Below are positions 1 to 64,000 of a DNA stretch of 64,000 bases, in pieces. Every line of letters begins with the position of its first letter. Position 1 is the stretch's first letter. Source of the DNA: Hanleya hanleyi (taxonomy: Eukaryota; Mollusca; Polyplacophora; Lepidopleurida; Hanleyidae); assembly GCA_036873755.1 (NCBI GenBank), contig JAVTVY010037013.1, forward strand, positions 1 through 64,000. The letters are read 5' to 3'. The notes under the pieces were generated by a model. It made no database searches, was not told the DNA's origin, and worked only from the letters and a program-made list of their open reading frames with translations. The translations under genes and the position numbers were made by a program.

Positions 1-2486
1 AAAACACACCATTCTGACTCTACCCCACACAAGCTTCACTTTGACACCTCACACGACCCATTCGAACCGTGATTAGCTCATCTCTAACCCAAACACACCC
101 CTACATAGCACCCAAAATGCCTGTTTTCTATACTACGGCCAGACTGCGCATGCGCAGACTATTGAACACGGACGAAGCATTAGCCCAGTCGGATGCTGTT
201 GCACGAGAGCTTCAAAATAAGACCTCACTCGACCCCATTGGACCACCAGGGACTCACCTAGACTCCAACATGTCCACCCCGTATGGCCCAATACACCCAT
301 AGCCATGCAGTATAGGCCTATGGGCCTACCCAGGCCTTGGTGAACTTTTTCAAAAATTTCACCGATTCGCACGGGGACACTTCCTATCATGTTCTAAATG
401 ACGAGACGAGTAAAAGAGACCCCACAACCCTACCGCAAATGTATAGAAGTACGTTTCCCAGGGGGACAAACATTGATCCTATACCCTCAGTATGGGGCTA
501 TATGGGGTTCGGTGACTTTTTTCAAAAATTTCACCGATTCGCACGGGGACACTTCCTATCATGTTCTAAATGACGAGACGAGTAAAACGAGATCCCACAA
601 CCCTACCGCAAATGTATAGAAGTACGTTTCCCAGGGGGACAAACATTGATCCTATACCCTCAGTATGGGACTATATGGGGTTCAGTGACTTTTTTCAAAA
701 ATTTCACCGATTCGTACGGGGACACTTCCTATCATGTTCTAAATGACGAGACGAGTAAAACGAGACCTCACAACCCTACCGCAAATGTATAGAAGTACGT
801 TTTCCAGGGATAAACATTGAACCTATACCCCAGTATGGGGACTATATGGGGCTCGGTGACTTAGTTCAAAAATTCACCGATTCCTTTGGCAGCACTTCCT
901 ATCATGTTCTAAATGACGAGACGAGTAAAACGAGACCCCACAACCCCTACCGCAAATGTATAGAAGTAGGTTTCCCAGGATGGTCCTATACCTCCCATAC
1001 CCCATATAGGCATTTTCCCGTAATTTAGAATAAAGTCCGTATTCCGTATTTTTTCAGGAATTTTTTACATACACCCACCCTGGAACTAGGGAGATAACTC
1101 TATTGACAGGCGAGCCCCGTTAAGCCCGGCGACCTATATACCACCCATACCCCATATAGGCATTTTCCCAGGTTTTTCGATAAAGTCCGTTTTCCGTTTT
1201 TTTTCAGGAAAAATTTTACATGCACCCACCCCATTGCCTGAATGCCTCTTCACCTAGGCTTCACTTTGATACCTCACTCGACCCCATTGGACCATTAGTA
1301 GCTCCCCTAGCTCCAACACGGCTATTTGCATACCCTTGGGCCACCGCGCATGCGCAGAATGCCGCTATTTCAACCCCACACCCAGTCCATTAGATGCCCC
1401 TTCATGAATGCTTCACATTAATACCTCACTCGACCCCATCGGTCCACTAGGGGCTCCCCTAGCTGCAAAAAGGCTATTTTCATACCCTTCGGCCACCGCG
1501 CATGCGCAGAAGGCCGATATTTCAACCCCACACCCAACCCATTAGATGCCCCTTCATGAATGCTTCACATTGATACCTCACTCGACCCCATCGGTCCACT
1601 AGGGGCTCCCCTAGCTCCAAAAAGCTATTTTCATACCCTTCGGCCACCGCGCATGAGCAGAAGGCCGCTATTTCAACCCCACACCCAGTCCATTAGATGC
1701 CCCTTCATGAATGCTTCACATTGATACCTCACTCGACCCCATCGGTCCACTAGGGGCTCCCCTAGCTCCAAAAAGGCTATTTTCATACACTTCGGCCACC
1801 GCGCATGCGCAGAAGGCCGATATGTCAACCCCACACCCAGTCCATTAGATGCCCCTTCATGAATGCTTCACTTTGATACCTCACTCGACCCCATCGGTCC
1901 ACTAGGGGCTCCCCTAGCTCCAAAAAGGCTATTTTCATACCCTTCGGCCACCGCGCATGCGCAGAAGGCCGATATGTCAACCCCACACCCAGCCCATTAG
2001 ATGCCCCTTCACAAATGCTTCACTTTGATACCTCACTCGACCCCATCGGTCCACTAGGGGCTCCCCTAGTTCCAAAAAGGCTATTTTCATACCCTTCGGC
2101 CACCGCGCATGCGCAGAAGGCCGATATGTCAACCCCTCACCCAGCCCATTAGATGCCCCTTCACGAATGCTTCACTTTGATACCTCACTCGACCCCATCG
2201 GCCGACTAGCGGTCCCTACAGATTGCCGAACACTTCCACGAAAACCCACGGTTTTGGGACTACTTTCGGTCCGCGGAGGCAGACCGCATCACCGCCAGAC
2301 CGCATCACCGCGGAGAAATACATGCCCCCAAGGTCACGCCCCATTCACCCAAACCGGAAGTGACGTCATACCTGCGCACAACACTCCTGCGCACACCGCC
2401 CCAATACCGCCCCAAAACCTCCCCATTTTTTTTTCTGCCATGCGCAGTGAAGCGCTACCATATCAATTTACCGTTTGTATACTACT
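1..2486 (+). mobile_element. Right-terminal repeat region of a Maverick/Polinton-like element (left edge truncated by window)
   Basis: This stretch matches, in the same orientation, the right terminal repeat of the 19159-26350 element. It contains about four copies of a roughly 175-bp unit (about 340-990), then the single-copy segment with AACTCTATTGA (about 1000-1250), then about seven copies of a roughly 151-bp subterminal unit (about 1259-2200) that begins near GCTTCACTTTGATACC. The other element has three copies of that unit per end. The outer end is read as GTATACTACT at 2477-2486, the same terminus as the other element (AGTAGTATA in reverse complement). No capsid, polymerase or integrase frame is visible; that part lies outside the window. 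The frames that do occur here are short and repeat-derived. Confidence 0.75.
1259..2320. repeat. Subterminal tandem repeat, about 7 x 151 bp, with GCGCATGCGC palindrome per unit
   Basis: Units start near 1259, 1410, 1561, 1711, 1864, 2020 and 2170. Most carry CCGCGCATGCGCAGAA; intact palindromes are seen near 1347, 1498, 1801, 1953 and 2105, and the third unit has one substitution (GCGCATGAGC). The last unit breaks off into the terminal segment. GCGCATGCGC is the published consensus core of the animal transcription factor NRF-1; use by the element is inference. Confidence 0.85.
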
Positions 2487-2492
2487 CTCGTC

Positions 2493-3560
2493 TACAGTAG
2501 TATACTTACGGCATAATTTACGCAGCGCGGTTGCATGATGCAGACAAGGTTTGCTCGCAAATTTTAGCAAATTATACATACCGGGTAACGGTACTGTATA
2601 TTTTACCCATAGGGGCCTTAAGCATGATGTCATGCAATCTCGACTGCAGTGCTAATTACACATCACTGCATAAACAAAATAATTAACATGTACCAATATA
2701 TGATCGGTACCGTACATGTAATATTCAATTTTGTATCGCTTCATGATTTTTGCTATTAAATTTCAATAGTAGCTAGACCCTAAATTGTTTGTGTCACCAT
2801 GGTAGCTAAAATACCAGAAGTTCATTAATTAATAATTAGTAATTAATGAACTTGTGAAAGTACCAATACCTGTATACTACTAATTATACTAGTTAATACT
2901 ACTGTTATGTTTACGGTGCCTGCCTTTGACCATGCAGCTGTGGCATATCTGTGCAAATAGATGATTCTGATGATGTATGACAACTTTTGCTGAGAATTAT
3001 TGGCATTGGATATTATACCACTTCTGAGGAAAAACATACATATAGTCTGGCCAATTTTGAACATATCTGAAATTCATTCTGAGTAGCTACCTTAATTTAA
3101 ATATACAGACTGTATATTTTAGCTGTGGGTTTTGTTTCTCCCTTTTTCCAAGGGGGGGGGAGGCTTTTTTTCTACTTCTGTAGTCCGTTTGGAACAAAAC
3201 TTACAGACTGAGATTCGGTTATTAAGTGAAATAATACGAATACTGGTAAGAATTCTGGCGCTATGCAGCCTACATGATGTACGGTCGAACCACTCAAACC
3301 CTAAACTCATTCATACAGCTCCATTGATCACGCAATCAATGGCCACGGAATATGGCACATCGATGATCTAGTGCCACACAACTGCACATATATAAAACAC
3401 AGTTGAAAGGCAGCTATAAATATGTTCTCAACTATTCCTGATAACATTATTGTCCAGGTAGAAGATAAGTATTTGAAGGGCATTCAGGTTATTTCGTTTA
3501 TTTAACCAAATTATATCTGAACTGGAGGCGGTCGCCATGTTTTGTTCATCTGCTCAATGA
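2493..3560. other. AT-rich sequence without recognisable gene
   Basis: I see no supported coding frame. There is a hairpin at about 2819-2850 with 11-12 bp arms (GTTCATTAATT / AATTAATGAAC). A poly-G run lies at 3152-3161. Short open frames in this stretch lack homology I recognise. Confidence 0.6.
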
Positions 3561-4250
3561 CGTCATCGGCTAACAAGGGGAATCCCCAGCAGCCGGTCGC
3601 ACAGCATGGCGAGAGGCGAGAAGCCGTCCTTGAGTTACTTGAGAAACTGGATCTTGACCAACTCGGTCAAGATCCTCATTACATTTCATATCATTGACCA
3701 AAGAAATTTCTAAAACCCGTCTGTCGACCTCCGAAATAGACGGGTCATCACAAGCATGTAAAAGATAAGCACGACGAGCCTGGGCATAATTCCCCAAGAC
3801 GTCGCGTCCCATAATACACATTCCGCGCACGTGGACGCTCAATAACACAATTCTTTACAAGAAGAAGCAAGCCGTGTGGGCGTCCAATGGGGACAAAACT
3901 GTCCGCACGTACGCAAGGAATAATAGTCGGAACCTCAGCATAATAATACAATAAGGAAGTTCCGAATAAACAATAAAAGACACACTTGATAAAGGATACA
4001 CCAGCGAAACAACAACAACCAATGTTGAAAATTGAATCTAAACACTTCCCTAGATGTGCACTGCTCGAGAGCAAACAGGAGAAAGAGGATTGGAATGAGG
4101 CTTGCAGTGACCTTTATAGTAGCCACGCTGGATTGAGTGGGAGAGCTCGCCTAGGGGCGGATAACTCTCTCCTAGGGGAGTTAACTTTTAGTTTTAACTT
4201 CCGTTTTCTACGTTTGATTGTGCATTTAAATGGAGATTAAAGGCATTGAA
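3561..4250. other. Unassigned sequence with two hairpins
   Basis: A perfect 11-bp stem (GGATCTTGACC at 3649-3659 and GGTCAAGATCC at 3665-3675, loop of 5) is followed by an 8-bp stem (ACCCGTCT / AGACGGGT, about 3715-3747). The base composition is more GC-rich than the surroundings. No frame here resembles a known protein, and I could not assign the segment to a repeat family. Confidence 0.5.
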
Positions 4251-4299
4251 TTCAAGCAGGTTTACGATTTAGGAAGCAAATACGGCCAATTTCAGGGAG

Positions 4300-5010
4300 T
4301 AAATGTTCAACCTGTTATCAGTTCAACGTTGAACCAATTTTTAATGACAGTAAACGTTTACCCGGAATCTGGTTGAACGTTTTCAGTTCGAATTCAAGCA
4401 TATACTGATACTTGCATGGAGGTAAACGTTGAACCTGTTATTGGTTCTTCGTTCAACCTATAACTGGTTCTACGTATAACCACATGATACTAGCTTGGGC
4501 GTAAACGTTGAACCTATTATTGGTTCTACGTTCAACCTATAACTGGTTATACGTTCAACCACATGAAACTCCGTGCATGGTAAAACGACACCAACATGAC
4601 CGAAACAATGGGATATGAATGTCTGAGAACAGGGAGTAATTTTCTTATTAATATTAAGTTAAATTCTGCAGACTTTTCCAAATAAACCATGTGGTTATGC
4701 TTAAAACTGAATGTCCAAGTCGTTAATAACGCGTGTCGATTTGGGAAACTTCGCTGTTATGCACTTATTTTGATGGCATATTACTATTTTCGCTCATAAA
4801 ATAGCCTATCAACAGTCAGAAACAATCATAGAAGTTATCAAAAATGAAAGACGTAATACTGTTGTGTGGGTCAAATTTATTCCCGACCGAGTATACGTTC
4901 AACTGTTTTTCGGTTCAACGTATTTCCCGCCCTCGTTATTGTTTTTCCCGCGGTGGTCGTCAAAAGAACCACTTTTTGGTTCAACGTTCAACTGGACTAT
5001 GGTTCAACTG
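4300..5010. repeat. Dispersed array of 16-bp palindromic motif GGTTNAACGTTNAACC
   Basis: Variants such as GGTTCTACGTTCAACC and GGTTATACGTTCAACC cluster at 4305-4570 and again at 4890-5010, with a motif-poor stretch between. The same motif forms denser arrays at 9597-10160 and 12710-13270. The arrangement of two motif clusters around a spacer would suit the subterminal regions of a small transposon, but I could not find its ends. Confidence 0.6.
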
Positions 5011-5060
5011 GCCATCGGTTATCGTCCTTCGTTTTATGAAGCGCCACCTGCTGGATTGCA

Positions 5061-7640
5061 GTGTGAGGAGGAGAACGTGTGGTGTTGTTGGCAGCTTAAC
5101 AATGAACATTACTCGTCCCGTTACATCTGTTTTCTGGTAAGTAATATGGACAAACAATTCTTTGAACTGCGCTTCAACACTGGATACGTTACGCACAGAA
5201 ATCTCGTCCCCGTTGCTTTCGCTTTATGTTTTGAAATCGAAGCTGTGTCGAAAACTGGGCTATGCTTCATTGTTCATTCTCCGTTCATTTATTCATTGCG
5301 TGAAAGAATTTTGCTGTCTGTTGTCTGTTTTAATATGTCATTGATATAATTTACTGTTACCACTTGGCGATATTTTGCAATTTCCAATCACTTATTACAT
5401 TTAGCATGTCGTTTTTCCATACCAGTTGTGGATGAGTGCAATCTAAGGCCCTTACAGGCTATATAATTTCCTATGTATTTCCAAAAAAGAATTAATTAAA
5501 CTGTCACTATATCTGCATAGGTCAACAGCTATATACATATGGATACCAGTAATTATCAGCCGCGTTGTCCACAAAAATACTTGCAATACGCTTTGTGGAT
5601 TGTTAAACTCTAAGGTCCTTGCAAACTAATATGCATTAATCTCCTATTCCAAAAAAAAAAAGACTACATTAAGACATTATATAGTATTGTTCACTGGACA
5701 TATTCCTATGCATGTTATAATCCTATAATAATTCAAAACATCTATTAACATTCAGTCACCCCTCAATTTTGCCTGAAATTCTAATCAGTCCAATGAATTT
5801 ATAATAGTTACATAATGTCGTAAGACTATATTAAATGTTGGCAACATTTTGTGTCCAATGGGGTAATATCATGTCAACATTGTGTAACTGTTTATCTTGT
5901 GTAAGTCCAGCTGCCCTAGTGCCTGATCGATGAAGAAGTCATTTTGATGTTTCTGAAATACACCATGATGGATGACAAGTAGTAAGTGAATACATTACAA
6001 GGACACAATCAAAGGAAATTTGAGAAGTCATTGATAAGACTTGATAAATGATACATTATAGCTGTACCATGTATTACCCCATAACCCCCCTCCCCAGCAT
6101 GCCCACTACATACCCCCACCATGCCCACTACACACACATCCAGTTAGGGGGGGGGGGTCAAGAGGCAAATGGATGAGATTTACAAACATGCAACATAGGG
6201 TGGTAGCTACCAAATTAGTATACTATGATATCCATGTTAGTAATTATGATTTTTTTTTCCAATCCAGATAAGGGGGCATGGTGGTAAAGTGTGTGTGTGG
6301 AGGAGGAGGGGTGGTGAAAATATATACTATTTTTATGTGGCAAGACCATGTGGGATTGATTTCATGAGATATTCCCAAGGCAGGGTGGTGGCATGACAAA
6401 TTGCCAGGGGTTGCGAGGGGCCGAGTGAGTGAGTGCTTGTCATGAAAATCGGGATATTTCCCCCAACCTTTATGAATAAATTAGTTATATTAGATCTTGC
6501 TCCATTTAATATTTTCTCCTACAGAAAGTGTAACAGGGAGAAGGTCAGAAAGAAGCCATTTGTTTGAGTCTGACTGCTGGAGGAAGATGGAGGCGACAGT
6601 GTATATGGCTCCCACAGAGTGAACGTCATCATCTTGTAATGGATTTTATCGCGATTGAAGATGTAAGGAATAATCTGTCATTTTCAATGCTAATAATCAG
6701 ATATATGATGCTCATAGACCATACTAAAACAGCAACAAGAATGAATAATTTTGCCACTCTGTTGATGAGTGGGGGGGGGGGGGTCATCAAGGCTTCATCT
6801 GCAGATGGCTCAATCATGTACAGTTGATGAGTTCAGATTTTATAGAATGGTACTTACAAATGTAAGCTTATATTGACAGGATAGTGAAGACAAATTATAT
6901 TGCACAATTCTTTATTTGTTTAATAGGACCAACTGCTTGCAAGAAAGATCAGATACATGTCACAGTGCGGATCATTACATTACAGGGTTTCGGATGATAC
7001 ATTACAGGGTTTCGGATGATGGTGGAAGTGTGTGCATTATTTCATAACTTGGACTATGTGAAATAATTGGTCTCTGACATGCTTGCATCACAAGATAATG
7101 GCTACCGGTATCATTGGATGTGACAGAAAAGATGAAATGTGATACAACAAATATTCAGGCTAAAGATGTGGTACCATATTACATATAGAAGAGGAACAAA
7201 ACGGAACTGTGTTGAATCTTCACCATTCCTGAACACCCTTACAAAAAAATCAACCACAATGGCCGGCATACTACTGGTGATAGAAAAGTGACACCATCGT
7301 ATGCAAACAAAGTCTCATTACTGTGATAGAATGATGAACAATGTGCATATACTTGTAGCCCTCTCATCTGTTGAAGCAGATGGCCCAACATAACACTCTG
7401 CAGCTACATGTAGATGAGAAGACAAGGGTGTTGTTTACTATGAAGTAACTGTGATGTTGAATACAAGAAAACAATGCAACACTCGATATATCACAAATCA
7501 TCGATACATGACGAATAATTGACTTCAGATACAAAAGTCAATGTGTGAAGTCTGACCACCTTTACATGTACTCTGTACAGGAATGTGGATATAAATTTTT
7601 ATTTACCATATTATGACTCGGTATGTCCCAGATCATTAAT
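5061..7640. other. No recognisable gene; low-complexity patches
   Basis: AT-rich single-copy-looking DNA. Visible features are homopolymers (poly-A near 5650, poly-G near 6148 and 6772), a C-rich patch with CATGCCCACTACA repeated near 6098-6134, and a direct repeat of about 25 bp near 6975-7018 (ATTACAGGGTTTCGGATGAT twice). None of the short frames here looks like a real exon. Confidence 0.5.
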
Positions 7641-8790
7641 ACATTGTGTAATATAATTTGACTCGGGTACATAAGTCACTGTGTGAATTCTGACCACTTA
7701 TACTCTTTGTAGGAAGGTCTTACACACTTCAACTGTGTATTTAGGTCCCATAACTAAACTTTGATAAAATGCAATTAGCTAGCTCACTCAAATGTTCCTG
7801 ATGATATTGCAATACATGTACTCTGAATACTCTGTGTATTAAAGAAGGTTGGACACACATAAACTATGTATGTAGGTCCTATAACTAAACTGTGATAATG
7901 TGCAATTAACTGGCTTTCTCAAATATCCCTGATCAGTGATAGGTTGGACACACATAAACTATGTATGCATGTCCCATTACTAAACTGTGATAAAATGCAA
8001 TTAAATAATTCTCTCAATTATCCCAGATCAGTGATGTTAAATACATGTACTCGGAATACATAGGTCGCTGTGTGAAGTCCGATCACCTATACTGTGTGTA
8101 GGAAGGTTGGACACACATAAACTATGTATATAGGTCCCAACTAATATGTGATAAAATGCAATTAGCTAGCTCACTCAAATCATTGATATTACATGTACTC
8201 AGAATACATAGGTCGCTGTGTGAAGTCCGATCACCTATACTATGTGTAGGAAGGTTGGACACACATAAACTATGTATGTCGGTCCCATAACTAATCTGTG
8301 ATAAAATGCAATTAACTAGCTCACTCAAGTCAGTGATATAACATGTACTCGGAATACATAGGTCGCTGTGTGAAGTCCGATCACCTATACTCTGTGTAGG
8401 AAGGTTGGACACACATAAACTATGTAGGTAGGTCCCATAACTAATCTGTGATAAAATGCAATTAACTAGCTCACTCAAATGAGTGACGTAACATGTACTC
8501 AGAATACATAGGTCGCTGTGTGAAGTCCGATCACCTATACTATGTGTAGGAAGGTTGGACACACATAAACTATGTATGTAGGTCCCATAACTAATCTGTG
8601 ATAAAATGCAATTAACTAGCTCACTCAAATCAGTGATATAACATGTACTCAGAATACATAGGTCGCTGTGTGAAGTCCGATCACCTATACTATGTGTAGG
8701 AAAGTTGGACACACATAAACTATGTATGTAGGTCCCAAAACTAAACTGTGATAAATGCAATTAACTTGCTCACTCAAATATTTCAGATCA
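7640..8790. repeat. Minisatellite, about 150-bp unit
   Basis: Five well-conserved units begin with GTGTAGGAAGGTTGGACAC at about 8096, 8242, 8394, 8544 and 8694, preceded by degenerate units back to about 7640. The unit length is close to a multiple of three, so a 212-residue minus-strand frame runs through it. Its translation simply repeats with the array, so it is not annotated as a gene. The distal units were copied to 11509-11880 by the tandem duplication. Confidence 0.9.
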
Positions 8791-9596
8791 GTGATATTAA
8801 CAGACAATTATGCCATATGTATACAGTAATATTTCATCATACAGCAGTAAGCTAAAAAAAGTTAATAATAATCATGATGATCATTTTGCATCTTGAAGTT
8901 TTCATTCCTTAGATGAGGAGTGTTATGAGTCTAACATCAGTTGAAAAGGAGGCATCAAACTTATTGTAGGTGGTACCATCTTGGATGTTACTAAACCTCC
9001 CCAGACTCCCTTCCCCATTATTGTAACCCCTGTTACTTGTGGTTTCTGTGATTCATGAATTGGTAGAATTCAATGTTTACATTTTAGCTTTTCATATCTT
9101 TAGTTGTTCATTTGATTGTAAATAGTCTAGTGTTTATTTAGAGCATTCAAAAAGTTAGACCGCGGTTCACAGTTCCTTATTCGTCATCCAGCGACTCATA
9201 GCCGCACCCCAAGCAGCGACCCCTGGCGTCAGATTTGGGATACAAATATGCAAAGATATCGATTCCACATGAACTCTTGTATATAGCTGAAGCTAGGTAT
9301 TCGTACTGTTAGAAATCAGATCTGTTATTAGATTATATCCGAATATGATTTAAATATATGAATTTTATTTCAATTAGTGTGTATTTGTTGATGTATGTTC
9401 TGAAATATCCTTCACTTTCTTACAGGTTGATATACTTTTCACTGATGACTGCAAGAAATAACACTGGGATGTAACTTGGTTGCTCATATGGTTCCGATGT
9501 ATTTGCAAGAATTTAGAATTTAGCTAAATCTGCAAATACATGTACAATTTGCACCACAACAATCCGGTGCAGATTTCATTTAAATCTGCATCTGGA

Positions 9597-10160
9597 TGAA
9601 CGTTAAACCTTGATGTGGTTGTACGTTTAACCTTGATGTGGTTGTACGTTGAACCTATTTCTGAGAAAACATTGAACCTGAATCTGGTTATACGTTGAAC
9701 CAGTAATTGGTTATAGGTAACACCAAATTTTGGTTCAGGGTTTTCCATGGTTAAACGTTGAACCAGAAACTGGTTCAACGTTTACCTTTCGGTTCAACGT
9801 TACACCTTTTCGTGGTTGAACGTTTAACCTCATTTCAGTTCAACGTTAAACCTTGATGTGGTTGTACGTTTAACCTTGATGTGGTTGTACGTTGAACCTA
9901 TTTCTGAGAAAACATTGAACCTGAATCTGGTTATACGTTGAACCAGTAATTGGTTATAGGTAACACCAAATTTTGGTTGAGGGTTTTCCATGGTTAAACG
10001 TTGAACCAGAAACTGGTTCAACGTTTACCTTTCAGTTCAACGTTACACCTTTTCGTGGTTGAACGTTTAACCTCATTTCAGTTCAACGTTGAATTTTGCT
10101 TGGTGCTACGTTGAACCAGTTTATGGTTGCAGCCGGGTTACATCCACTTTATGGTTGAAC
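9597..10160. repeat. Dense array of palindromic GGTTNAACGTTNAACC sites (two 244-bp subunits)
   Basis: At least ten variants lie within each 244-bp subunit, and the subunit is itself directly duplicated (starts about 9597 and 9841). The minus-strand frame through it is a repetitive translation with recurring LVQR motifs and is not treated as a gene. Confidence 0.8.
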
Positions 10161-10974
10161 GTTTACTCAGCGTTTTTACAGTGTGTTTTACAGTCTGTGT
10201 TGTCTGCAGAAGGATGTTGAAGGCGGTGTGAGATCGGTTGGCTCACATGTAGTCCGACCAGCAAGATATGTGCTTGGTTGACTCTTACGACTTATTGTCT
10301 GTGCTCCGCGTTCCAATCTATCGATTTCACTCGTAAAATGCTGCAATCCGAGAACAAAAGGTATAAACCTTCATGACAATGGAACGAATTTGGTGTATTT
10401 TATGCGAGAAATCCCTAAAGAATTCGGTCCCTAACCAACCCGATGTTGATCAGTATAATCCCTCTCTACCGCTTATTTCATCTGTAGCTTCTCGTCAGTC
10501 AGACATGATTAATATGTAACCTTACTCCAACCCCGATGAATCCATGACCATGTCACTGATATATTCAAATTCACGCCTTCGTTGTCAGGTATCCGTTAGT
10601 TGAAGTCTCATATCTCTAGCCAATCACAAGATACCGGATATTGTCCAGTTTGATGACTTCACTCACCTACATCAGTCACAAATCACTCCTATTCTAATCT
10701 TATGCCTCGGAAAATCCGTTCGCCTGAAACCCTGACGTCATCCAGGGGCATAGGGGTCAAAAGTCACATGAGGAGGAAAAGCAATCCTCCATGTTAAACG
10801 CATAGATGGTTAGCTGGCGGTTACACCCTATGTACTGCTCACATGACAGACCAGCGTCACGACCACTGCCACACTGTAGAGTGTAAGATTTTCATTAGGA
10901 TACTAAGCACGTCTGACAATTATTGTTACCTATATGCAGTATATTAGGGTCTATGCCTAGGTGTCCGTCTCCAC

Positions 10975-11508
10975 ATTTGTTCCTATATGCAATATATTGG
11001 GGCAGGGGCGGCGGAACCGGGGGTGCCAGGGGGGGCCAAGGACCACTTTGGCCCCCCCCCCCCAATAATTGCGCTTAACCAATTGGTCTCCATAATAATT
11101 TCGCTCAGCACTAACGCCTATGCATGTGCACGGGTATTTGGAATTTACAATACCATGGTATAGCGTTTCCTGTTCTCCTGTGTAGGCCTAATGGTCTCAA
11201 ACTTGCGACCTATAGCTACTCTACAGAATGCGTTATCGGCAAACTGAGAATTATTCTCGAACTAATGTATAGTCTACCTTCTGGTGATCTCGTGCAAGTA
11301 GTATAAATATCCACGATATCTGTTGATGTGAAAGTTCACGAAGGAGTCCTGTGTGTGGATGTGGTTAAATTCTGTACGGTACTACTGTTCTGATACCTGC
11401 TCTTACTGACACGCTCGCTTAATCAATTTGTCAGACATGTTGAATGAATTTAAATGACTTGTATCTTCCATTTGATATGATAAGGCGGCATTTTGGCCTG
11501 TGCGTGGT
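10975..11508 (+). mobile_element. Truncated left end of non-autonomous CAGGGG transposon
   Basis: Begins CAGGGGCGGCGGAA in the same TATATTGGGG context as the full copy at 14116, and runs to the tandem-duplication junction at 11508, where it is cut. It has no right terminus. Confidence 0.8.
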
Positions 11509-14500
11509 GTGTAGGAAGGTTGGACACACATAAACTATGTAGGTAGGTCCCATAACTAATCTGATAAAATGCAATTAACTAGCTCACTCAAATCAGTGAC
11601 GTAACATGTACTCAGAATACATAGGTCGCTGTGTGAAGTCCGATCACCTATACTATGTGTAGGAAGGTTGGACACACATAAACTATGTATGTAGGTCCCA
11701 TAACTAATCTGTGATAAAATGCAATTAACTAGCTCACTCAAATCAGTGATATAACATGTACTCAGAATACATAGGTCGCTGTGTTAAGTCCGATCACCTA
11801 TACTATGTGTAGGAAAGTTGGACACACATAAACTATGTATGTAGGTCCCAAAACTAAACTGTGATAAATGCAATTAACTTGCTCACTCAAATATTTCAGA
11901 TCAGTGATATTAACAGACAATTATGCCATATGTATACAGTAATATTTCATCATACAGCAGTAAGCTAAAAAAAGTTAATAATAATCATGATAATCATTTT
12001 GCATCTTGAAGTTTTCATTCCTTAGATGAGGAGTGTTATGAGTCTAACATCAGTTGAAAAGGAGGCATCAAACTTATTGTAGGTGGTACCATCTTGGATG
12101 TTACTAAACCTCCCCAGACTCCCTTCCCCATTATTGTAACCCCTGTTACTTGTGGTTTCTGTGATTCATGAATTGGTAGAATTCAATGTTTACATTTTAG
12201 CTTTTCATATCTTTAGTTGTTCATTTGATTGCAAATAGTCTAGTGTTTATTTAGAGCATTCATAAAGTTAGACCGCGGTTCACAGTTCCTTATTCGTCAT
12301 CCAGCGACTCATAGCCGCACCCCAAGCAGCGACCCCTGGCGTCAGATTTGGGATACAAATATGCAAAGATATCGATTCCACATGAACTCTTGTATATAGA
12401 TGAAGCTAGGTATTCGTACTGTTAGAAATCAGATCTGTTATTAGATTATATCCGAATATGATTTAAATATATGAATTTTATTTCAATTAGTGTGTATTTG
12501 TTGATGTATGTTCTGAAATATCCTTCACTTTCTTACAGGTTGATATACTTTTCACTGATGACTGCAAGAAATAACACTGGGATGTAACTTGGTTGCTCAT
12601 ATGGTTCCGATGTATTTGCAAGAATTTAGAATTTAGCAAAATCTGCAAATACATGTACAATTTGCACCACAACAATCCGGTGCAGATTTCATTTAAATCT
12701 GCATCTGGATGAACGTTAAACCTTGATTTGGTTGTACGTTTAACCTTGATGTGGTTGTACGTTGAACCTATTTCTGAGAAAACATTGAACCTGAATCTGG
12801 TTATACGTTGAACCAGTAATTGGTTATAGGCAACACCAAATTTTGGTTCAGGGTTTTCCATGGTTAAACGTTGAACCAGAAACTGGTTCAACGTTTACCT
12901 TTCGGTTCAACGTTACACCTTTTCGTGGTTGAACTTTTAACCTCATTTCAGTTCAACGTTAAACCTTGATGTGGTTGTACGTTTAACCTTGATGTGGTTG
13001 TACGTTGAACCTATTTCTGAGAAAACATTGAACCTGAATCTGGTTATACGTTGAACCAGTAATTGGTTATAGGTAACACCAAATTTTGGTTGAGGGTTTT
13101 CCATGGTTAAACGTTGAACCAGAAACTGGTTCAACGTTTACCTTTCAGTTCGACGTTACACCTTTTCGTGGTTGAACGTTTAACCTCATTTCAGTTCAAC
13201 GTTGAATTTTGCTTGGTGCAACGTTGAACCAGTTTATGGTTGCAACCGGGTTACATCCACTTTATGGTTGAACGTTTACTCAGCGTTTTTACAGTGTGTT
13301 TTACAGTCTGTGTTGTCTGCAGAAGGATGTTGAAGACCATGTGAGATCGGTTGGCTCACATGTAGTCCGACCAGCAAGATATGTGCTTGGTTGACTCTTA
13401 CGACTTATTGTCTGTGCTCCGCGTTCCAATCTACCGATTTCACTCGTAAAATGCTGCAATCCGATAACAAAAGGTATAAACCTTCATGACAATGGAACGA
13501 ATTTGGTGTATTTTATGCGAGAAATCCCTAAAGAATTCGGTCCCTCACCAACCCGATGTTGATCAGTATAATCCCTCTCTACCGCTTATTTCATCTGTAG
13601 CTTCTCGTCAGTCAGACATGATTAATATGTAACCTTACTCCAACCCCGATGAATCCATGACCATGTCACTGATATATTCAAATTCACGCCTTCGTTGTCA
13701 GGTATCCGTTAGTTGAAGTCTCATATCTCTAGCCAATCACAAGATACCGGATATTGTCCAGTTTGATGACTTCACTCACCTACATCAGTCACAAATCACT
13801 CCTATTCTAATCTTATGCCTCGGAAAATCCGTTCGCCTGAAACCCTGACGTCATCCAGGGGCATAGGGGTCAAAAGTCACATGAGGAGGAAAAGCAATCC
13901 TCCATGTTAAACGCATAGATGATTAGCTGGCGGTTACACCCTATGTACTGCTCACATGACAGACCAGCGTCACGACCACTGCCACACTGTAGAGTGTAAG
14001 ATTTTCATTAGGATACTAAGCACGACTGACAATTATTGTTACCTATATGCAGTATATTAGGGTCTATGCCTAGGTGTCCGTCTCCACATTTGTTCCTATA
14101 TGCAATATATTGGGGCAGGGGCGGCGGAACCGGGGGTGCCAGGGGGACCAGGCCCCCCCAATATTCAGAGAGGGAGGGCCAAGGACCACTTTGCCCCCCC
14201 CCCCCCCAATAATTGCGCTTAACCAATTGGTCTCCATAATAATTTCGCTCAGCACTAACGCCTATGCATGTGCACGGGTATTTGGAATTTACAATACCAT
14301 GGTATAGCGTTTCCTGTTCTCCTGTGTAGGCCTAATGGTGTCAAACTTGCGACCTATAGCTACTCTACAGAATGCGTTATCGGCAAACTGAGAATTATTC
14401 TCGAACTAATGTATAGTCTACCTTCTGGTGATCTCGTGCAAGTAGTATAAATATCCACGATATCTGTTGATGTGAAAGTTCACGAAGGAGTCCTGTGTGT

Positions 14501-14660
14501 GGATGTGGTTAAATTCTGTACGGTACTACTGTTCTGATACCTGCTCTTACTGACACGCTCGCTTAATCAATTTGTCAGACATGTTGAATGAATTTAAATG
14601 ACTTGTATCTACCATTTGACATGATAAGGAGATAAGGCGGCATTTTGGCCTGTGCGTGGT
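11509..14660 (+). repeat. Tandem segmental duplication, copy 2 (about 3.15 kb)
   Basis: Second copy of 8394-11508. It ends at TGTGCGTGGT (14651-14660), after which the transposon that was cut short in copy 1 continues to its right end. The duplication therefore happened after that transposon inserted. Confidence 0.92.
12710..13270. repeat. Second copy of the palindromic-site array
   Basis: Duplicate of 9597-10160 within copy 2 of the tandem duplication. A few substitutions fall inside individual sites, for example GTTGAACTTTTAACC near 12930. Confidence 0.8.
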
Positions 14661-15555
14661 GCGGTTGAAATCGAAAAAATGTCCTAAAAATAAATGTCTT
14701 TTGATGTAACGGCAAGAGAGCATAATATGTGAAAGTTCTAGCTCGATTGCATGATCATTATAGTATGAAATTGAAATCCGCAGCATGTGCTATTTCGTGA
14801 AAAACTTGTAGGGTGTTGTAGCGACTGCCGCGATAATTTTGATCCATGTTAGGTTAACTTTATTGAATGTATTGAACCTCGTGTTGAAACCCTCAGGATT
14901 CCTGCATCGCAAATACATTCAATTAATTGCAATGTCGAAAATATACCAACATCTGTCCAGTGTTTGTCCTATCTAGCTTCAGCGGGAATCCCCGGCCGTG
15001 TTCCTCAACTTAATATTCCGTATTAAGATGGCCGCCTCTCCTGCTTGCCGATAAAGAATCATGGTGGCGGGCATTGCAGTTGATTTAATATAATTAAATT
15101 ATAATTTATCCCTGAAGATGACTGAAATTGTAGTTGATGGCACCCACAATTTTTCATCCGATTCGAATTTAAATAACGAAAAGTATTATCGACGGCTTCT
15201 TCTCTTGCTGGGGTCCCGGTGTTAAAAATAGCAACGGGACACATTTGATGCAGAAAAGACGAAATATTTATCTACTGTCACTGAAATAGGAAACGCACAA
15301 GACGATGTTGAATCAGCTGGACTCTGCATCGATGTTCCGCGTTTCGGAAGAGTTAAAAATAGGAAAACTCGCTGCTAATTATCACCCCTAATAGGCCTCG
15401 GAAATGCTCTAAAATGCGTTAAATGGACGCTAAAATTTCAAATTTTTCCGGGGGAGAACCCCCGCACCCCCCGCTTCGCGGGAGGGGAACACACCCTCCC
15501 GGTCCCACCCCCGGTTTGCCCCCCCCCCAATATTTAACTCCTTCCGCCGCCCCTG
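14116..15555. mobile_element. Non-autonomous DNA transposon, 14-bp TIRs, 5-bp TSD (TGGGG)
   Basis: The left end CAGGGGCGGCGGAA (14116-14129) is the exact reverse complement of TTCCGCCGCCCCTG at 15542-15555. TGGGG flanks both sides (14111-14115 and 15556-15560). Removing the element restores an ordinary unit of the 55-bp minisatellite (TATGCAATATAT-TGGGG-TCTGTACTCC), which supports the boundaries. G/C-rich subterminal stretches follow both ends. No transposase frame exists in its 1.44 kb. CAGGG termini are common in hAT elements, but an 8-bp duplication would be the usual hAT sign, so the family stays open. Confidence 0.85.
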
Positions 15556-15560
15556 TGGGG

Positions 15561-15740
15561 TCTGTACTCCAGGTGTTCTTCTCCACAATTGTTACCTATA
15601 TGCAATGTATTAGTGGTGTCTGAACATGTACATCAGGTGTCGGTCTCCACAATTGTTCCCTATATGCAATATATTAGGGTCTATGCCTCAGGTGTGGGTC
15701 TTCACAATTGTTCCCTATAGTATATGCAATGTATTAGGGC
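15561..15740. repeat. 55-bp minisatellite (CTATATGCAATATATTAGGG...)
   Basis: About three units here, one unit around 14050-14110 and 10930-10990, and a longer run at 50040-50400. Unit landmarks are GTGTCCGTCTCCACAATTG and TATGCAATATATTAGGG. Confidence 0.85.
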
Positions 15741-16160
15741 ATGTGCTATACTGGTATATGTTTCTGGTACATGTATGTACTAGTATATGATACCAATATC
15801 TACTGGTATGTGTCACCGGTATATATATATGCTAGCGGCATGGAGTGGTATATGTTACCGGCATGTCAGTTAAGCTTGTACGTCAATGCGCCTATTTTGA
15901 AGGCCTGGGTTTGGTATATGGTACAGGTTTCCAGTATGTACTGGTATATGTCTCCGTTATGTACCGGTATATGCTACCAGTATATGTTACTAGTATGTAC
16001 TTGCATATATTACCAAAATGTACTGGTAGATGTAAACAGCGTGTACTGGTATATGTTATCCGTATGTACTGATATATGTTAATGGCATCTAATGGTACAT
16101 GTTACCGGAATGTACTGATACATGTTAACGGTATTTACAGATATATGTTACCAGTACTAT
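15741..16160. repeat. Degenerate 22-24 bp minisatellite (TACTGGTATATGTTACC...)
   Basis: Diverged units run across the interval and reappear briefly at 50400-50480, again directly after the 55-bp array. The pair of arrays is thus a duplicated module. Confidence 0.75.
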
Positions 16161-17114
16161 TTGACCACCAGTGTGAATTTTCATGTGCATAGTTAGTTTG
16201 CTCTTTGTGATCAGCTATAGTTACACAATGAATAGTGAAATGCTTTCTCTCCAGTCAGAGTTGTGATATATTACGTCAGTGTATTCTGATGTACAACATA
16301 ACGTACAGACAGGACATTTGAAACGTTTCTCTCTCCCGCCATTTCGCAGGTGTACTCTCATACTCTCTGGTCTGCCCAATGTTACAAGCACAATAAATAA
16401 GTTTCTATCCCTTGAAAGTTCCCAAGTGTCATGTAATTTTGGGTGGTAGCACATATTTGTACACACACATTGGACACTAAAAGTGTTTATCTCAATTGTG
16501 AGTTTTCATGTGTGTAATCAGATTTGTTTGACGTGCACTCATGTAATCACACAATAAACACCTGAAAGGCTCCCCAGTGTGACTTCTCGAGTGTTCTCTC
16601 AAATTCTGCTGCTGTGCACACTTGCAATTACATAAAGAAAACTGGAAAGCTTTCTCTCCTGTGCGAGATCTCAAGTGTGCAATCCGTCTCTGATGTTGTG
16701 TACCGTACATTTATATCCACACAAACACTTGAAAGCTTTCTCTCAGGTGAGAGTTCTGATGTGTGTGATCAAGTTCTGCTGTCGTGTACATTTATACTCG
16801 CATAATGAACACTTAAGTTTCTCTCTAGTGCGACAAATCAGATTTTTTGTGTTGGGTACATCTGTACAATGTGTACCTGAAGGGTTTCTCTCCAATGTGA
16901 GTTCTCCAGTGTGAGTTCTCCTGTGTCGTGTCAAAATCTGCTAGTCTGCACACCTGTAATTACATAATGAGCACTTGAAATGTTTCTCGCCAATGTGCAT
17001 TCCACTGTGCCTTGTCAGGTCATGCTGTTGCCTACATTTATACTCACACAATAAATATGCGAAAGTTCTCAAGTGGCTGGGCAGGTCTTACCGATATGAA
17101 CACGCTAAGGGTTT
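16150..17114 (-). pseudogene. Decayed C2H2 finger tail of zinc-finger gene A
   Basis: Minus-strand translation in shifting frames yields finger fragments such as CSLCEYKCTRQQNLITH and CLLCDYMSARQTNLITH, with frameshifts and stops between them (fragments near 16492-16710 and 16743-16934). It continues the array of the intact gene at 17115-18143 beyond a stop codon. The first post-stop finger lacks part of its cysteine half, and the same lesion occurs in gene B, so decay began before the two genes diverged. Confidence 0.75.
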
Positions 17115-18143
17115 CTATCCAGGGTGAATTTTCATGTGTCTGGTCAGGTCAGGCTGCCCTGTACATCTGTACTGACACAATGAACACGCGAACGGTTTCT
17201 CTCCAGTGTGAGTTCTCATGTGTACGATCAGGCAATGTTGTTGCCTGCATTTATACTCACACAATGAACAAGCGAAGGGTTTCTCTCCAGTGTGAATCAT
17301 CATGTGTCTGGTCAAGCTCCCCGGGTGCTTACACCTGTAGTCACACAATAAACACGAGAAGGGTTTCTGTCCAGTGTGAGTTCTCATGTGTATGGTCAGA
17401 TTATGCTGTCGTATACATTTGTACTCACACAATGAACACGCGAAGGGTTTCTCTCCAGTGTGAATTCTCATGTGTGTATTCAGGTGATACTGTTCTGTAC
17501 ATTTGTATTCACACAATGCACACTTGAAGGGTTTCTCTCCAGTGTGAGTTCTCATGTGTCTGGTCAGGTGATGCTGATTTATACATTTGTATGGACACAA
17601 TAAACACGCAAAAGGTTTCTCTCCAGTGTGAGTTCTCATATGTCTGGTCATGTTACGCTTATCTGCACAACTGTAACTACACAATGAGCACAAGAACGGT
17701 TTCTCTCCAGTGTGAGTTCTCATGTGTTTTGTTAGACTGTCCTGCTTTGGACACTTGTAATCACACAATACACACTTGAAAAGTTTCTCTCCAGTGTGGA
17801 TTCTCATGTGTGTGATTAGGCACTGCCTTTGTTTACATTTATACTCACACAAAGAACAAGCGAAGGGTTTCTCTCCAGTGTGAGTCCTCATGTGTCTTGT
17901 TAGACTCTGCTGCTGTGAACAATTGTAATCACACAACACACACTTGAAAGGTTTCTCTCCAGTGTGGATTCTCATGTGTCTGGCCAGGTTATGCTGTCGC
18001 TTACACTTAAACTCGCACAATGGGCATTTGAAAGGGTCCTCTCCAATGTGAGTTCTCATGTGACTGGCCATGTGATGTTGTTTTTTACACTTATACTCGC
18101 ACAATGAACACTCAAGATGCTTTTTATTGCAGTGAGTATCCAT
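17115..18143 (-). CDS. C2H2 zinc-finger protein A, 12 tandem fingers
   Basis: Encodes 342 residues from the ATG at 18143 (MDTHCNKKHLECS...). I prefer this start to the upstream TTG because the paralogue at 57670 begins at the aligned ATG. Twelve C-x2-C-x12-H-x3-H fingers are joined by TGEKPF linkers, most with an additional Cys in the YKC position before the helix. Such tandem arrays normally bind DNA in the nucleus; the target is unknown. No KRAB, BTB or other effector domain is in frame, so an upstream exon is possible. The frame ends with TAG at 17115-17117, exactly at the Glu codon of a GEKP linker, and decayed fingers follow. It may be a truncated but working gene or an early pseudogene. 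Confidence 0.8.
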   Translation of the reverse strand: MDTHCNKKHLECSLCEYKCKKQHHMASHMRTHIGEDPFKCPLCEFKCKRQHNLARHMRIHTGEKPFKCVLCDYNCSQQQSLTRHMRTHTGEKPFACSLCEYKCKQRQCLITHMRIHTGEKLFKCVLCDYKCPKQDSLTKHMRTHTGEKPFLCSLCSYSCADKRNMTRHMRTHTGEKPFACLLCPYKCINQHHLTRHMRTHTGEKPFKCALCEYKCTEQYHLNTHMRIHTGEKPFACSLCEYKCIRQHNLTIHMRTHTGQKPFSCLLCDYRCKHPGSLTRHMMIHTGEKPFACSLCEYKCRQQHCLIVHMRTHTGEKPFACSLCQYRCTGQPDLTRHMKIHPG

Positions 18144-19152
18144 ACTGTTTATATTCGGATTTCGCTTCAAAATTAAACTGTATCGGGTTAGGACAGATGA
18201 CTCAGGGGAAAATAATTCAAACCGTACAATCTACGGGATCTCAGTCTACTTTCGTTGTACAGGAATAGTATTGGGTCTGTACTGTACCGCTTACTCAATG
18301 GTTCATCTCTCAGATAGGTTCCTGTGGTGAGTGGATATCTACCAGCTCAGATAAGGCTATGTATCTTCGCCTCCTCTGTACTCTGAGGGATAAATACATC
18401 AGATTAATGGCATATAAGTGTACTTTATCACTTGTCAAGTAAGGTTTACAGTATTCATTAACTCTTCATGAATAGGTTACGTTTATTCGGAATTGAATCT
18501 TCTTCTTTTTGGAGTCGTGGGTAAATCTGGTCTTTTGTTTCAATTCTGAACATAAGTGAGTGGGAAAGACAATAGTATATAATAAAAATGACAGATGGTC
18601 AAGCAAAAAGTGCTCCCCGATTCATACCTTGTGTGGTGTATGAATGGTCCATACTCGGGGCTGTGAGTGAGTGAATAGAATTTGACGTCGCTTTCAACAA
18701 TATTTCAGCCATATATCACGACAAACCAACAAAGCACCGCCCAGCCTCTGGGCTTAGAAAGCACTCGGGCCTCCCAGCGGTTATAAACATCCTATATTCT
18801 ATCTTTTCGCAACCGTCCCATGTTTTAGAATATTATAACTGAACTTTCAAAAATATCAAATAAAACAACAACTATTACCAACTATTACCAATGAAAATCG
18901 TGTATAAATGCCCATGAACTTATACCATTGTAGTCAAGTCACTCCGCATGAACAAGAAAACAACTCCCCGAAATACATATTTCAAAACCCACAACATTAC
19001 CTTGTTATATTATATGCTGTATAACTGAGACATATGAAACGGGTATGTAACTCCAAGATGTACGATGCACAATTTAAGCAAAATCACTTTGGTGACCTGG
19101 ATTTCTCACACCGCCAGGATGTTTACTTTATTTGCATGGAGTTGCAAGTAAC
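18144..19152. other. 5' flank of zinc-finger gene A; paralogous block with short-repeat relic
   Basis: About 18170-18440 is similar to 57720-57990 upstream of gene B, including GGACAGATGACTC and a shared TGGTTCATCTCTCA. From about 18470 to 19150 it is similar to pieces of 30850-33090 (for example GAATTGAATCTT, AACAACTCCCCGAAATACATA and GGTGACCTGGATTTC). A relic near 18665-18715 (GTGAGTGAGTGA, then TTTGACGTCGC) resembles a short dispersed repeat known from molluscs. No exon is evident. Confidence 0.6.
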
Positions 19153-19158
19153 AACAGA
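19153..19158. other. Target-site duplication AACAGA (left)
   Basis: AACAGA immediately precedes the element terminus AGTAGTATAT and is repeated exactly at 26351-26356 after the other terminus. Six-base duplications are characteristic of Maverick/Polinton integration. Confidence 0.9.
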
Positions 19159-20620
19159 AGTAGTATATAAAAGACCGATTCCCGCCCATTTATGCAAATT
19201 TCTGGAGCATGTGTGGAGCTCTCGTCCAATCAGAAGCGAGTATTTCAAATCCGTCACAGAGCTCTCGTCCAATCAGAAGCGAGTATTTCAAATTGACCAA
19301 AAAGCTACCTCCAGCACAGGAGAGTTCCAATTTTTCCAGGTCAAAAATAGTTCCATGTATTCATCCGCGGTGATGCGGTTTTGGTGGTGATGCGGTCTGC
19401 TTCCGCGGAGAAAAAGTAGTCCCTAGATAAAATGGTCCGATTGGGTCGAGTGAGGTATCAAAGTGAAGCTTATGTGAAGGGGCATCTAATGGGCTGGGTG
19501 TGGGGTTGAAATATCGGCATTCTGCGCATGCGCGGTGGCCGAAGGGTATGGAAATAGACGTTTTGGAGCTAGGGGAGCCTCTAATGGATCAATGGGGTCG
19601 AGTGAGGTATCAAAGTGAAGCATTCGTGAAGGGGCATCTAATGGGGTGGGTGTGGGGTTGAAATATCGGCATTCTGCGCATGCGCGGTGGCCCAAGGGTA
19701 TGAAAATAGACGTTTTGGAGCTAGGGGAGCTACTAATGGTCCAATGGGGTCGGGTGAGGTATCAATGTGAAGCCTAGGTGAAGGGGTATTTGATGGCTGG
19801 GTGGGTGCATGTAAAATTTTTCCTGAAAAAAAAACGGAACTCGGACTTTATCGAAAAATCCGGGAAAATACCTATATGGGGTATGGGGGGGTATATAGGT
19901 CGCCGGGCTTAACGGGGCTCGCCTATCAATAGAGTTATCTCCCCCTAGTTCCAGGGTGGGTGTATGTAAAAATTTCCCTGAAAAAATACGGAACACGGAC
20001 TTTATTCTAAATTACGGGAAAATGCCTATATGGGGTATGGGAGGTATAGGATCAATGTTTGTCCCCCTGGGAAACCTACTTCTCGACATTTGCTGTATAG
20101 GTTGTGGGGTCTCGTTTTCTTAGTCTCGTCAAGACAAACATGATAGGAAGTGTCGCGAAGCGAAACGGTGAAATTTTTGAAAAAGTACGATATAGCCCCA
20201 TATAGGCCCATACTGGGGTATAGGACCGATGTTTGTCCCCCTGGGAAACCCACTTCTATACATTTGCGGTAGGGTTGTGGGGTCTCGTTTTCTTAGTCTC
20301 GTCATGTAGAACACGATAGGAAGTGTTGTGGAGCGAATCGGTGAAATTTTTGAAAAAGTACGATATAGCCCCATATAGACATATATATATATAAATATAT
20401 ATTCCCATACTGGGGGTATAGGTTCAATGTTTATCCTACTGGGAAACCTACTTCTAGACATTTGCGATAGGGTTGTGGGGTCTCGTTTTTCACGTCTCGA
20501 CATTTAGAACATGATAGGAAGGGTCCCGGAGCGAAACGGTGAAATTTTTGGAAAAAATCACCGAGGCCTGGGTAAGCCCATAGGCCTATAGTGCATGGCT
20601 ATGGGTGTATAGGACCATAC
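19159..20620 (+). repeat. Left terminal inverted repeat (about 1.46 kb)
   Basis: Contains, from the outside in: TATATAAAAG at +5; an octamer ATGCAAAT at 19192-19199; a 42-bp direct duplication carrying CCAATCAGAAGCGAG (about 19217-19292) that is single in the right repeat; three 150-bp subterminal units with GCGCATGCGC; the AACTCTATTGA-type spacer; and three 175-bp inner units. Confidence 0.9.
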
Positions 20621-20643
20621 GGGGTGGACGTGTTGGAATCTAG

Positions 20644-20796
20644 ATGGAGAGGAGTGCCATCACTCACCACTACTGGACTATGACAGCCATCCTTGATGCT
20701 CGGGCTATGGACCACGAGCGCTCACGCCAGAACCAGCGACGGCTGCTTGGCCTCACACTAGTCTGTGCCCTATTGACCCTGGCGCTGTGGCATTGA
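20644..20796 (+). CDS. Small ORF, 50 aa, with C-terminal hydrophobic segment
   Basis: An ATG at 20644 opens a 50-codon frame ending in TGA at 20794-20796. The N-terminal two thirds are polar (MERSAITHHYW...), then basic (RSRQNQRRLL), followed by a hydrophobic stretch LLGLTLVCALLTLALW that could span a membrane near the C terminus. It would be a tail-anchored-like or viroporin-sized peptide. It lies directly inside the left terminal repeat, 67 bp ahead of ORF1 on the same strand. A weak TATAGG at 20608 might serve as its promoter. I do not recognise it, and its short length makes chance opening possible. Confidence 0.4.
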   Translation: MERSAITHHYWTMTAILDARAMDHERSRQNQRRLLGLTLVCALLTLALWH

Positions 20797-20805
20797 CAGC
20801 GGAAC

Positions 20806-20840
20806 TATAAATACGAGAGACAGACACCATGTGTGTCATT
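20806..20840 (+). promoter_or_regulatory. Core promoter of ORF1: TATAAATA plus TCATT initiator
   Basis: TATAAATA at 20806-20813 and TCATT at 20836-20840 are 30 bp apart, start to start. Transcription beginning at the initiator A (20838) would bypass the ATG at 20829, which opens only a short out-of-frame peptide, and would make the ATG at 20864 the first start codon. Confidence 0.65.
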
Positions 20841-20863
20841 CAACGATCGTCATTGGGTCAAGC

Positions 20864-21361
20864 ATGTCACCCGTCCTACGAGCCATCCTGCCCCTTACAC
20901 CCCAGGTGGGGTTACACGTCTATGTAGATAAAGTCACCCTCGTGGAAGATCGGGATGCCTGTGGGTGGAGTTCGGAGTACACATCCACTACCGTTACGCT
21001 GCACCGTGATGGCTGGACCAAATTTAAACGGGTGTTGAGCGGTGAGCTCGACGGAAACCTCATCCACCTCGAGAACGCTAACTATGTACACCGTGGACCC
21101 TTCTTTGCCCGTGTGGGGCGCTACCACGATCCTACGCAAAGCTTCACCCTAGACCCTGATCTGTGGACAGCCTTGGAGAAAGTGGTGCCTATTGTGGACC
21201 AGCTCTTTACACCGGACGAACGGTCATCAGACCAGTTGGGGTGGGCTCGTGCTATTGAGGACACGCTGGCTGAACCCGATGAACAACTGTCTAGTCATGA
21301 ACCAGACGACGACGCTATAGACTATCCGGCTGAACTGAGTCAACCAACACAACAGTGGTAG
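20864..21361 (+). CDS. ORF1, uncharacterised acidic-tailed protein, 165 aa
   Basis: The start is placed at the ATG at 20864 because the frame's earlier codon (20831) is GTG and because the predicted initiator lies at 20838. The first 110 residues look globular, with alternating hydrophobics (VGLHVYVDKVTL, TVTLHRDGWTKFKRVL); the last 50 are rich in Asp, Glu, Ser and Pro (EPDDDAIDYPAE). No signal peptide or membrane segment is apparent. The 'VTLHRDGWTKF' strand-helix pattern loosely recalls small DNA-binding proteins with PC4-like folds, but this is only a hint and I cannot assign a family. It sits between the small TM ORF and the integrase, same strand, with 52 bp to the integrase ATG. The right arm has lost this gene. 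Confidence 0.65.
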   Translation: MSPVLRAILPLTPQVGLHVYVDKVTLVEDRDACGWSSEYTSTTVTLHRDGWTKFKRVLSGELDGNLIHLENANYVHRGPFFARVGRYHDPTQSFTLDPDLWTALEKVVPIVDQLFTPDERSSDQLGWARAIEDTLAEPDEQLSSHEPDDDAIDYPAELSQPTQQW

Positions 21362-21369
21362 AAAGTTGT

Positions 21370-21405
21370 TATAAATAAACCATACTCTCCGGGTCCATCA
21401 TCATT
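21370..21405 (+). promoter_or_regulatory. Overlapping poly(A) signal of ORF1 and TATA box of integrase, with initiator
   Basis: TATAAATA at 21370-21377 overlaps AATAAA at 21374-21379, twelve bases after the ORF1 stop. TCATT at 21401-21405 lies 31 bp from the TATA start and 13 bp before the integrase ATG. The layout is unusually compact for an animal genome. Confidence 0.65.
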
Positions 21406-21413
21406 GTGTCACC

Positions 21414-22187
21414 ATGAAGCGCTGGGAGAAGGTCTTGGATAACTTATACTACAGTCCCGACTGTCCGGCGGCCTATAGTGCACTGTCGGCTCTCTATCGA
21501 GCGGCCAAACCCCAGGGGATACAACGTGCTCAAGTCCGAGATTGGTTAAGAAAACAAGACACCTATACCTTACATCGAGCTGTCCGTCGCCATTTTCTAC
21601 GGAACCGGGTCATCGTGGGAGGAATAGATGCCCAGTGGCAAGTGGATTTGGTCGATATGAGCGCCTTTGCCAAACACAATGATGGGAATCGGTATATCTT
21701 GACGTGCATCGATATCCTATCCAAGTATGCGTGGGTGGTACCCATCCGGACGAAAACGGGGGCGAATCTCATAGCGGCGTTCAAAGACATCTTCAAGACC
21801 GGGCGCAAACCTTTGTATTTGCAAACCGACGAAGGCACGGAATTCCTCAACAGACCGTTCCAAGCCTTTCTCAAGAAACAGAAGGTCTTCTTCTTCCATA
21901 CGTACAACGAGACCAAGGCGTCCGTGGTGGAAAGGTTCAACAGGACATTTAAAGGTCGTATGTATAAATATTTCACCTATAAGAATACAAGGCGGTACAT
22001 CGATGTTCTCCCGAAACTTGTGAGGGGTTACAATCGAGCCTATCATCGAAGTATACAGAGAGCCCCCATTACCGTGACCCAACGCAATGAAGCCCAAGTC
22101 CGGCGTGTCTTGTACCCCATGCCATCGCAACCAGCACCGAAGGCGGTGTACCTTTCCCACCTCCAACACATAAGAGTTCCAATCTAG
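21414..22187 (+). CDS. Maverick/Polinton-type DDE integrase (rve fold), C-terminally short, 257 aa
   Basis: Would catalyse strand transfer of element ends into host DNA. The N-terminal segment (PAAYSALSALYRA, then VRDWLRKQDTYTLHR) and the core are typical of the integrase family annotated in animals as 'F54H12.3-like' transposon proteins. Candidate catalytic residues are D78 (QVDLVDM), D139 (LQTDEGTEF) and E173 (ASVVERFNR), with 33 residues between the last two. A C-terminal GYNRAYHRSI...VLYP block is present, but the chromodomain-like tail usual in full-length relatives is missing: the frame stops at TAG after 257 residues. The start ATG at 21414 has a good context (CACCATGA). It converges on the C2H2 gene, stops 86 bp apart. 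The catalytic core looks intact, so activity is possible. Confidence 0.88.
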   Translation: MKRWEKVLDNLYYSPDCPAAYSALSALYRAAKPQGIQRAQVRDWLRKQDTYTLHRAVRRHFLRNRVIVGGIDAQWQVDLVDMSAFAKHNDGNRYILTCIDILSKYAWVVPIRTKTGANLIAAFKDIFKTGRKPLYLQTDEGTEFLNRPFQAFLKKQKVFFFHTYNETKASVVERFNRTFKGRMYKYFTYKNTRRYIDVLPKLVRGYNRAYHRSIQRAPITVTQRNEAQVRRVLYPMPSQPAPKAVYLSHLQHIRVPI

Positions 22188-22272
22188 GGGGAGGTAACTC
22201 TGGGTGACTATGGAAGCAGTGTCGGATCATGGGCCAATGGCGTCGATATATCTCACTCACTGGATGATCTTC

Positions 22273-22773
22273 TTATAAGAGATCGCTGGGAACATGCACC
22301 GCATCTTCCAGAAAATGTTCGTTGTTGTCAGGTGTATGACTGAAAACAGTAATGCTAGGAACCGGCTGGATATCTAGGCTCTTCTGAGCTGTGGGTATAG
22401 GCGGGCTCTCCGCGATCGCATCACCAGTGGCATTCTTCTCCCCGGGTTCATCTTCAGTGGATCTGTCCCTCCTGGGTGCCTCTTTAGTGGAAAGTTGTCC
22501 CTCATGCCATGGTGACGGACCATGAATCAAACGCTCATGCCGTTTTAACTGACTGGGTCGTCTGAAGAGTTGACCACATTCTTCGCATGGACGCTTGGGT
22601 GGCCCATGAATTGAACGTTCATGGCGCTGAAAATGATCTGGGCGCTGAAACGACAGTGTAGGCCTACATATCGTACAGCTATACCGGGCGGTTCCATCGT
22701 GCTTGGTAGCCTCATGGCGGCGCAAGTCGTGCCGGCGAGTGAACGATTTCGAGCACGTAGTACAAGTGAACAT
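22273..22773 (-). CDS. Element-encoded C2H2 protein, left-arm copy, 166 aa
   Basis: Three zinc fingers: C4-C7-H20-H25, C33-C36-H51-H56 and C63-C66-H79-H84, with x4 or x4-type His spacing. A Pro/Ser/Glu-rich linker follows. It probably binds DNA; self-regulation of the element's ends is a reasonable but untested guess. The ATG at 22773 follows CCAAG and lies 24 bp after a TCAGAC initiator. The frame ends at TAA (22273-22275) after DLL, where the right-arm copy reads TAC (Tyr) and continues 68 residues further. It has a mirror copy at 24146-24850 that differs at a few residues only (for example R81 here, H81 there). Confidence 0.8.
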   Translation of the reverse strand: MFTCTTCSKSFTRRHDLRRHEATKHDGTARYSCTICRPTLSFQRPDHFQRHERSIHGPPKRPCEECGQLFRRPSQLKRHERLIHGPSPWHEGQLSTKEAPRRDRSTEDEPGEKNATGDAIAESPPIPTAQKSLDIQPVPSITVFSHTPDNNEHFLEDAVHVPSDLL

Positions 22774-22791
22774 CTTGGTGGTTGACAGAGT

Positions 22792-22826
22792 GTCTGATGA
22801 AACGGTCAGGCCGTTTCCTTTTTATA
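22792..22826 (-). promoter_or_regulatory. Core promoter of left-arm C2H2 gene
   Basis: On the minus strand, TATAAAAA starts at 22826 and TCAGAC starts at 22797, a spacing of 29 bp. This is the same design as the other element genes. Confidence 0.65.
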
Positions 22827-23234
22827 GCAAGCTAGCTGTTGATCTATTTTTAGCACCATCAGTTCAACTTGGACGGCATCGACAAGAACCCGGATGTAGG
22901 CGCGGACGTCATTGACAAGAGCTCGGATGTCAAAGAACCCGGATGTACCCGGATGTGAATGCGTCTGATGCGTGTGTGTGTGTGTGTGTGTGTATGCGTC
23001 TGTGTGTGTGCGTGTGTGCATGCGCCGAGTTCTAAGAGCCCCAGAGAGAGAACAACAACAACAAGGATGACACATGAGAGAGGACCAATACACATGGACA
23101 CATGTTCATTCCTATATTTAAAGACTCAACCACCACCGCACACCACCAACGCCACCAACACCACCACCAACGCCACCACCAACGCCACCACCGGGCGTTG
23201 ACACACTGCGCCGGGGTCAAAGGTCAGTTCCGGT

Positions 23235-23290
23235 CACGTGAACGGAAGCGGAAGTGACCTCACAGAGGTCATATGCAAATGTCACTTCCG
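23235..23290. promoter_or_regulatory. Palindrome-centre regulatory cluster: E-box, ETS-like sites, octamer (left arm)
   Basis: CACGTG (23235-23240), CGGAAGTGAC (23249-23258), ATGCAAAT (23273-23280) and GTCACTTCCG (23281-23290) lie within 56 bp. The mirrored set is at 23611-23666 in the right arm. These are consensus-like sites for bHLH, ETS and POU factors; binding is inferred only from sequence. Confidence 0.5.
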
Positions 23291-23439
23291 AGATCTGAGC
23301 TCCGCAGGCGTTGAGCTCCAAGAGCTCCGATCCAAGAGCTCTGCCACACGGGAGTTCCCACCACCACCACCGGGCGTAGAGCTCTCGGAGCTCTGCCACA
23401 CCGGGGTTACCACCACCACCACCAACGCCACCACCGGGC

Positions 23440-23720
23440 GTTGACGGGCGTCAACGCCCGGTGGTGGTGGTGGTGGTGGTGGTGGTGGTGGTAACCCCGG
23501 TGTGGCAGAGCTCCGAGAGCTCCACGCCCGGTGGTGGTGGTGGGAACTCCCGTGTGGCAGAGCTCTTGGATCGGAGCTCTTGGAGCTCAACGCCTGTGGA
23601 GCTCAGATCTCGGAAGTGACATTTGCATACGACCTCTGTGAGGTCACTTCCGCTTCCGTTCACGTGACCGGAACTAACCTTTGACCCCGGCGCAGTGCGT
23701 CAACGCCCGGTGGTGGCGTT
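23440..23720. repeat. GGT/CCA trinucleotide and AGAGCTC-rich centre
   Basis: Around the palindrome centre are (GGT)n tracts, longer on the right side, interleaved with repeated GAGCTC blocks. The long frames through this stretch (poly-His or poly-Pro) are microsatellite translations. Confidence 0.75.
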
Positions 23721-24092
23721 GGTGGCGTTGGTGGTGGCGTTGGAGGCGTTGGTGGTGGTGTTGGCGGTGTTGGTGATGTGCGGTGGTGGTAGTCTTTAAA
23801 TATAGGAATGAACATGTGTCCATATGTATTGGTCCTCTCTCATGTGTCATCCTTGTTGTTGTTGTTCTCTCTCCGGGGCTCTTAGAACTCGGCTCATGCA
23901 CACACGCACAGACACACAGACGCATACACACACACACACACACACACGCATCAGACGCATTCACATCCGGGTACATCCGGGTTCTTTGACATCCGAGCTC
24001 TTGTCAATGACGTCCGCGCCTACATCCGGGCTCTTGTCGCTGACGTCCAAGTTGAACTGATGGTGCTAAAAATAGATCAACAGCTAGCTTGC

Positions 24093-24127
24093 TATAAAAA
24101 GGAAACGGCCTGACCGTTTCATCAGAC
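24093..24127 (+). promoter_or_regulatory. Core promoter of right-arm C2H2 gene
   Basis: TATAAAAA at 24093-24100 and TCAGAC at 24122, 29 bp apart; the ATG follows at 24146. Confidence 0.65.
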
Positions 24128-24145
24128 ACTCTGTCAACCGCCAAG

Positions 24146-24850
24146 ATGTTCACTTGTACTACGTGCTCGAAATCGTTCACTCGCCGGCACGACTTGCGCC
24201 GCCATGAGGCTACCAAGCACGATGGAACCGCCCGGTATAGCTGTACGATATGTAGGCCTACACTGTCGTTTCAGCGCCCAGATCATTTTCAGCGCCATGA
24301 ACGTTCAATTCATGGGCCACCCAAGCGTCCATGCGAAGAATGTGGTCAACTCTTTAGACGACCCAGTCAGTTAAAACGGCATGAGCATTTGATTCATGGT
24401 CCGTCACCATGGCATGAGGGACAACTTTCCACTAAAGAGGCACCCAGGAGGGACAGATCCACTGAAGATGAACCCGGGGAGAAGAATGCCACTGGTGATG
24501 CGATCGCGGAGAGCCCGCCTATACCCACAGCTCAGAAGAGCCTAGATATCCAGCCGGTTCCTAGCATTACTGTTTTCAGTCATACGCCTGACAACAACGA
24601 ACATTTTCTGGAAGATGCGGTGGATGTTCCCAGCGATCTCTTATACGAAGATCATCCAGTGAGTGAGATATATCGACGCCATTGGCCCATGATCCGACAC
24701 TGCTTCCATAGTCACCCAGAGTTACCTCCCCCTAGATTGGAACTCTTCTGTGTTGGAGGTGGGAAAGGTACACCGCCTTCGGTGCTGGTTGCGATGGCAT
24801 GGGGTACAAGACACGCCGGACTTGGGCTTCATTGCGTTGGGTCACGGTAA
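24146..24850 (+). CDS. Element-encoded C2H2 protein, right-arm copy with extended C terminus, 234 aa
   Basis: Same three fingers and linker as the left-arm copy. Where that copy stops, this one reads TAC instead of TAA and continues for 68 residues (YEDHPVSEIYRRHWPM... to GLHCVGSR). The last 40 residues are the antisense of the integrase C-terminal region, so that part is unlikely to be an evolved domain. In a full unit this reading would make the C2H2 and integrase genes overlap tail to tail. Which state is ancestral cannot be told from two copies. The promoter is intact, so both arms could express a C2H2 protein. Confidence 0.72.
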   Translation: MFTCTTCSKSFTRRHDLRRHEATKHDGTARYSCTICRPTLSFQRPDHFQRHERSIHGPPKRPCEECGQLFRRPSQLKRHEHLIHGPSPWHEGQLSTKEAPRRDRSTEDEPGEKNATGDAIAESPPIPTAQKSLDIQPVPSITVFSHTPDNNEHFLEDAVDVPSDLLYEDHPVSEIYRRHWPMIRHCFHSHPELPPPRLELFCVGGGKGTPPSVLVAMAWGTRHAGLGLHCVGSR

Positions 24851-24901
24851 TGGGAGCTCTCTGTATACTTCGATGATAGGCTCGATTGTAACCCCTCACA
24901 A
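24732..24901 (-). pseudogene. Integrase remnant (residues 203-257) in right arm
   Basis: Mirror copy of the integrase C terminus from VRGYNRAYH to the TAG stop. It lacks all catalytic residues and the promoter because of the right-arm deletion. The upstream sequence is directly the inner edge of the right terminal repeat. Confidence 0.88.
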
Positions 24902-26350
24902 GTATGGTCCTATACACCCATAGCCATGCACTATAGGCCTATGGGCTTACCCAGGCCTCGGTGATTTTTTCCAAAAAATTCACCGTTTCGCTCCGGGACC
25001 CTTCCTATCATGTTCTAAATGTCGAGACGTGAAAAACGAGACCCCACAACCCTATCGCAAATGTCTAGAAGTAGGTTTCCCAGTAAGATAAACATTGAAC
25101 CTATACCCCCAGTATGGGAATATATATTTATATATATATATATGTCTATATGGGGCTATATCGTACTTTTTCAAAAATTTCACCGATTCGCTCCACAACA
25201 CTTCCTATCGTGTTCTACATGACGAGACTAAGAAAACGAGACCCCACAACCCTACCGCAAATGTATAGAAGTGGGTTTAGAAGTGGGTTTCCCAGGGGGA
25301 CAAACATCGGTCCTATACCCCAGTATGGGCCTATATGGGGCTATATCGTACTTTTTCAAAAATTTCACCGTTTCGCTTCGGGACACATCCTATCATGTTT
25401 GTCTTGACGAGACTAAGAAAACGAGACCCCACAACCTATACCGCAAATGTCGAGAAGTAGGTTTCCCAGGGGGACAAACATTGATCCTATACCTCCCGTA
25501 CCCCATATAGGCATTTTCCCGTAATTTAGAATAAAATCCGTGTTCCGTATTTTTTCAGGGAAATTTTTACATACACCCACCCTGGAACTAGGGGGAGATA
25601 ACTCTATTGATAGGCGAGCCCCGTTAAGCCCGGCGACCTATATACCCCCCCCCTCCCCATACCCAATATAGGTATTTTCCCGGATTTTTCGATAAAGTCC
25701 GAGTTCCGTTTTTTTTTCAGGAAAAATTTTACATGCACCCACCCAGCCATCAAATACCCCTTCACCTAGGCTTCACATTGATACCTCACTCGACCCCATT
25801 GGACCATTAGTAGCTCCCCTAGCTCCAAAACGTCTAGTTTCATACCCTTGGGCCATCGCGTATGCGCAGAATGCCGATATTTCAACCCCACACCCACCCC
25901 ATTAGATGCCCCTTCACGAATGCTTCCCTTTGATACCTCACTCGACCCCATTGGTCCATTAGGGGCTCCCCTAGCTCCAAAACGTCTATTTCCATACCCT
26001 TCGGCCACCTCGCATGCGCAGAATGCCGATATTTCAAACCCACACCCAGCCCATTAGATGCCCCTTCACATAAGCTTCACTTTGATACCTCACTCGACCC
26101 AATCGGACCATTTTATCTAGGGACTACTTTTTCTCCGCGGAAGCTTTTTCCCGCGACCGCATCACCACCAAAACCGCATCACCGCGGATGAATACATGGA
26201 ACTATTTTTGACCTGGAAAAATAGGAACTCTCCTGTGCTGGAGGTAGCTTTTTGGTCAATTTGAAATACTCGCTTCTGATTGGACGAGAGCTCCATACAT
26301 GCTCCACAAATTTGCATAAATGGGCGGGAATCGGTCTTTTATATACTACT
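24902..26350 (-). repeat. Right terminal inverted repeat (about 1.45 kb)
   Basis: Reverse complement of 19159-20620 with scattered substitutions, a single CCAAT-type segment instead of two, an extra 18-bp 'GAAGTGGGTTT' duplication near 25270, and mutated GCGCATGCGC sites (GCGTATGCGC near 25860, TCGCATGCGC near 26010). The octamer in reverse (ATTTGCAT) is at 26310-26317, 33 bp from the end, matching the left repeat. Confidence 0.9.
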
Positions 26351-26356
26351 AACAGA
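26351..26356. other. Target-site duplication AACAGA (right)
   Basis: Exact copy of 19153-19158. A paralogous, uninterrupted version of the target lies near 33070-33110 (TTGCATGGGGTTGCATG, then TTAACAGAGTAAGGCCAGA), consistent with the inferred insertion point. Confidence 0.9.
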
Positions 26357-26750
26357 CTACCCCAGAGTAAGACCAGATGAGCCATCCAATTCTGTAAGCT
26401 TACGCACGGAATGAGTCTTACGTTGGCCAGCGGGGATATTTTGCTCATCTGCCTTGATGAGACTTCGGTCCAGCAGTGAGACATTAATACCAACATGTTG
26501 AGCCAAGATATCAACAATTTCAGCGCATTCTACATTGGATCATGAGTCAAGCTAAAAACTAGTTTGGATCAGTCAGGCTACAAACAAAAGAGCTATACCG
26601 GTATTAACAGGGCACAAATATATTGGACCGACATAGCATCGATTCACTATATTGGAAAGCAAAAATTTTCTGTTGAGCATGTGGATCATTTTACCTTATT
26701 GCATGAATTAGCATGGAAATAAAATTAAGTGTAGCTAATTGATATACACG
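26357..26750. other. Right flank of the element; paralogous block
   Basis: Similar to 33090-33330, 37580-37800 and 61350-61590: shared markers are TCATCTGCCTTGATGAG, GAGCCAAGATATCAA, TATATTGGACCGACATAGCAT and TTGCATGAATTAGCATGG. No coding frame is supported. Confidence 0.65.
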
Positions 26751-27062
26751 CAGATATACAGTCGGGTGAAATGTCTGGGATACAAAATAATTAATCGTGG
26801 TCGCGAGTGTATGTTGGCCATCCCTGCCAGAATTCGTCATTTAGAGGCTGCCTGTAATAATATATACCATGGTATAAAATGCCAAGCTTGCCATAATTCG
26901 TATTTACAGGATGCCATTAATTATTTTGTACCATGGTATAAAATGCCGAGCCTGCCACAATTCCTATTCAGAGGATGCCTGTAAATAGCCAAGCCTGCCA
27001 CAATTCGTATTTAGAGGATACCTGTAAATAATATATACCATGGTATAAAAGGCCGAGCCTGC
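26751..27062. repeat. Short tandem repeat with CCATGGTATAAAA (3-4 units)
   Basis: Units contain TACCATGGTATAAAATGCC, a 'GAGCCTGCCACAATTC' segment and ATTTAGAGGATGCCTGTAAA. TACCATGGTA is palindromic and adjoins a TATA-like TATAAAA in each unit (near 26866, 26930 and 27037). Confidence 0.75.
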
Positions 27063-28475
27063 CATAATTCCTATTTAGAGGACACCAGACGGTTACACTC
27101 TATGTACTACTCCCATTACAGATCAGCGTTGCGACCACTGTCACACTGCAGAGTGTAAGATCTTCATTAGCATACTAAGCAGCAAACACCTGGACCAAAT
27201 ATATCCGAAAATTCCCACTTCAAATGCCCTCTTTAAACTATTCCCAGACTGCACAGAATGACGTCACATTTCAAAGTCACCTCCTCAAATGAGCTCTCCA
27301 ATATAATACCAGACGCGACACATTCGGACCCGGTACAGCCCACATATATCCCAAAAGCTTCTACAGCAGGCTTTCCAGCCGAGTGCGCATGACCTCGAGT
27401 GCGCATGACCAAATATTTCGTTATTTGTCCCGTCTGATTGTGTCATGGCGTTGAGACACAGGGGGCTAAGAATAAGGTATATTGTGGTTTCAAGTGCGCA
27501 TGTCACATCCGGGTCTTAGGAAAGAAAAACAAAGCCACGTGGTCAAACGTTTGTATATGACAACATAGCTGCATGGCTGGCACTGTTTTCTGCCGTTTCT
27601 GAAATTTTTTCGGCAAAGTGGGTTTTTTGGTGACAGAGAAAATAAATACAGGTATTCGCGAAAAAAATGGAAGACCAAAACAACACGCTGGCACATAAAA
27701 TTCACCCGCAGAAAATGCCAAACGATCGCAAACATTCAAAGAGGTTCAACATGCTCTGTGATTTGCCTGTCAGAACTCGTTTCGTTTGCGTAGTGAAGTC
27801 AGGTGTGGGGGAAAAAAGCTTTAAAAAAAGAGAACAATAAATCTGGTCACCTGTTAGGCTTAAATTGATCAGAATGTCCGCTTGAGTACGCGAGTGAATT
27901 CAATCAAGTATGTTGACTATGCGTTTTGCGAGTTCCACCCGTTGTGAGCCTCGAGGCGGGAACACGCACAGCGACCAGGAAATGCGGCACAAGTTTACAG
28001 CCTTGCCAGTCAGAATAACTGTGTTTTTTTCCTTATGTGCGACTAAATAGGGATAACAAGTTTATATTTTATTTTTGACGAGTACATCAAACCCATTTGA
28101 GGCAAAAAATCGGGCGGTTGGAGGGCCTTTACAACTCCTAAAATCTTCCACTGTCAGGCCATGCTTCCATGCTTCTGCAGGCTTGGGGAACCACGTGATC
28201 GATGTGTTTATCTTTCTTCAATCCCAGAATGCACCGCGGCCAGCGGAACCCCAATAAGGCTTATAGAAGTGTATGTATATGCGTGTGTTTGTAGAGGATA
28301 TTACTCCTCAGCATTAAGCCGTCACTGCCTTAGGACGGCTTTGGGAACGCCTCAGTCAGCGGTACATAACTCAATCATTGCTATCTAAATAGATGACTAA
28401 CTCATCACAAGCGCCTGGTCCGTTATTCATCATTCGGTCGTCATCCATTAGAAAATTTCCGCGTTCATAATCCAA
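27063..28475. repeat. Dispersed block, third relative of the 47.7/50.5-kb duplication, interrupted by an insertion
   Basis: Shares CAGATCAGCGTTGCGACCACTG-like, CTATTCCCAGACTGCACAGA and CAATATAATACCAGAC landmarks with 47690-48300 and 50480-50950; the first part is also similar to 10800-10910 and 13910-14020. Relative to those, 27478-28252 is extra. Confidence 0.7.
27478..28252. mobile_element. 775-bp insertion with 7-bp direct repeats (AATAAGG)
   Basis: AATAAGG occurs at 27471-27477 and 28253-28259. The paralogous blocks at 48.0 and 50.7 kb run straight across this position (CTAAGCATAGAAGTG type). No inverted termini are seen and no protein is recognised; it could be a retroposed segment. Confidence 0.55.
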
Positions 28476-28559
28476 TGTGCGTGATTGAGGGGAGATAATC
28501 GAGATGTTGGATATGTATGAGCGCGTAGATCAAGTTTTCGGGTTGAAAATGGCAAAATT

Positions 28560-28630
28560 ACCTGGTTGGTTGGTTGAAGTTTAACGTCGCACCTAACCTT
28601 ATTGGTCACACGGCGACGATGACCCAAAAT
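28560..28630. repeat. Relic of a short dispersed (SINE-like) repeat
   Basis: GGTTGGTTGGTTGAAGTTTAACGTCGC resembles the 5' part of a short repeat common in molluscs. Only a fragment is present. The assignment rests on pattern memory. Confidence 0.4.
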
Positions 28631-28689
28631 AACATTCACTAACAAAAACTTATCCAAAACTACAAAAAAAACCCAGAATTTCGAATTTT

Positions 28690-28945
28690 GAAAATTAGGC
28701 TCTACAGACACGGTAGCCACAATTGTTCCTATCAATAATACCTTCGGATGATAGTCACACATGGCGTTCATTGATCTTCGTGTGATATAACCCGTACCGT
28801 GTAAAAGTTCATCTTGAAGTTAAACGTTAAACTTTTATATGGTACGGGTTATATCACACGGAGATCAATGAACGTAGGCCATGTGTGACTATCATCCGAA
28901 GGTATCATTGATAGGAACAGTTGTGGCTACAGACACTGGTGATCA
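28690..28945. repeat. Near-perfect inverted repeat, arms about 115 bp, loop about 20 bp
   Basis: The left arm ends ...GGTTATATCACACG-type sequence read in reverse; landmarks GTGATATAACCCGTACC (about 28781) and GGTACGGGTTATATCACAC (28842) face each other, as do CACAATTGTTCCTATCAAT and ATTGATAGGAACAGTTGTG. It could be a palindromic MITE or the product of a template switch. Confidence 0.85.
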
Positions 28946-29600
28946 CAATGAATCGTCAGAGAGCCTAATTTGTTTGGCACTTTAATCTACATGAATTCAA
29001 ACTATCCAAAATTGTTTAACGTTTATACAGAGCGGGCTATGCTGAGATGACCCCTAACCTGGGATAAATTATTTTTGTAGTACGAAAACCGACCACCTGC
29101 TTGTGTGATCCGCTACTACCGAAATTGATCAGTTACTGTCTGATTCTCTCCACCAATGAAAACACTATTTTTTCCGAACTATAATGCCTTGTTCTATTAA
29201 TTTAGCGCATTACTGATGAGGGTATTATGCACTAAAAACATCAGACCAACTGGGTGTGGAAACTCCTAGCAGAAACAAAGCTATACATTTTCGTTCATCA
29301 AGACAATTTCTACGCTCCCGCTCTGAACTTGCCTCGGTCGGACAGGCTGCCATTCTTCTTCAAACTCAGCGTGTGTGGCCTCATTGATGCACATGACGTA
29401 TTACACATTGTCTTCCCGAAACGTGCTCCGAGACGGGGTCAGCGAATGACTGGCATCGTCACCACGTCCGCCAACAGAGGAGGTCTGTGCTGTGTTTGAT
29501 TGGTCCGTGAGACGAAATTGACATTTCTGATTTTGAACAATAATGGTAGCCCGCCTGATCAAGCCAAGTGTGAACGATAAAATTGGTTTGGTGTAATGAA
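28946..29600. other. No recognisable feature
   Basis: One 81-codon frame at 29254-29499 begins with GTG in the bacterial-style reading and has no features I recognise. Nothing else is supported. Confidence 0.45.
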
Positions 29601-29619
29601 GATAGAGCTACATGTCTAA

Positions 29620-30850
29620 CGCTTTATGTAAGAAGTGTTCCCTTACTGTCACACTAACTGTATTCATTAACACTTCAGGGATACTTTATGTAAGAAGCGT
29701 TCCCTTACTCTCACACTAACTGTATTCATTAACACTTCAGCGATACTTTCTGTAAGAGGTGTTCCCTTACTGTCACACTAACTGTATTCATTAACACTCC
29801 AGGGATACTTTATGTAAGAAGTGTTCCCTTACTGAGACACTAACTGTATTCATTAACACTTCAGGGATACTTTATGTAAAAAGTGTTGTCACACTAAATG
29901 TATTCATTAACACTTCAGGTATACTTAATAAAAAATTGTTCCCTTACAGTCACACTAACTGCATTCATTAACACTTCAGGGATACTTGATGTAAGAAGTG
30001 TTCTCTTACTGTCACAGTTACTGTATTTATTAACACTTCAGGTATATTTTGTGTAAGAAGTGTTCCCTTAACGTCACACTAACTGTATTCATTAACACGT
30101 CAGGGATACTTTATGTAAGGTGTGTTCCCTTACTGTCACACTAACTCTATTCATTAACACTTCAGGGATATTTTATGTAAGAAGTGATCCTTTACTCTCA
30201 CACTAACTGTATTCATTAACACTTCAGGGATATTTATGTAAGAAGTGATCCCTTACTGTCACACTAACTGTATTCATTAACACTCCAGGGATACTTTATG
30301 TAAAAAGTGTTCGCTTACTGTCACTCTTAACTGCATTCATTAACACTTCAGGGATACTTTTGTAAGAAGTGATCTTTTACTCTCACACTAACTGTATTCA
30401 TTAACACTTCAAGGATATTTTATGTAAGAAGTGATCCCTTACTGTCACACTAACTGTATTCATTATCATTTCAGGGATACTTTATGTAAGAAGTGTTCGC
30501 TTACTGTCACACTAACTGTATTCATTAACATTTCAGGGATACTTATGTAAGAAGTTATCCCTTACTGTCACACTAACTGTATTCATTAACATTTCAGGGA
30601 TACTTTATGTAAGAAGTGTTCGCTTACTGTCACTCTAACTGTATTCATTAACACTTCAGGGATACTTTTGTAAGAAGTGATCTTTTACTCTCACACTAAC
30701 TGTATTCATTAACACTTCAGGGATACTTTATGCAAGAAGTGTTCCCTTAATGTCACACTAAGTGTATTCATTAACACTTCAGGGTTACTTTATATAAGAA
30801 GTTACCCCTTACTGTCACACTAACTGTATTCATTAGCACTCCAGGGATAG
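29620..30850. repeat. 62-bp minisatellite, about 20 copies
   Basis: Units carry TTATGTAAGAAGTGTTCCC and ACTGTATTCATTAACACTTC. The array stops at GGTTACGTTTATACGGAATTG, and the paralogous position at 18450-18500 has only one unit-like TATTCATTAACTCTTCATG before the same downstream sequence, so the array grew locally. Confidence 0.92.
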
Positions 30851-33070
30851 GTTACGTTTATACGGAATTGAATCTTTTTTTCGTGTCGTTGATAAATCTG
30901 ATTTTTATCTTTTTCTCAAGTTTGATTAGGCTTGAAATAAATGAGAACGACAATAGCGTAAAAAAGGCACTGATGGTCAATCAAAAGTGCTCCCAGACAC
31001 TTGCTCGTGCGACACCTCATACCAAAATTATACAAGCACATAACAGGAACAACGGTTTGCTTATTTTAAAGACCTGAGATTGATTTGGGACGTCAATGCA
31101 TTTGAAACAAGGGAAACCCTTTTTTCAGTAAATTTTAAAGATACATGTAAAACAGGAGTCAGCGGGCATCATACTTTTCTGTGGTGTATGAATGGTCCAT
31201 ACATGAGCATGAACTTGCGGTTTAGAAAGCACACAGTCAACTAAGCGGCCAAAAACATCCTATGCTATATTTGTGCAACCGTTCCATATTTTAATATATA
31301 AAACTGTACTATAAAACACATATTTTGTGGAAAATGGAAACCAATTATTACAAAGAGAGGAGATCCCGTGTCCTTCATCTTACTCAACCAGACTTTGTGT
31401 GCGATTTCCGTGGGCAACTATCAACAAATGCCCACCTCGCCCAGGCATTTCCTATATGCATATATACTTACGCTAATTTAGCTAGTTTGAGGTCACACTA
31501 CCTAAAATATATAAAAAAGTATAAAATTTTATCACGGAAAATCATATATAAATACCTATAAACACATACCATTGTAGCCGTGTCACTCATCATTCTCATA
31601 ATAATTAAGATAAACAACTCCCCGAAATACATACCTTCAATTACAACACATATAATGGAAGTGGAAAGAGGTGCCGACATACTGACTGCGTCGCATGACT
31701 TCACAGAATAGTCTTCTGGTTAACCTATTCTAAAGCACATACCAAGAATCTAACGATTCGTGATATGTGTTGTATCTCGGGTACGCTTTTATTGTACCTG
31801 TTCATGTGGCAACTTGGATGATATGACCACACGGCCCCTGGCACCGGCATAAGCGGTATTATAGTCTGTCTATTTTAATTAGTCGTCTACTTTGGAGCTT
31901 GCCAAAAATCAGTAGTTAACCCTGCAACAATTTTATTTTTTGCAGCGTGTAGAACAAACTGAACTCTACAAAATGACTACCATTTCTCCGTGATATCGAT
32001 AATATATCACGCTTGAAATAACTTTATCATTCACTCCATATAAAACTCCAGTACAGTTGTTTATGCACCGGGCCTCAATTACATAGGGAGACGTCATAAT
32101 GTATTCATGCTCATTGGCACAAAGGTCATTAATGCCGAATATAGTAAAAACAGGCGGTCCGTGAGAGTGTCGCACATATTCCATGCCCAGTGAAATTGCC
32201 GAATGATAAACCGCACACACCTCTATGACCATACAAGGCATTGTTGACCTTTGTGCTAGACAGCACGAATACATTATGACGTCTCCCTATGTAATTGAGT
32301 CCCGGTACATGAAACAACTGTACTGGAGTTTTATATGGAGAGAATTAAAAAGTTATTTCAAACGCGATATATTATCGATATCACGGGGAAATGGCAGTCG
32401 TTTTGTAGATTTCTGTTTGTTCTACACAATGCAAAAAAGAAAATTTATGCAGAGTTAACTGCTGATTATTGACAAGCTCCAAAGTAGACGACTAATTAAA
32501 ATAGACAGACTATAGATACAAATCTAGAGAGCTATGATGGAAATGCTCTGACAGCGCGTATACTGGTAATTGGTGAGCTGTTTCGCTGTGACAACTCGTA
32601 CATTGGAGATTGGTGAGCTGTATCGTCGTCAGATGTAAATGACGGCATTTAACACAAAAGACTAGTCTGTAATGCCCGATGTCAACCCAGCATCAACTTC
32701 CCACAAGTGCCAACATATATCAAAGACCAAAAGGTCTGTACAGGGGGCGGGCCTCGGGGACGAAACGTCCACCAGCAGAATCTCGCCATATACAGGAAAA
32801 AATTACAACACATATAAGGGAAGTGGGAAGAGGTGCCGACATACTGACTGCGTCACATGACTTCACAGAATAGTCTTCTGGTTAACCTATTCTAAAGCAC
32901 ATACCAAGAATCTAACGATTCAGATTTATCTTATTATGTTATATGTTGGATACATCTACGACATATGGAAGGGGCATTTAACTCCCTAATATATGATGCA
33001 CAATTCGAGCAAAGTATGTTCGGTGACCTGGATTTCCCGCTGAGCCATCTTCTTTACACCTTTTGCATGG
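30851..33070. other. Paralogous block related to 18.47-19.15 kb, with insertions
   Basis: Similarity to the upstream flank of gene A is broken up by the MITE at 31862-32512 and by a direct duplication of about 130 bp (31640-31750 and 32800-32925; landmark GAGGTGCCGACATACTGACTG). No gene is supported. Confidence 0.6.
31862..32512. mobile_element. Fold-back MITE with TA target duplication, 651 bp
   Basis: TAGTCTGTCTATTTTAATTA at the left end pairs with TAATTAAAATAGACAGACTA at the right; TA lies outside each end (31860-31861 and 32513-32514). Arms of about 270 bp are inverted copies with moderate divergence around a spacer of about 100 bp. TA duplication suggests a Tc1/mariner-type mobiliser. 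Frames inside are arm translations. Confidence 0.8.
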
Positions 33071-33599
33071 GGTTGCATGATTAACAGAGTAAGGCCAGAC
33101 GAGCTATGCGAGTTCGATCCGCGAATATAATTACTTTAGCTTACTGAGCCAGTGTTGATCCAAAATCGATTTAAATGATCAATTTTATTTTTGTTCATCT
33201 GCCTTGACGAGTCTTTGGTCCAGCAGTGAATCATTAATACCAACAAACTGAGCCAAGATATCAAGAATTTCATCGCTGTCTTTCACTGGATCAAGGGTCA
33301 AGTTAAAAACTAGTTTGGATCATTTGAGTTAAGTCGTCGACTATTTTTGGATCATCCAGATTTTGAGAAAGCGGTGCCCGAATTTTCAGTTATTGTTGGC
33401 CCACTACCTGATCAATGTCTTCAATCTGGCATCTTTCATGTAATATGTTTTGAACAAGCGTTCTGAGAACCCCAACATCTCGCCTTGCGGGGTCATCCGC
33501 CGAAGGTGCAGCAGTATTGAAAGCATACATGTAGAGCAAACAATAAGGTCTGGAATAGGTGATGTGGTAGACAATAATGTCTGGAATAGATTATCTGGC

Positions 33600-34140
33600 A
33601 CAGACAATAACATCAGTCCCATGTGGGATTACTGGCATATAAGTTAATCCCATGTAGGATGGAAACGTCAGTCATAGGGCAGTCCAGTGTGAGATTACTG
33701 CTGGATAGGTCAGTCCCATGTGAGATTACTGCTGGATAGGCCAGTCCTGTGTAGAATTACTGCTGGGTGGACCAGTACCGTGTATTATTACTGATGGGTA
33801 GACCAGTCCCCTGTGGGATTACTGCTGAATAGTCCAGTCCCAAGTGGGATTACTGCTGGATAGTCCAGTCCTGTCTGGGATTACTGCTGGATAGATGAGT
33901 CTCGTATGGGATTAATGCTGGATAAGACAGTCCCGTATGGGATTACTGCTGCATAGGCAGTCCAGTGTTGGATTACTGCTGCATACGGCAATCCTGTGTG
34001 AGACTATGTCTGGGGAGGCCAGTCCCATGTGGGATAACTGCTGGATAGGTCAGTCCCGTATGGCATTAGTGCTGGATAGGCCAATGCCATTTGGGAATAC
34101 AGCTGGATAGGTCAGTCCCGTGTGGGATTACTGCTGGAGA
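33600..34140. repeat. 31-bp minisatellite, about 17 copies
   Basis: Unit landmark: CAGTCCCATGTGGGATTACT followed by GCTGGATAGG. Units vary considerably. Confidence 0.88.
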
Positions 34141-34349
34141 ACTGTAACCTAGAAAAACATGAAATATGTCCACCAAGTTTAATAATCATCCCACGAAAGG
34201 TTCAACAAACTTTCCATGTAGAGATCTACATGTATGTAAATTTTTTCCCAACAAAAACCTTATCAATGGAAAGGTACAAAGTCTAAACTGCAATAATTGG
34301 GACAAAAAATCATATTTAATGTCATATTTTTAAATAGCACATGCATACC

Positions 34350-35770
34350 GTCGAATCACATTGAACTTGGGTAGCAAGTGTAAAACTGATTCAATGAAAG
34401 CTGACAGCTTCAGAAAACTTTCCATGTACAGGTATACATGTATATACATGTACATTATTATTGGCAGATTACTTAGACAAAGCTTGAACAAAAATTAATA
34501 TTTCATCTCCTAAATATCACATGTACGTCTTCTAATCATAAGAAACATGTGTGCAAAGTTTCATAATCATTCAATGACAGCTGAGAACTGCAGCAAACTG
34601 TGGTGTACAGATGGACATGTGCACTTCAGCTAAACGCAAAACTCTATTATTTGCCATAATTTGGAAAAATATTAATATTTCATCTCAAAAATAGCACAGG
34701 TACATTCTCTAATCATAAGAAACATGTGTACCAAGTTTTGTAATCATCCAATGAGAGCTGACAAATGCAGCATATACATATAGAGGCCTACACCTAAACA
34801 GAAAACTCATTCATTTGCCATAATTTGGAGAAAAATTAATATTTTTTCCCAAAAATAGCACAGGTACATTCTCTAATCATAAGAAACATGTGTACCAAGT
34901 TTCATAATCATCCAATGAGAGCTGACAACTGCAACAAACTTACCATGTACATGTATATGTATACATGTAGAGGCAATTTACCTAAACAGAAAACTTATTC
35001 ATTTGCCATAATTTGGAGAAAAATTAATATTTCTTCCCAAAAATAGCACAGGTACATTCTCTAATCATAAGAAACATGTGTACCAAGTTGCATAATCATA
35101 CAATGAGAGCTGACAACTGCAACAAACTTACCATGGACATGCATATGTATACATGTAGAGGCCTACATGTACAATTTACCTAAACAGAAAACTCATTCAT
35201 TTGCCATAATTTGGAGAAAAATTAATATTTCTTCCCAAAAATAGCACAGGTACATCCTCTAATCATAAGAAACATGTGTACCAAGTTGCATAATCATACA
35301 ATGAGAGCTGACAACTGCAACAAACTTACCATGTACATGCATATGTATACATGTAGAGGCCTACATGTACAATTTACCTAAACAGAAAACTCATTCATTT
35401 GCCATAATTTGGAGAAAAATTAATATTTCTTCCCAAAAATAGCACAGGTACATCCTCCAATCATAAGAAACATGTGTACCAAGTTTCATAATCATCCAAT
35501 GAGAGCTGACAACTGCAACAAACTTACCATGTACATGTATATGTATACATGTAGAGGCAATTTACCTAAACAGAAAACTCATTCATTTGCCATAATTTGG
35601 AGAAAAATTAATATTTCTTCCCAAAAATAGCACAGGTACATCCTTTAATCATAAGAAACATGTGTACCAAGTTTCATAATCATCCAATGACAGCTGACAA
35701 CTGAAACAAACTTTCTAAGTACAGATGTACATGTGCACTTCAGCTAAACGCAAAACCCATTCATAGGGAT
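34350..35770. repeat. Tandem repeat, about 7 units of 170-200 bp
   Basis: Repeating landmarks are AATCATAAGAAACATGTGTA, CATAATCATCCAATGAGAGC and CATTTGCCATAATTTGGAG. Units vary in length because of expansions of ACATGTATATGTATACATG in the middle. The first unit is the most diverged. Confidence 0.88.
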
Positions 35771-35792
35771 TTTAACATTGGAACACCCCAGG

Positions 35793-36771
35793 CAGGGCTC
35801 TCAAGGAGAGGCAAGCGATCACTCGCGCGCGCCTCCTGCTCGCCTGAAATCAAAAAATGGCGAGTGGTTCACCACTCGCCTGTTTTCGTCGGTCAGAATA
35901 AAATGTAATGACATCTTCAGCTGTTGCTGTCAAGTTCTTGGCTTCCAAAATATCTTCTTGTTCATCATTGGCACGTTTCATAGGTCAGAATAAAATTTAA
36001 TGACATCTTCAGCGGTCGTAAAATTCTTGGTTTCGTAAAGATCAGCAATTGTTGTTCAGCAATTTCGAAAGGCTTCCCGCCATTTCCGCTTCATGTGTTT
36101 GTGCAAAAAGTAAAACCCTGTATCGGAACGAAATTACAGATCCGTTACGGGTAGACTGGTTGCCTCCCTTGTATTTCCATGCAGACACGTTTTGAGTCGT
36201 GGGTTATGATTTCCACAAATATAAAATCCGTCAAACACCACGGCTCAAACCACCATGGCATCACACCGTTTTAAACATTAGTTTCCGATTTTGTTTAACA
36301 TTACATCACTCCATTTTAAACATTAATTTTCGATATTGATTTACTCTTGCTGTTACGCGGACTTGACTTTCGTCCCACGATCAAGTCCATGCTTTTCATT
36401 GCTCTCACGCAATTCCGGTGCCAAGCATGCATGCGTTTTCGTTCGTGACAATTTTGTCACTGTTAGCAAGCTGTTATCGGAAAATTGCACGATGTCGAAT
36501 CCGAGAGGAAAGCCGATAGAACTATCGACGTACCTAAAATGAGGAGAGGATCTTACATCAGTGTTCCGAATTAAAGAAGACTACAACACCGTTCTGAACC
36601 GCGCATATGTGACCCACATATTCTGTAATGTACTTGTAGAAGTAATTTCAGCATTTCACTTGCCTCAGGAATTTCTCAGGCGAGTGATAAAAGCACTCGC
36701 CTCACTCGGCTGAGCTTAAATTCAGGCGAGTGACGAATCACTCGCCTTCATTTTGCTCCTTGAGAGCCCTG
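35793..36771. mobile_element. Non-autonomous DNA transposon, TIR CAGGGCTCTCAAGGAG, 5-bp TSD (CCAGG)
   Basis: The left end CAGGGCTCTCAAGGAG is the exact reverse complement of CTCCTTGAGAGCCCTG at the right end. CCAGG flanks both sides (35788-35792 and 36772-36776). Subterminal palindromes of the GCGAGTG...CACTCGC type occur at both ends (about 35860-35880, 36680-36700 and 36727-36746). It is 979 bp without a transposase. CAGGG ends are hAT-like; the 5-bp duplication matches the other CAGGG element in this window. Confidence 0.85.
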
Positions 36772-36779
36772 CCAGGGAT

Positions 36780-37172
36780 AGTACCCCCAGGTAGCATACC
36801 CACCCCCCATATTTTTTATATTTTTTTAATATTTTTTCTAGTTTTTCAAGATTTTTTTTTTAACTTGCTAAACCATAAACCTTATCATTTCCAGGCAGGG
36901 GACACCGACACCGACGACGACATTCTCTTTTCCCCCTCACAATATCTCCCCTTTACTTCGTAAGGCGAGATAAAAATGAGTTGTCGTCTTAGTTTAGCTG
37001 TCTGGTTGATATAACTAACAAGAAAAGAGTACATGAATATAATTATCTACATTATATGTACATCAAATAAGGAAGATTGGGGTGAGCTGGGACATTTTTC
37101 GCTTTCTTGCAAAACATGTCTAACAGCTATTATAGTCCTGTACAGTAAACTTACATTCACAGTTCAAGCTTA
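36780..37172. other. No gene; block paralogous to 61.69-61.9 kb
   Basis: From about 36975 on it matches 61700-61900 (TGAGTTGTCG, GAGATTGGGGTG, GGGACATTTTTCG). An AT-rich poly-T patch lies near 36815-36865. Confidence 0.6.
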
Positions 37173-37578
37173 TTAAGGATGTCCGCTGGTGGTAAATCAA
37201 AGTAATTAACGTTTTGAATAATGCGCGTTATTGCATTCATAATTGTGTAATACATGTTATGCTCGTGTTCATTTTTTAGCTGTAGACATTGTCAAATACA
37301 CTGAAACATGCTCCATTTGACAAACCAATAAAACATGGGGGGATAACCCTGGTTCAAAAGCATATTCACGAAAAATATAGGGATAATATTTAACTTTTTC
37401 TTTTATTCTAATGGTTTGAAGATAATCACAATTTATCAAATTGGATGGATGCTGCTGCGCGACTAGAAAACTTTTAAAGGAAACCCATATCTCTTCGCGT
37501 AGGAAAGAGAGATAACCAAATAGGAAATACAGGAAAAAATCCCACCAAATCCCAAAATCACCAGCGGACATCCTTAAG
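37173..37578. mobile_element. Short MITE with TTAAGGATGTCCGCTGGTG inverted ends
   Basis: TTAAGGATGTCCGCTGGTG at about 37173 is mirrored by CACCAGCGGACATCCTTAA ending at 37577. TTAA at both ends could be the target duplication. A similar left end lies at 61888. The 100-residue minus-strand frame inside is judged accidental. Confidence 0.72.
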
Positions 37579-38200
37579 CAGTCAGGTTACAAACAAAAGA
37601 GCCATACCGGTATTAACAGGGCACAAATATATTGGACCGACATAGCATTGATTCACTATATTGGAAAGCAAAATTTTCTGTTGAGCATGTGGTCTGTGGA
37701 TCATTTTAACTTATTGCATGAATTAGCATGGAAATAAAATTAAGTGTGGGATCTAATCGATATACACGCAGATATATAGTCGGTTGAAATGTTTGGGATA
37801 GAAAATAATAAACCATGGTCGTGGGTATACGTACCTCTTGGGTCTTAAAAACAGAACGACGACCGCGGCATTGAAATCAAGAAAAATGTCTGAATGTTCG
37901 TCCTTTTGCGCGCGGCAAACAGTCCATGCTACCCAACATATTAACCTATTTTTGGAAGTGAACGCGGACTACTCATATATTACCTCAGCGAATACGATAT
38001 TGCCAACTACAAAACATCTGCAATGGGTCAAGTGATCCACTAGTTTTACCGTACATGTATTATCATCATTGTATCAGTCGAGTTAACCATCATACTTGTG
38101 CTCATTGATATTATTGTAACGATGAATTTAGTTCGATGGAAGGGAAACCAATACGCCTACCGATACGATTCACTCAAACAGAGATGGAAGGCAAATCTCA
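37579..38200. other. Paralogous flank block, then unassigned sequence
   Basis: 37580-37800 repeats 26570-26790 closely (TACCGGTATTAACAGGGCAC, TATATTGGACCGACATAGCA). Nothing recognisable from 37830 to 38200. Confidence 0.6.
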
Positions 38201-38214
38201 CAGCCCAACATGCG

Positions 38215-38720
38215 AGGGTCCAGGGGCCGCCTAGGGCCAGAAAGCTCAGAAGTCCCAGATCTCCGGAGATGCGTTCTACGCGTTTTACCTGAAATAAATT
38301 CGAACATTATGAATGCAGATTTATAGTTCTATTTCACTTTTTTATTCGCATTTATAAGCACGCATCGATATTGAAAAAAATCATACTTACTGTCTGAATC
38401 CATTTGACTTTCTAGTCAAATATAACACATAAAAAACGATGACCTTTACATCATGAAACATTAGAACCAAGTTGATACCGATTCGTTTAAAGAAAGCTAA
38501 AATAAGCGATCCTCACCACAGCCTGGCAGGCGATGTTCCAGGGGCAGCCTAGGCCCCGGAAGCTCCGGGTTCCCAGGTTGCCGGAGAAGTCTTTTACGCG
38601 TTTTCTCGGAAATAAATCTTAACACAATGCATGTAGATTTATGGTTCTATTTTCACATTCGTTTCGCATAAACACTCAATATTGAAGAATATGCCCGATT
38701 CCATTTGACTTCCTGGTCGA
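38215..38720. repeat. Two diverged direct copies, about 200 bp each
   Basis: 38215-38420 and 38530-38720 share GCCTAGG...GAAGCTC, TACGCGTTTT, GAAATAAAT, GATTTAT.GTTCTATTT and TTCCATTTGACT-type landmarks in the same order. Confidence 0.65.
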
Positions 38721-40690
38721 ACAAAACAGGCCTTTAGCACACCACTACACGTGGTCCGCTGGCAGCGATAATATCTGATACAAATTGAAACTTCAACGTA
38801 AATAGTACACTCACAAACTACATGAATAGATGATGATCTGTATATAGATATTCTAATTACATAATCCACATTCAGTTAATTTACATATCATTTCAAGACA
38901 TTATTTCTACTTGGGATCTCAGAATTGGCTGAACCCTAGAAAAAAAATCAGGTCCCCCCCCCCGGGCTTGTTACACTGAGCCAGAATATAGATAAATATT
39001 TTTTGAATAGCCCATAAGCTGTAGTCGGTGGTGTATATACATATAATTGTACCTGTATATACGTGGCTTTCTTCCTGTGAATCCAGAACCAGTCGTTTTA
39101 CGAGACGAAAACAGTACCGGTATGCTTTGAATATTGTGGGAAGAAGGATATGCATATTCACTTTGATATAAGTCTGGGATTGCGGCAATCAATTTGCAAC
39201 TGTATTTTGGCGGTGAAGATGCTGTACTGTCGATTGCGCTTCATAACATATTCCTACGAAGTAGGCTACAGATCGCAAATTGTCCGGTAATGAGTGAGTG
39301 AGTCAGTCAGTCAGTCAGTCCATCCGAATCCTTTCGTCGGCAAAATAAGGAGAACCATTGACATTAGAACCTTGATTTTTGGCATGAACGTGCATTAGGG
39401 CATTGTTACCAGCAAGTTCTGATCTGAAATAATTCTGATTAAAATTAGATTGATAATTAACACTTCAGTATATTGTTATAGATATACATTGTGTATGTAA
39501 ACTGTAGCCTTTAACGTGTATCCTATTTCACATTGGCCACACCAGGCTGGAGCCTTCAAATTCAGGTCAAATTACCCACAGCTAAAAATACCCTGTCCCA
39601 CTGTATGGCACATGGCCCTGAGGTTAATGTTAAGTACTGCATATACCCTCAAACAATCAGCGCTGTTTCCATAACGAAGCTGAGGTGGTTTAACGTTTAT
39701 CAATGAAGAAAATCACCGAACAACCGCCATAGAATATAATGTGAAACAAGAAAACCGGAATAGTACATTCATCAGATTGCCGATGCCCAAAATGTGTTGT
39801 CTCATATATCTAGATAACAACGTGATGTAGAGACGCTATTTATTCCTCTTTGTACCGGTTATGCTCAGGACAATGACATAGAATCTTGTGCATAGAAGGT
39901 GTTGGTCTGGAGTTGAATTACCGTAAACTACATAAATGCTACCTTTCTACTATAGTACTATATATAAAAAATTGTTGTATTGTTGGGAAAATAATGTGAT
40001 TCAAAAAGTTGTTTTGATCCTGTACAAGGGCACTGAAAACCATTAAAGAGATGTAAATGTATTTTCACACGTAAAGCTTGAAATCTACTGAACCTATATT
40101 ATTCAATCTGTTTCCTTTAATTAAAAAATTGTAAAATTAAATCGGCGATCGTTATTTATTTTGGAATGATGGCGCATTAGGAGACTGTTACCAACAAGTT
40201 CTGAGCTGACCTACTTTTGATGAAAATTTCTGGTGATTTTTGATGAAAATCACTGGCGATTCTGACTTGGGCGGTGCCCATGTTAATATAGGCAGGATTT
40301 CAACTGGGGGTGGGGATTTCCAAGAGTTCAGTTCGCGTTCGAGTCCTAATGCCTACTGTACTTCGTAGGTCCTGTGACGTTAGTCACACTGCCGTGTACA
40401 TTCATCACCTTCAAATTAGTTTATTGCAGTTTCCGATATGATACCATTGTACATTATGGTGATAGCATGTTATGTAGGAAGGGGTGCATGGGGCAAAGTT
40501 TATCCCACAGTCATTCATCTTCAGCACAATTTCCAGTCATCTGTAACGAGAAACTGAATACTCCAATCTGGACGGTTAATGCAATAATAAATGAGAAAAA
40601 CGTAACTGAGACAGAGCACTTTTGTATGCTATTAATATGTGAGGGGGGGAGGGGCGGAATGGGAGAGGGTGGGGGAGGAGTGGCGTAATT
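38721..40690. other. No recognisable gene
   Basis: AT-rich sequence with a (GAGT/CAGT)n tract near 39293-39322 and poly-C near 38956. Short frames only; none recognised. Confidence 0.5.
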
Positions 40691-40705
40691 ATAACACTAA
40701 AGGGA

Positions 40706-41822
40706 GAAACTAACAATAGTATATCATATAAATAACTAACAATAGTATATCATATATATAACTAACAATAGTATATCATATATATAACTAACAATAGTAT
40801 ATCATATATATAACTAACAAGAGTATATCATATATATAACTAACAATAGTATATCATATATATAACTAACACTAGTATATCATATATATAACTAACACTA
40901 GTATATCATATATATAACTAACACTAATATATCATATATATAACTAACACTAGTATATCATATATATAACTAACACTAGTATATCATATATATAACTAAC
41001 ACTAGTATATCATATATATAACTAACAATAGTATATCATATATATAACTAACACTAGTATATCATATATGTAACTAACACTAGTATATCATATATATAAC
41101 TAACACTAGTATATCATATATATAACTAACACTAGTATATCATATATATAACTAACACTAGTATATCATATATATAACTAACACTAGTATATCATATATA
41201 TAACTAACACTAGTATATCATATATATAACTAACACTAGTATATCATATATATAACTAACACTAGTATATCATATATATAACTAACACTAGTATATCATA
41301 TATATAACTAACAATAGTATATCATATATATAACTAACACTAGTATATCATATATATAACTAACACTAGTATATCATATATATAACTAACAATAGTATAT
41401 CATATATATAACTAACACTAGTATATCATATATATAACTAACACTAGTATATCATATATATAACTAACACTAGTATATCATATATATAACTAACACTAGT
41501 ATATCATATGTATAACTACCAGTAGTATATCATATATATAACTACCACTAGTATATCATATATATAACTACCACTAGTATATCATATATATAACTACCAC
41601 TAGTATATCATATATATAACTACCACTAGTATATCATATATATAACTAACACTAGTATATCATATATATAACTAACACTAGTATATCATATATATAACTA
41701 ACAATAGTATATCATATATATAACTAACAATAGTATATCATATATATAACTAACAATAGTATATCATATATATAACTAACACTAGTATATCATATATATA
41801 ACTAACAATAGTATATCATATT
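40706..41822. repeat. 26-bp AT-rich satellite, about 43 copies
   Basis: Unit: TAACTAACACTAGTATATCA plus TATATA. Main variants are ACACTAG versus ACAATAG, and a patch with ACCACTAG at 41515-41640, showing local homogenisation. Confidence 0.95.
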
Positions 41823-41880
41823 GTTTATGTTTTTTTTGCAGAGAGAATGATAATTGTGATAATCCTTCATTAAAATGACA

Positions 41881-44800
41881 TATAAGGCTGGTTCATACAT
41901 CCACGCGTATATACTGGTGCCTTATTGACCATATAAGGTTGGTTCATACATCCAGGCGTATATACTGGTGCCTTATTGACCATATAAGGCTGGTTCATAC
42001 ATCCAGGTGTATATACTGGTGCCTTATTGACCATATAAGGCTGGTTCATACATCCAGGCGTATATACTGGTGCCTTATTGACCATATAAGGTTGGTTCAT
42101 ACATCCAGGCGTATATACTGGTGCTTTATTGACCATATAAGGCTGGTTCATACATCCAGGTGTATATACTGGTGCCTTATTGACCATACAAGGCTGGTTC
42201 ATACATCCAGGTGTATATACTGGTGCCTTATTGACCATATAAGGCTGGTTCATACATCCAGGCGTATATACTGGTGCCTTATTGACCATATAAGGTTGGT
42301 TCATACATCCAGGCGTATATACTGGTGCCTTATTGACCATATAAGGCTGGTTCATACATCCAGGTGTATATACTGGTGCCTTATTGACCATATAAGGCTG
42401 GTTCATACATCCAGGCGTATATACTGGTGCCTTATTGACCATATAAGGCTGGTTCATACATCCAGGTGTATATACTGGTGCCTTATTGACCATATAAGGC
42501 TGGTTCATACATCCAGGCGTATATACTGGTGCCTTATTGACCATATAAGGTTGGTTCATACATCCAGGCGTATATACTGGTGCCTTATTGACCATATAAG
42601 GCTGGTTCATACATCCAGGTGTATATACTGGTGCCTTATTGACCATATAAGGCTGGTTCATACATCCAGGCGTATATACTGGTGCCTTATTGACCATATA
42701 AGGCTGGTTCATACATCCAGGCGTATATACTGGTGCCTTATTGACCATATAAGGTTGGTTCATACATCCAGGCGTATATACTGGTGCCTTATTGACCATA
42801 TAAGGCTGGTTCATACATCCAGGTGTATATACTGGTGCCTTATTGACCATATAAGGTTGGTTCATACATCCAGGCGTATATACTGGTGCCTTATTGACCA
42901 TATAAGGCTGGTTCATACATCCAGGTGTATATACTGGTGCCTTATTGACCATATAAGGCTGGTTCATACATCCAGGCGTATATACTGGTGCCTTATTGAC
43001 CATATAAGGCTGGTTCATACATCCAGGTGTATATACTGGTGCCTTATTGACCATATAAGGCTGGTTCATACATCCAGGTGTATATACTGGTGCCTTATTG
43101 ACCATACAAGGTTGGTTCATACATCCAGGCGTATATACTGGTGCCTTATTGACCATATAAGGCTGGTTCATACATCCAGGCGTATATACTGGTGCCTTAT
43201 TGACCATATAAGGCTGGTTCATACATCCAGGTGTATATACTGGTGCCTTATTGACCATATAAGGCTGGTTCATACATCCAGGCGTATATACTGGTGCCTT
43301 ATTGACCATATAAGCCTGGTTCATACATCCAGGCGTATATACTGGTGCCTTATTGACCATATAAGGCTGGTTCATACATCCAGGCGTATATACTGGTGCC
43401 TTATTTACCATATAAGGCTGGTTCATACATCCAGGCGTATATACTGGTGCCTTATTGACCATATAAGGCTGGTTCATACATCCAGGCGTATATACTGGTG
43501 CCTTATTGACCATATAAGGCTGGTTCATACATCCAGGCGTGTATACTGGTGCCTTGTATATACTGGTGCCTTATTGACCATATAAGGCTGGTTCATACAT
43601 CCAGGCGTATATACTGTTGCCTTATTGACCATATAGGCTGGTTCATACATCAGGCGTATATACTGTGCCTTATTGACCATATAAGGCTGGTTCATACATC
43701 AGGCGTATATACTGGTGCCTTATTGACCATATAAGGCTGGTTCATACATCAGGTGTATATACTGGTGCCTTATTGACCATATAAGGCTGGTTCATACATC
43801 CAGGCGTGTATACTGGTGCCTTGTATATACTGGTGCCTTATTGACCATATAAGGCTGGTTCATACATCCAGGCGTATATACTGGTGCCTTATTGACCACA
43901 TAAGGCTGGTTCATACATCCAGGCGTATATACTGGTGCCTTATTGACCATATAAGGCTGGTTCATACATCCAGGCGTATATACTGGTGCCTTATTGACCA
44001 TATAAGGCTGGTTCATACATCCAGATGTATATACTGGTGCCTTATTGACCATATAAGGCTGGTTCATACATCCAGGCGTATATACTGTTGCCTTATTGAC
44101 CATATAAGGCTGGTTCATACATCCAGGCGTATATACTGTTGCCTTATTGACCATATAAGGCTGGTTCATACATCCAGGCGTATATACTGGTGCCTTATTG
44201 ACCATATAAGGCTGGTTCATACATCCAGGTGTATATACTGGTGCCTTATTGACCATATAAGGCTGTTTCATACATCCAGGCGTATATACTGGTGCCTTAT
44301 TGACCATATAAGGCTGGTTCATACATCCAGGCGTATATACTGGTGCCTTATTGACCATATAAGGCTGGTTCATACATCCAGGCGTATATACTGGTGCCTT
44401 ATTGACCATATAAGGCTGGTTCATACATCCAGGTGTATATACTGGTGCCTTATTGATCATATAAGGCTGGTTCATACATCCAGGTGTATATACTGGTGCC
44501 TTATTGACCATATAAGGCTGGTTCATACATCCAGGTGTATATACTGGTGCCTTATGGACCATATAAGGCTGGTTCATACATACAGGTGTATATACTGCTG
44601 CCTTATTGACCATATAAGGCTGGTTCATACATCCAGGTGTATATACTGCTGCCTTATTGACCATATAAGGCTGGTTCATACATCCAGGTGTTTATACTGG
44701 TGCCTTATTGACCATATAAGGCTGGTTCATACATCCAGGTGTATATACTGGTGCCTTATTGACCATATAAGGCTGGTTCATACATCCAGGTGTATATACT

Positions 44801-46207
44801 GGTGCCTTATTGACCATATAAGGCTGGTTCATACATCCAGGCGTATATACTGGTGCCTTATTGACCATATAAGGCTGGTTCATACATCCAGGTGTATATA
44901 CTGGTGCCTTATTGACCATATAAGGCTGGTTCATACATCCAGGCGTATATACTGGTGCCTTATTGACCATATAAGGCTGGTTCATACATCCAGGCGTATA
45001 TACTGGTGCCTTATTGACCACATAAGGCTGGTTCATACATCCAGGCGTATATACTGGTGCCTTATTGACCATATAAGGCTGGTTCATACATCCAGGTGTA
45101 TATACTGGTGCCTTATTGACCATATAAGGCTGGTTCATACATCCAGGCGTATATACTGGTGCCTTATTGACCATATAAGGCTGGTTCATACATCCAGGCG
45201 TATATACTGGTGCCTTATTGACCATATAAGGCTGGTTCATACATCCAGGCGTATATACTGGTGCCTTATTGACCATATAAGGCTGGTTCATACATCCAGG
45301 CGTATATACTGGTGCCTTATTGACCATATAAGGCTGGTTCATACATCCAGGCGTATATACTGGTGCCTTATTGACCATATAAGGCTGGTTCATACATCCA
45401 GGTGTATATACTGGTGCCTTATTGACCATATAAGGCTGGTTCATACATCCAGGCGTATATACTGGTGCCTTATTGACCATATAAGGCTGGTTCATACATC
45501 CAGGTGTATATACTGGTGCCTTATTGACCATATAAGGCTGGTTCATACATCCAGGTGTATATACTGGTGCCTTATTGACCATATAAGGCTGGTTCATACA
45601 TCCAGGTGTATATACTGGTGCCTTATTGACCATATAAGGCTGGTTCATACATCCAGGTGTATATACTGGTACCTTATTGACCATATAAGGCTGATTCATA
45701 CATCCAGGTGTATATACTGATGCATTATTGACCATATAAGGCTGGTTCATACATCCAGGTGTATATACTGGTGCCTTATTGACCATATAAGGCTGGTTCA
45801 TACATCCAGGCGCATATACTGGTGCCTTATTGACCATATAAGGCTGGTTCATACATCCAGGCGCATATACTGGTGCCTTATTGACCATATAAGGCTGGTT
45901 CATACATCCAGGCGCATATACTGGTGCCTTATTGACCATATAAGGCTGGTTCATACATCCAGACGCATATACTGGTGCCTTATTGACCATATAAGGCTGG
46001 TTCATACATCCAGGCGCATATACTGGTGCCTTATTGGCCATCTAAGGCTGGTTCATACATCTTAGGCTGGTTCATACATCCAGGCGCATATACTGGTGCC
46101 TTATTGACCATATAAGGCTGGTTCATACATCCAGGCGCATATACTGGTGCCTTATTGACCATATAAGGCTGGTTCATACATCCAGGCGTATATACTGGTG
46201 CCTTATT
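41881..46207. repeat. 51-bp satellite, about 85 copies, open in a frame on each strand
   Basis: Unit landmarks are GGCTGGTTCATACATCCAGG and GGTGCCTTATTGACCATATA. Because 51 is divisible by three, a stop-free frame on each strand runs through long stretches. The minus-strand version reads as a 17-residue repeat MNQPYMVNKAPVYTPGC. Frame breaks occur near 43547-43800, at a Y-to-stop change near 44690 and near 46050. The commonest variant (CGTATA versus TGTATA) is a CpG transition. A duplicated sub-block (GTGTATACTGGTGCCTTG at about 43537 and 43805) shows internal rearrangement. I treat it as non-coding satellite DNA. Confidence 0.92.
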
Positions 46208-46208
46208 G

Positions 46209-46440
46209 ACACTCCAGTCCATTTGAAAAGGTTGTTACGAAGAACGTATTCTGAACGACTTTTAACGAAAGTCAGTAAGAGTTAAAGCCTGAGTCACGAA
46301 TTATTTTTTTAAATAATTAGAGGCAACCAAAAATGAGCAATAACTTCCTTTGTCAGAGCTCCCAGGTTCTTCGGCGCCCCCCCCCCCCCCCCAGCCAAAG
46401 CGGGAAAAAATTCACCGTCAGGAGTTAGCTTAGCAGACTG
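46209..46440. other. Spacer with poly-C tract
   Basis: A C-run of about 15 lies at 46377-46391. No other feature is seen. Confidence 0.5.
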
Positions 46441-46479
46441 TGTTAGGTCGATTCTTTTGTTTTGTGTTTTTGCTTCTTT

Positions 46480-47270
46480 CTTTCTTTGTTTTCAATTGGT
46501 ATTGTCTGCCGTGTTGGATTTGTATTTTGTTACTTCATCTGTATTATATGATTTGTTTCATATATATGGTTATTTTATTTGCATGGTTGCACTTGAGTTT
46601 ATGCATTCTTTGTTTTTGTTTGTATTTTTATTTATTTGTTTGGTCTTCATTTGTTGGTTTTCTCTTGTTTTATTGATATTGTTGCATTTGTTTCCATTGT
46701 TAACAATATATATATTACTTTCAGTTGAATTATTTTGGTTCCTTAATGATTTTTTTCTTTAATTTGTATTGTCTGTCTTGTTGGATTCGCATTTTTTACT
46801 TCATCTGTATTATATTTCTTTCAAATATATATAGTTATTTTATTATATGGTTGCACTCGTTTGTGTTTATGTATTCTTTTTTGTGTGTATTTTTTCGTAC
46901 TTTTATGTATTAATTGGTTTCTTTGAATATTTTGTTTCATTTGTTTTGTCATGGTTTGTTGGGTTTCTCTCGTTTTATAGATATTGTTGCATTAGTTTTC
47001 ATTGTTAACAATATGCATTTTTTACTTTCAATTGAATTCTTTTATTATTTTTTCTTTTATTATTTGTATTGTCTGTTTTGTTGGATTTGTATTTTGTTTC
47101 TTTCTCTGTATTATATGATTTGTTTCACATATATGGTTATTTTATTTATATGGTTTCGCTTGTTTGTATTTAGGAGTGCTTTGTTTTTGTTTGTATTTTT
47201 TGTAGCTATCTGTACCGAATGGCTTCCTTTGAATTTGTTGTTTATTTGTCCCCGTTTTCTCTTCTGAGTA
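46480..47270. repeat. T-rich tandem triplication, 270-300 bp units
   Basis: GTATTGTCTG recurs at about 46499, 46767 and 47067, each followed by TTGTTGGATT, TTCATCTGTATTATAT and ATGGTTATTTTAT. The plus strand is strongly T-rich, which creates hydrophobic-looking frames (Phe/Leu/Tyr) that are composition artefacts. Confidence 0.85.
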
Positions 47271-47640
47271 TTTAAACCAAAGCGAACAGGCCTACCGTAC
47301 CGATGCCTGGAAATGGATACATGTAGAATTTTTTTTTTTACATATTTGGAGTAGGCCTAGACTTTAAAATCCCTTTAATGTTATTGATGTGTATGTTCAC
47401 TCTACAGCGAAAATTGTATCTGCTTTATTTATTAGATTATTATACCGATTCAATATCTTTTAGCTCATGTTTAAGAATAAAATAAAATAAAAAAGTTCAC
47501 GATCTGATCTAGTCTCTGTGAAATGGAAAGTGCGTAGGTTGCGAGCTCTCTTGTGTAGGAGGTCAAATTGTCACCTAATGAATATGCATGATACCTAAGG
47601 AATATGAATATGCATGATATAGGGAAGTCACACAACGCGG
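47271..47640. other. No recognisable feature
   Basis: AT-rich; a simple AAATAAAATAAAATAAA stretch lies near 47477-47493. Confidence 0.5.
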
Positions 47641-47689
47641 TCCGAGCATGGAGCTAAAAACTTCATGGTTAAATGGATAGGCGGCTCGC

Positions 47690-49960
47690 TGGCGGTTAAA
47701 CCCTGTGTACTACTCACTTTACAGATCAGCGTTACGACAACTGCCACACTGTAGAGTGTAAGAACTTCATTATAATACCAAGCACGACACATCTGAATCA
47801 AATATATCCGAAAACTCTCACTTCAAATGCCCTTTCTAAACTATTCCCAGATTGCACAGAATGACGTCACATTTCAACGTCACCTACCCAATGAGCTCTG
47901 CAATATAATACCAGACACGACCCATTTGGACCCCTTATAGCCCCCATATATTCCAAAGCTCCTACAACAGGCTTTCCAGTCGAGTGTGCATCATGAAATC
48001 TCCGCCTAACCTCTTGAAAACGAACAAATATTCCGTTCTTTCTCTCGTCTGATTGTGTCATGGCGTTAAGGCACAGAAGACTAAGCATAGAAGTGTGTGT
48101 ATGTGGGTGTATTTGTAGAGGATGTCACTCCTCAGCATCCGGTCGTCACTGCCTTAGAACGGCTTTGAGTACGCCTCACTCCGCGGTACATAACTCATTC
48201 ATTGCTATCTAAATCACTGACTTGCTCATTACAAGAGTCCGGTCCCTCTTTCCTAATTCAGTCGTCATTAATTAAAGAATGTCCGCTTTCATAATCCAGA
48301 GATCGATTCCACATTTCATATAACAGCATTAGCACCAAATTCAAAAAGACAATCATAGTATACATAAACATAACCTAGTTTCCTGCAAGAGAGAAGCGGT
48401 CAACATTTTTCAATGATGCCGGCAAGACATCATGTTCCAAAAATATATTAATTCAGATGATATTCGTTGTAAAGACGTCATCTGGAGAATGATGTATCTC
48501 AATCACGTTTCAATTGTGACTGTTCATTTAAGCACCATGAGGATCTTAAAGTACATGGGAGCATACGGTCCCTATCCCCGGGTTAAGCAGAATTAGACAA
48601 AAGTTACGAAACGTAATGCCATAGATCTTTCACGCTACGCTCATATTTTGCTATCATTGTATATGTGAGTGATATCACCCGCTTGCAACCACTTCCCACT
48701 GGAAGTATGGCCCAAAATCTCCCAAAACTCACATGTGCATTCCTGAAAGTATTTTTCTCTACTACTTTACAGCCACCAGCCGTATTGCCCAACAATAACT
48801 CAAATGCGGCACTTTGTTCCAGCCCAAAGCCTAACAAAGGTCCGTTTTGATTAGTTCATTAAAATCTACTATCCTCCACTTCCGATACATGGGGCATATA
48901 TTATGGTCCATACACATCCACATCCTCTCGATCCCCAACAAAACAGGTGACACAAATCCCACACCGAATCAGGTCTCAAATGCCCGTTCTTTAGTACTCC
49001 TGGACGGAGTATGCCCAGAATGACGTCACAGATAAACGTGTCCACAACAGTCTACTCAACGGATGCTTTAATATGATAGCGGGCACGACACATTTGGACT
49101 CAGTATGACCAACCTACATTTGGAAACTCGCCCCACAGGCCTCCATGTCGAGGGCGCATTCGCACGACCACGTCACCGGTTAACGTTATAGCAAACTGTC
49201 CGAAATCTCTCCAGTTGTACTCTACACCGTCAGCCTGATCGATAACATCCCGAATCACATTACTCCATAAAAAATGCCTGACCATGTATGCACAGAAAGC
49301 TAAGGCAACGGTCCCGAAACCTCTTCAGTCGTACTCTACAACCTATACCCGACACCCTATAATTAGCCCCACGAAGACAAGATTATTCCCGGATTTGTTG
49401 CGGAAGTCCGGGTTTCTCATGCACACGCGATTCCAGTGCACATCCCAGAAGTGCGCGTGGGGCCCACGGTTGCGCCTGGGGACTCGGATGTTGCGAACGA
49501 TGACACCACTTGCAGCGATGACGTCGCATCACTGCGATCTTTACCCACACCAGCAACCAACACAATGCGACATAATTGAAGTTTTATATATTATTGACAT
49601 CTTTTTTAACACAGAATTACTATGAAACTTTATACATGAACAAGTACTGTTATAAGCATCAGAAAATGAATTCAAAATCAGGGTTCACCATATCACGTGA
49701 TGTTATAGATGCTCCTCGACATGTGGACCCACTCTCTCCGATTAACACATAAGTGATGGGGGAAATTGAGAAAAATAACCACAACATTAAATTTGGTTGT
49801 AGAAATCAAATCTAAAATTCCGATAACACGCAAATAACCCTATTTCATCTTAACCCCAATTACAACATGAGGGTTAACATGGTAAATGTGGGTTAATCTG
49901 TACATTATGTTATTTATTTCCATGTTGGTTCTATGCCGATTCCAGGCTGCCATCCAAATA
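47690..49960 (+). repeat. Duplicated block, copy 1 (about 2.2 kb)
   Basis: Matches 50487-52545 in order and orientation; landmarks include CTATTCCCAGATTGCACAGA, ATAACAGCATTAGCACCAAA, AGAGAAGCGGTCAACATTTT and AAAATTGAGAAAAATAACCA-type sequence. Many substitutions and small indels indicate an old duplication. No conserved long frame is shared by the copies, which argues against a protein gene. Confidence 0.82.
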
Positions 49961-50039
49961 AGCCCTATTCAAATACAATAGTGGTGGGTTGCTAAACAAT
50001 AAACATATACTCTACACCAAAGATTACATTATTCATGCA

Positions 50040-50480
50040 AAATAAATTGTTTCCCTATATGCAATTTATTAGTGCCTGTGCCTCAGCTGTCTGTCTCCAC
50101 AATCATTCCGTATATGCAATATATTAGGGTCCGTGCCTAAGGTGTGCGTCTCCACAATTGTTTCCCAAGCTTATATACAATGTATTAGGGTCTGTACATG
50201 TACCTCAGGTGTCCTCCATAACTGTTCCCTATAAGTAATATATTAGGGTCTGTGCCTCAGGTGTCAGTCTCAACAATTGTTCCCTATGTACAATGTATTA
50301 GGGCCTGTACATGCACCTCAGGTGTCCGTCTCCATAATTGTTCCCTATTTACAATGTATTAGAGTCTGTGCCTCAGGTGTCCGTCTCATTTTTGCTTATA
50401 TGCAATATATACTGGTAGATGTAAATGACATGCACCCGTATATGATACCAATATCTACTGGTATATGTCACCCGTATATA
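50040..50480. repeat. 55-bp minisatellite (about 7 units) followed by short 23-bp-type repeat
   Basis: Same two arrays in the same order as 15561-16160. They sit exactly between the two 2-kb duplicated blocks. Confidence 0.85.
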
Positions 50481-50486
50481 CGTCTC

Positions 50487-52545
50487 CAAACTATTCCCAG
50501 ACTGCACAAAAATACGTCACATTTCAAAGTCACCTCCCCAGTGAGCTCTGCAATATAATACCAGACACGACACATTTGGATCCTATATAGCCCACATATA
50601 TCCCAAAAGCTTCTACAACAGGCTTTCCAGTCGAGTACGCATGATGAAATTTCCGCCAGACCTCATGAAAACGAACAAATATTTCGTTCTTTCTCTCGTC
50701 TGATTGTGTCATGGCCTTAATGCACAGAGGATTAAGCATAGCAGTGTGTGTGTTTGTAGAGTATGTTACTCCTCAGCATTTGTTGTTCACTGCCTTAGGA
50801 CGGTTTGGCAACGCCTCAGTCAGCCGAACATAACTCATTCATTGCAATCTAAATCACTGACTTGCTCAATAGAAGCGTCTGGTCCGTCATTCATAATTTC
50901 GTCGTCATCCATTAAAGAATATTCGCGTTCAGAATCCAAAGACCTAATTCCATATTCCATATAACAGCATTAGCACCAAATTCAAAAAGACAATCATAGT
51001 ATACATAAACATAGGCTAGTTTCCTTCAAGAGAGAAGCGGTCAACATTTTTCAATGATGCCAGTAAGGCATGATGTTCCAAAAACATGAAGTCCGTATCG
51101 CTGATCAGTATTCTTAATCCATATGATATTGGTTGTAATGTCGTCATCTAGAAAATGATGTACCGCGGTCACTCTCTGATTGCGACGGTTCATATGAGCA
51201 CAATGAGGATCTTGAAGTACATGGGATCATACGGCCCCAAGCCCGGGATAAGTGGAATTAGACAAGTTACAAAACGTAACGCCATAGATCTTGCACGCTA
51301 CGCTCGTATTTTGCTATCAGTGTGCGATATGTATATGTGAGTGATATGTATCACTCACCCGCTCGCAACGGCTTCACACTGGAAACATGGACCATATATC
51401 CCCAAAAACTCCCATGGGCATTCGTAAATGCTTTTTCTCTGCTACTTACATCCACCAGCCGTATTGCCCAACAGTAACTCAAATGCGGCACGTTGTTCCT
51501 GCCCAAAGCCTCAGGTCCGTTTTGATTATTTCCTTAAAGTCTACTCCTCTCCAATACATGGGGCATATATTATGGCCCATACACATCCATATCCTCTCGA
51601 TCCCCACCCAAACAGGAGACACAACTCCCACACCGAATCAGGTCCCAAATGCAGATTCTTTAGTACTCCTCGACGGCGCATGCCCAGCATGACGTCACAG
51701 ATAAACGTGTCCACACCTGTCCGAATCTACTCAACGAATGATTTAATATGATAGCAAGCACGACACATTTGGACTCAGTATGACCGACATATATTCGCAA
51801 ACTCGCACCACAGGCCTCCACGCCGCGTGAGCATACCAAACTGTCTGAAATCCTCCCAGTTGTAGTCTACAACGTCAGCCCAATCGACAACATGCCGAGT
51901 TGCATTGCTTCATAAAAAATGCCTAACAGAGTATGCGCAGAAATCTCAGGCAACGGTCTCGAAACCTCTTCAGTCCTACTCTACAACCTGTACACGACGT
52001 CCTACACTTAGCCCCACGAAGACAAGACTATTCCCGGATTTGTTGCGGAAGTCTGAGTTTCTCATGCACACGAGATCACACAGTGCACATCCCAGAAGCG
52101 CGCGAGAGGGACACGGATGTGCCTGGCGATGCAGCGATGACGTCGAATAACCTTTATATTCACTCACACCGACAACAAACACAATGCGATAGAATTGAAG
52201 TTTTATATACTACTGACATCTCCTTTTCTCAACATGAAATTTATATGAAACTTTTTACATGAATAAGTACTGTTATATACGCATTAGAAAAATGAATTGA
52301 AAATCAGGGTTCACCATATCACGTGACGTTATGGATGTTCATCGACGTGTGAACTCACTCTCTCCGATTAACACATAAATGACGGGGAAAATTGAGAAAA
52401 ATAACCACAACATTAACTTTTGTTATAGAAATCAAATCTAAAATTCCGATAACACGCAAATTTCCATATTTCATCTTTCATCAATTACAAAATGAGGGTA
52501 AACACGGTAAATGTGGATTAATCTGAACATTATGCTATTTATAGT
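50487..52545 (+). repeat. Duplicated block, copy 2
   Basis: Relative of 47833-49930. Similarity ends at TATGCTATTTAT, where the inverted RT element begins (52543), while copy 1 continues with TTCCATG. Confidence 0.82.
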
Positions 52546-53479
52546 CCATGGGCCCAGGCATATATCGGTACCATCAGAGGAAACCAAACTTTAGGGCTAC
52601 TAAGTTATTGGTAGGGACTATATGATTATTTCAATATGTGATCATCATAACCGTTCCAGAAGAGCAGCTTAGTGTATATTTTGCATTTTTACCATTTTAC
52701 CATTCTGAGATATTGACTTTTTTTGGGGGAAAATCACACAATGGACTACTGACACATCCCATGAAGGTAATATCATTCAATAACAGCTCCGAATATCCAG
52801 AATTGTTATCTGCACAGTTACAACAAGCATACTTCCCATCTTGAGGCACATGCTTTAGTTTGGTATTCAAACGGCTGATTTACACGCTGGATTTTGTGAA
52901 ATTTTGCGGATTTATTATTATCATTATTTACGGAATGTTGTGTGTCCCATATGAGTGCCACAGTCCTAATGGATCAGCTACCCATATGTACCTTGTTTGC
53001 AGGGAAGCACAAAGGAGGACGATCCAGCTGATTTCAACAAAGTTGTAGAATTTTTCCTTCCCATACCCCCGAAATGCACACTGCGGCTGAATATATGAAA
53101 ATTACAATGTAGCTCAAATTTGATATAATCTTTCGCCCCACCACAAATGTTTCAGGTTGTGCACACTGGAAAGTATATAAATGTATTTTATAATGTCATA
53201 AGTGTATTTAATTTCAGATTTTAGTAGCAAAACAGATCATTTCAGGTAAATAAGAAGCTCAAGTCATATAGTATAATAAATACTGGTCCTAGGGGGCCAC
53301 ACCTGCAATAACACTGGTGAAAACCCAGACTCCTACTTGCCCGTTTTGTTTTCTAGGTTATATCTAGTATTTATTGTTTAGTATCTGCGGGTGCAAGTTT
53401 CGGGTTATTTTAGGTCGAAAATTCTTATTTCTGACCAGCGAAACCCTCATCAGGGAGCCTATACGCATTGACAGTTATG

Positions 53480-53943
53480 GTCAGATTTCATATTTTTTTC
53501 AGTATTTCACTGATGCTTTTACCCGCCTATAGCATAATTGTGGCGGGCTGGTAAAGTTTTCGGCATATTTGTTTGTGATCCAGTATTTCTTTAAGATCCC
53601 TTTCAGCCATTTTGTGTATGGATTGAAAGTCGTTATGACGCATACGTCGTTTCAGTACAGACTTATTCTGTATGCCCTCGTTCCTCTTGAGGTATTTGTT
53701 TCTGTCGGTAATTTTCGAGGTAGAGTATCCTCTCTTTTTAAGCTTTTGCTTGAAGTATTCTGACTAGTCTATCTAGTCTGCAGTATTATTGCAGTTTCGT
53801 ATACCTATCTTTCAGTTCTCCCGTAATGTGCTGATTTGCTGTATAGGTATTTGTAGGTTTCAGTTGGCTTTGTTTAGCATTTCACATCAAGTATTGAGTC
53901 AGTCGAACATCTTTTCGCCTTGAAAACGGCAACGTCTAGATAT
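53480..53943 (-). pseudogene. Reverse transcriptase fragment (left arm)
   Basis: Inverted copy of the right-arm RT from LDVAVFKGKR through the thumb-like region. It is broken off before the catalytic box at about 53943, where a plus-strand RT fragment begins. Confidence 0.62.
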
Positions 53944-54069
53944 TGAAATTCGCGTATGAAATATCTGAAAACGAGGCGAATTATCTAGACGTTGCCGTTT
54001 TCAAGGGAAAGAGATATTTGACTGACTCAATACTTGATGTGAAATCCTAAACAAAGCTAACTGAACTAG

Positions 54070-54790
54070 CACCACGCGGAGCAGTCCCTTCCCCGGTACT
54101 GTGCGATATTGCGATATATAAGCATATCAATCAGCTAATTGCCACATTCCCACACAAAGAAATGATTATATTACACAAACTTTTCGGGATGATGGCTTCA
54201 TACTACTACAGGCAAATAAAGCCGTAGCTGAGAGTTTCTTTGAGATGGCTAATAACGCACATACTCCGTTGAAATTCACGTATGAAATATCTGAAAACGA
54301 GGTCAATTATCTAGACGTTGCCGTTTTCAAGGGGAAAAGATGTTCGACTGACTCAATACTTGATGTGAAATGCTAAACAAAGCCAACTGAAACCTACAAA
54401 TACCTATACAGCCAATCAGCACATTACGGGAGAACTGAAAGATAGGTATACGAAACTGCAATAATACTGCAGCCTAGATAGACTAGTCAGAATACTTCAA
54501 GCAAAAGCTTAAAAAGAGAGGATACTCTACCTCGGAAATTACCGACAGAAACAAATACCTCAAGAGGAACGAGGGCATACAGAATAAGTCTGTACTGAAA
54601 TGACGTATGCGTCATAACGACTTTCAATCCATACACAAAATGGCTGAAAGGGATCTTAAAGAAATACTGGATCACAAACAAATACATGTATGCCGAAAAC
54701 TTTACCAGCCCGCCACAATTATGCTATAGGCGGGGTAAAAGCATCAGTGAAATACTGAAAAAAATATAAAATCTGACCATAACTGTCAAT
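54070..54790 (+). pseudogene. Reverse transcriptase fragment, Penelope-like (right arm)
   Basis: With frameshifts, the plus strand reads GAVPSPVLCDIAIYKHI (palm region), then FRDDGF at about 54182 (the YxDD-type catalytic box), AESFFEMANNAHTPLKFTYE and NYLDVAVFKGKR, followed by a stop at 54374-54376. Further on come KPTETYKYLY and, past more breaks, a thumb-like RLVRILQAK segment. The order and spacing fit Penelope-like element RTs (FLDV...KPT.T..YL). A frameshift precedes the catalytic box, and no endonuclease is recognised. Non-functional. Confidence 0.65.
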
Positions 54791-55699
54791 GCGTATAGGC
54801 TCCCTGATGAGGGTTTCGCTGATCAGAAATAAGAATTTTCGACCTAAAATAACCCGAAACTTGCACCCGCAGATACTAAACAATAAATACTAGGTATAAC
54901 CTAGAAAACAAAACGGGCAAGTAGGAGTCTGGGTTTTCACCAGTGTTATTGCAGGTGTGGCCTCCTAGGACCAGTATTTATTATACTATATGACTTGAGC
55001 TTCTTATTTACCTGAAATGATCTGTTTTGCTACTAAAATCTGAAATTAAATACACTTATGACATTATAAAATACATTTATATACTTTCCAGTGTGCACAA
55101 CCTGAAACATTTGTGGTGGGGCGAAAGATTATATCAAATTTGAGCTACATTGTTATTTTCATATATTCAGCCGCAATGTGCATTTCGGGGGTATGGGAAG
55201 GAAAAATTCTACAACTTTGTTGAAACCAGCTGGATCGTCCTCCTTTGTGCTTCCCTGCAAACAAGGTACATATGGGTAGCTGATCCATTAGGACTGTGGC
55301 ACTCATATGGGACACACAACATTCCGTAAATAATGATAATAATAAATCCGCAAAATTTCACAAAATCCAGCGTGCAAATCAACCGTTTGAATACCAAACT
55401 AAAGCATGTGCCTCAAGATGGGAAGTATGCTTGTTGTAACTGTGCAGATAACAATTCTGGATATCCGGAGCTGTTATTGAATGATATTACCTTCATGGGA
55501 TGTGTCAGTAGTCCATTGTGTGATTTTCCCCAAAAAAAGTCAATATCTCAGAATGGTAAAAATGCAAAATATACACTAAGCTGCTCTTCTGGAACGCTTA
55601 TCACATATTGAAATAATCATATAGTCCCTACCAATAACTTAGTAGCCCTAAAGTTTGGTTTCCTCTGATGGTACCGATATATGCCTGGGCCCATGGACT

Positions 55700-56308
55700 A
55701 TGTGAGTTCTCGAGTGTTATCTGAAATTCTGCTGCTGTGCACACTTGTAGTCACATAACGAACACTGGAAAGGTTTCTCCTCTGTGCGAGTTCTAATGTG
55801 TGCAACCAGTCTCTGCTGTTGTATATTCACACAAAAAACACTTGAAAGGATTCTCTCCAGTGCGAGTTATCATGTGTGTGATCAAGTTCTGCTGTCGTGT
55901 ACATTTATACTCGCACAATGAACACTTAAGTTTCTCTCTAGTGGGAGTTTTCATGTGAAAAGTCTTTTTTTTATCTTGGGTAGATCTGTACAATGTGCAC
56001 CTGAAAGGTTTCCCTCTCGTGTGAGTTATCTTGTGTCTTGCCAGACTCTGCTGGTGTGCAAATCTGTTATTGCACAATAAACACATGAAATATTTATCTC
56101 CGGTGTGATTGCTTATGTGTATGGTCAGGTGATGTTCTTGTATACATCTGTACTGACACATTCAGTGGGCATTCTCATGTGTCTGGCCAGGTCATGCTGT
56201 TGCTTACATTTATACTCACACAATAAACACGCGAAGGGGTTCTCTCCAGTGATGAGTTCTCATGTGGCTGGTCGGGTTATACCGATGTGAACACGCGAAG
56301 AGTTTCTC
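55700..56308 (-). pseudogene. Decayed C2H2 finger tail of zinc-finger gene B
   Basis: Minus-strand fragments such as CQYRCIQEHHLTIH, CLLCNNRFAHQQSLARH and CSLCEYKCTRQQNLITH, with damaged linkers (HTRGKPF, PTREKLK) and frameshifts. They correspond finger by finger to the decayed tail of gene A (for example CTRQQNLITH in both). The RT palindrome abuts its downstream end. Confidence 0.78.
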
Positions 56309-57670
56309 TCAAGGGTGAATTCTCGTGTGTCTGGTCAGGCTATTATGTTCTATACATTTGTACTCACACAATGAACACGCGAAGGGTTTCTCTCCAGTGT
56401 GAATTCTCATATGTCTGGTCAGGTCAGCCTGTCGTTTACACCTGTACTGACATAACGAACACGCGAACGGTTTCTCTCCAGTGTGAGTTCTCATGTGTAC
56501 GGTCAGGCAATGCTGTTGCCTACATTTATACTTACACAATGAACACGCGAAGGGTCTCTCTCCAGTGTGAATTCTCATGTGTCTGGTCAGGCTATTATGT
56601 TCTATACATTTGTACTCACACAATGAACACGCGAAGGGTTTCTTTCCAGTGTGAATTCTCATGTGTACGGTCAGGCAATGCTGTTGCCTACATTTATACT
56701 TACACAATGAACACGCGAAGGGTCTCTCTCCAGTGTGAATTCTCATGTGTCTGGTCAGGCTATTATGTTCTATACATTTGTACTCACACAATGAACACGC
56801 GAACGGTTTCTCTCCAGTGTGAATTCTCATGTGTCTGGTCAGGCTATTATGTTCTATACATTTGTACTCACACAATGAACACGCGAACGGTTTCTCTCCA
56901 GTGTGAATTCTCATATGTCTGGTCAGGTCAGCCTGTCGTTGACACCTGTACTGACACAACGAACACGCGAACGGTTTCTCTCCAGTGTGAGTTCTCATGT
57001 GTACGGCCAGGCAATACTGTTGCCTACATTTATACTTACACAATGAACACGCGAAGGGTTTCTCTCCAGTGTGTATTCTCATGTGTTTGGTCAGGCTATT
57101 CCGTTCTATACATTTGTACTCACACAATGAACACGCGAACGGTTTCTCTCCAGTGTGAGTTCTCATGTGTACGGTCAGGCAATGCTGTTGCCTACATTTA
57201 TACTTACACAATGAACACGCGAAGGGTTTCTCTCCAGTGTGAGTTCTCATATGGCTGGTCAGGCTCGTCTTTTGCCTACATTTATACTCACACAATGAAC
57301 ACGCGAAGGGTTTCTCTCCAGTATGAATTCTCATGTGTCTGGTGAGGTTACACTGGTCTGCACACCTGTAATTGCACAATGAACACCCGAAGGGTTTCTC
57401 TCCAGTGTGGGTTCTCATGTGTCTTGCTAGACTCTGCTGCAGTGCGCACTTGTAATCACACAAAGAACACGCGAAGGGTTTCTCTCCAGTGTGAATTCTC
57501 ATGTGGACGGTCAGGTTCTGCGGTTCATTACACTTGTATTGACACAATGAACACCCGAAGCGTTTCTCTCCAGTGTGAGTTCTCATGTGTCTGGTCAGGT
57601 AAGACTGCTTCATACATCTGTACTCACACAGTGAACACTCAAGATGCTGTATTTTGCATTGAGTATTCAT
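56309..57670 (-). CDS. C2H2 zinc-finger protein B, 16 tandem fingers, 453 aa
   Basis: Starts at the ATG at 57670 (MNTQCKIQHLECS), aligned with the start of gene A. Sixteen C-x2-C-x12-H-x3-H fingers with TGEKPF linkers follow. Later fingers are near-identical repeats: helix type IEHNSLTR appears in fingers 10, 11, 13 and 16, RQQHCLTV in 6, 12 and 14, and two adjacent fingers (10 and 11) are the same. This indicates recent unequal exchange or conversion within the array. The frame ends with TGA at 56309-56311, in the Gly codon of a GEKP linker, one codon before the position of gene A's stop. It is presumably a nuclear DNA-binding protein; no effector domain is in frame. An upstream exon is possible. 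Confidence 0.82.
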   Translation of the reverse strand: MNTQCKIQHLECSLCEYRCMKQSYLTRHMRTHTGEKRFGCSLCQYKCNEPQNLTVHMRIHTGEKPFACSLCDYKCALQQSLARHMRTHTGEKPFGCSLCNYRCADQCNLTRHMRIHTGEKPFACSLCEYKCRQKTSLTSHMRTHTGEKPFACSLCKYKCRQQHCLTVHMRTHTGEKPFACSLCEYKCIERNSLTKHMRIHTGEKPFACSLCKYKCRQQYCLAVHMRTHTGEKPFACSLCQYRCQRQADLTRHMRIHTGEKPFACSLCEYKCIEHNSLTRHMRIHTGEKPFACSLCEYKCIEHNSLTRHMRIHTGERPFACSLCKYKCRQQHCLTVHMRIHTGKKPFACSLCEYKCIEHNSLTRHMRIHTGERPFACSLCKYKCRQQHCLTVHMRTHTGEKPFACSLCQYRCKRQADLTRHMRIHTGEKPFACSLCEYKCIEHNSLTRHTRIHP

Positions 57671-58010
57671 ACTATCATATAATGAATATATTCAGATATC
57701 GCTTCAAAATTAAACTGTAACGAGTTAGGACAGATGACTCGGGGGGAAAAGTTTTCAAACTGTAGAGTATACTTTCGTTGTCCAAAACTATTATTCAATG
57801 GGTCTGTATTGTACATTCGCTCATTCCGTGGTTCATCTCTCAATCAGGTTACTGTGGTGCGCTGATATCAGCCAGTCCAGATAATGACTAGGCAACTTCA
57901 CCTCTTTATTCTGGGGAATAAATACAACAGATTACTGACATGTACGTATACTTAATTCTTCGCCAAGTAATGTTTATATTACAGTTAGTGCGACAGTAGC
58001 GGGTTCTTGA
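57671..58010. other. 5' flank of gene B, paralogous to 18170-18440
   Basis: Shares CGAGTTAGGACAGATGACTC-type, TGGTTCATCTCTCA and GGAATAAATAC-type landmarks with the gene A flank. Conservation could reflect a shared promoter or simply recent duplication. Confidence 0.6.
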
Positions 58011-58499
58011 GGGTTCTCCTGAAACTTCTATTTGATTCGAATAGCATAAAAAAACTAGGCCCATGGGCTTATACGGTGATCTATTATTGTGGATATTTTA
58101 TTCAAATACATCAACCTGCTGACTTGGCTGTATTGCACTGGCGTGTACACGCCGATCTTGAATCTTGGAGGTGTACTAATTTTGGCCAAGACTCTGGTTG
58201 CACGGCGCTGTAATATGAAATATTTTCATAAATTTAAGGGTCCACTGCATACATTACAACGTTGTTGTTGTAGACACGGGTTGGTGTCATGTTAAAAAGC
58301 TTTCAATATCTCTTAAATGAGTCACAGGAACGTCAAACTTAACACTTAATTTGGGTCACCCTGGTGCAAGCAACCGGTCAATATTTAAATAATACACGGA
58401 GGAAATAAGCAATCAAAGATTGCCTAATTGTATGCCCCCCCCCCCATTCCGCTTTAGTCCAACATTGCCCTGCAATTGTTCTGTTCTATATTAATCGAG

Positions 58500-59040
58500 A
58501 TCCAACGTGAACGAATATATTTCCCAGTCAGTCAGGTTTGAAGAAAGAAGGGCTATAACTCTTGAAAATATAACAAAAATGCAGAGAAATTTCACGCTGC
58601 ACAAATATTGGGTAGTGATCCTGCAAATTTCATACTTGTCCATACAATATTACCCGAGATCCAGACCGAACAAGTTCCAATTAACAAAGATTTCAAGAAT
58701 AAAAGGGCCATAACTCTTGAAAATATACGCGAAACGCGGAGAAACTGTACGCTGCACAACTATGGGGCACTGACCACATATGCAACTTTCATACTTGTCT
58801 ATAAAATATTAACCAAGATCCAGCCCGGACAATTTGCATTCATGGAGATTTCAGGAACTCGGAAAAACTTTATGCTGCACAACTACGAGGCACTGACCAC
58901 ATTTCATGCAAATATTAACCGAGATATTGCGCGGAAGAAAAATTCGTCCAGACAGACGGATGGACTGACGCACGGACAGAAGGACAAAGCAATCGCTATA
59001 TGGCCCCCTCTAATTAGGGGGCATAAAAATGTTAAACATT
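58500..59040. repeat. Mollusc-type dispersed repeat (GGCCATAACTCTTGAAAAT ... GGGGGCATAA)
   Basis: Three diverged internal units share GCTGCACAACTA, TTTCATACTTGTC and AAAATATTAACC-type landmarks. It ends with ACAGACGGATGGACTGACG..., ATATGGCCCCCT and GGGGGCATAA. The pattern resembles a repeat widespread in mollusc genomes; the name is not certain. The 145-codon frame inside is a repeat translation. Confidence 0.55.
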
Positions 59041-61330
59041 TGTGAACTGCTTTTTTCTCTGATCATTGAATTTTTTTTAAACAGATCGAAATTGACAAAT
59101 TTCACACCTGGGTGGCATCAATATTGTATCTAGCAATACTCAAGTATAAGTTTGTGAAGTTTGAGCTTGAGGTGATTTGCTATTTTCAAATTATTCAAAC
59201 TTTTGAAAAGTGATACAATTTGTTACAAAAACAACAATGTCACACTACAATTCTAACCGACCGTTAAGGGTGAAGATCCCGATCATTTCTAATCTATCAC
59301 CTTCAGCGATAATTTGTCAGGCTATGACAAGCTGGTAGGGGACGTGGACCTTTTTTGGTCCAATTTTTAGGTTGATAACCCGTGTCATTTATTAGGAGTA
59401 TGATTTTGAAAATAGCAATCTCTCTGTGAGCCATGCATCCCATAGTGGCCATGATGCCCTTGTATAAATTTCGTTTACATATATTTAAGGTGTTGAACGT
59501 GAAGTTGGTGAGAGGAAATTAGTTGAAACGAAGAATGAATGGGTTGAAAATAAATTTTAAGTGGAAACTGTTTAAGGTCTTTTTGGCCTGATGTCGAAGG
59601 AGGGAGTCAGTGCTGAATGGATTGGAGGTTGAGGTGGGAATATCCCAGGAGGTTCATCTCTACCGTAAGGCATTTATAAGGTAGCCTTTTGTTGGAAGTG
59701 AATACGGATTTATTCATGAGAATACCATACGCATAATCTCCTGTCCATGGCGACCCCTTTGCTACCCACCCATTGAATCTGACAGGCCCAATTTTTTGTC
59801 CGTTGTAGGCTGCAGACCTACTCACTTTGGAACAGCTATACACATAAATGGTTAGAACTGTCGTGGCAGATATCGATGCTATGAATATTTTTATCTTATT
59901 TTGAGGTGTCTAGCCAATTCTTGTATGAAATTCAGCCTGTTTGAAGAACTCCAGAATGACATTGTCATTGCCCCATAAGCACATGGAAATAATCACGATC
60001 TACTCCCTTAATTAAAAAAGTATATATATATAAAATAATGATACCGTGGCTCCAATCCCAGAAGATTATTGAAGATGCCAATATGTGTCGTCGTGCAATA
60101 TGCCATTTCTTGTTTCATTCGTCACCAGATACTTTGCTAACCTTTGGCGTTTGCATTAATTGTCGAGTCGATTGTGTTCCCTGGAGTATAGGCGCAACAT
60201 GTTCCGTAATTTTCACGTCACAGGTAGGCCTATAACCTTGTATGGAAAAACCACGTTCTGTAGTTCGTTGCATTATATTAGAAATGCATACTGATGCAAC
60301 TTCGGACTGGTATATGTTCATTGTTTTTGTGACTTTCTTTATGTGATTACATAGGGACCGCAATGCTATAAGTCCACCCCTACACACACACTTTCAAATG
60401 TGCCCCGCGGCTCCTGTTACAAATATTTAAATGTATTAAATACAAAGAGGACAGATGTGACAGTTTGACACTAGAGTCCCTCTAGTATCTCTACTATGGG
60501 AATCGAACAAATAATATTTCTCGTCATAGAAAATTACAGCAGATTTGAAGGATCTTAAACAAATACACTCAGAGTCATTTTGCAGTAACTGGGCCATAGC
60601 AGTTTCAAATGCCAAGTAGTAATATATAGGTGCAGTCACGTGAAGTGTTCCAGCAGGTAGTGTTGATGACAAGGTGAAGTTTTAAGTGTTCTTAACTTTT
60701 AAGATCTTGTATCCATCACCAACACTTATGTTTGTTTATGTATGAACCAGGCAAATACTGGATGTATCACAAATTGGTTTCATTTTTAGTTTTCTGAATC
60801 TGTAAAAAATGTTAGCCACATTCTTTGCCATGTGCGCCGTTTGCGCGAGCGCAAAAAACTGAGTTATAGTGAATATATCAAGAGACAAGTCGAGTTCCCA
60901 AATAAAAATGTCAAATTATCGAGCAACTCACTGTTGTGTGGTCGAGAACCCATATACTCAAGAGTGCTGGAATGCTGCGGACCAGCGGTAAGCGCAACGT
61001 CCATGTTAGCTGCCCGTGATAGCAAGACACAATTTTTTTTGGTTTAAAATACTCACTGGAAATGTTATAATCAGCCTGTGTTCTCCGCAATAAAACGTAG
61101 GAATCGTTGACCTTGTTCTAGTTTCGTTTTCGACATGTCATAGATTCGCATAGCTTTGGAATTGGGGATGTTGCCAGCCATGAACAGTCGATAGAAATAT
61201 AGGCCGATTTCATCAAATCGTGTCACTGAAGCAGTGAAGTTTGTTTTATTTATCCATCAGTTTTGCCTTTCAAGTGAATCATGCGCAAATCAAGTGTTGA
61301 AAATTGAGGTCTTTATAACCCAGAGCGAGA
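59041..61330. other. No recognisable gene
   Basis: AT-rich, with scattered short frames and no conserved motifs I can name. A TATATATATA tract lies near 60021. Confidence 0.45.
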
Positions 61331-61970
61331 TCGAACGAGAGTGAAACGAGAGTAAGACCAGCCGAGCTATCCGAGTTCGATCTGCGAATCCAAATTTTAA
61401 TTAAGCGGAGTCATACATGAGCCAGTGTTGATACAAAATCGATTCAAATCTTCAATATTATTTCTGTTAATCTATCTTGATGAGTCTTTGGTCCAACAGT
61501 GAGTCATTTATACCAACAAATTGAGCCAAGATATCAAAAATTTCAGCGCTGTCTTTCACTGGATCATGGGTCAAGTTAAAACATTTTTTTGGATCATCCA
61601 GCTTTTAAAAAAGTGGTCCCCAAATTTTGAATTATTATTGGCTCACTACTGGATCAATGAATATAATCTGGCATCTTTCATGTAACATGTTTGAAAAATG
61701 AGTTGTCGCCTTAGTTTTGCTGTCTGGTTGGTATAACAAGAAAAGAGTAACACGAATATAGTTATCTACATTACATGTCCATCGAGTAGGGGAGATTGGG
61801 GTGCGCTGGGACATTTTTCGATTTCTTGCAAAACATCTCAGCTTTTATAGTCCTGTAGAGTAACCTGAAATCCACAGTTCAAGCTTCTTAAGGATGTCCG
61901 CTGGTGGTAAATCAAATTAATTAACCTTTTGAATAATGTGCGTTGTTGCATTCATAATTGTGTAAAAAAA
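61331..61970. repeat. Paralogous block related to 33.09-33.44 kb and 36.97-37.25 kb
   Basis: Landmarks GAGCCAAGATATCAA, CTGTCTTTCACTGGATCA and GGCATCTTTCATGTAA match 33230-33450. GAGTTGTCGCCTTAG, GAGATTGGGGTG and TTAAGGATGTCCGCTGGTGG match 36975-37200. The intervening arrays and the CAGGG transposon present at 33.6-36.8 kb are absent here. Confidence 0.75.
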
Positions 61971-64000
61971 AACCTAGTTATATTGTTTGTAACTAGGGTT
62001 ATTTTGGATGATCGGTTCTCCAGCGTGAACACTAGATTTTGTAACTAGGTGATACCAAACGTGTGTTGGATTGATTCTCCAGCGTGATGAATAGGTGAAC
62101 TTATTGTCATATTTACTTTGACTATTCGCTGTACTATTTCTGTAGCTAGCCGAGGTTGATTGTAATATTATGTGCTGGAAATTATGCTATTATAATATCC
62201 TGTAAACATTAGGTTTGTACATATGTTGGTTTTGGTGTCTATGGAGATAGCCAATCAACATGCTTCATTTGACTGGTGCGTGTTCCCGTTAGCAGTTTTG
62301 GCACAGATCAGTTAGCTGGCTTGCTGTGTAGACGTGGGGTTAATGGGCGCGTAGGATTTAGAAGCTATTGGTATGTACCGATATTTATATATGTTCAGCG
62401 GTTTGTAAAGCATAAGTATATCTGTGATACGACAGTCAATATTCATTTGTCTCTGATTCGAGTAGAGTACGAATATTTCCAAATGATAATGTTATATGGC
62501 TTATGCGCATACTTTTTTGTATCGGTGGCATTGTATAAACTGTAATTTCGTGTAGCGTTATATGGCGCTTGACTTAAATGTACACGATGTTATTGCAGAT
62601 GGGTGTCATGATTGGTTGAACAGTTTACCTGTTGACCGTGTGGCAAATTGCCGAGCTGATTGGGGTATGTTTATTTCATTAACTTAAATGTAACGGTGGA
62701 TTATATTAGAGTGCTATATTTGGATTGGCTGAATTTGGAATTGCTGTATTTAAAGTGATAATGGAATTTAATTGCCGAGGCATGCTATATGAATATGGGC
62801 GAATTGTTTTGATGTTCTGATTTAAGTGGTGCAATTATGTAATCGTGTTGATATAATTTGTTCATTGTACTTTTGATGTGATTATGTAATCGGATTGGAT
62901 TTCCTATTTATACTGAATTTATATCGGATTTAACATTTATATTTATAGGAGTATTTCCTGAATAAACATCTAGTCCGACATCTGACTTGACTATTTCCCT
63001 TGGTCATACTTAGCTGTACTACATTAGATTCAAAATTACTGACCGAAATGATAGTCCTAGGCAGTGTTTGCTAAATATCTCCAAAATGGCTACAAGGATT
63101 TGGATGAAAATTTCGCATACATTGGTTGAGATTGTTTTGGTTATTCCAATGCAATTAGAAATCAAATATATTCCTATTTCACCAAGAAATCACTCTTGCA
63201 ACTTACCGCATTGAACTGTAAGGATGCCAGGGTGCATTACTTGGATAGGAATTTAAAAACGCCCAATAGACTTCCTCTAAATCAATCACAAGAAGATCCC
63301 ACACGGATAATTGGGAAAGGAATTAAGAATGGCTTCAAAATTGAAAATTGGCAAGCAGGAAATGAGTGACAAATGATCCGCCATGGCATCTTCTTCACTT
63401 TACTTGTCGCTTGGAATTATGGGTAGGTAATATTCGCTGTATTGTTTACAATATTACTAATAGTACAGAATAAAAATTATGATATTACCGTCCTTGACAA
63501 CTGGACACAGAGCAAGATTGTCACTTATATCAAGTGAAATACTACCTGCCAAGGGAGACACAATGAAGCAAATGTTGGATTATTAACCTCTTTCCATGTG
63601 TATTTTTACGTTCTTTTCAAAAGCTCCGCCCCGCCATTTTCATCGTCACAAACTAGCTGGGTCAAGCACCTTGTCTGGATAAACATGCGCCGGAAATCTA
63701 ACATTCATTCGACATTCCGAAGTGTAACGAATCCTTACATGTTCCCTTAGTATGTATTAATGGATTGTCATAATATCAATTAAATCGTCTATTGATTAAT
63801 AATTATCCTTTAGTGAAGGGACTATATATCTGGGTGGTTTGCCTCAGTTGTTGGGAGTTAAATGGCATTCGGGGTTTTCCGACGATTCCTGCGGAAATTA
63901 GCGAACCATGACGTCACCAGGCATCATGCACTCCAAGTTATTTTTGTCAATTTTTGTAAATGGATTTAGTAAATACATTCTATAGGACACTAGTCGTTTC
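61971..64000. other. Unassigned sequence; possible LTR-like end near 62.2-63.0 kb
   Basis: A stretch rich in TATG/ATTG ends with CCTGAATAAACATC (poly(A)-signal-like) near 62958 and GACATCTGACTTG soon after, which is how some LTR ends look. No TG...CA boundaries, primer site or target duplication could be fixed, so it is left unassigned. Nothing else is supported to the window end. Confidence 0.3.

Follow-up and report, generated by a model that had tools for sequence, protein, structure and literature searches.

The genome of Hanleya hanleyi contains a class of palindromic Polinton (Maverick) satellites, the existence of which is well supported, and it is rather likely that these palindromes are non-autonomous elements made by snap-back and mobilised in trans. 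In the window, i.e. the whole analysed stretch of 64,000 nucleotides (contig JAVTVY010037013.1), the class is represented by a Polinton-derived inverted dimer of 7.2 kb (19159-26350), flanked by exact 6-bp target-site duplications AACAGA on the left (19153-19158) and on the right (26351-26356).

The window element begins with AGTAGTATATAAAA... at 19159, and the reverse complement of this sequence ends at 26350. The left arm (19159-23447; 4,289 bp) is followed by a right arm (23448-26350, minus strand; 2,903 bp) that represents its reverse complement minus approximately 1.4 kb; the initial annotation of the entire element as an inverted duplication is thus correct for the inverted dimer and inaccurate for this missing part. 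Left-arm sequence from ~20620 to 22015 is absent at the right-arm deletion junction (24902-24903), and most of the integrase gene is therefore single-copy in the element. Approximately 2 bp of microhomology were noted by eye at the junction. The arms differ from each other by 21 substitutions in 1,417 positions (1.5%) over the outer 1.46 kb, by 14 in 1,111 (1.3%) over the inner arm (22016-23128), and by 12 in 319 (3.8%) over the GT/ACC-rich core, and chance cannot account for kilobase arms with 98-99% identity. Comparison of the 2-kb host flanks side to side detected no inverted match with an E-value below 1.7, and hence the mirror stops at the ends of the element. The left terminal block (19159-20646, plus strand), which carries the AGTAGTATATAAAA end, is ~90-98% shared with other copies, and this similarity stops at ~20647.

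The palindrome axis lies on hp1, a perfect 40-nt hairpin (23428-23467) with a 19-bp stem and the loop GG, its stem being the longest among the five hairpins of the 64-kb window that pair 12 bp or more around a loop of up to 6 nt. The palindrome centre had been placed at about 23447, which stands, with a 6-base loop, which is replaced by one of 2 nt. Core segment C of the left arm (23208-23446, plus strand) joins that arm via a half-hp1/half-hp2 scar (~23190-23210), and the right arm bears a nearly identical scar. With at most two substitutions, hp1 was identified in 25 of the 31 centre or terminal pieces scanned, being present twice in 12, and was not found in the other six (C45808, L032, L041, L047, L048 and the monomer C13661). 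The hp2 site was identified in nine of the 31 pieces, and its stem exhibits a compensatory change. The window copy is the only element whose axis was shown exactly on hp1, the axis of other copies lying between two cores or at one core. Central segments are variable and occur in both orientations, and tandem repeats are found within the arms.

Two genes of the window element are confined to its left arm: a 176-aa ORF (20831-21361, plus strand, mechanical GTG start) and a truncated RVE integrase (21414-22187, plus strand), of which the right arm retains only the last 56 codons. The 176-aa ORF had no Pfam match; its relative in C48071, a full Polinton, is 165 aa long and starts with MSPVLRAIL. 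Integrase homology breaks off at ~22150, upstream of the chromodomain possessed by the relatives, the best-scoring of which are 71% identical and include one named from the chiton Liolophura sinensis. A C2H2 zinc-finger/polymerase-N-terminal ORF is found in both arms, with a premature stop in the left arm (22273-22773, minus strand) and with 234 aa in the right arm (24146-24850, plus strand), where it continues into antisense integrase sequence. Longer relatives of this ORF match the N-terminus of the C48071 polymerase-like ORF at 64-67%, and the window ORFs represent N-terminal fragments of a Polinton polymerase-like gene. The polymerase-like ORFs themselves had no Pfam polymerase match and a weak PHROG match (E 0.12). 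No ATPase, protease or capsid ORFs were recognised in 19159-26350, and no complete gene for a protein-primed type B polymerase was found in the window element beyond the N-terminal fragment in each arm; the initial statement that polymerase and capsid genes are lacking thus holds for the capsid and has to be amended for the polymerase. With its length of 7.2 kb and without ATPase, protease and capsid ORFs, the element is therefore a non-autonomous derivative and not a Polinton proper, Polintons being described as 15-20 kb long with ATPase, protease and capsid genes (PMC4028283).

We looked for signs of purifying selection in the zinc-finger ORF across palindrome arms and found none; single-arm variants comprised 69 nonsynonymous versus 21 synonymous changes and one stop (site ratio 3.5), and shared variants 13 versus six. 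Of the 48 arms, of which many are incomplete, the left arm of the window copy is the sole one with a stop within the first 189 codons. The plain reading of these variants would be neutral decay following insertion. No relative turned up when viral contigs were scanned with the integrase, with an integrase alignment or with the zinc-finger/polymerase ORF.

Related palindromes were identified at many other target sites, as the initial annotation had predicted. At least 35 contigs of the same 2.48-Gb genome carry the inner arm at 96% or above, as counted among the best 40 candidates, which were scored, and 28 centres, including that of the window, were inspected. Twenty-three are palindromic (21 with an inverted partner arm, and C13797 and C43492 in other blocks), three stop at a contig end (C13385, C32747 and C47121) and two are not palindromic (C36467 and C17315). 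Two further palindromes lie outside the inner-arm list, C45808 over its entire length and C28468 in its central 5.7 kb. The related palindromic insertions thus number more than 20, in agreement with the anticipated class of fold-back Maverick satellites, and an outcome in which all relatives are non-palindromic did not appear. C19343 (L017), initially called palindromic, was dropped from the palindrome counts because its left arm retains only the terminal block and repeats. Integrase sequence was absent from each of a set of 20 related-copy pieces.

The Maverick/Polinton affinity originally suggested for the window element is upheld by its truncated RVE integrase and by AGTAGTATATA-type ends and 6-bp duplications common with full Polintons. 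The end motif had 120 matches versus none in the reversed control. Target duplications of 6 bp are typical of Polintons/Mavericks, a length with which the AACAGA of the window agrees. Exact 6-bp duplications were found at 12 of the 14 family end-pairs, palindromic and non-palindromic together, the inexact ones being C34216 (five of six bases) and C1042 (three of six). Seven of these 14 end-pairs belong to palindromes (the window copy, C45808, C30534, C20638, C6550, C40758 and C1042), and the duplication is exact in six of the seven. Among 10 end-pairs selected by end motif and probed at 36% depth, four are palindromic (C6550, C20638, C30534 and C40758), four are not and two match full Polintons, and therefore palindromes are not the sole small form. 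The earlier proposal that the inverted dimer was itself the integrated molecule agrees with the exact AACAGA flanks, the unmirrored host flanks and the palindromes elsewhere with duplications of their own.

Full-length elements with the same ends had also been expected, and C48071 and C12652 indeed carry AGTAGTATATA ends. The former is a 15.7-kb full Polinton (target-site duplication GGCGCC) with an uninterrupted integrase ORF that includes the chromodomain, together with an A32-like ATPase and a polymerase-like gene; the latter has paired ends 15.8 kb apart (TGCATA) and an integrase block ~0.6 kb inside. Of the 1.49-kb terminal block, only the end motif and short subterminal pieces were detected in C48071. 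The integrase block has at least 39 other copies among those scored, at 96-97%, and it is possible, judging from sequence, that C48071 and other carriers of this block act as helpers. Two monomers were also identified, namely C13661 and the non-palindromic C37706, in which hp1 sits just inside the right terminal repeat, between this repeat and the ATPase gene.

In the favoured mechanism of dimer formation, which we infer to be snap-back, a helper Polinton would replicate via protein priming, and a monomer strand without a right end would fold back on a hairpin, namely hp1 for the window copy and, for other copies, hp2 or a site lying between two cores. The 3' end of the folded strand would prime its own extension up to the left end, and the following round from the left end would copy through the hairpin to yield a linear inverted dimer. 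Such a dimer would have two left ends, and thereby two origins and two integrase sites, and could be inserted in trans by the integrase of a helper Polinton. It would then propagate as a palindrome, with copying between the arms keeping them similar, and the right arm of the window copy may have lost its 1.4 kb after re-making from one arm. Protein-primed replication of Polintons is deduced from their polymerase and, to our knowledge, has never been watched directly; for the helper, protein priming is likewise presumed. The family elements are only putatively active, their presumed mobility being read from genomic copies.

The relationship between the two arms of an element bears on this scenario. 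Across 22 elements, 26 minor alleles are common to both arms of an element versus a permuted mean of 4.4, a value reached in none of 10,000 permutations, and the same holds without the window copy (19 versus 3.9; none of 10,000). Terminal blocks are 1.0-1.5% divergent within four of five elements and 2.8-8.7% between elements. The doubled end is the same end of the element in every palindrome with orientable arms, which fits one ancient inherited fold-back as well as repeated fold-backs. Six point changes private to the window copy occur in both of its arms, as do its integrase block, hairpin scar and core orientation, and for this reason the copy was probably rebuilt from one arm. In L014 and L044, one arm each shares four variants and the other arms differ, the ZF2 ORFs of L026 are unlike between its arms, and C1042 has unlike ends (5.9%) without a matching duplication; recombination between elements therefore also builds arms. 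Such heterogeneity would be consistent with an origin from two different molecules lacking right ends, which were fused head to head or crossed over in the core. However, this alternative is rather unlikely given the coupling of arms within elements, the low divergence of paired terminal blocks, and a window axis formed by a perfect hairpin that is also present in a monomer.

A classical fold-back transposon, whose inverted repeats were lengthened by unequal exchange or conversion independently of Polinton replication, could account for the tandem repeats in the arms and for central segments that vary and occur in both orientations; it is improbable, however, as the ends, which are common to full Polintons, the 6-bp duplications and the polymerase-like, ATPase and integrase fragments link the family to Polintons of the same genome. 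The private integrase block and opposite core orientation of the window copy might suggest an inverted duplication formed in place after an ordinary Polinton insertion, but palindromes are present at many other sites, most of those with both ends have their own duplications, the private features are common to the two arms and the mirroring stops precisely at the duplications, which makes a local origin very improbable. An assembly or sequencing artefact, such as reads folded via a missed hairpin adapter, is also hardly credible: long palindromes are difficult to assemble, three of the 28 centres fall at contig ends and C1042 could be a misassembly, but SNPs and indels separate the arms, the host flanks of the window copy are unmirrored, and more than 20 copies concur, with elements flanked by exact 6-bp duplications. 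Neither the artefact nor the in-place-only outcome envisaged at the outset thus appeared in the assembled sequence. Beyond the snap-back origin of the palindromes, it is tentatively proposed that Polintons make adenovirus-like symmetric snap-back genomes, which in this animal lineage may have become self-perpetuating satellites with two copies of one origin, the perfect hairpins hp1 and hp2 serving for fold-back or turn-around, a central segment that undergoes flip/flop, and arms made uniform again whenever the palindrome is re-made.

If this is true, genomic fossils would record protein-primed Polinton replication, and multi-copy inverted dimers around hairpins just inside one end would attest, on the scale of a genome, to a linear replicon primed at its ends. 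The family would likewise be evidence for defective, helper-dependent genomes parasitising Polintons, and it offers a testable route for the origin and spread of long palindromes in animal genomes. A literature search of a small open-licence sample, by title and abstract opening, found no description of palindromic Polintons.

Like Polintons/Mavericks, the family has AG...CT ends starting with AGTAGTATATA, terminal inverted repeats, 6-bp duplications and fragments of polymerase-like and packaging-ATPase-like genes, and its end motif is common to full elements; the window copy also carries an RVE integrase, cut off before the chromodomain. Unlike them, the window copy is 7.2 kb long and palindromic, without capsid or complete polymerase. 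FB/Galileo fold-back elements, compared by description alone, are similarly composed nearly entirely of inverted repeats. Their ends, transposase type and duplication length differ from those of the family, and they are not known to be linked to a viral-type helper. In adenovirus, symmetric defective genomes with a duplicated left end arise via snap-back in protein-primed replication, and such genomes were reportedly described by Daniell (1976) and by Daniell and Mullenbach (1978). The relevant passage of PMC5033970 cites these two works for left-end DNA in intermediate particles and not for palindromes. The adenovirus genomes resemble the family in having one genome end at both termini and an inverted-repeat junction, whereas the family, known here from genomic sequence, consists of integrated, multi-copy palindromes that are passed on in this form and have a recurrent hairpin at the axis or close to it.

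The palindromic element lies at 19159-26350 of the window (7,192 bp), with AACAGA directly outside both ends, and consists of a left arm (19159-23447) and a right arm (23448-26350) that is its reverse complement. When the arms were aligned as reverse complements, 21 substitutions were found over 1,417 sites in the outer 1.46 kb and 14 over 1,111 sites in the inner arm (22016-23128). Near-equal divergence of these two parts is expected if they were duplicated in a single event; divergence is higher in the repetitive GT/ACC-rich core (left-arm copy 23208-23446), with 12 substitutions over 319 sites. The 2-kb host flanks, when compared, are not mirrored on the two sides. About 1.4 kb, corresponding to left-arm positions ~20620 to 22015, is absent from the right arm, which retains the final 56 integrase codons; both arms therefore formerly had the integrase block. 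Changes private to this copy number six in both arms, ten in the left arm only and four in the right arm only.

Other features of the window include a second palindrome at 52541-55701, unrelated to the Polinton element, with 1.40-kb arms (52541-53946 and 54303-55701) at 97.2% identity; it matches none of the Polinton sequences at the DNA level, and two retroelement fragments in opposite orientation may account for it. At ~8500-14500 a sequence recurs almost unchanged every ~3.1 kb, and a hairpin with a 15-bp stem, TAAACGTTGAACCAG, is found there four times. At 17012-18170, 84-bp repeats within a 351-aa minus-strand ORF resemble by eye a C2H2 finger array, and a 62-bp unit is repeated in tandem about six times at 29622-29998.

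Related copies are numerous in the genome (C numbers denote other contigs, L numbers fetched pieces of related copies). The terminal block (19159-20646) gave at least 61 matches (40 candidates scored), from which 20 pieces were fetched from 18 contigs. By inverted self-alignment, C45808 (9.66 kb) and C1042 (~13 kb, with a complex centre) are palindromes end to end, C28468 is palindromic over its central 5.7 kb, C29962 in its centre and inner arms, and C13797 is palindromic with a left-arm deletion. With 40 candidates scored, the inner arm matched at least 44 places on at least 35 contigs, and the centres on 28 of these contigs were inspected: the window, C39064, C22600, C43492, C1042, C29962, C13797, C47121 and 20 others. 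An inverted inner arm was present in 21 of the 28, two (C13797 and C43492) were palindromic in other blocks, three (C13385, C32747 and C47121) met a contig end, and two were not palindromic, namely C36467, with a direct repeat, and C17315, where a polymerase gene lies next. On C17315 (17435-18735), the core is flanked on one side by a zinc-finger ORF and on the other by the N-terminus of a Polinton polymerase that is transcribed the opposite way and is 82.7% identical to that of the full Polinton on C48071; there the core might serve as a promoter for both. The family also occurs in tandem: on C12663, two terminal blocks 6.6 kb apart point the same way.

The end pattern AGTAGTATATAAAANNNNRATTCCCNCNC had at least 57 forward and 63 reverse matches in the genome, and none with the reversed control. 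Exact 6-bp duplications flanked 12 of the 14 end-pairs inspected, including six of the seven palindromes among them, the inexact cases being C34216 (5/6 bases) and C1042 (3/6). Ten end-pairs were probed for self-inversion at 36% of their length: C6550, C20638, C30534 and C40758 were palindromic, C13661, C15411, C23035 and C37706 were not, and the other two, C32316 and C12988, correspond to segments of the full Polinton. The latter (C48071:140081-155745, 15.7 kb) starts with AGTAGTATATAGCC and has the palindromic 6-bp duplication GGCGCC; its subterminal ATTGACCTACTT is common to several copies of the family, and the window's 1.49-kb terminal block was not found in it. On C12652, a second Polinton of full length, paired AGTAGTATATAAAA ends lie 15.8 kb apart with the duplication TGCATA and the integrase block ~0.6 kb inside.

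The full Polinton on C48071 encodes a 357-aa integrase with a chromodomain and an A32-like ATPase, for which Pfam gave weak hits (Adeno_IVa2 and Pox_A32) that stay under the curated cut-offs. An antisense gene split over two ORFs had no polymerase match in Pfam; we take it to be polymerase-like from its motifs, its position and a weak PHROG match (E 0.12). Within it (L030:714-2972, minus strand), residues 261-338 form a Vsr-like endonuclease stretch (PDB 1odg/1vsr, E 0.008; PHROG endonuclease, E 0.0017). The presumed capsid and protease ORFs, named from position and resemblance, had no Pfam match, and the former no PHROG match either.

In the window element, an RVE integrase core was recognised in a 257-aa ORF (21414-22187), which 2,110 of 2,350 candidate proteins match at E 0.001 or better; the best-scoring relatives are 71% identical, the one named being from the chiton Liolophura sinensis. 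A chromodomain is present in relatives and missing here. The integrase block had at least 40 matches in the genome (40 scored, one being the window itself). Identity is 96-97% in the other 39, which all end at query 1510-1513 (window ~22150); the window integrase is therefore truncated at this point and continues into zinc-finger tail sequence. In the palindromic copy C1042 the zinc-finger ORFs are longer (324 and 307 aa), and their C-terminal halves are 64% and 67% identical to the N-terminus of the full Polinton's polymerase-like ORF; from this match, the zinc-finger ORFs are interpreted as N-terminal remnants of the polymerase that bear C2H2 fingers. Palindromes of another type (C45808, C6550 and C30534) have instead a zinc-finger and ATPase ORF, 43% identical to the Polinton ATPase as read in C45808. 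This block had at least 40 matches (40 scored) on 38 contigs at 97% or more, a minority of which were examined for palindromic state.

The two inner arms of an element diverge by 0.4-2.9% in all but one of 22 elements, the exception being L046 (5.6% over 125 sites), and the average between elements is 1.6%; the arms form a star-like burst, in which the nearest sequence is often not the paired arm. Summed over the 22 elements, cases of a minor allele common to both arms of one element nevertheless number 26 vs 4.4 expected under re-paired arms (reached in 0/10,000 permutations), and 19 vs 3.9 without the window copy (again 0/10,000). In 11 of the 22 elements no minor alleles are common to the two arms. 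Strict pairing is counted against by L014 and L044, which have one arm type in common (four variants) and differ in their other arms, and by L026, with unlike zinc-finger ORFs (ZF2) in its arms. Terminal blocks diverge by 1.0-1.5% within C45808, C19343, C13797 and the window element, by 5.9% within C1042 and by 2.8-8.7% between elements, which agrees with the pairing seen in the inner arms.

A non-palindromic monomer (C37706:9324-15904) has 0.88-kb terminal repeats at 97.75% identity and contains one ATPase gene (N-terminus rightward), followed toward the right by the hairpin hp1, a partial core and a hairpin with an imperfect stem, beyond which lies the right terminal repeat. Palindrome centres thus correspond to the monomer's right subterminal region, and the right terminal repeat is the part absent from palindromes. 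A scan of 31 pieces detected the perfect hairpin hp1 (23428-23467; CCACCACCGGGCGTTGACG-GG-CGTCAACGCCCGGTGGTGG, 19-bp stem), with at most two substitutions, in 25 pieces, 12 of which have two copies; 33 sites had at most five substitutions, 22 being identical. Nine of the 31 contain another perfect palindrome, hp2, which in L033 and L039 lies at or beside the self-inverted centre; between two of the versions of its stem, a G-C pair is replaced by T-A, a compensatory change (11 sites). The axis of the window element falls exactly on hp1, and this is the one copy for which an exact hairpin axis is demonstrated; palindromes other than the window, L033 and L039 have their axis at a single core or between two. 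Among 25 pieces, the core nearest the left arm was in reverse sense in 20, forward in three (window, L025 and L042) and absent in two; the layouts of L045 and L025 resemble each other as flip and flop versions.

Protein-primed strand displacement is established for adenovirus and phi29, and from it we infer how such palindromes could arise. A duplex with a broken right end and an intact left end would still initiate at the left, displacing a strand whose right-hand terminus is 3'; with this terminus just past hp1 or hp2, the strand could fold, self-prime and extend to the left end, and the next initiation there would copy the entire hairpin, giving an inverted dimer that has a left end at either side. 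Such fold-back would account for the doubled end and the loss of the right terminal repeat, for a window axis at a hairpin also present in the monomer, for the coupling of arms and for two functional ends suited to the integrase. Because both arms of the window copy carry a scar of half hp1 and half hp2, an opposite-sense core and the integrase block, one extra round is required, as if a rearranged arm had subsequently folded at hp1; the model must also include exchange of arms between elements.

It is fairly probable that these palindromes are Polinton satellites made by single-strand fold-back and mobilised in trans. In a limited sample of open-licence literature that included PMC5033970, PMC4028283 and PMC2836005, no description of palindromic Polinton families was found. 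Support for fold-back was lowered slightly, and that for two rivals raised slightly, given that the window element is the one copy with a demonstrated exact hairpin axis and that C1042 could be a misassembly. Among known systems, both non-autonomous Polintons and the symmetric defective genomes of adenovirus are established kinds.
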